From Xiphophorus maculatus (taxonomy: Eukaryota; Chordata; Actinopteri; Cyprinodontiformes; Poeciliidae): a stretch of 64,000 nucleotides of DNA. Below are positions 1 through 64,000 of the stretch, in pieces. The notes beneath the pieces are model-generated. The model worked only from the letters and a program-made list of their open reading frames with translations. It did not search any database and was not told the DNA's origin. The stretch's first letter is position 1. Each line of letters starts with the position of its first letter. The stretch covers positions 30,669,084-30,733,083 of the forward strand of contig NC_036462.1 in assembly GCF_002775205.1 (NCBI RefSeq), in the 5' to 3' direction. A program made the translations under genes and the position numbers.

Positions 1-1743
1 AAAAATTCTACAGTATGGTTTCGCTCACCTCATATACAAGTCGCGTGGTGCTGAGGATGTGGTTGTGTTGCTGTGAGTCAGGTGCAGTCATGGTTTTGTG
101 CGTACTCTACATTGATAGTGAGACTGTTTTAGGCCAGACTAAAAGAATTGCAAAAAAATGTAAAAATTCACACAGAAACATAAAGATAGAACCCGAAATA
201 ACCCATACTGACAGTTTATGAGGCAAAAAACTGAAGAAAAAGAAGAAGACTGATTTGGGGACGAGTTTCACTTTAAAGTAGGTAAACCATTTACATTTAT
301 ATGTTTCATATAACAATAACCTCACGTGAGCAACTTTATATCGATGTGACGTTTTCAGATATATCTTCACTAAGCTGATCTTGCAGTAGCTACATCTGCA
401 TCAGTTCTCTCACTATGTGCAGAGCTATTCTTACAGTGTGGCTAAAATACATGACCATCCATCATGTTGCCTTTCTGGGCTTATTAAAACAGGGAGCATG
501 TGGAAGCTGTGAGTTTATCAAGTTTTAAATAACACAGTCAGCTGCTGGATGACTTCAGTCCACATTTCTGTGGAAACACTCTTTACTGAGAGCAGCTTTT
601 GGACTGGAATCTGCTCTGAAAACCCACCAAACCAAACCCAACTGCTCATAAGTGACGTTAATGTTTGTTTTCTTGGCAGCCCATGAGCCAGACTAAGTTT
701 TCAGGGACTAGACTTTAACCAGAGATGTTTTTCTAACTCAACACAGGCTTGTTCTTAGACCTGCTTCATCCCGCACTTCATGTTTTTTGATGATGGGAAG
801 GAACAGGAAAATCTATTTGCTGAATTAAAACCTTGCCTTGCATAATTGTGAAGCACTCATGTAGAAGGGGAAAGTGTGGAGCCATAGTAAAGAGCTGTCC
901 CCAAATGAATGCCACACACTCAGGAACATGTAGTTGTCCAAAATCCATTGGTATTGACCTTTTGCAGTACCAAAGTGTCAATACCGGCATCTATGAGCCC
1001 CAGCCAAGTGTGTTACGTTCACAGACAAATTAGCTTGACACGAACAAGTAGAAGTCGTGGTTAAACTGGCAAAAACAGGTTGGGAAAATAATTTCAGTCG
1101 CTCTGTTCAACACTCCCGTCCCTCACTTCCGACGTCCATCATGGCGCCTGTAGTGAGTAAGTTACATAGTTGCAAAGGGTCAATAATGAAACATTGAGAG
1201 CTAAGAGTTTTACTAGGCCTAAGAGTCTGAGCCCAGCTCCTGTAAAACATCCCGACACCCTAACATATTGATTCTGTATTAACACCATTCACTGTGAGCA
1301 GCAGAACATGACATAATACCAAAAGTTTACAGAGTTAAACATGTTGAGGCAAACACATTGAGCTTTATGCTCAACACAGACAGCGCATGCTGTGTTTTCC
1401 AGCACCTTCCGGCAGCTTGCCTCTGTCTCTAAGTCAACATCACCACAGACCAGCTTAAAGCCAGTTTAGCTATCGTTTTTAAAGCGTCGATTCATCATGG
1501 CTCCAGGTTTGACTGGGTAAATGGTCCCCCAGCTACAGGCCCGGCAGGATAAGTAAATGAAGAACAGGCGAGCGGTTCTCTGCTAGGACAGAGACCGCAG
1601 TCTGGCCCAGAACGGCCCCACAGAATACGATACCAGCTGTACTGGTGGATAACACTCAACAAACATTGGGTCGCATTACATTAGTCCACCTTTCATTTCC
1701 TCCTTGGAAATGACATACATATGAGCAGGAGTGGAAATTAGTA

Positions 1744-1785
1744 ATGATCAGTTACTCAGTTCTCAAGTACTGAGTAACTGATCAT
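1744..1785. repeat. Perfect 17-bp hairpin within a transposon remnant
   Basis: ATGATCAGTTACTCAGT (1744-1760) is followed by an 8-nt spacer and its exact reverse complement (1769-1785). The arm sequence is an internal segment of the ACTCAAGTAA repeat family found elsewhere in the window ('actgagtaactgatc'). Confidence 0.85.
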
Positions 1786-3249
1786 ACTGACAAAACACAA
1801 ATATATATACATGTATTTATGCTAGAAATATCTTCACTTGACCTCCAAATGTCTCAGCGGTTAGAAAACAGAGCCTGTGTGCAAACAAGAAGTCTTTCTT
1901 TAATATAAACTGTTTCTCGTCCATTTGTGGTTAAAATATGTTTTTTCTTCATTCTGTGAATTTTCTTGCAGTGGGTAAAGTATTTAGAAATTTTACTCAA
2001 CTAAGAGCAGTGGTACTTCATAATACTACTCAGATAAATGTAGAAAGTACTGTGGAGTAAAACTACTTCTGAGTGCAACAGGGAACCTTTGGGGTTGTGG
2101 TAGGTTGAGAGATTATCATCACAGAGGCACAAGTTGACCAATCTGTAGAAACTGCATGATGCCTTTGTGCCAATATGAACCAAAAGCTCTTAAAAAATGA
2201 GATTTGACACATTGTAAATCTACTGTGTGTGCATCATTAAGTATCAAGGCAGTTCCAAGGCAAACTAGGGTTACCACTAGGTACTTCCAAAATGTAGGTA
2301 CAGTCAGATTCAATGAATTAAGAGGATATGTGTCCCAATAAGGCTGGTTTGTTGGATTAAAAACACCTTTTGAAAACCTCAACCTTTAAGCGGGTATTAA
2401 ACATACTTTTAATGAAGCCCACAGTTCAGTCCAGCTATTTGTAGTTTGTGTTCCAGCTGTGCGAGGGAGTACTTTGGTACATTTGGACATAAATGTCAGG
2501 AGTTACCTGTCCAGTGTGCGAATATGTGATGTCTACAATGTGAAAGAGGAAAGAGAAAGAAGAGGAAAGAGATTATTGTAATTAGATTTTGCGTTTCTGT
2601 CCAAAAATCTGAAATGGAAGGCCTTGTCTGCTATTGAGGGCTAGCAGTTATGGAAGGAATGTTTCCCAAATAGCTTTTGAGGACACCAGAGTAATTATCC
2701 TCAGTCACAAATCACTTAAAGCCTATTGTTTGCCCTGACACAGAGGCTCATCACAGCAGAGGCTCTTCACTAGGATCTGCCTTTGAGAGTCTACATGGGC
2801 TAGTGCAGAGAGTGCAGGGGTCATTGCAAACCTTAGTTTTAATATTTAGGTAAGACAGAAAATTAAAATGATCCAATTTTGTCCACAGCTCAATTTGTTG
2901 GAGTGATTTTGGGTAGTTTGAACAACACAGTTTTGTTGAAGAAGCAAAAGGGAATTGAGGTTGTCAATAGACAACGTGTTGGCATCACGTGTCCTCCAAC
3001 CAGAACATGCAAAGCAGAAAAGGAAAAGTTCCAATTAATGTTTGACTTCACAAACCAGACATGTTGATCTAGATTTTCAAGTTAGACCTGCCAGCACGCT
3101 TTTACCAAGAACAAGGTTAAAAAGTTACGTTTAGGAATTTTCAGAGTATGAAAAATGAGAAGAAACTATAAACCTAGCTTAATCAGTCTTTACTGTTACC
3201 ACTACTGATATATATATACAGTATATCCTCAGTCACAAATCACTATATA

Positions 3250-3254
<5 letters not shown>

Positions 3255-3322
<68 letters not shown>
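3255..3322. repeat. (TA)n microsatellite
   Basis: About 34 uninterrupted TA units, preceded by interrupted TA-rich sequence from 3207. Translated frames through it (YIYIYI) are artefacts. Confidence 0.95.
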
Positions 3323-3323
<1 letters not shown>

Positions 3324-6300
3324 CCAGGCTTAAAATATGCTGGAGGAAACCCTGTGGTGATGATGTAACCATGGTTCGACCATCTGACCTTGAAATTAGA
3401 GCCTAAAAGTTCATGCAGTAAGGATGAAAGCATTGAGTCAGGTGGACAGGAGCAAACCGACCAGGTGACCAACCAGGTGGAGATGCTGGTAAAGTGGCAG
3501 GAGACTCACAGGTGATGCAATGGCTTATAACAATGTGATGAGAAGGGTAAATTTAGCTAATTATTTTGTATAGTTTTATAATAAGGTTGGTGTACTTTAA
3601 GGTAAAAACTATGCATCTTTGTGTTGTTCATTGCAGTGGCGCCACAAAGACAGATAAAAAGTGTGAAGCTAGTGGCAGCGTAATAAATTGCAGGTCAGCT
3701 TTGGATTTCTGGGCATTCCTACATGCACTGTGGAGACAAACTCCTTCTTGTTCCCCACATGATCCCTATCCAATGGCAACCCCCGCTCCCACCTAACACA
3801 CTACTCTGTGTTACATAACCGGCGCCCCTTTTATCACACCCTCAGCTTTTTTTTGGCAGAGGTCCCTCATTCCATGCGGCGGTGTAGCCTCGCAAGCTTC
3901 AACAAGCACCACACCAAAGCACTCGAGAGTTTTTGCATTCAGAAGCTTTTTTAGTTCACCTCGTGATTACTTTGGTGTAACATTAACAAAGAACAGGTTG
4001 ACATTTAAAAGTGTACCCCAGCCTCTTAAAAGAAAATCCAGAAATTCCTACCTGCGCGTTAAAGTGACTTGACGTCCTGATGTCATTGCGTACATTATGC
4101 AATGGGGACACATGACTCCGACACACACTTTTCAGCGTGATCATCATACACCTCAACAGCATCTATTTTTATGTTTCGGATGAGATGCAGAGCTATTTGA
4201 AGGCTCGTGAATGATGAATACCAACCAGAGTGACGAAAGACTTGAAAGTAATGTGAGATGGCAACAGAACTCTGGAGTAAGAAGTCAAACTGAGAGTTAA
4301 AGTTACATTCAAAGGATTTATACATTTCTTTTTACTGCGTCTCCAATTCTACATTATGCTCTATGCTGATTTGAACTGTGAAAAGTGTGTCTCAACAGTT
4401 TGTTATCTAGCAGCCATAACTACCGTTTATGTGAACATCTGTCATATTGAATATGGTATCAGGGTTTGGTGATGAAGACACGACTTTTAAAGTCACAATT
4501 CTAAATTTAGAAGATGTTCCAATTTTTTCACTTTCTTGTAAATGTAAATGAAGTGCATGATGCGATGTTGGTGTCACTGGCGATGGTGGTAGGAGGAGTT
4601 TGTCCTGTAATCGGAGGGCAGCAGAATATTTTTCCCCACTTTCCATTTTGTATTGTTTAATTATGAAGTAAGGCAGATGAGGCCTGTAGAGCTTTATATG
4701 TTGTGGGTTGTTCTGTGACTTCCTGGGTGAATTTACAATGGTAGACCAACAACTTCAAGGAAGATTCACTTCTGTTCAGTGTTTTCTCCATTTGTGGATG
4801 ACGGCTGTCATTGTTGTTCTCCAAAGTCCCTAACCCAAAGAAATATCCTTGTGGCCTTTGTGTAAGTATGGCCTAGTGTATGTGTGTTGGAGTCTGTTTT
4901 CCAGTTGCGACTCTGTTTTGAGCAAACCAAGCGTGACCTGGAGTAAATGGCGTGGGACATTCAGAGCACTGGGAGCGAAAAGGACCTTTGAAATCCTGTG
5001 AAAAAAGTATTTCTAGCTGCAGACTGGCTTGTAGCGCTTACTAAATCACTCTGTGAGTTATAGATATATAGACTGAAGCATCAAGGTAAAATGGTAAATG
5101 GCTTGTACTTGTGCAGTGCTTCATCAAGTCTGCTTTCCTTATGCTGTGAGGACCTGATTGGATAGTTTTCAAATTGTAACTGTGAATATGATCCTTGTAT
5201 GAGGGCTTATTTTGGGAGATTAGTACACAGCCATATCAGTTGTTCGGCTCTACCTCCAAGAGCACGACTGTAACTCAGTCATCTGATCATAGATGGACTA
5301 TGTGCAGCATTGCTGCTTGCATAAATTATCATCCACATTTTGACAAGTTGTGATGAAGAATAAAGCTAAAAACTAGTTCATACATGAGCGTGATTGACAG
5401 CGCATAGGCCCTCCCCCTGGCTCTGATTTGTGGTTTCTGCTGATTCAAATGAATAAATTACTTCATTTGATCCCTATGGGAAATTAAATAACATTGTAAT
5501 AATGTGAAAAGGCACAAGCTCAATTTTTGTGTTTTATTCTGTCATGACATACAGTCTTAACAAAAACGTAAAAAAAACATATTTTTATAGAAGTTACGTA
5601 CTGAAGTTCCCTGAAGAGTATTTTCACATTCAGTAAATGTAATTCCACACAATTCTGCTGAACTTCCATCTGCAGAGCAAAGGTCAAATCCTCTTCGGAT
5701 TACAGAGGAGTTGACCTTTCCTGACACAGCAGAACTCATGCAGCCTGACTGACCATCACAATAATAATATATGTACTACAGCTCCCAGCAGACCTCATTA
5801 AGGCACGTTCTGCTGCTGGGGGAACAGAGCGGTGCCCTAGCTTTCCACACTGGCCTGCATCGCTGCCTCTCAGGAAAGCAGGGGCAAAAGAACTGCAGCC
5901 AGAATAAAGGACCATTGTCCACCTCCTGCCCACTCCTAGTCATTGTCTCCGTTCATCCTTCAAACACTGACCCTGCCAGAACAAGGCCTGTGCCAAAATC
6001 AACCGGACCTGGGAATGTTGAAGCCGGTTTCAACATTTTGTTTAAGAGTCGTAGTTCTGAGCACAGATGAAAAGAAAAGCAACAAGATTTTACAAACATA
6101 TAGAAGACCTGAAAGATAAGATGAAATGAAATCGAAAACCTCTTACTACTGCTGCAAAAAGGCTTCCTTCAAATATATTCCACTCCAGTCACTATATTTA
6201 GGGACTCTGAGACTCTGTAGAACAAAGTTCCAGCAACTAGAACTCTAGTTCTTACCCTTTTTACATTAAAGGTTAAAAACCATTTTTTCACAGAAATATT

Positions 6301-6339
6301 CATCTTTGTACAGAAAAGTTTCAAAATCACACATCTAGT

Positions 6340-6814
6340 TTTACTCTTACTTAAGTGAGAGTAAAAAAGTATTTGACAAAAAAGTCTACTGAAGAACTGA
6401 GTAACTGATCAAATTATCAATCATTTGGTATTTTAAAATTTCATAATCAGATCAAGCAAAATATAAATTTAGTGGACATTTTGGTATTTTAAAGACAAAA
6501 ATTACCTTTTTTTTTTAAAGTAACAGAACAAAATAACAAAATCAGACAAAAGAACATTTTTCCAAATAAGTTTCTTTCAATAAAAAACATACAAAACTAA
6601 TAAAAACTGTAGGTGTGTTTCTGTGTCTGGTGAATTTTTGGTTAAAACGTGTTTGTTCTTCATTGGGTGGGTAGAAAATAAAAAAAATTTGCGATATTTC
6701 ATAATAAAATTACTCAGGAAAAAGTAAAAAGTGTAGTAGTAAAAATACTCCTAAAACTACATTTTTTCAAAAAGGTTACTCAAGTAAATGTAACTAGTGA
6801 CTGTCCAACTCTGC
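6340..6814. mobile_element. ACTCAAGTAA-family non-autonomous DNA transposon, copy A
   Basis: It contains the family landmarks 'agtaaaaaagtatttgac', 'ctgagtaactgatcaaatta', 'gttcttcattgggtgggtagaa' and 'actcaagtaaatgtaact', and ends in 'ctgtccaactctg'. No protein is encoded. The same landmarks recur at 29393, 30601, 31686 and 41902. The left terminus is eroded. Confidence 0.7.
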
Positions 6815-7254
6815 TCATGGACAACTCATGTTGAAGGAAAGGATCGTCCATTCGGTTTGCCACACAGGAAACCATGGCAACCGGCATAACCTCACAGCGT
6901 TAGAAAACACTGCAGAGTGCTTGGTCAATGCTAGTCCATACCCAGTATCTGTAATCAGGAATCAGATCTGTGCTCCCATCACACTTCACTTCCTCTGCTC
7001 TCTGACTCCATTAAAGGTGCCAGCTCTCACCCAACAGTGCAACCACAGAATAAATGAAGCAATATACTCAACAAGATTAAGATCCTTCATTTCAATCTGG
7101 TGAAGGTTAGGATTAGGAATATACTAGTAATTGTTTCGGTCAGGCAGAAATTATAAATACTAAAATTGATGGAAGTCAAAGTTCTCAGTTGGATTAAAGT
7201 ACAGCGATGTGTGTGTGCATGTACTTGTATATGCTGCCTATAGGGAACCACAGT

Positions 7255-7446
7255 CACTACTGTCACCCACAAAGCAAGGTCATTTGTCAGTGAGGACATT
7301 TTCCTGGTCCTCAGTTTTCTCAGTCCTACTAGGTTTACAGATAATGTTGTGAGTGTACTGTAATAGTTAGGTTTAGGAAAATATCTGAATTAGGCATAAA
7401 TGCAGTTATTAAATGAATAGGGAAAGTCCTCAGAATGATAGAAATA

Positions 7447-7538
<92 letters not shown>

Positions 7539-7540
7539 CT
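7255..7540. repeat. MITE remnant abutting a long (TG)n tract
   Basis: A segment with 'gtgaggacattttcctggtcctcag' character (7285-7312) and 'gaaagtcctcag...gaaatacaag' (7421-7450) runs straight into an 87-bp pure (TG)n tract at 7451-7537. The same 'gtcctcac...gaaatacaag' end precedes the (TG)n at 20253, so the microsatellite probably grew from the transposon end. Valine-cysteine and threonine-histidine frames here are not genes. Confidence 0.7.
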
Positions 7541-8130
7541 TGTTTTTCCCCCTGCGTGGGGACATTGGCCTGATTCTATACCTACACGTGGGGACCTATT
7601 TACCCGTGGGGACCAAATTTGAGGTCCCCACCGGCACAACCCCATTTTGTAGCGTAAAATGGTGTATAAACATGCCTCGTGAAGTTTTCCAGGAAGTCCC
7701 CATGAACTTCATTTCAAGACAAAATTTGTGTGAGTGTTTAAGGCATGCGCTCATAGTGGTCACACAGAGTATTGCAGTCCCCTTTAGGCTAGGTGTTCTG
7801 GAAGTGTGCTTCACTTACTGCTCACTCTCTAGCCCCCCCTATTGGTCAGAAGGAGTTTTACAATTTAATGGCCAAATTAAACTTTAACTTTAAAAATCTA
7901 ACTTTTTAAACTTAATTTCTTACAGTGTGGGATTATAGAGTATTTTTTTATGTAATTTATTTTAGTTTAATTTAAAGTGAAGTTTACCAATATTTACTTT
8001 TTTATTTAATTTATTGCACTTAGCTAAGCGCTGTGAAAACCTATTGAAACTCAAAGGCTTATTATGATTCTCCTCAGTAAATAAGCACCAATTTGGAGGC
8101 CTAAGAATATTCGAAAACTCAAACTTTGGA
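7541..8130. other. Unassigned non-coding sequence
   Basis: There is a 'GTGGGGACC' repeat-like patch at 7555-7630, then unassigned AT-rich DNA. No coding potential is supported. Confidence 0.5.
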
Positions 8131-8606
8131 GACTGCCGAGGAAGATGGCAGCAGCTAAGAAAGCTCCGGAAATCGACAATTTTCTTTCACATTTATCTGG
8201 AATATACACCTCTCAATTTACCCGGATATAAATACATCTGACATGCTAAAACCTAAAGTATTTCTAAGAAGCCAGATATTAATAATTTACCGACGAAATG
8301 TCAAGCAACAACAAAGCTAACTATTTCAAAGGTGCAGTAACGAGAAGCAAGCTAGCAGCGAGGACCAGCCCCACGCCTGACCGCACTTCTGCTAACCTGT
8401 TGACAGACTTAAGCTGCACTGAAGAGAAACATACCGACCCCAACTTCATGGAAGAAATATGGAACATGAGCGCAACACTACAAATTGTTGCAGCAGATGT
8501 TGTCTCAATTAAAGAAAGAACTAAAGAGCTTAAAGACTCTGTGGAAAATATTCTAATTAGGCTGGGCGAGGTTGAACAGCGGGTGTTCCTCAACAGCACT
8601 CCCTAG
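8131..8606 (+). pseudogene. L1-type LINE 5' fragment: 5' UTR and ORF1 N-terminus
   Basis: A GAAGATGGC start-of-element motif (8141) is followed by a short 5' leader and an open frame of 102 codons from ATG 8298 to TAG 8606. The product starts with a polar N-terminus. It then shows a coiled-coil-like tract (about residues 55-95, with ELKDSVENI and LGEVEQRV) typical of the trimerising region of fish L1 ORF1 proteins. The RNA-binding domain, C-terminal domain and ORF2 are absent. Loss of the 3' part with the 5' end kept is the reverse of ordinary LINE truncation. It is a transposon relic, not a host gene. The family assignment is from recalled ORF1 features. Confidence 0.6.
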
Positions 8607-9550
8607 AAATCTTTTTTTTAAAAATCTGTCCCCAAGCATTTTTCAATCAACAATCATGAACAGACAACAAACAAGCAGACATTACTCAGAACTAAATATT
8701 CATGTCTTTGACGTAGAAAAGTCCCTTCGTAAAGACTGAAACAGTAGCTAAACCAGAAATTAAATTAAAACTAATTTTAAAATCCCTAAAGAGAAACTAC
8801 AATGTAGTATTTCACCCCATGTTCATTAGTCAAGTCAAACAGGTCATGTTTAGGCCTGCTTCGTAGGAATGATTTCCTGAAGAGTTCTGTGTTACAATAT
8901 TAAGTGCAAAAGTTTTCTGCTAAACAAAATCCTTTATTTGCTCTTCGTTTTGTTTAAAGGTTATGCAGTGTTGTCCATTTTAAGTGGCTTACCCATACAA
9001 AATTTCATATGAATAAAAATCAAATTTCAAAGATGATAGATAGACTGTTACTGTTTAGTAGGCACTGTCAGTTAGGCTGAAAATGTCTCATGCCTGGTTC
9101 CCAAAAATGTATTTGGGAGCCAGGCATGACACTTGAAGTAGATTCCTGAGGTCAAACATTGTCAATGGCCTTCAACCAACACATCAAAGATGGGCTAACC
9201 CAAGTAAGATCTCGTAGTTCCTTATATATTCTTCTTGAAAGAAGAAATTATCTGTAAAAGCTAATTGAGATTTGACCAACACTCTATAAAGCACTTCATA
9301 TTTATATCAATTAACAGCCTCTTGTAAATATTTCAATAACATATATGCTCAATATGATTGTACAAATTGGTATTATGTCTTTCTTAACTCCCCTCATCTT
9401 TTTCCAATGGTTTGCTCCACAAGCTCTTAAGTAGGCCATTGGTGACATTGTACCCTTTGGTCTCTCCAGGCCTGACAAGAAGATAACTGAAAGAAGGATT
9501 GGATTTGTTTGACTGACTCTGTTTAAGTTAGAGTTGTTAAAACAATAAAC
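8607..9550. other. Unassigned non-coding sequence
   Basis: AT-rich DNA with no open frame I can support. A small inverted pair, 'catgcctggttccc' (9090) and 'gggagccaggcatg' (9115), can form a hairpin. Confidence 0.5.
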
Positions 9551-10410
9551 TGTAGCATTTTTGAACTTTTAATTCAAAGTGCTTGGTTGAAGACAAAGAA
9601 TGGTTGAAGAAGAGGAATCAAGAATCAGCATGCTACTCAAGCAGGTTGACTGGCTCACATTTATGTATTTATTTATCCACATATAGTTTTCCTTATCTAC
9701 AACAGCCCTCCACCCAGTTTCTCCACAATGGAGAAACTGGGTGGAGGCCATCTCACACACATCCTGAGATTTGATGTCCCCACCTCACCCATGCCCATCC
9801 CCCCTCAACATTCCCTCCATGGCTTGGAGGGAAACATGCTGAACTATAAAGTGTAGCATGTTTTAACTTTTAATGCAAAATGTTTGGTTGAAGATAAAGA
9901 ATGGTGGGATAAGAGGAATCAGTATGCAAATTATTGTAATTTATATATTTATTAATCCACATAAAATTTCCGGATCTGCTGTAGCCCCTCCACCCACTTT
10001 CTCAGTAATGGCTGCCGTCTCACACACATCCTGAGATTTTAAGTTCCCACCTCACCCATGCCCATAACTCCTCAACATTCCCTCCATGGATTGGAGGGAA
10101 ACATACTGTACTATAAAGTGCAGCATGTTTGAACTTTTAATGCAAAATGTTTGGTTGAAGATAAAGAATGGTGGGACAAGAGGAATCAAGAATCAGTATG
10201 CTACTCAAGGAGGTTGGTTGACTGGCTTACAATTCTTCAGTCTCTTTCTGCAAACCTTCCTAATTTATGTATTTATTTTTCCACATCCTAATTTTCTGAT
10301 TTGCTATAGCCCCTCGCCAGTCTCTCTGTAATGGCTGCCATCTCACACACATCCTGAGATTTTGCGTCCCCACCTCACCCATGCCCATCCCCCCTCAACA
10401 TTCCTCCATA
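9551..10410. repeat. Tandem triplication of a 270-300 bp unit
   Basis: Three successive units begin with 'tgtagcatttttgaactttt' (9551), 'tgtagcatgttttaactttt' (9852) and 'tgcagcatgtttgaactttt' (10119). Each contains a 'ttggttgaaga-aaagaatgg' block, a 'tctcacacacatcctgagat' block, 'cacccatgcccat' and 'ctcaacattcc(c)tccat'. The units have diverged through small indels, so the duplication is not recent. No coding function is seen. Confidence 0.85.
9707..9747. repeat. Perfect 19-bp inverted repeat in unit 1
   Basis: CCTCCACCCAGTTTCTCCA, a 3-nt loop, then the exact reverse complement. Units 2 and 3 of the triplication lack the right arm and read 'aatggctgcc' there. Confidence 0.9.
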
Positions 10411-10599
10411 GCTTGCTCTCAAACTTTGCAGATTTGACTGGTGTGGAACCTACAAAATGTCCATTACAAAGAATAATTTTTTCTCCTGACGCATTACTTT
10501 GGGAGATAATACAAGTTAAGTAATTAATTTCCTAGTTTTATAACTTAATTGATGCGCGGTAGAGTTGTGACGCCAAAGTTAAGGTGTCATTAGTTATTA

Positions 10600-10781
10600 A
10601 CACAGGGCTGGGCCGTAAGCCTCAGCTAGCTGCTTTTTGCAACCAAGCAGGAACTCCGGCCTGTGCCGGAGTCTAAATCAAGCGCTCCTTTTTTGACTGC
10701 TGCACACCTGCACCGAAGGACGAGATTCAGACCTTCATGCTAACATCCGAGGAATGAGGAGCAAGCTAGCTAAAGAAAATG
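10600..10781 (+). promoter_or_regulatory. Probable first exon and leader of the recombinase-like gene, with two upstream ORFs
   Basis: The stretch before the first donor (G/gtaaga at 10781/10782) is less AT-rich than its surroundings. It contains ATG 10737 (stop TGA 10755-10757) and ATG 10754, whose frame runs across the splice and stops at TAG 11563-11565. Both short upstream frames precede or overlap the main ATG at 10779. I see no TATA box I would trust, so the transcription start is not fixed. Confidence 0.4.
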
Positions 10782-13700
10782 GTAAGATTATTGTTATTTT
10801 AATGGACTCCCGGTTATTATCTATTATATCACTCAGTCAGATATACTTTTAAATGTTGTTTAAACGTGTTGACCTGTAAAAACTGTTTCAATTGTGTTTC
10901 ACTAGGATGGCTAGCTGACATTAGCCTAGCTACAGCTAATGAGAAGCATGCATGTTTTATTTTCAATTTATTGAGGTCCAGTCTTACAGCAAATAAATAG
11001 AAATAAAAGTGACAATTAACCAAAAAAAGGATAAGTTATTAAAATATGACTGCTCACAAAAATGACTCAAATGCAAAATAAAAAAAGCTAAGTTTGAAAC
11101 ATGCAAACTTAATAGAGCAGAAATCATGAAATATGCAATATTTTCAGTGGCCCTGCTTGTGTGATTGAAAAGAGTAATAACTTAAGAGTAATAACTTTTT
11201 ACATGTGCTCTGAATTGAGAGACGATAGACATGAGGAGCTAAAACATGAGGCAGAAGTAAATGGATGCCTTGTGCATAAAGGTTGATTCTGCTGGGAAGG
11301 GAGCCTTCAGGCCACATTACACCAGACTACATCCTTTTTAAAATAATAAAGATTGGGATTTATGGGGTTTGGGGGGGGGGGTGTAGGAGTGGGGGAGGGT
11401 ATATTAGGATGAATCAGGAGGTTTGAATTGGAAACTAACTTCAGCATCATAACTTTAGGTGGGGGGGGGGATCTGTTTTGGCAAAATTAATTTCAGGCCT
11501 TTGACACTGACTTATAATCATTGAATGCTTTTTTTTTTCCTGGAAAATGCCAACCAGAGAAGTAGATCCAGTGATAGGAGTGACGGTGGAGTAGAGTCTA
11601 CACCCAGCTGTTCCAGTTTAAAAGGTGAATTATCTCAGGGAAAGATGCATTAGCCCACAATGTTTTTCCCACATTTAAGTTGTTTTGCATTAGTGTTTCC
11701 ATTAAATCAATATAATGCGAGTTATAACTGCTCAGGTGAGAGAAGGGAGGTGTGACAAGAAGTCTATTAAAATTATAATTTTTTTAACATGATTTTAGTT
11801 GCCTAGAAGAAGCTACCACAATATCAGTTAATGTTTGATTTAAGACTACCAAGTCAGGTTTTTCTTAAACAAAGAAAAGGCTCAGCACATCTGTCGGTGA
11901 TTTTACTTCAAATGCCAGTTGTTTCTAAATGTCCAAGGAAATAGAGATTTGTGTTAGGGGGGAAGCTTTGGTAGAACCCAGGTCAACTGCTTTCCTTTTT
12001 GCATTCGACCATTGTTGACTTGCTATAACTTTGATAATTTTATTTAATAACCCTTAGTCTAGTTGTTCCAATCTTGAGTATTAAATTGAAAAAGTTAGAA
12101 ATTTTAAAGAATTGCTGAAATTATTGAATACTGCAGGTCGGATATTTATTTCTAATCCCAAATTTAACATTTGTAACCTAGTGATAAGACCCAGAAATAT
12201 TTTGAGAAGACCAAATATAGGAGATGCAGAGCCTCTGAATTGTTTTAAGGTGATATTAACTTTTTTTCTTTTTAAATTTCAGCTACAGATGAGACATTTG
12301 GGCTTGATCCAGAGCAGAGGCAAATGGTAAGTGTGCCTATGAATAAGTTCAAAGGATGTGACAGTATTTCAGTTTCATTCTAGCTCACATGTACTCTTCA
12401 TACTGCATAGCTAATTTAAATATTGTTCTAAATTAAAGTCTGGAAAAGTTGCTGCCCAGTTGTCTTCACCAATGAACATGTGCATTAGTATTTACAAATC
12501 CTACAGTGGGGAAAGTTATTTTTGCTGTAGAGAAGTGGCAAAAATGTTGTTATGCAGAGAAATGCTTGAAGAAGATCATTTTGATATAAGCTTGTCGTAT
12601 TGAGTTTGGGAGGAATGCTGTATCTTGACAATATGTCTCCATCCAAGTTGGCACCTTGTGTTTAACATGTCTGGATCATAGATGATGACTGAAATCAGGC
12701 CTGTTAAGAATTCTCAGATTTTCAAAATATTGTGAAAATTTTTTAATACCCCAGTGATTCACTTCTACTTATTTTAACTGATTATAAAGGCTGATGTCCT
12801 GCACAGATGTTTTCCTGTTCCACCACACTTGACTCAAATTAATGGATCATTAACAAATGTTTTATAACAAGCTATTGGAGAATGATTTGATTTGAATGAA
12901 GTGTGCTGTAGCAACCCCTAAACCCTGGGAGTTGCTGATTCTTGACTTAAAGTTTCACCTGGATGCATCATTCTCAATGTGGTCAGGTGCCAGTTCGATC
13001 TGGGGCCTGTGTCTCCAATTTGTTTAATTTCACAGATGTGGACATTTACAATGCTTGTTTTCTGTGTTTTATAGGATCAAACACGTCAAGCTCGTCGCCT
13101 GCAGAAACTTAAAGCCCATCACAATAAATGTGAGGCTCATCACAAGAAGCTCGTCACAAAGTTGCCTTTGCTTTGTTGCATAAAGGCAACAAATGAAGTG
13201 AGGGAGAACACGTCTTTTCTCCATCAGAAGGGCTTAATGGTTAGTTTTGCTTCACCTTTTTCTTGATGTACCCAGAGATGAGAACTGTTAGTAAATGTAC
13301 CATTGTATGGGTGGCTTGAGCTGTTTTGACAGTATTATTGTACAAATATCAAGAAAATCTTCTTGCAAATTTCTTAATACTTACTATAATTATGTAATCA
13401 ACACAAATTCATAGCTATCTTTAATGCTGGATAAAAACGTCTTTCAATTTTTAAAAGTTTTGTGAAACAAAAATACTGTCAGTTATTACAAGATTTCTAG
13501 TGTCCAACATCACGATGCAGACGCTGCTTATCAGAGAAGAAATACATTTGGTGGTATTTGGCTGCTTTGCAAAATCATGTAACCTGAAACTTTAAACTGT
13601 GCACAGGAGCTTTCTTTGAGGGGGACTCACCTTGTCAGTCAATTCAAATTTATTTAGTGTCTATTACAATACAAGTTGTCACTAGATGCTTCCCAGAGAC

Positions 13701-16700
13701 CCAGACATGGACTAATCAGGACTAAACCCAAAATACTCTGAAGCATTTATTATCTTCCAGTCTATGAAATTCCAATGGCCTGTCAAGTTGAAGTATAAAA
13801 TAAATGTGCATAGTTTCAGTGTCATCTAATCTAAATTTAGTAGGTTAGATTAGGTGGTAATGGATACCAAAATCCAAAAGTAATTGGCCATGGTGTCTGA
13901 TTTTTAACTGTCACATTTGAACACAGCAGAATATTAGCTTTAGGTATATTTGTAACAAATCTGGGTGGATCACTTCATGGTTTGTATTAAATCTGTAAGC
14001 AAGGCATTTGCTTTATTTATCCTCTCACCCACTCTATTAAGTACTGCGCTGTCATATTATACACCATGAAATGCAGAATCTCCAGTGTAATCTGAAGGAG
14101 CCTGTGCACTTTTGGGGCTGTTAGTATGTGACATCTTTGGGATTTCTAAATACCTTGATTCAGTAGAAGTTAACTGTAGCTCTGTATTAAATTGTAACAG
14201 TTCATTTAGGCATGGACACATTTTAATTGTTAAACTTATAATTTTTTGGAGTCAAAACAGTCATCCGATGAGAGCGACGATACCATCATCCTTGGTCCAA
14301 CACCAACTGAAGGGGACATGAGCGTGCCTGAGCTTACAAGAACTGACAGTGTGATTGTAAGTTTATTTATAAATATCATAGTCCAACCTAATGTTAAGAC
14401 TCACTTAGGTTAGAAATTCTATTTTTTCGTAGTATTTAAAACCAAACTATCCAAGAACTCAGTTAGTCGCCATGTGCTGGTAAATCTGTCACTTTTTGAG
14501 GATGCTTAAAAATGTTGGAAAAACATTTGAGCTAACAAGCACCAAAAAAATGTAAAAGAAATCATACTAGTATTGGGAGTATTTCTTTTTTAATGAACTT
14601 TTTAAAACTAGTTGTAGATATTTCACTTCTTCTGATTTGTTTATATGTTTGAGAAATAATCTGAAAGTAATTTCTCTCTTTTTAAAAAAAATAATTTTAG
14701 CTAAACAAACAAATGCTTTGCTACTCAGAAGCATCTCTATCAAGTTCTGACATCACTGAGGAAGAGTATGTTCCCGATTCTGAGGAATCTGAGAGTGGCA
14801 GTCTAAACGACAGTGACAGTTCAGTAGACATTAAACAGCTCAAGAAGAGGAAGAAAAGAGCCCAGAAAAATACTTCTTCTCTGGAAGTCCAACCACTCAA
14901 GAGAATGCGTGTGACCACTTCTAGTTCCTTGACTGCAAAAGATCCTGGAGAATCTTCTTCAACTGATGCAAAAGATCCTGGAGAATCTTCTTCAACTGAT
15001 GCAAAAGATCCTGGAGAATCTTCTTCACTTGATGTGACAGTCATGACCTTGAAGAAGAAGGGAGATGGCAGTAGGGCTTACAATAAAAGGTACTTTTGTG
15101 CATTTTGTAGCAAACCTTACAGCAAAATGGCACGTCATCTAGAAGCAAAACACAGTGATATACCAGAAGTGGAAAGTGCACTGAAATGCCCCAAAGGTTC
15201 TAGAGAACGACTGCTGCAGTTGTCCTTGATAAGAAACAAAGGAAACCGTGCCCATAATAATAAAGTCATTAAAGAGGGAAAAGGAATGCTCATTCCCCGC
15301 CAACAATGCACTAAATCTGCAAAAGCTGGTGATTACTTGCATTGCATCAACTGCGAGGGTTACCTCAAGCGGAAATCCTTGTGGAGGCATATGCAGAGGT
15401 GTTATCTCAGTCAAAAAGTCAAAGGACTGAAGCCAGGAACATCTCGAGTCCAAGCCATTTGCAAATATGCAGAGCCAGTACCAGACAGCGTCAATGCACA
15501 GTTTTGGAAACTAATACGTGACATGCACCATGATGATGTAGCAAAAGTTGTCCAAAGTGAGAAGTGCATCTTGAAATTTGGAGAACATTTGTTCAACAAA
15601 CATGGTCAAGATGTTACAAGACACGAATACATCCGACAGAAGATGCGCGAAACCGCACGAGTTGTTCTGCAAGGGAAGAAAGATGGCAAGTTGGAGACGC
15701 TCCCAGACTTCTTTGTGCCAGCTAACTTCCCTCATGTTATAGATGCAGTTAAGAAAGTGGCTGGCTTGGATGAAAGAACAAACGTCTTCAAAACGCCATC
15801 TTTAGCACTCAAGTTGGGTCACAACCTCAAGAAAGTGGCAAATGTTCTTGAATGTGAGGCTATGATCTCAGGCGATGAGAATACCATTCACAATGTGCGA
15901 ATTTTCAAACAAATCTGTGAGACCAGATGGAGCGAGTGTGTCTCTTCCCATGCTCTTAGGACTTTGAATGAGGCTAAGTGGAATGCTCCTCAGCTTATTC
16001 CCTTTGCTGAAGACGTTAGGAAAATGCACCAGTATCTTGACACAAAAAGGATGGAGTGCCAGAGGAACCTGAAGGAAGAAGCTGTAAAGAAGAACTGGGC
16101 TGAACTTGCCAAGATCACGCTTTGTGAGGTGATAATATTCAACCGGAGAAGAGAGGGAGAAGTATCCAAGATGCCACTGAACGCTTTCACCTTGAGAGAT
16201 ACCTCTGTCACCCATCCAGATGTGGAGCTTGCTTTGTCAGAACTTGAAAAGAAGCTGTGTAAACACTTCCAGCGAATTGAGATAAAAGGCAAACGTGGCC
16301 GAAAGGTTCCCATTCTCCTAACTCCTAATATGGCATCATCAATGGAGTTGCTTGTCCAAAATCGCCGCAATTGTGACGTGTTGGATGAGAATCCATACAT
16401 GTTCGGGAGACCACAGACTCTCAATCACTTCAGAGGATCGGATATTATTCGTGAGATGGCTCAAAACTGTGGAGCAAAACACCCTGGAGCATTGTCCTCA
16501 ACCAAACTGAGGAAGCACATGGCCACCATGTCAAAGGTACTTAACCTAAAGGACAATGAAATGGACGACCTAGCTGACTTCCTTGGCCATGACATTAGAG
16601 TTCATCGTCAGTATTATAGATTGCCTGAAGGGACATTACAGTTGGCAAAAATCAGTAAAGTGTTGCTGGCACTAGAAAGAGGACAGCTCTCCCACTTCAA

Positions 16701-19582
16701 AGGAAGAAATCTGGATGAAATCAGCATTGATCCACAAGGTAAATTGGTATATTTTTTTGTGAAGATTTAATTTGACCCCCTGGCATGGCACGTTTTATTT
16801 ATTTTGATTTTGACTTTGTAAATAAAAAAAAAGATGACATCTATAAAAGTTTGAGTGTCAGACATTGACAACAGTAGGAAGAAGTAGCTCAGCAGGCATT
16901 TTTTATATTACATATTCTAATTCTTGTAGTTTTTTTGTTTGCTTGTTTTAATCTTTGGGAAATTCAATCATAATTTCCCATTGTAAATTGCTCACTTGAA
17001 TGGCCATAGAACAAGGAAAAGCGCTAAGACTGTGCTGACAGCATATGCAATGCTTCATAGTTTAATATGATGGATATTTGTTACTTCATTTTTCAGAGAA
17101 AATGTCTGTGGACAGTGGATCAGACACTGAAGAAGAGGTTGACTCAGCTGAGAGGGATGCTGATACTTCATCTTCCAGATCACCAGATGTGGATGGCAAC
17201 AAAAAAGTAGAAAATGGTGAGGAATCACAAATACATTGATTTCTGCCTTTTGTACAATCTGTTGTCAAGACAGCAGTGCACTTTTAGATTTGTGCTTAGG
17301 CATTTTAACTTACTCTCTAGTCTATTATATATAATATATTTCGATTACATAAAATAGATTTTTAGAATAATTGTCAGAAAACCACAAGGTTAAGCTGTTG
17401 CCATCTTGTTTCTCACCTGGAAGTTGGAAACCAGATTTTATGACATTAAGTTGACTGACTATATCACATCCATCACTGCCAGGGATGTGGACATGTGAAA
17501 AAGTGCTTCCATGACACTTTAGTGAATTTGGGGATTATCGAATCCCCTGAAAAAACACCTCTTGGAATTATAAAAATGGTTTACTCGACATTAAGAAGTT
17601 TTTTCAAATAAGTGCCGTTTCCATTACAAGATCTTTTTTTTTTTTTTTTTTACATTTGATGGATAGATAGAGGTCATGGAAATGAGTCTGATAGTTTCAT
17701 CCATAAAAGGAGAAATGTTTTAAAAAGTGTTGCTAACAGGGCCAAACTAAATGTTGACGGTAAAAATTAGATAATTACAATACCAGCAGCTTTTGATTTA
17801 GTGCTGTTAAGAAATTAGTACAAAGTTAAACTGTTAAGCTAATTATTTGAAATGCTTGTATAAAGTAAACATACTGACTGCTTACACTGTTGAATACGCT
17901 TTTACTTAATATACCTTTGTTTAGGTCAATTTGGGGTGACCAGGAGATGCACCACTGAAGTTGGACAAAGCAATGATCTGCCCTCAGCAAAAGGTAAGAA
18001 TATTTATAAGCGTGAAGAAAATGAGATTGTAGATTTCTGATAAATATTGAACCTTTAGAGGCCACTGTCCTCTATCATTACTCTTTTTCATGTATGTCAT
18101 TTTTGGGTTCTGTCATTTATACAAATTTTCAATGTACTCTGTAACTGATAATTTTGTCCAATATTTTGAGATTTCTTTGGTTTAACAGAGAGGTCAGATG
18201 ACGAGGTACTGGCAGACATGGAAGTCTCTGGCAACTCCAACACGACTAACGGTAGTTTCTCTTCCTCCTTGGAGATTATCAATGAGCAGAAGCTTTAAAA
18301 ATGTTGCCAGACACATCTTTCAAACTGAAGAATTTATCTGACTGCAAATTTTTATTATAAAGAAATTATAACCACCGGGTCTAATGTCTCAACTCCTGTT
18401 CCTCCTGCAAGCCAGGCTTGAGAACATGTAAACCTTTAGTTATTTTTTACACATTTAGTGTTCATTGAATATTTCACATTATCAGGTGTAAACCTATTTC
18501 CAATATTTCCTTAATTTTTTTTATTGAACTAAACAAATGGGTAAATAATGAACATTTCACAGCACTGTCTGTGTGGTGTCAAAATTAGGCTTCCTCATTT
18601 TATAATCTCATGAGGATCACATGATATCTCTACATATAAAACTTTAGAATAGCTCAATTTTCATTTGACTGCATACCCTCAAGCAAAAGTTTGGTTTTAC
18701 TTCTTCTCCCCCTTCTCTCTTATTGCCACCTTGAACTGTCTTCAAACAGCAAACTAACTAGACTGATCAAAGGTAGTTTGGGTGATTATTTTAATCTTTC
18801 TGTTTAACTGCACCTATAAAATATTTCCAAAACCTATAGTGCTAGGAGAACTTATCAGGCCCTGCGAGTTTTCCCAGTTTGGACTCTGTGACAAAGGGAG
18901 ATTTAAGTTTTATCCATTAGAGAGCCCCGCTTATGTTGATGCTCTCTTAACGTAGGCTCACCGAGTTTCCAGCCACCATCAAATCACTCAAAATCTTCCT
19001 TTTGGTGAAGTGTTTTTGAAATGGATGATATTTTAAACAATTTTGTCGTATTTTTTGAACATCCCCTTGACCTTAATTATTTATGCTTGTGAAGTATTTT
19101 GTACAATTAATTCTCTCTTGTACCTGCTGATGCTTCTATAAAGGATGGGGAGATTTATGTGTTCTCTCACTACCAGTTGTCAGCTTCAACAGTGACAACT
19201 ATTGGAGCTGACAGCTGACCCTTAAATATGAAATAATGCTTTACTACAGCTGTAGTAAAGAAATGTTTTCATGATAGCTTTATAACTTGCTCTGTCATAC
19301 AGACTGAAACATTTTTTCATTGAAGAATACTTAAGTGCCCCTAATTATTTTTCAGGCCCACCACAAAAGAAGAGACTGAAGTGGAACCAAGAAGAAATCC
19401 AGGCAGTGGAGAAAACACTCATGGACTGTATTGACTCTGGAAAGGTTCCTGGGAAAGCCCAGTGTATGAAGTGCATTGAAACCTCACCAGTAGCCCTCAA
19501 GGACAGGACATGGCAAGGGATTAAATTCTATGTGAAAAATCGCATAGATGCATTAAAACGAGAGACTTTCAAAAGAAGGTAA
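10779..19582 (+). CDS. Intact ten-exon gene for a Crypton-like tyrosine-recombinase domain protein (about 963 aa)
   Basis: Exons read from splice sites: 10779-10781 (ATG only), 11558-11624, 12283-12326, 13075-13239, 14261-14356, 14701-16738, 17097-17216, 17925-17993, 18189-18251, 19356-19582. All introns are GT-AG. Phases match throughout, giving 964 codons with one stop (TAA 19580). Residue order: basic/serine-rich N-terminus (1-125); acidic serine tract and lysine-rich patch (about 130-200); C2H2-like finger (256-276) and Cys/His cluster (337-359); helical region (about 380-590); recombinase core with Arg-I in NRRREGE (605-612), beta-hairpin Lys in GKRGRKVP (655-662), Arg-II in KLRKH (729), His in LGH (755) and Tyr 764; acidic linker; C-terminal Trp/Lys domain (889-963). 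Neither terminal repeats nor duplicated flanks are visible. Many introns and an unbroken frame favour a host gene derived from a Crypton-type element over a fresh insertion. A low-copy mobile element with introns remains possible. The function is unknown; nuclear DNA binding is inferred. Confidence 0.82.
13635..13720. mobile_element. Fragment of a common teleost interspersed repeat
   Basis: 'gtcaattcaaatttatttagtgtc' with following 'acaatacaagttgtcactag' matches, from memory, the start of a widespread fish repeat ('TTCAATTTTATTTATATAGC'). It lies in intron 4 of the recombinase-like gene. Confidence 0.4.
14701..16738 (+). CDS. Exon 6 of the recombinase-like gene (zinc fingers and catalytic core)
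   Basis: This exon of 2,038 bp carries residues 126-804. Acceptor 'attttag' precedes 14701 and donor 'aag/gtaaat' follows 16738. The finger reads C-x2-C-x10-H-x4-H (YFCAFCSKPYSKMARHLEAK), and a second cluster C-x2-C...H-x3-C follows. The core has the spacing of tyrosine recombinases: a RRxGE motif, a basic hairpin, LRKHMAT, then LGH followed nine residues later by Tyr. The usual His three residues before Arg-II is Thr here. An alternative ATG at 14713 would yield a protein lacking the first 129 residues. I prefer the upstream start because exons 2-5 splice in frame. Confidence 0.85.
14935..15033 (+). repeat. Three in-frame 33-bp repeats in exon 6
   Basis: The unit AKDPGESSSTD occurs three times; units 1 and 2 are identical and unit 3 differs near its end (SSSLD). 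It lies in the disordered acidic segment before the zinc finger. Length variation between individuals or species is likely. Confidence 0.9.
16739..16826 (+). terminator. Possible alternative terminal exon with intronic poly(A) signal
   Basis: If the donor at 16739 is skipped, the frame continues ten codons to TAA 16768-16770, and an AATAAA stands at 16821-16826, 51 nt later. That would make a shorter isoform lacking the acidic linker and C-terminal Trp/Lys domain. This is an inference from position only. Confidence 0.35.
19356..19582 (+). CDS. Terminal exon of the recombinase-like gene: Trp/Lys C-terminal domain
   Basis: Acceptor 'tttttcag' precedes 19356. The exon encodes about 75 residues starting KKRLKWNQEEIQAVEK, with conserved-looking Trp, paired Cys (CMKCIE), a second Trp (RTWQGIKFYV) and a basic tail. 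It ends at TAA 19580-19582, whose first base lies in a 'ggtaag' that looks like a donor. The helix-rich Trp pattern recalls Myb/SANT-like DNA-binding tails. From memory, similar tails occur on many multi-copy, uncharacterised teleost proteins with the same recombinase core. Confidence 0.8.
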
Positions 19583-19829
19583 GCGTTGACCTTTTTGTTA
19601 CTGTGAAAGAAAACGGATCATTTGTTAGTGCCATTACCACGCCGATTCTGTTTGGAGTTTCTGCCGGTTTTGAAGTTTTGAGACAGCTGCAGTCAAGTTT
19701 TGTAATGCAAGTATGTATGCATACTGTATGTTCATGTTTATGGATACATATCAATGAATACATTTCATTTTAGTACATGCATGTTGGATTGTATGTATAT
19801 TTTTTGCAACAAGATACTGGAAGTTATGC

Positions 19830-19835
19830 AATAAA
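19830..19835 (+). terminator. Poly(A) signal AATAAA, recombinase-like gene
   Basis: Canonical hexamer 248 nt after the stop codon of the ten-exon transcript. Confidence 0.5.
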
Positions 19836-19849
19836 ATGGTTCACATAGA

Positions 19850-20250
19850 ACCAGAAAATGTAGTCCATTATTGATGGTTGGCATTAAGCATGTTACCAGG
19901 TACTTAAAAATAACATTAAACAAAAACAAATCTGATATAACACAGTTTATTGACTTAAAAGAACTAGGATTGCTCATATTTGACAAACTGTGTTCCCAAA
20001 AATTACACAGTGCCACCTGGTGGTAGTTGGTGATGGACATGTCCCCACATGGAGCCAAAAACCTGACAGATTTTTGATTTTCTAAATTTGATTAATTTTT
20101 ATGTTAAAGATTATATTTCATGTTCCAATATCCCTAAAAAAAATCCAAACCTAAAACCAAGCCTTTAGCTCATTTAGAAAGTTGGGTCCCCACGTGTAAC
20201 CACCTAGTCACTCGCCAAAACAAGTCCTCACGTTTCGGGAAATACAAGTA

Positions 20251-20292
<42 letters not shown>

Positions 20293-21690
20293 TGTGTGTG
20301 TGTGTGTGGGTGGGTGGGTGGGTGGGTGTGTGTGGGTGTGTGTGAGTCAGGTTTTTATATCCTTGTGGGGCCCTATTTCTGTCTACAATTTGGCGTTGTG
20401 GGGACCTCTGCGCCCTGTAGGGGCATTTCCTTGATCTCCATGAGGGGAAATGCTGTTTTTGGCTTGAGGTGGTTTGTGATAGGCTGTAGAAAATGAATGG
20501 AAGTCAATGAAAAGTCCCCACAAGTCACAAAAACACGGCTATGTGTATGTGTGTCTCCATGGAGTGGAGAGAGTCATCTATTAACTTGGTCTCAAATAGC
20601 ATATGTTTACGACAGACCTACTTCTAGGAAAATAGCTGGGAGTGACTGAGCGCCAAAGGATCAAATCTACTCAGGCTCTTCAGAAAAGATTTCTAGAACA
20701 TTTGTGAATTAGAAATCCAGACTCTCTCTGAAATCTGCCAGCATACTGTGTGGAAAAGCACTTTTCCAAAAGATCTATAATATTTTTGGTGATTTGTGTG
20801 AAACAAAGATATGTAATCATAAGGCTGAAGCAGCTCTCGCGTATACACTTATTTGAGTAGGGAAGATGATAGGAAATGTTCTTTACTATGTTTACAGAAG
20901 AATATTTTTAAAACCAAGTATTTCTTTACAAACTTAGGACAAATTATTGTGGCTACAGCTAAAACCAGATATCTACATATATTAAATAAAAAGACCCATG
21001 CATGTTTTTTCTCGTCTAGAGTTAAATCAGACCAAACTTTTTGTGTTTTAGGTCAGTTAGAATTATACAAACAATTTCTATCTGCTTAATGCCAGAAAAC
21101 TTGGTGAACTTCAGACAAATGTGTTTGTACCTTTTTATTCAGCGTATGTAAATACCTGTTTTCAGCTCCAGATACGATTTGGCCATTTATCATTAGAGAC
21201 TAAAGTTTGATTAGGGATGAAAGACCTTAGACTGGACTTGGACTTGGCCATGGGTCAGAGACAGGATCCAGCAGAGAGGATACCAAACATATTCAGTCTG
21301 AGCTTATCCTTGCTGGGTTTTTTTCTCTTTTTTTTACTGGATTTGTAGTTACAGACAGGTCAATGATTGATTGACAGACTGATATCAACCCAACTGTCGT
21401 CATCATCTGTCTGCCTCTGTTGGTTTTGTCCGATAAACAGTGAGACCAGAAGGGCTGCAGAGACCTTCAGAAACATCGTCTGACCGCACAAATACTGCAG
21501 TCAGACGTCACCAGGTACACGCAGGTCAGTGGCATTGGTTTCGCTCAGAGAGCTGCTTGTGTGTAACTAGATTGTGGGACACTGTAACACATTATGTCCC
21601 ATTTATTCCTCAGATTATAAATACGACTGAAAGATCAATGTAGTCGTTTTTTTTGTTTTTGGTACTTCCACTTTCAAAGCACCTTTTTTA
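19850..21690. other. Repeat-rich intergenic DNA with (TG)n tract
   Basis: It holds a second 'gtcctcac...gaaatacaag' MITE end (20222-20252) joined to (TG)n and (TGGG)n at 20253-20343, then 'tggggacc' repeat-like sequence to about 20540. No gene is supported; the VCVC frame is an artefact. Confidence 0.6.
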
Positions 21691-21691
21691 T

Positions 21692-22038
21692 TAGGGATAC
21701 ACCGATTTATCGGCTGGATGATTTATCTGTGCTGATTTCCTTAATTTTGGTTAATCGGTGATTGACCGATACTTACATGTTAAGGTGATCTTATCTACCT
21801 CAACAAAGGTCTAAAAATCAGCCATCTAGAAGTTTGACCATCAGACTGGCCCACCAGGTCATGTCTGCACGTTTGCAGTAAACAATAGTCACACCACTGT
21901 CGCCAGCTCTGTGACTGTCTTGCTGTATATATGACAAAAGAAAAATTGGCATTGGATAAAATCGGAATCGGCAGGTCAGGCTTTTTAAAAGATTGGTAGT
22001 CGCTAATTGGCCAGAAATCTGCAATCGGTGCACCCCTA
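21692..22038. mobile_element. hAT-type MITE with terminal inverted repeats and 8-bp target duplication
   Basis: The left end TAGGGATACACCGATT and right end AATCGGTGCACCCCTA are inverted copies (two mismatches). Flanks are ttttttat and tgttttat, a 7/8 match to an 8-bp duplication as hAT elements make. The interior contains 'gccgatt/gatacc' landmarks seen in further copies at 41504, 43545, 50720 and 60791. It encodes no transposase. Confidence 0.8.
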
Positions 22039-25000
22039 TGTTTTATGCTTTTCGCAAAACATCCAAGCCAGATATGAGAGCAAAGTGAGATCGGGGCTTC
22101 AAGACAAGACTTGATTTTGGTCAACATTAACATAAAGCAGGCAACTGGTATTCTGTAATCTAAATTTCAGCTGAGAGATTAATTAAGATACTTTTTGTTT
22201 AGAGCAAGGCTTAACCAATCCATTTACAAATCATAATTGGAGAAAGGCAGTTTCTCTCGGTTCTGGATGAATTATCTGAAGCTGTCAGTCGGGAGGCGTT
22301 TCGGGACGACATCCTGTTGGAAAAGATATGATTTTTCTGTTCAGTGCAAACCAACTGAGATGACAAAGTTACAGCAGAGTGGGGTGAAAGTGATTCTTGG
22401 TAAATGTCGCTGGAGATTTGAATCATTGACTATGAAGCCTTACTATTTAAAAGCATTTCTAGATCATCATAAAACCCTCTTCATGTATAGCATCACACCA
22501 ATAGTGGAGAGGAGTGAAATGAGCTATCTATGTCAAACACACAAAAAAAAGTAAATAGAGGAGATTTCCTCAGATCACATCGTTCCAGATTTCACATCTG
22601 CTGTGGGGGACAAATGCAGAGAGCGAGGAGGCAGGTGTGAGTAGCACATACACTAGCAAGATTGACAACACTAAGACCCTCCTCCTGGCTCTGATTGGTT
22701 GTTTTTGACTGGGAGTGGACCAGTATTACGCAGCTTTATGATTAAGCCAGTAACTGATTGGGATTTAGCTGAAGTGTTTATATTTGTTATATTTGTGTTT
22801 AAGAATAATCAACATTGTCTTCGAATAGCATACAATCACCAGATCAGTAAATTTAAACTTTTTAAATTTTTTTAAAGATCAAAACATGGTGATCCGCTGG
22901 CAGACCGCTCTGGCGCCCCCTAACGCCGGGAATAGCTGGGAGGTTGAGTCACAGCAGGAAGAACAATTTCCATTTGTGCAGACCTGGACATAAAAATGTG
23001 AACTATTACATACCTCCGAGCTGCACTGTTGGAGTCGCCCTAGTCCTTCTGACCGAGGAAGAGTCGATTGATGAGAGATCTGGATTTAGCGCCTGTTTAG
23101 ACGCACACAGTCTTCTACACATACAAAACAAACCCCCAAAAACGACAAAGATTACTGGAAAGGTTTTATTTGTAGATGAATCTTAAAGAGAACAAAGGAA
23201 AAAAATATATACATATATATCCATATGTACTAATTTATGTACAGGCAACTTTACAGACAACTAGAAATGTTTACAGCCATTTATGTGGATGAGCAGGATG
23301 TGCTGTCGGAGCAGTCTCTGTGGTGTTGCACTGATGCAACGATGAACAAGTCCTGCATATGTACGTACAATCATAGGATGCAAATGCCTCTCTGTTCACA
23401 CAAGCATTACAAGCTCAAAAGCTGAATCAATGGAATGATGTACCATATTGTATATCTGCTGATATTACGTCACACACAGCAGATGGAAGCCCTTAATATT
23501 TACAGGCAGTAAGGAGGGACTCCGTAACAGAGACATTGTCACTGAATTACCTGCAAGTTCCCTCTGCTGGCAGCTCAGTAGGCAGGTGTGAAGTGTGAAC
23601 TTCAGCGTTTGTAGTGACAAAATATTCTTGCTAGCTGAGTTGCAAGGCTATCGCGGTGTTTGCAGTTAACATACAAGGTAGAGTTGAGGCAGGTTTTTGT
23701 CATTTGTGAAATAGCTCACATATTGAGGCATTCAGTCATATTGAAATGTTCGAAATAGTCACTAAGATCTTTACATACAAAAGGTGACAGCTGCCCATTG
23801 GAGTTACATCTAATTATCAAGACCTCTTCCTCCTTGGTTATTTTGTGAGTCATACTGCCTGGACTTTTTTTTTTTTGGAAGATTGTCATCTTAAGACTGC
23901 CTCTACATCTACATGTGAGATATACGGAAGGCTGTACAGGCCCTAAATACTAACGATGGTCTTATATTTCACTCTGAAACTTGTTTTTATTTTTGCGGTG
24001 TATTTTTGCAGTTATTTGTGCGGTGTATCGTCGTGACAACATGTCCACCTCTGATGCTTAATGTCAGAGTGGGGGGAAAAAAATGTCTGGCGAAAAAATG
24101 AAAGAAAACACACACTTTCTGAGCCAGATTTTGCTCTCCGACAGAAATCTGTTGTAAGGTTTGAACTTTGACGTATACTGAAGACAATCAGCATGCACTT
24201 AGCTAAAATTTCTTGATTTGCGTCAGGATCCAAAGATTCTGTCAGAGATGGAATGTCTAAATCAGCTCAGAAAAAACTAGAAGTCAGACTAGACATGACG
24301 TTTAGCCACATAATCCCAGTGGCATTTGGTTTCTGGGCCTTCGGAGGGAGTTTACCATTTAAATCCGCCGAGGGATAATGTTACAGTTGCACATGACGTC
24401 ACGCTGTTCAGACCTCGGCCCACTCCGCCGTGACAGACGTCAAAACAACCTAAACGTTTCTGTAAAGCCTGTCAAAAAGCAGACATCTGTAACCTATTAT
24501 CGCTGTTATTTAGTTGATTTCACTTTAAAAATTGTCAAAAGATGCTGCGTTGTATAAACAGATAAGGATAGAAACCAAACTTGTCATTTTATTGTACAAC
24601 TATTAATGAGGAAATATACGGCGGCGATGGATATCAGCCATCAATCATAATGACCGGCAGCCGTCGGTGTAACCGCGGATTTACAGAAAATGCTTTTTAC
24701 AAGGTAAGAAGATTAACGTTCATATACCTTATAAGTAAGTATGATTACAAAAATATCAAATATAGGATTATGGAGAAGGTATGCGTCTAACCATTAGTAA
24801 CCATGGAGAAAATGCTCCATCATCACTTAGCCTAGCATGTATGGAAAACCTGGGGCTTATTGCGGTCCATCTGACCGTCCAATCAGAGACCGGAAAACTT
24901 CTGATGTCATTGTGGGCTTTCTATATGGCGAATCTGAAAGTTGATGAACCGTTTGACTGCTTACTGAAAGTGGGCCTGCTCTACTGATTCTGAAGGCCGA

Positions 25001-25534
25001 TTAGATTGACCCTGGCAACACATAAAGACTGAAATCTGATTGGGTGAAACATCAAGAATCCACCTACACATGTGCAGGAAGCAGCAGAGCCAAGAGAATA
25101 GTTACAAGTATTGGAAGTGTTTACTTCCAGTACTTACTATTGGAAGTAAATCAATGACACTCAATTGAATATATAATTTAGGTTGTAGGGATCCTAAAGG
25201 TGTTTAGGCCTGCAGTGAAGGCCTCGCAGGCCCTGCTGGCATCATCAGGACTAAATGAAAACAAGCTTACCGTATCTTCTGATGACAGAACAAAATATCA
25301 GTGCAGACACAGTTGTTCCAGAGAAACTAAGCAACGGTGGCTTGTTTCAAACTACTGGAGGGGTTACTGGACTCGGCCGTCCCTGGGTTTCCGGTTGATT
25401 ACAGCAAATCCCAGACAGTTCCGATGTAGAGCAAGGTTTTGAGGCTCATGTACGCACGCGTCCTTACAATACTTCTGTGGTGTTACTTTGAGGAGCCGAT
25501 CCTCCCCTGAGATCCGTGGAAGTACACGGAAGAG
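22039..25534. other. Region downstream of klf15, probably including its 3' UTR
   Basis: There are no coding exons. A partial copy of the 'CTCTGATTGGTTGTTT' MITE lies at about 22665-22760. Minus-strand AATAAA hexamers for klf15 lie at 24588-24593, 23986-23991 and 23165-23170, about 0.9, 1.5 and 2.4 kb past its stop. A perfect CRE palindrome TGACGTCA is at 24394-24401. Confidence 0.45.
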
Positions 25535-33341
<7,807 letters not shown>

Positions 33342-33749
33342 CCCTGGCCAAACTGCTTCCTCTGGCTCGATTCTGCAGTCTGTTTACACAGATCCGAGAG
33401 AACTTGTCCTTGGCCCTGGAGATGGGTAGACCAAATAAACTACAGTAACCAAGGTCACCCTCCCCACTCCAGTGAGAACCTCAAAGCCGTACAGGAAACA
33501 ATCCAGAGGTGTCCAGGCTGGATGCCGGATTTCTGCAAGGACAAAAAAGCAACATCTAGAAAATGTAACTAAAAACAATCCAGCTCCTCAACATTTTATT
33601 TGATACATTTCTGAGAAACAGTTGAATATGATATATAAAACACTTTATGACATTACTAACACACACACGTCCTGATTCGGCTTCAGGTTTATGCTTTGTT
33701 ACATTATCTCGTTTTCATCAAGGTTCGGAGTTCATGATTTAAGAGATGA

Positions 33750-34470
33750 ATCAGAGAACGTCCCGTCTTCAGTTTGCGAATTCAAACTCAAGAAAAAGGC
33801 AACCTGCAGGTCAGTGATACTTTTAAGACTAGTCTTCAAACTTTCCTTTTTGATAAAACTTATTGATAGACTGTTAGGTTATCCTGAGCTGTCTCTGTGG
33901 TTACGGTGCTATAGGCTTAGGCTACTGGACTGACCACTTTTCCTTAACCCTGCTACTTTTGTGTTCTTCTGCTGCTCTACAGTTTGAATTATTTGGTGCT
34001 TATTTCAACTGTTAGTTAAGTTTTTTCTTAGAGTTTTTCTCTCCATAGACGCTGCAGCCATTTATTGTTGGAGGTCATCGGCTGAGATTAACTATTAAAG
34101 TTTCCATATATAAATTTATCCTACTTTAGTTTTCTTTCTGCATTCTGCTCCGTCTTTTCAAAACTCCAGTCGGTCGCGGCAGGTGGCCGCTTGTTCTGGT
34201 TCTGCTGGAGGTTTCTTCCTGTTCAAGGGGAGTTTTTCCTCTCCACTCTTGCTACATGCATGCTTGGTATGACGGATTGATGTAAAGTCAACGACTTAGT
34301 GCAATCTGCTGTTTTTTCTTAGATAGCAAACTTTTAAACCAATTTGAACAATGAACTGGACTTGGTGCACTTTACCATTAGCATCATTTGGATTGTATGT
34401 GTGGTTGAATTGAAATGACTTTGGTATATGACATGTTGTCATTGTGCACTCTATAAATAAACAGGACAAC
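33750..34470 (+). mobile_element. Probable LINE 3' end (decayed C-terminus and 3' UTR)
   Basis: The frame at 33860-33933 reads LGYPELSLW...CYRLRLLD. The downstream 'tctgctggaggtttcttcctgtt' and 'ggggagtttttcctctccac' blocks (34202-34242) are, from memory, hallmarks of a very common teleost repeat thought to be a non-LTR retrotransposon 3' region. It is fragmentary, with stops. Confidence 0.45.
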
Positions 34471-35980
34471 ATATACTTTGTCCTGTTTTTTGATTTATTT
34501 AGGACAAAACATACATAGTTTAGTCAACTCTTCACTCTTTTCTTCTCAGCTCTTATTCGCATTTATCTAAGTTTTGACATACTGCAGACTCAGAAAGACT
34601 GTTTCAGTGCGTTCTTTTAAAACTAACATAAATGAAGTTGACAAAACCTGAAACAAAACATCTGCTTTTTTTTTCCTTCAGATGACCAAAAAACAAGATT
34701 TCATGATTTCATTGAACTTTTCACGTTCACACTGCGTTCTGTGTGTTTATCTTCCCGATAGTGTTTTGACTCGCTAACCGCAATGAGTTCAGCATTCAAC
34801 GTTTTGGTGAGCAGGTTCAAAAATCCTAAGATAATATCAAAATGAATGACGAATGAGACAGGATTGTTCTAAGTCGGAGTGGACGTTCTTCTCTGATTCC
34901 CATTTTGATCGATATTAATCAGATGATCAGAAATTTCCTGCATCTGTCCAATCTTCAAAAATCGGACTTCACTCAGCCAACATTAGGTCACTGCTTGCCA
35001 AAAGCATGTCTAGTGTTTTTTTTTTTTTTTTTTTTATTCAGATGGTAGATTATCTGTGTATATAGCAATTAAATCAACTGATTATTGAACATCTAACATC
35101 ACGTTAATTTTGGCTACCACTACCATCCAGTCGTGGAACATATCTGCAGAGTTGTACATTTTCTCCAGTCAGTCACTTTTTGTTTTTTTTTTATTTTTGT
35201 TCAAGGTGACATAAAGAATCTCATATTTTTCGAGGTAAATGAAAGCTTTTCAATAGAAATGCAGTTTAATAGGTTGATAGGTTACACTCAGAGGACGGAT
35301 TATGGACCAAACTGTAAAGAGCAGCAGTGATAGCGTGTGGCGGCATCATATTCCTATTAATGTCCTACAGTAGGCCTCATAAATAGGCTGCTTAACTGGA
35401 ACGTGGGGGGCTTCGGCCTCCCTCCCCTCGTGTTTCTCTCCGTGCTTCCTTTCTAGGGGCCCCTGCATACTCCGAGTGACCGAAGGTAAACCCGGGCGAC
35501 AGGCAGACAGGGTGTGTGAGGGGGGGAAACGAGGAAGGAAACGGGCCGCCTGGGGGCGACAGAGAGCAGCTGTGCAGGATCACCTGCTCCGCTTGTTTAC
35601 AGGACGGCAGCAGTCTGGAGCTGGAGCAGTACGGATTGTTGTCATGTTTGTACAACAATTTATGTCGAACAATCTGAGCTATTATTATTATTAATAATAA
35701 TTATTAGTTCACAGTAGACCCAAATATAACCGATTATTTAAAAAGAAGAAGAAGAAGAAATCTTGTTTTTTACATGAAGCTATTTAATCTCTCCCTTTTC
35801 CCTCTTTTTTAAAAAATCTAAATCTGATGCGTCCAGAGAACTGCGGTGCATCATGTCGTTTACAGTTCGGTCCAGAACCAGAACCTCCTCTCCTCTCTTC
35901 TCCTCCTCGCCTCCTTCACGTAAACATGTTTTCATCCAGACAGCAGCAGCAGCATATGGCACCGTGAGAAAACTCTCCCC
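34471..35980. other. Unassigned klf15 upstream DNA
   Basis: It contains an 18-nt T run near 35020, an (ATT)/(AAT) patch at 35681-35703 and a GAA run at 35743-35759. No coding potential is supported. Confidence 0.5.
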
Positions 35981-35984
35981 TCAC

Positions 35985-36310
35985 TAAGTTGGATGCGGTC
36001 TTACCGTGGTCAGGGTCCGGGTCCGGGTCCGGGGAGACTCCGGGGGCTCTGCGTCATCCCTCTGGGTCGGAGAAGCAGCCGTTTATCCGCACGGGGTTCA
36101 CCTATCCACGCAGCGCTGCGGTCCGACCGTCCGCTCCGCTCCCACGCAGTTCTACTATGTGGCTGTCACATGACTGTAGTGGAAACCGAGAGGCTCCCAC
36201 TGAAGGCTCGTCCCCGCTCCGCGGCTCCATTGGCCGCCAGAGGAGAGGACGCGGAGAGGGAGGGCGGGTTGTGAGCCTCCGTCACTCCCGTTTCTGCTGC
36301 ATGGGCTGAC
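35985..36310 (-). promoter_or_regulatory. klf15: CpG-rich island, candidate klf15 promoter and non-coding first exon
   Basis: This is the one strongly GC- and CpG-dense stretch between klf15 and zxdc, with three GGGTCC repeats (36014-36031), GC-box-like 'ccccgctccgcgg' (36210-36222) and an inverted CCAAT box (ATTGG at 36228-36232, i.e. CCAAT on the minus strand). It lies 2.7 kb upstream of the klf15 ATG. Assignment to klf15 is by position. Confidence 0.45.
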
Positions 36311-38403
36311 ATGTGATCAGGAGCGGCTGCGCTGACTTATTGCCTGGAAGACGAGTCCAGAAGGTAGAGCGGCAGAAGTGGGTCGGCTGCAGGAAGGCCG
36401 TGGAAACAGAAAGAGCTGCTGCTGCTGGAGCTAATACTTGAAATGAACTGTGGATTCATAAAAATCAAGTGTGAAAATAAATCTTTTTTTTTTTTTTAGG
36501 ACTCTGGTCCTCGAGGCACACTGCCCTGATTGTTTTAGGTGATTTCAATTGTCAAGTGTTTGCTGAACCGCAATCAGCTGAATCAGGGAAACATCTAAAA
36601 CAGGGCAGAGCAGCGTGGTGACGAGGACCAGGGTTGGGAAACACTGGTTTAGGTGACCAGGAGAAATGGAGACCCAAAGAGAGGTAATGACGGTATGACA
36701 GTCTATGGCGAGAGGAAACTGGAGGTGGAGGAGATGGGGTTTTTTAACCGAGCAGGAACATTTTCCCATGCACCTCCTGTGACCACAACCAGGAAGAACC
36801 AAAACAAGTTTTATGCCCAGAAGTCTGTCCCTAAACTCCATTTCCTCCATTTTCCCTGCTTAACCAAGGGAATGGTTAGGGAAAGATTTCTGGGCACAAG
36901 ACTTGTTTTGGTTGAAGGAATGTCCTTCAGCCTTTGGGTTCCAGACTCTGCTGCTCTACCATAAACTCTCCTAGACTCAGAGCTCCTTATGTAACCAGTC
37001 TCCAGTAGCCGCTCTAGTACGAGCAACTACTGGATTTTTCAGTTTTCCAATGGATGGTGAATTAATGAGCATCACCCATCGCAGACCGTCCAGTGCTTAA
37101 GAGATGTTGGTGACGATCTACAGGGATGCTTTTCAACAGGAACAGGGAAGCTGGTTACACTTGTTGGAGATGGAAATTGACCATAATGCAGAACAACCTG
37201 AATGAAAACCAGTTGTACAGACAGAAGTACTGTAACAAATAAATGAGGCTAATGACGTCAGAAGTTCCAGAAATACATAGATTTTGCTAATACGTCACTC
37301 GGCACCATGTTTAGTCTTTGGTTTTTGTTGAATACCAACCCCAATCTTGATCTGGGATACAGGGGAATAGACTAAAGACAGATTGGACCTGGTAAAACCA
37401 CTCAGACACATCACTGCTGAGTGAGGACGGCAAACTGCTCAGAAGGATGCCAGAGACTGGGAGAAGGTTTCAGAAGCTGCTCACTAGTTTAGCCTCAGGG
37501 GATTAGAAGCAGCAGAAAGGACAAACTGCGAGGAAGAACATTTGTTAGCTTTTGTGTAACGGTTTAGACAAGGGCCTTTTGATTAAGCCTAATTAAATGA
37601 CTTTCAGGTCAACTGCTGAGTTCTGTATCTGTTCGTCTGTGAACAACTAATGTAAAATCATCACATTTGATGTCGATTGGCACCAAATAAACACAAGAAA
37701 TATAAAATAAGGTGATTAAGTATAGAGCAATGAGTTTAAGGGGTCGTGTGTCATCTGGTTAATCATCTTAATCATCTTCAGAAATGCAAAACATTACATA
37801 TAAAATTACAGTTTCTCTCAAAGCAACACTGAGAACCGTTCACCCCAAAAGTATTGCCAAATGAATAGAGGTCAGAACACGGCTTAGATTGTGCTTTGAT
37901 TCTTTAATCCATCGGGGTTTGGCTCAGCCACTCTGTAAACCCAATCATATTAATAAATAAAAAACTAAGTTATTCCAAGAAGGCATAAAATCTCGTCACA
38001 CTTTACATAAAACACATGGACAGGCCGCTGATGTCATGGCAAAAACAAATCCAAACACAGAAACAGAAGTAAAAGGAAGAAAGCAGATAAATCTGCTGCA
38101 GGTGAAGGCGTCTGTAAGGCAGTGTGTGTGCATGAGCGCTGATTTGGCACTTCTGGAATAAACACCCAAACTGGAGGAACCTCTGATGATCGACGCGACG
38201 GCTCTGCCAGCTTCTCATTTTGGTACAAACTAGACTTTACAAAAAAAGACACAGAAACCTCGTCTTTCATCTAAAGGTGCTTCGTCTCGTGGAAACATCT
38301 CCGACCGATCAGGTGGGACACATGGAGCGCAAATCCAAATAAGGCTTTCACAGTCCGAGGCGACGGTTTATAAGTCTCTGGCGGACGTAAGCGGGGTCCG
38401 GCG
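36311..38403. other. Intergenic DNA between klf15 promoter and zxdc 3' end
   Basis: No exon is supported. A perfect CRE palindrome TGACGTCA lies at 37253-37260. The lower part probably includes the zxdc 3' UTR; a minus-strand ATTAAA hexamer is at 37903-37908, about 500 nt past the stop. Confidence 0.4.
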
Positions 38404-38490
38404 TTATTCCAGGTCCTGGAGGTTGATGGTGCTTCCTGTGAACTGGGAATTATCAGAGCCGTTGTCCTCTTCCGTCATCACCGAGGGTTC
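38404..38490 (-). CDS. zxdc: zxdc exon 10 (C-terminus)
   Basis: Acceptor 'cccatacag'; encodes EPSVMTEEDNGS...GSTINLQDLE and stop TAA (38404-38406). Too short for ordinary ORF calling, but the end matches the family. Confidence 0.9.
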   Translation of the reverse strand, partial: EPSVMTEEDNGSDNSQFTGSTINLQDLE

Positions 38491-41400
38491 CTGTATGGGA
38501 AAAACAACAGGGGTTCACCAGAGGAAGAAAAAAAAACCCTCAAACATTCTCCTTTCGTACAGAAAGCTTGACCTTAGAAGTCTTACTAATACAACCTTTG
38601 GTTGCATTAATTCATCAAGAAACGTAAACATGTTGGGAAATAATTGGAGACCTGTGGGAGACATGCTAAGCTATGGCTCCATTTGCTGTAATGCCAGGAA
38701 AGAATTTTACACCAATTACTGAGAAGGGTGTAAATAATTAGACTTTGTTAATATGAAATTTAAATTACAACTTTTTTCAGAAAGTGAGGTTTGTTTTAGC
38801 AATATTTTATCATCTTCATAGACATATCTGCTTCATTTCCATCACCTCCCAGCCTGAAACTTGTTTTTAAATCACTGTATTTTACACTTGAGTACCACTA
38901 GGTGTCACACTCTCAAGTCCACAATTGTGACTGAACTCACCTGTAAAATGTTGACAGGTAAGTCGACGGTGAGCTGAGAGTCGGAGGTGGACGGCTGGGA
39001 GCTCAGCTGGAAGGCCAGGTCACCATCACTGGCTGGATCGTCCTGCATCAACACACACACACACACACACACACACACTTCAGCATGGTTTCCAACAACA
39101 GCTGCAGCCACTGCTACGCTCTGAAGTCGACGGTAAGATGAAAAAGAAAGAGATGGAGCCTAATGGTTCCTGCTGCGCAGAATTGTTGTCAAGTGATCAT
39201 CTCAGACCTTGGCAGCAATGTTTTGACAGCATGTTGGACAAACCCGACCTAAACACATCTTTTCATTTTTCCTTCATTAGAATGAATTATTGACTGTGTT
39301 TCCAAACTTTAAATAAATGATGTCTGAAACAGCATGAGTGGCTGCGGGGTGAATCAGAGGGTATGGGGCAGAAACAGGAAAAGGTTGGACGAAACGGCAC
39401 ACAGGTCTGGAGCCTTAAAGCTTTAAACTGCCTCGTTCAGAAATTAAACAGAAATCCATTTCCACTTTCCATTTAATGACCAATATCAGCATGTCTATGA
39501 GGAAGAGTGTGGCAGGACCATGCAGGTCAACATTCCTGGACTCACCAGTTCCAAACTTTCAGTTGTTAGCTCACTACTGTGTCTTAAAGCTGGGCTATGT
39601 AACTTTTAGAATAGAAATTATTTTTATATAGCGTGTAGACACGGTTGATTGACAGCATTTGGAACCTCCTCTTGGCTCTGATTGGTTGTTTTTGGTCAGG
39701 GGCGGAGCATTTCTTCAGAAGGCAACAGTAGCTGATGGAGGAGCTCAATCTATTCACATATTTCTCTCATGCTATCCCAACATGGTGATAGCTTTAATAA
39801 ATATGTAAAAAACTGAAACTGTTTTAATAAAAGTTACATATTGCAGCTTTTAAAAGCAGTAGAACAATATACAAAGTTGAATCTAATATAAAACTTAATC
39901 TCTTAGGGGCAGAGCTGTTCCATTCAGTTCTATTAGTTTGAACACCAACAGACCCAGTTACAGCCCAATAGAGAGAGGAGACAGAGGTGGGTAGTGCAGG
40001 CTGGCAGCTGCAAGGCATGGTGTGTTCACTGACTGGAAAAAAGATTGAATTTTTCACTTTCTAAATGCCAGGCAGGAAACTGTCCCACTGAGCTCCCCAG
40101 CTCACGTCGTGGTTCGTGTCTGATTGAAAGCACAGAAGAAGAAAAGCAGCGCTATGTGCGTAGCGATCTGAGGGAGTGTGTTAGCAAACACACTGTGGGC
40201 TGAATCTCACCTGCAGCAGCTGAATCTGGACATACTGAGTCCCTGTGACCGGGTCCCGCAGGGTCAGACCCCCACCGGCTGCTACAGCGCCGTCACCGTA
40301 ACGAGTGCCAGACGAAGTGAGGGGTACGGTTGCCACAGCAACCTTTGATGCTTTAGTTTTCCTCTGGCATGAGCCTGAAGTTCCTAGAATGTGGAAGACG
40401 AGTGAAAGGTTAAGGTGCTGTAACTCTGCAGTCAGTGGAGGGGAGGTGGAGGTCCTCACCAGCGCCGGCTGAAGAACCCCTCTGCTTCTTCTTCTTGGCA
40501 AGCTGGATGGCTCTGTAGTCTGTCCGGGCAGAACCGCCACTGTCCTGAGGGAGAACCATGACAGAACAATTCCTGACTGTTCCTAGCCAGAACCTCTGAC
40601 TCATGAGAGGCACAGGTGAGGACGTAAACCAGGATGAAGGGTTTTCTCTCACCAGGAAGCTGCTGGGTGACACGGCCAGGTCCAACTCCTTCTGGGGGCT
40701 GAAGCCGCTGCCGCCGGAACCGGGGAAAATAAACTGAGAAGTGACGACTTTCCCTGCTTCCTGAGGGCCCAGAACCTCCACGCAGCCCAGCAGGTGGCCC
40801 ACGCCTCCTTGCGCTCCAACCTCTGCCACCTTGGAGGGTGAAGCCAGGAGCTCAGACACGGGGGCCACCGCCAAGCCAGCGGCGGACTCCACCCCGAGCC
40901 CACCAGTGGAGCCGAGGGGGTGCTGCAGGGCCGGGTCCACGGCGGCGCCCTGCATGCTCAGGGCGGCGAGGGTGCCCAGAGCCTCTGGGGTGACCGACTG
41001 AACGTCGTCTAGGTTGAGAGTGCCTTGGGGAGGGAGGACATCCCCCACGGTCCCCTCCAGTCCATGCTGGTGGGCCAAGTCGGCACCGGTCACCATGACG
41101 AGTGGTTCCAATGGCTTGGCCAATGTGGTACCGGCGCTGGCGACAAGTGTGGTGCCCACTGATGACGGGTCGATGGTAAGGATCCCTGAGCTGACCAGGG
41201 ACAGGTCCATGGTGAAGGAGCCATTGGAGGCGCCTCCAGCCACAGGGATCCCCACCTCGATGCCGGCGGTGGGCGCAGCGCCGCCGGGGACCGAGGAGAA
41301 CAGGGAGCTGAGGTCCAGGCTGGACAGCTGCTCCGCCCCGCCAACGCCAGCACCAGCTACTGACGACGGGGTGGAGCTGATGAGTTCACTGCTGGGAGTC

Positions 41401-44400
41401 AGGGTGGGTGTGGTCTCCATCTGGCATAGAACATCTGCAGAACAGAGAACAATAACAAAACAATGTGAATGCTGCGAGAAGCACTGGAAACTACAGTGTT
41501 CTGGCTAATTACCGATCTTTAAAAAGCCTGACGTGCTGATTCCGATTTTGGCTGATACCACTTTGTTTTTTTTGTCTGAAATGTCGCTGAATATAGTAAG
41601 AAAGTTGCTGAACCGGCAACAGTGGGGTGACTACTGTTAACTGGAGACATGCAGGGGTTTTCCTGGGTTAGGAGGAACCCTGCTGGGTACCCACCGGGGC
41701 TGAGGTGGTGGTGTTTGAGCATGTGGCTCTTCAGGTTGCTGCGGGAGGAGAAGTGCTTGGAACAGTTGGCCACCGGACAGCGGGTCCTCAGGGTGCTGGC
41801 GTCTTGTTTATGCTTCTTAGAGTGGATGTATAAGCTGCTGCGGGCTGAAAACTTGGCGTAGCAGCCTGAGGACAGGAAGCAGACATTATGGTTCCTGTGA
41901 CCAGAGGTGGGCAGAGGACACAAAAATTGTACTCAAGTAAGAGTACCACTACAACATATTTTTACTCAAGTAAAAAGTAGCCATTTGAGAAATTACTCAA
42001 GCAGGAGTAAATAAGTATTTAGTAAAAAGTCTTGTAAAGTACTGAGTAACTGATCAAATTAACAATCACGTAAGGTTTAAAAATTACATAATCAGACGGA
42101 ACAAAATATAAAGTGGAAGCGTTGGTATTTTAAGGAGGAAAATGATAATAATTCACATAAATAACAAAATTAGTACCTTTCAATAAAAAAAACTTATGAA
42201 GCTTTAATAAAGACCTGCAGCTGTGTGTCTGTGTCTGATACATTTTTGGTTAAAACATGTTTGTTCTTCATTCAGTGGGTAGAGAATCCAGAAATTTCAC
42301 TCAAGAGCAGCGATACTTAGCTAAAATTACTGAAGTACAGCATAGTAAAACTACTTGTAAAAGTACTTTTTTTTTTCAAAAAAACGTTACTCAAGTAAAT
42401 TTAATTGGGTAAATGTAACAAGCTACTTCCCAACTCTAGTAACTAGCTGAGGCACATCTGCTGGATAATTCAATGGTCACAATTGCTGAGTCGCTTTAAA
42501 CCACGTCCTCTGTCGTAAAGGCTGCTAGACGGATAAAGAGTTAGCCGACCTTCTGCGTGGCACTGAAAGGGTTTGGTGCCCAGGTGGGTGATGCTGTGGC
42601 CCTTCAGGTGCTCAGCTCTGGTGAAAGACTTCCCACAGCCCTCCTCCGGACAGACAAATCGACGGTCATCGTCATGTTTCCTGATAAAAACCATGCAGAC
42701 AGCCGTTATCATTTCATACGCCAGGGAGATGGAACCGCTCTGTTCACGTCAGAGGAAGCTCTCACCGTTTGTGACGGAGCAGCTTGGACATGCTGGTGAA
42801 TGACCAACCGCAGCCCTCCGAGTCGCACACAAAGGGCCTTTCACCTGAGGAAACAGCCGCATGGTAACCATGACGACATGTTAAAAGTCTCTTCGGTTTG
42901 AATTGTTTTTCTGGATACGTCACAAATACGTTTCGGAAGGTGAAAGTTCTTACATCCTTTTGCCTTCAGTGTCGTGACTTTTTTATTTATTTTTGCAGAG
43001 ATGAATGATAATACATCCTGGTTATTAAAATTGTCTGCTAATATCCCTGGCTTTTCTGATCATTTTCTGATCGCTTTCATTTTGATTGAGAACTTTGAAA
43101 GCACAGTGCGAACAGGTCAGAGCACAAAGTGTTTCATGTCTCTGGAGTTTGGACTTTAACACTGTGAGGAAGGATTCTAATGTTGGATGACAACTGCTTT
43201 GATGATTCAACAAGTGAAACACTCTCACTGAAAAAACTCAACTCAGCTGAGACTCAAACCCGACTGGGATTTTACCACACAAGCTGATCAAGTATGCATG
43301 TTGTTATCTGACGAACACACACGTGTGTGTGTAATGGCCCGCCAGCTCACCTGTGTGACTCCTCATGTGAATTTTCAGGCGGCAGGCCTTATCGTAGGTC
43401 TTGTCGCAGCCTGGGTAGGTGCAGCTGAACTGGCCCGTTTCTCTGAAGTGAGTGCGATTGTGTGAGAAGAGGGCACTGAAGGTGATGAAGGTTTTCTCAC
43501 AGCCTGTACAGGAGAGGAGAGCAGCTGGAGCTTAAAAAACCAGCAGTGCACCGATTGCAGTTTTCTGGCCAACTGACGATTACAGATTTTTTCAAAAGCC
43601 TGAGAGGCCGATTTCGATCGTGGCCTATACCGATTTTTTGTTGTCGTCTTAAACGTCGCTAAATATGGCAAGAAACGCACTGTTTCTGAGTTGGAAACAA
43701 TAGGGTGACTGTTTATTACAAACACGACCTAGTGGGCCGGTCTGCCAGTCAAACCTCTCTAACTTCGGAACAGAAGAGGACAGTGGATGATTTTTAGACC
43801 TTTGCTGATAAGATAAGATTGGAGGAAAAGATCGGCTTCACGTGCAAGTATCGGTCTTTATCTGTGCCGATAAAGACTCAAGATTGGACCCACAAGCTCA
43901 AATATATACACCACCTCTAAGTAGGCCAATCAGAAAACGTTCCTAAACCAATGTTGTCTGTATTTGGGAACAACTTCCTGTTGGAAAACTAGCTTTATCC
44001 ATCTGACCCAGGATGTCCCAAACAGATCTGGAAGTAGCTGAACACTAAAGTGTCCACAGTGAAATCAACATGGCCAGAAAGGATCGACCCTGAGGATCGA
44101 CTGAAACTTGCCGGTTTTTAAACCAGCATTCTAAGGTAAAGTTTAATAGTAACAAGGGGAACATATTAATCTATCAGTGGATAACCATGTTATTGCCTTG
44201 GTGACGGTGGTCTAGGTGCAATTACCTAAGGAACCGTTTATCCAAATATCAGCACTGTATGGATGTATTTGAACCGTAATGTATTCAGAGAAAATTCTCA
44301 ATGAATCCAAACTTGTGGACCAGCTGAACTGGGTTTTCCTGAGTTCAGCGAAAGCGTTTGTGCCTCACAGTAAAAGGCCTTCATGAGCTAAATGAGCATG

Positions 44401-46397
44401 GGAACTATCGGACAAGTACCTGGGAATTCACACTTGTGGGGCCTCTGTGGTGAAAAGTGGACCCTCTGGTGATTGGCGAGGCGAGTGGCACTGCGGAACT
44501 TCTCGTTGCACACCTCGCAGGCGAAGGCGTGGTCCTGCTCGTGGACTTTGACATGAGCCTTCAGGTTGTAGACCGTGGTGAACCTCCTGCCGCAGCCTTC
44601 GAACTCGCAGGTGTGCGGACGCTGCTTGTCGTGGGACTGGAGGTGGCGCTTCAGCTTGTAGGAGGTGGCAAAGGCCCAGCCGCAGCCCTCCACTTTGCAC
44701 TGGTACGGCCGTGGCTCCTCCGCGTGGTACAGCAGGTGGACCTTCAGCTTCTGGCGAGAGTCAAACGCGGAAAAGCAGCCGGGTTCCGGGCAGGCGAAGG
44801 TGGCCACAGTGTCCTTTTTTGATCTGATCAGGGATAAGGAGTTCAGGTCTTCATTGCTACACCCCCCAACGGGGCCTTTTGGCGATGGCACAATCAGGTC
44901 GGCCTCTGTCACAGCACACAGCACTCCGGCTTCCTGTTTCACAACAGAACAGGCGTCCAGTGAGGTGCCCAGTTCTGACAAGGAGCAGTCATCCACCAAG
45001 GCCAGCTCGGAGTCACTGACAGACACACCAGGTCTGGGCTCTTCCTGCTGACTGGAGCTGGCTACTGCCAGGGTGCTGATCTTCCCGATCGATTTAGTAC
45101 CACTGTCATAATTGAGAAGAACTATATCCTCATGGTCTTTCATGCCTAGATGTTCCTTTAAGCTCACCATGTCATCCTCTTTGTGGACATACCCCTCTGG
45201 TGGGGCCGCCAGAGTCAGTACCCCATTCTCAATAGTGACAATTATGCTTTGGTTGTTTATTGTAATGGTCCCGGAAAAGGTCTCCGCGGCAGGCGGACTG
45301 CTGGAGGAAGTGACCGGGTGTGAACCGTCCTGCAGTCCCGCTGTCTCGGAGCCGTAGGCTGGTTTCTCCATAGCCTCCACCGCCCCGGAGGTCAGCGCCG
45401 CGTCGTGGTCTGGTCGGCCACTGAGCAGCCTGTCGTCACCGTTTTCCGTACAGATCTGCCCACAGAGCTTATCGCCATATTTGTTCGTCAAAACTACATC
45501 TTCGACGGTATGATGGTCGCCAGCTGTCTTGGCACTCAGCACCGCGGGATTATCGGTTAATAAACTGAAAACATGCTCTGCCCTCTTCGGTGTTTGCGTG
45601 TCAGGACAGCTCAGGATGTCCGCGGTCTCACAGAAGGCGACCCCGCCGCTGCCAGCCTCCATGGAGCCGCGGCCCTCCGCTTCCTTACCCTTCACTTTAC
45701 ATCCGCTGTCGCACGAGCAGTCCGCTCGGTTTCTGCTCGCGGCGACTGCTCCATCCTCTCTGTCGGTGTTAAACAGAACGTATAATTCCTGCGTTTGTCT
45801 GTCAGTTTTTCTCCCCAGGTTCCGGCTTCCCGCCGAAGCATTAAGAAAAGCTCCGAGGCTGTCACCGGGAGGCTGCTTCAAAGCGCAGTCCTCACGCTGC
45901 TGCCGTAAAACCGGAGAAGACAACGCCAGCTGCCTCTGCGGCATCGCTTCCGCCTCCCCCTCCAACAGAGGCAGCGCCATTTGCATTACCTCACCGTTTT
46001 CCTCATATCGCCACTCCGTTCGGCTGAAGTCGTGCGAGCCTAGGAGGGAGTTGAACACGTTTTCCTTTTCCGCGTTTATCATGTTATGAAGTCCCAGAAT
46101 CGCTCTATCTTCGGGCGCGATGCTGCAGGACGCTGAGACGTGTTTGGTGACGGGAGAACGAGCGAGCTCGCTGCCATTTTCCCCCAGCAGGCGAAACTGC
46201 GCCGTCTTTGGCCTAGCGTTGTTGTTACTGTCACTCTGAAGCTCGGGCAGTTCCGGCGGTCCGGCGGCTTCATTTTCGATTGAAATCAATTGCGGTAACG
46301 AGGCTACGGTTGACCGAAGTGCAGACGAAGCCGTTCTGTGTAGGGCGCCATGTTGAGAGTGGATGTTTTGGGCATCAGAAAGCCCCTGGATTTCCAT
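38404..46397 (-). CDS. zxdc: Zinc finger protein ZXDC (ZXD family)
   Basis: Ten coding exons on the minus strand: 46397-44420, 43503-43351, 42844-42766, 42680-42550, 41865-41695, 41434-40653, 40544-40460, 40383-40211, 39042-38941, 38490-38404. Phases agree and give 1,246 residues. In mammals ZXDC partners ZXDA and CIITA to activate MHC class II and other genes. Residues about 534-837 hold ten tandem C2H2 fingers; diagnostic blocks are FDSRQKLKVHLL, AFATSYKLKRHLQSH, TVYNLKAH, KACRLKIHMRSHTGERPF and FTRAEHLKGHSITHLGTKPF. The C-terminus ends STINLQDLE, typical of ZXDC. An activation region with SGGSARTDYRAIQLAKKKKQR follows the fingers. The N-terminal 530 residues are acidic/serine-rich and longer than I recall for human ZXDC (about 858 aa in total). 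It lies downstream of the copine on the same strand. Confidence 0.95.
38941..39042 (-). CDS. zxdc: zxdc exon 9
   Basis: 34 codons, DDPASDGDLAF...LTVDLPVNILQ, between 'tgatgcag' and GTGAGT. A (CA)n tract (39050-39077) sits just 5' of the acceptor in the gene's sense, replacing a normal pyrimidine tract with (TG)n. Confidence 0.9.
39584..39853. mobile_element. TTAA-flanked MITE in zxdc intron 8
   Basis: Ends AGCTGGGCTATGTAACTTTT and AAAAGTTACATATTGCAGCT are inverted copies, each flanked by TTAA (39584-39587, 39850-39853), as piggyBac- or Kolobok-type elements leave. The internal 'cctcttggctctgattggtt' block recurs near 22690 and, diverged, near 5415. It is non-coding. Confidence 0.75.
40653..41434 (-). 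CDS. zxdc: zxdc exon 6 (transactivation region)
   Basis: It encodes about 261 residues just after the fingers: LTPSSELISS, MDLSLVSSGILTIDPSSV, LEPLVMVTGADL, LNLDDVQSVTPEALGTLAAL. These correspond to ZXDC's conserved acidic/hydrophobic activation blocks. It is GC-rich with many open antisense frames that are not genes. Confidence 0.9.
41504..41653. mobile_element. Fragment of the TAGGGATGCACCGATT hAT-type family
   Basis: 'attaccgatctttaaaaagcctgac' to 'ctgttaactggagacatgcag', matching internal parts of the copies at 50720 and 60791. It lies in zxdc intron 5. Confidence 0.65.
41902..42437. mobile_element. ACTCAAGTAA-family copy E in zxdc intron 4
   Basis: Starts CAGAGGTGGGCAG and ends 'cttcccaactct'. 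It begins 35 bp from the acceptor of zxdc exon 5, so it forms most of this short intron. Confidence 0.8.
43545..43880. mobile_element. hAT-type family copy in zxdc intron 1
   Basis: Begins 'gtgcaccgattgcagttttctggcc' and continues with 'agcctgagaggccgatttc' and 'acctttgctgataagataag', the family's interior landmarks. Confidence 0.65.
44420..46397 (-). CDS. zxdc: zxdc exon 1 (N-terminal region and first fingers)
   Basis: It encodes residues 1-659. Residues 1-530 are low in known motifs, but the HLGMKDHEDIVLLNYDSG segment and the SGTITINNQSIIVTIENGVLTL block look conserved. Fingers 1-4 and the start of finger 5 follow. The donor CCCAG/GTACTT splits finger 5 after HKCEFP. The start ATG at 46397 (MEIQGL) is the first in frame; GC-rich sequence lies just upstream. 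Confidence 0.9.
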
Positions 46398-46520
46398 CTT
46401 GGTATCCCTGTAGCAGCGGCACCGAAAGGGCCCGCCCTAAAAGCCGGAGATGATCCATCCAGCCACAACACGGTTTCTGTCAGGCCGAGTGCCGCGTTCA
46501 GGGCGTGTATGGAAATCCAG
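46398..46520 (-). promoter_or_regulatory. zxdc: Candidate zxdc promoter
   Basis: GC-rich stretch with a GC-box-like 'gggcccgccct' (46429-46439) directly upstream of the ATG; beyond 46520 the sequence turns AT-rich. The transcription start is not determined. Confidence 0.35.
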
Positions 46521-47737
46521 GGAATTATAGAAACGATTCGAGGAATATTCTTTCACCATATACTGATTATTCTGCAAATAATTGTTTTCTGCTTAAAATA
46601 TCAAAATATATTTTTTTCTAATAAACCCAAAGGTAGATTTCTATATAAAGCTAAAGGAACAGACCCGAATGTTATTCGGGTTACTATAATAATTTGATTT
46701 GGTTTGGTGCATGTAATTAAAATGTTCAGGTTTTTACACAGGCGTAATACATTTTTATCCCGGGTAATAAGTGTATAAGAGACTATTCTGAAAAAAATAA
46801 AGTTTAATATAACAGAGGTTACACTTTTAACTGTAATGTTCTATTAAACGCTTGGTAAATTAGGCATTCCGCCAACATGCTAAATTGAGGAGTGTAGTTT
46901 CACACTTTCTCCTCTAAGTGGCAGTGTAGCACTAAGAAATGCGCAGATCTCTACGCAAACACTGAAAATAGTCTTGTGACGTACATTAAAATACGATTGT
47001 GAAATGCTGATTAGCAAATACTCGGGGTCAGATTAATTTTTTATTAAGTGTGTTAAGCAGAAGTAAAAAAAAAAAAAAACCAAACAAACAAAAGAAATAA
47101 AAATGGGGAGTATGAAAAAAAGTCTGGATCAGGAGAAAACCGGAAGAAATACTGTTCACCCAATAATCTGCACATTATGTTAACGTGTTTGTAATTGATC
47201 TTAATGAGTAAAATATTGTACAAAATTCATTGGACTAGAGAGAAGCACTAAGCAACATTTCTTGGTGGGTTTAATTCAGAATGTTTCCACAGTGCAACAA
47301 GCTCAGCATGCTTCGTACAACGTAGCCAATAAATTAAATGGATGGTGCAGTGTTGGTCATTACATTAATGCATGCACGTTTTAAGCACATGCTGCTCAGA
47401 CCTACTCTAGAGTTTGTTTTCTACCTATTTACATATTTTGGGTCATCATGCTGGCAGTTTGTTCAATGATACTGTACAAAACAGCAAAGATAAATAATAA
47501 AGAACACCCCTGCACAGTGCACAAGTCAAAACATCGGACTGTCGTCTGAAGTCATTTACAGAATGAAAAACCTGAACAGAATCAGAGCCACGTGGACATG
47601 CAAAATGACAAAGTTCTTGTGTTGTCATATAAAAATAGATTTCCCCCTTGTAGGATAATGACAGAAATAAGGCCACGTATCTATTTTCCTTCTAATATCA
47701 CAGGTACTAAAATGATCATACTTTCATAAATTGGTTC

Positions 47738-48075
47738 TAGTATTTGTTGGTCTAGTTTCTAGTGCAAATATCTGAGTGCATTTAGGAGCTTGTTTTAAGT
47801 TAATTATTTCTTAATATTTATTTTTAAAAGTACTAGTTCCATTGGCAGATTATTTAACTTACAACACAACATTTTTCCTACATTATAAGAGAAATAACCT
47901 GCCTTTGGAACTAGAACTTTTACATCAATATTAAAGAATTATTGACTTAAAACAAGCCTCTATATCGTTCAGAAAATGGATTTCTAGGTTAGTCTTGTCT
48001 TATTTCAAGTGTACTAAGATACTTGGAATAGAAACTAGACCAAAAAAAAAATACTTGGTAAGATTTTGTGTTGAA
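47738..48075. mobile_element. Palindromic MITE, TTTTAAGTAAATAATT family, copy 1
   Basis: Shared blocks 'gcttgttttaagttaattatttcttaatattta', 'cattggcagattattt' and 'cttggtaagattttgtg'. The left part is the inverse of the right part ('attattgacttaaaacaagc'). Copies 2 and 3 lie at 49435 and 51023. Confidence 0.7.
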
Positions 48076-48545
48076 CACCGTAGCGAGAGCTAAATGTCAA
48101 ACACGGAACGATTAAAGCAAAATGCGCAACGTGTTGTTTTTATTTATTGCGTCGTGCGCCACAGGAGGAAGCGCAACCTTTCACAGTAAGAGGAAACCTA
48201 TCAGAGCTCAGTGCGCAGATATACTCAGACATGCAGTTTTTAATGTTCCTATTATCACCACCAGAATTCGGAAAAAGCATTTTCCTATTCGGTCAGGAGC
48301 GTCCAGGAGCTGTCCACTCCGATTCTTTTTTTGGGGACATTTCCAGTTTCTTTTAAGACAAAAAGAAAAATCGTCTTATGAAACGTGTTCTTGTTTTTAG
48401 CTCGAAATTTAGCAGACAACTTAATTGTGTTCGAATTTTTAATTGTTTATGTGTTTGTAAAAAAAAAAAATAATAAAAATGATCAAAACAAGTTTTACTT
48501 GTAAATGAAATCTTGGATCTTAATGAGGCAACATGTACAAATAAA

Positions 48546-48568
48546 GGGGGGGGGGGGGGGGGGGGGGG
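48546..48568 (+). repeat. Homopolymer of 23 G
   Basis: Pure G run, with potential for quadruplex formation; could also be inflated by sequencing error. Confidence 0.85.
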
Positions 48569-49094
48569 AATCTATGACAACAGACCTAAATGCAACATTT
48601 TCAATTTGAATGTGGGGAAATACAAGTAAAAACTAAATATCAATGGATTCCTGAAAATTGATTTAAAAAAAAAAAAAGATAATAAAAATGGGTCCAGCTT
48701 GCCAATGAAATCTCAATAAATTCTAAATAATTTTTGTAAGAAAAATATTTTCTCTGTTCACCAGAACATCACTGGCTTTAAATGACTTTTCCTTTTAACT
48801 AATAGTGTTTCAAATTAATAGAATCTTAAAAGGAAGCTAAGCATTCATCTTATCTGCAGCTGATTTTGATAGAAAAATACAACTCAGAACATCAGAACAC
48901 CAGTTTGTAGTACAGCTTAGCTAATAAAGGACGGCGATTCGTTCCAATCTCGTAGTAAAGTGTTTTTCCTCTGCTTGGCACAGAAAGAGTCTAATTCCGT
49001 CTGAGACACTTTGCTTGAAAGAAATACCCTCTGCTGAAAGCTGATAATATTTAAGAAGAAAACTGGATAGAAAAATCAAGTTGAAACTCTCTCC

Positions 49095-49139
<45 letters not shown>

Positions 49140-49434
49140 TTGATTATGAGAATAAAGCACAAAAGTTTGTTTGTTCAGACCCATTTAATACGAGTAAAAC
49201 CTCAAACAATTTTGATTTCAGACTAATTCTTTTCATTTCTCCCATCACCAGCTGTGCATCAAACCATCTCCGTTAATGATTGATTTAAACGCGCCACGCT
49301 GACTGGGACTTCTGCGAGAGGCAGTGGGATGTTCAGATACTTCTGGGTCGCAGAAACGCAACAGAAGACCAGCAGGAAAATGAACGAAAGGCGACGCAAA
49401 CAGTGGAGGTTTGTAAATTCACCTGAGGGCTTCA

Positions 49435-49745
49435 CTGCAAAAAAAAAACAAAAAAAAACACTGTAACGTTTCAGGTACTTTTGCTCCAGTTTTCTACTGC
49501 ACATACTTTAGTACACTTTAAATAAGACACAAATAACTAATAAGTAACTTTTCAGCAAGATATAGTAGCTTGTTTTAAGTAAATAATTCCTTAATATTGA
49601 TCTAATACTAGCACTTTTTGATCAACATTAAGGTAATTTACTTAAAGCAAGTTCCTATGTCTTGCCAGAAAGTTATGTATAAGTTATTTGTGTCTTATTT
49701 CAAGTGTAGTAAGACACCTGCAGTAGAAACCAGACCAAAATCACT
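49435..49745. mobile_element. Palindromic MITE copy 2
   Basis: Centre at 49570-49648 forms an imperfect hairpin: 'cttgttttaagtaaataatt' against 'aatttacttaaagcaag'. The left end 'cactgcaaaaaaaa' is A-rich. Confidence 0.65.
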
Positions 49746-50719
49746 CCCTAAGGTTGAGTGTTTGTGCCGTTTCTGCTCTCATGCACTCCGCCTATCTGCT
49801 CTGCACTGAGCTCTTCAGGGTCACCAGAACAAAACATGGAGGCTTTTTTTTCTCTCTCCTCTAAGCAGTAGCTTACTTTCTGTGAATAATTCATGGCACC
49901 CAACAAAAGCTGGGGGGGAAGAAGAAAAAAAAAAAATCCCCTCTTCTTCCTTCATGGAAAATTGAAGTGAATAAAAGCGGCCCGGACCTGTCCTCTCATC
50001 CTCCGCTACACGTGAGGCGTTTTGGGTCTGAAAGGTTCGACCGGGACCCTGTTCGTTTTCCAAACAGCGGGATGTGCTCGAGACAGCGGCGTCGGCCTCA
50101 TGCAACATTTATCCCTACTATCCCACACCGGGTCTAGACAAAGGAGCAGCGGGGAAGAGGGGGGAGGTTCAAATCTGCTCTGCGATGGGGCCCTGCATCC
50201 CTCGCTCTCTGGGGCGGTCAGGTCGTTGGAAGCGACCTCCCGCCCCGTCCGTGTGGGATCCGTTTAGACTCGCTCTGCTTCTACACGGTGACCTGAAAAC
50301 GCTCCTGTTCCATGAAAACACGCGGGAACAAGTCTTGGCTGCTGTTGTATAATTAAACATATAATCTGTTCCTTTGAGATCTGGGTTGATTTAAAAAAAT
50401 AAAAATAAAAAATAAAAATCAGAAGAAACGATTACACCGTGACAACAAACTCAGCTGATGCAGTTAGCAGTAAATGAAAAATAGTTATGGTGGAAAGTTT
50501 TGCTTTGAAAATTTTGACTTGAGATTTTTTGTGTTTTTGTTTCTACAATTAATACAGCCGTTATGTGTATATTAATTCATTAAGTGGATCAGTTTTTTTT
50601 TGTCTTCACACAAACTGACTCGTTAACTTCACTCTAACTGTGTTGAATCATCAGCCCAGCTAAAAAAAGACAGTATATTGATCTGATTAGCACACTGACT
50701 AGAATCATTATGTTTAGTT

Positions 50720-51022
50720 TTGCACTGATTGCAGATTACCGATATTCAAGCAGCCTGACCTGCCAATTCTGATTTTGGCCGATACCTTTTCTTTTCTTTT
50801 TTTTGTCTAAACTGTTGCTAAATATAGCAAGAAAGTCGCTGAGTCTGCATCAGTGGGGTGAGTATTGCTAACTGTAAACGTGCAGACATGACCTGGTGGG
50901 CGGAGCTAACAGTCAAACCTCTTTCACAGCAGAGCAGAAGAGGACAGCGGCTGATTTTTATACCTTTGCTGAGATAAATAAGACCGGCCTCACATGCAAG
51001 TATCTGCTGATTGACGACCTTC
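50720..51022. mobile_element. hAT-type family copy, truncated by a neighbouring MITE
   Basis: 'gcactgattgcagattaccg' to 'gctgattgacgacc'. It is followed directly by the palindromic MITE at 51023-51290, which removed its right end. Confidence 0.65.
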
Positions 51023-51290
51023 CAAAAGTAAGAAATTGCCAGTTCCACCGGCAGATTATTTCGCTTACAACAAGACATTTTTCCCCATGTTATTAGTGAA
51101 ATAATTTGCCAATGGATCTAGAACTTTTCCATCAATATTAAATAATTATCTACTTAAAACAAGCTCCTATATCTTCTAGAAAAGTTACTTATAGGTTTTT
51201 TTTTTTTTTTCTTATTTCACGCAGGCTAAGATATTTGAACTAAAAACTACACAAAAATTACTTGGTGAGATTTTGTGTTTTTGCAGTTTA
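51023..51290. mobile_element. Palindromic MITE copy 3
   Basis: 'gttccaccggcagattatttcgcttac', 'atcaatattaaataattatctacttaaaacaagc' and 'cttggtgagattttgtgtttttgcag'. Confidence 0.65.
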
Positions 51291-52686
51291 TTAAAAGTTG
51301 AAACGCTTCTTTACACATATTGCAAACTGCAGGTTTTGTGTTAGATTTGGGAAATTATGCCAGGGTGCATTTAAACAACCACTGTTTGACATAACGCACT
51401 GTATCGGGGTTTTTTTTTTTTTGTTTTTTGATAACTCACCTGGCTACAAACAATAATTTCTTATTAAAAATATTACTTTATAATTCAAATTGGATATCAC
51501 AAAAAAAACCAACTGATTTTATATTTACCTACATGAATAAAAGGTTTCCTGTTCTGCTAGCATTTAATATTCTTTGGGAGACCGAAATCGATATCCAGCT
51601 TTCATTTTCTCAATAACACCGGGTTACAAAAATAGATTTTTTTGGAAGTTGTCTGGGTTTTTTCAACTGAATTAGGATTATTTTGCAATGCTGAATCCAA
51701 AAGTGACGTCCATTTTTCTCAATCAGGTTTTTATTCTAATATGATTTAGAGAAATCTGATCTTCTGACTAAATTGATATTTTTGTGACTTTATCAGTTCA
51801 CTTCTGTTAATATTTCTCATCCAAAAAAAGGTCTTTGGAGAAAAAGAAATGTTTTCTAACAGAGTGTATTAAATAAATATTACAAACTTGGATTTCCTTA
51901 AATTAAATAATAAACGCTGATAAGGGTAAGAACATGTGAATCAAACATTTCGTCTTCATTGTGTAAAATTCTCCGTCTCTTTTCTGTCCTGATGGAGTCT
52001 CTCCTCCTGCTCATCACTCACTGATCCAGATTCTCAGCAAACTGATCCAGATGTGAGAACAAATCATGCATTTTGCTGCTCATGTTGCTCCATAGTTCAG
52101 AAATTTGACCTGATGGAGCAAAACCAATGTGATTTCTGGATTCAGCTCATTGAAATGACCCTAAAACAGTTGACAAAAAAAACACAAAGACATTTTTTTG
52201 GCTGTTGACCAGTGTGATATGAACGGCGATAAACCAGCAGCCAGGCGAGACAACGCCTCTCTAAGCGATCCTCGCTTCTTTGATTTTAGCTTGTGTCAAA
52301 CGTTTGGAGTACCCTGAGATGAAACGATCCAGACGAAGACAAACGTTCTGCTGCTAGAACCAATCGAGGCGTCTCAGGCTCTGCAGGAGTTACCAAAGAC
52401 AGCAGCAGCTGCAGACCTGAAGTCTGACGGACATTTAACAGAACAAAATGAATTATTTGAGCTGTGTGATGCGCTGGCAGAATGTTTCACTTTATAGGTG
52501 CTGAAGAAAAAAAACAAACAAAAAAAATGAAATAAAGTAAAAGTTTCGACTTCCTACCCTGACACCTCAGATGTAGAAAACGGAAAAGAGGCGCTGTCTC
52601 TCTTTTAGGCTCAGTTTACTGATTTGGTTTATGCCAACCAACCCTGAAGTTGCACATCTTACACACTCACACATGCATGCAGAAGT

Positions 52687-52724
<38 letters not shown>

Positions 52725-52774
52725 CCATTTGCTCAAGCTCCTAGCTCCTGCTCTTCACTGCTTGTTGCTCTCAG

Positions 52775-64000
<11,226 letters not shown>

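Follow-up and report, generated by a model that had tools for sequence, protein, structure and literature searches.

The window (the whole 64,000-nucleotide stretch of Xiphophorus maculatus DNA that was analysed) contains a ten-exon gene within a repeated unit that lies between two TG arrays (Table 1). Each of exons 1-9 (exons span 10779-19582) is followed by a GT donor and each of exons 2-10 is preceded by an AG acceptor; joined, they give 2,901 nt that encode 966 amino acids and a stop without a break in the frame. This agrees with the initial annotation, which had proposed ten GT-AG exons and about 963 codons. Exon 6 lies within a 689-codon open frame that encodes RRREGE, KGKRGRK, TKLRKHMAT, and LGHDIRVHRQYY in that order. 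Its zinc-finger-like motifs were identified by eye, and their Pfam match to zf-H2C2_5 is weak (E 0.083). Judged by eye, the exon 10 domain is Myb/SANT-like. A separate Trp/Lys domain behind the recombinase had also been proposed, and a second family has it too, at the corresponding place in the order (family A; 32% identity over 62 aa, E 9e-6), whose C-terminal exon has an acceptor AG and a stop. Exon 6 aside, there is no ORF over 160 aa in 7537-20250, and the other ORFs of at least 100 aa in the element, on both strands, gave no Pfam match above the cut-off.

Table 1. Features of the element and its junctions, in window coordinates
Feature	Position	Strand	Basis or detail
(TG)43 microsatellite at left junction, insertion target	7451..7536	+	junction comparison of copies
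Whole mobile element	7537..20250	+	12,714 bp; unit common to nine copies
Left terminal inverted repeat	7537..7563	+	20/27 matches to right end
Left subterminal cluster	7556..7631	.	GTGGGGAC at 7556, 7588, 7606; GTCCCCAC at 7624
Diverged tandem repeats within element, upstream of gene	9541..10415	.	self-comparison
Exon 1, coding part (ATG alone)	10779..10781	+	splicing
Exon 2	11558..11624	+	splicing
Exon 3	12283..12326	+	splicing
Exon 4	13075..13239	+	splicing
Exon 5	14252..14356	+	splicing
Exon 6, two zinc-finger-like Cys/His motifs, then tyrosine-recombinase-like catalytic part	14701..16738	+	
Arg 612, Arg I in RRREGE	16150..16152	+	motif and profile alignment
Lys 659, beta-hairpin Lys in KGKRGRK	16291..16293	+	motif and profile alignment
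Arg 732, Arg II in LRKHMAT	16510..16512	+	motif and profile alignment
His 758 in LGH	16588..16590	+	motif and profile alignment
Tyr 767, presumed nucleophile	16615..16617	+	motif and profile alignment
Exon 7	17097..17216	+	splicing
Exon 8	17925..17993	+	splicing
Exon 9	18189..18251	+	splicing
Exon 10, C-terminal Trp/Lys-rich domain and stop	19356..19582	+	splicing
Right subterminal motifs	20041..20231	.	GTCCCCAC at 20041 and 20186; GTCCTCAC at 20224
Right terminal inverted repeat, terminal ACAAGTA	20224..20250	-	comparison of ends
Imperfect TG array at right junction, TGCG start in window copy	20251..20334	+	junction comparison

Copies, junctions, and ends

The host assembly (704 Mb, 101 contigs) was searched for copies of exon 6, yielding 47 matches at E up to 0.001. 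Nine of these, the window included, have 99%-100% identity over all or nearly all of the exon and lie on nine contigs; four are 100% identical. The remaining 38 comprise full-length or long matches at about 28%-44% identity and fragments of 25%-93% identity. Alignment of the nine copies placed the start of the common non-TG sequence at 7537 and its stop at 20250 in every case, and BLAST pieces between copies overrun these ends into the TG arrays. Outside the arrays, the flanks are otherwise unrelated, with only two short cross-matches of 40 and 53 bp (E up to 1e-10).

The window copy and the copy on contig C13 have no substitutions in 12,704 aligned bases (2,901 coding and 9,803 non-coding), introns included. 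Within the group formed by the window, C4, C13, and C19 copies, divergence is at most 0.10% in coding and 0.06% in non-coding sequence, and values for all other pairs are between 0 and 0.63%. The ten-exon chain is open, with no splice site lost, in seven of the nine genomic copies. The other two have broken frames (a premature stop in C8 and a frameshift in C5), and C22 and C21 have open frames that fall short by 24 and 57 nt, respectively. Additional partial or degraded copies occur on C3, C16, and C23; the C16 copy has two internal stretches deleted, with both ends kept beside TG. Retroposition was considered as the origin of the copies and rejected because introns are retained in all nine.

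Dispersed near-identical copies, fixed ends, and unrelated flanks are the marks of a mobile element. The initial annotation had suggested either a domesticated or a still-mobile recombinase and had named many near-identical copies among the results that would refute its reading. Nine such copies, all with identical ends but in unrelated surroundings, bear out mobility, and domestication is contradicted by the copy number and the shared ends. The number of near-identical copies thus refutes a single-gene reading.

All nine right ends meet a TG array. In eight, ACAAGTA is followed directly by TG, and in C13 it is followed by GG and then TG repeats; the junctions of the window and C19 copies read TGCG before the repeats continue. 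The left end adjoins an uninterrupted TG run, 7-43 units long, in all eight readable copies, a count that does not include C21, where the junction falls in an assembly gap. The TG strand is identical on both sides and across all copies. As background, TG/CA arrays of at least 7 units make up 460 of 88,069 bases (0.52%). The window copy appears to be inserted between older right-end-like sequence (~7400-7450) and a short element (~20335-20550). A right-end variant of fish repeats was found only at the left flank of the window's own copy.

The first 27 bases of the element agree with the reverse complement of the last 27 at 20 positions, forming an imperfect inverted repeat. This level was reached by none of 200,000 random pairs of 27-mers from the element. 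When the 150-bp ends are aligned locally with gaps the indication is weaker, since an equal or better score is obtained for 18 of 2,000 random pairs. The initial annotation had seen no terminal repeats, and these lie at the true ends, outside the interval that it covered (10779..19582). Copies or near-copies of GTGGGGAC occur inside each end in either orientation, and two further GTCCCCAC motifs lie at element positions 2240 and 2830. The motifs of the left subterminal cluster are possible recombinase arm sites.

Catalytic motifs of the encoded protein

The active site of tyrosine recombinases (YRs) comprises Arg I, a hairpin Lys, a box-II His/Lys, Arg II, His/Trp III, and Tyr. Five of these six positions are present in order in the window protein, and the same five are kept in family A. 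The sixth is filled by Thr 729, which occupies the box-II position that is His in most of the YR family. Tyr 767 lies nine residues beyond His 758, the same distance as between the aligned columns of lambda Int. The landmarks reported in the initial annotation (RRxGE, a basic hairpin, LRKHMAT, LGH, and a Tyr nine residues on) were all recovered in the order described. Arg I, the hairpin Lys, Arg II, His, and Tyr do not vary between the two fish families, whose identity over the region is 50%.

A two-sequence profile (window and family A) was compared with ten phage recombinases using hhalign. Relatives of lambda Int in viral contigs (at least 80) were all 99% identical and therefore useless for a profile, and more diverse phage integrases were used. 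The catalytic part gave a weak match (E 0.0042, score 24.3, probability 8%), and the segment reported is mainly the hairpin. None of 200 column shuffles reached this score (best 23.6 vs 24.3), and a reversed control scored 13.1. A longer run (E 0.025, probability 1.9%) placed Arg I, Lys, Arg II, His, and Tyr on the corresponding lambda Int columns.

Database searches with the protein yielded little. Pfam gave no family for exon 6 at E up to 1 or for the catalytic part at E up to 10. Pieces of the protein gave only sub-cut-off Pfam matches at E up to 10, such as CpG_bind_C (0.007) and MamL-1 (0.013). Nothing above the cut-off was found in NCBIfam, in PHROGs (one weak match, E 0.13), or in a PDB sequence search (two matches, E 0.47 and 0.76). 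The PF00589 profile identified nine places across the host genome, none at element loci. A structure model built from the single sequence, without an alignment, has too low a confidence to be usable (mean pLDDT 37.5). Taken from the motifs and the weak profile match, which support the earlier proposal, assignment of the protein to the tyrosine recombinases is likely, though short of proven.

A viral or prokaryotic source was rejected, as no relatives were found in collections of viral contigs and prokaryotic genome contigs; a single phage match at E 3 is at chance level. Similar uncharacterised proteins are presumably present in other teleosts.

Related families

Three exon 6 matches at 44% have identical scores, which suggests a second family with recent copies. 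This family, family A, was sampled as sequence from C11 and C19, and the third copy, on C16, is known by its score only. Its protein is 44% identical to the window protein. Over 11,394 bp the C11 and C19 sequences have 99.96% identity, as far as a right end of ...GGGACCTGTA, which is followed by TG repeats and then by differing flanks. With an upstream array included, identity is 99.36% over 16,102 bp. Upstream of the YR exon on C19 are two exons that match the Pfam SET family (E 1.6e-4 and 1.2e-11), and between these and the YR exon a 72-nt open unit has 11 matches. The C11 stretch, which starts inside the array, has 19 matches to this unit. Spacing of the unit is mostly about 381 bp. The left end of family A was not found in the stretches sampled.

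Short related sequences are numerous. Two elements of ~300 bp (L044 and L046) have TG on both sides, GTGGGGAC repeats on the left, and GTCCCC on the right. The left-end pattern beside TG has 289 and 107 occurrences vs 2 and 16 for the reversed control, in counts that include overlapping matches several times. The right-part motif of the short family has 402 occurrences at up to 2 mismatches and none in the control. Among three short loci inspected, picked from the first 100 places listed, these two have the full layout and the third (L045) has the left part only. The short elements may be moved by a recombinase of this kind.

Proposed mode of movement and alternative readings

We consider it very likely, with a probability of roughly 85%, that 7537-20250 is a DNA transposon of the tyrosine-recombinase kind that has been active recently and targets TG microsatellites specifically. 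The anatomy of the element is strongly supported, and the mechanism is a proposal. The element would be an autonomous, intron-containing transposon whose one recognisable gene joins zinc-finger-like motifs, a YR-like part, and a C-terminal domain. The recombinase would bind the inverted ends and recombine across the flanking TG repeats, releasing a circle with the junction GAAATACAAGTA-(TG)n-TTCTTGTTTTTC, in which (TG)n separates one arm from its inverted counterpart. Such a junction would have the layout of a YR core site, in which two inverted binding arms surround an overlap, here the TG spacer; because the inverted ends agree at 20 of 27 positions, excision would leave a site of this style on the circle. 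The arms may be bound through the zinc motifs and the C-terminal domain, at the repeated GTGGGGAC motifs. The circle would then recombine into another TG microsatellite. YR recombination needs an overlap that is identical in the two partners, and an overlap made of TG would therefore be enough to guide the circle to TG microsatellites. Neither a circle nor a transcript nor an empty site was observed.

A true animal Crypton (CryptonA) with unusual features is the strongest of the alternatives and is unlikely. The YR is the sole recognisable enzyme of the element, and the available text of PMC3212892 places animal Cryptons (CryptonA/CryptonI), which are also DNA elements with a YR enzyme, in animals including a fish. 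The same text reports these Cryptons without a C-terminal domain or terminal repeats (PMC3212892), whereas the element has a C-terminal domain and inverted ends and differs further in its TG target, its ten exons, and an exon 6 for which Pfam gave no match at E up to 1. "Crypton-like," the label used in the initial annotation, holds only in the loose sense of a DNA element with a YR enzyme, given the missing Pfam match, the C-terminal domain, and the inverted ends. Host genes with DUF3504 are described in this source as having lost the catalytic site (PMC3212892), unlike the element, which keeps its catalytic residues.

It is improbable that another enzyme, such as a TG-preferring DDE transposase, acts in trans to move the unit and that the YR gene is a passenger. 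Inverted ends are also typical of DDE elements, and hundreds of short relatives carry no YR gene. However, no transposase-like Pfam match was found among element ORFs of at least 100 aa, and the catalytic landmarks are retained in two families with 44% identical YRs, each of which has a right end that stops at TG. Less probable again is ectopic duplication by homologous recombination through the TG arrays without a recombinase. The copies are flanked by TG arrays, and such arrays can recombine, but the non-TG end bases are identical in all nine copies, which lie on nine contigs and brought none of the flank with them; a second, longer family also ends at TG, and TG borders two short elements on either side. 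Domestication of an old YR element as a host gene would account for the long intact frame, ten exons, and extra domains, but it is the least credible reading given nine near-identical copies on nine contigs with common non-coding ends, two broken frames, and a 12.7-kb unit that reaches past the gene on both sides.

Read as a TG-specific YR transposon, the element shares a tyrosine recombinase with DIRS/Ngaro, which are YR retrotransposons. It differs from them in the introns kept in nine copies and in the lack of a reverse transcriptase among its ORFs: no reverse transcriptase match was found in Pfam among those of at least 100 aa, a size limit that one split into small exons would escape. Dada and TA-microsatellite Mutator elements use DDE-type chemistry, unlike the element with its YR. 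They resemble it as DNA transposons with a preference for repeat or microsatellite targets, as described in the available text of the sources (PMC8869645, PMC4486113).

By analogy, the nearest functional precedent is the telomeric-repeat recombinases of endogenous nimaviruses (PMC10871703). As far as the available text describes them, these YRs are telomere-repeat-specific, have a C2H2 zinc motif with five of seven key residues located, and are not closely related to Crypton, DIRS, or Enterprise; multi-exon genes are predicted for their distant 28S-specific relatives (PMC10871703). They are encoded in crustacean virus genomes (majaniviruses, 278-401 kb) that enter (TAACC)n or 28S rDNA. Compared by description, the element resembles them in combining a zinc motif with a YR and in inserting into tandem repeats, and it differs in being a 12.7-kb element with one recognisable gene, in its TG arrays, and in the absence of a nimavirus genome (PMC10871703). 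Among the papers listed, titles and the starts of abstracts, a scope that excludes Repbase, Dfam, and most subscription papers, yielded none on a TG-targeting YR element in fish.

We put at even odds a broader proposal, that a lineage of intron-bearing YR transposons with recent activity has gone unrecognised in ray-finned fish; its crossover sequence would be the TG repeat itself, and TG microsatellites would be genome-wide attachment sites. The hundreds of short TG-flanked repeats would be their non-autonomous offspring, some families may carry cargo such as a SET histone-methyltransferase domain, and kinship with the nimavirus YRs could exist. The microsatellite target makes the element unusual despite its identity as a mobile element, and a TG-specific integrase for a 12.7-kb unit is a directly testable idea. 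If the proposal is true, the element would be a vertebrate YR transposon of recent activity whose strict simple-repeat preference is explained by the YR overlap rule. TG microsatellites, usually seen as passive products of slippage, would then be tied to mobile elements and to numerous short repeats.

Surroundings of the inserted copies

Outside the 12,714-bp element, the window contains neighbor genes and a perfect inverted repeat (table). The left flank at window positions 7400–7450 terminates in GTCCTCAGAATGATAGAAATACAAG(TG)n, a near-match to the element's own right end, and pattern searches recovered a flank of this type only at this site. On contig C19 of the host's own genome, another copy of the element seems to be intronic, inserted shortly past the splice donor of a gene (left flank, L013). 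The exon of that gene appeared PACS-like by eye.

Features of the window outside the element
Feature	Window position	Strand	Basis
KLF15-like gene	32082–33383	minus	by eye
ZXDC-like gene	40413–46436	minus	by eye
Copine-like gene	62717–63094	minus	Pfam PF07002
Perfect inverted repeat, 216 bp	55616–55831 and 56346–56561		

Short TG-flanked repeats

Motifs of the GTGGGGAC/GTCCCC type occur in short TG-flanked repeats at two loci of ~300 bp (L044 and L046) and at window ~20335–20550. Hundreds of these repeats were found within the host genome.

Possible gene content of the second element family

In both fetched copies of family A, the second family, whose probable tyrosine recombinase (YR) is 44% identical, a 72-nt open unit recurs, flanked by CAG on its 5′ side and by GT on its 3′ side. 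Within the fetched stretches, 19 units were counted in the C11 copy (L042/L038) and 11 in the C19 copy (L043/L040), mostly spaced at ~381 bp. The series resembles an array of exons. The C11 copy also has open frames on the minus strand (positions 9355–12086 of L042 and L038 joined end to end) that, by eye, look like a nested Gypsy-type retroelement. On C19, Pfam SET matches fall in two exons upstream of the family A YR exon (L043:2587–3177), and these exons were KMT5A-like by eye. Together, the SET exons and the downstream array may form one SET-YR gene within a second TG-ended element.
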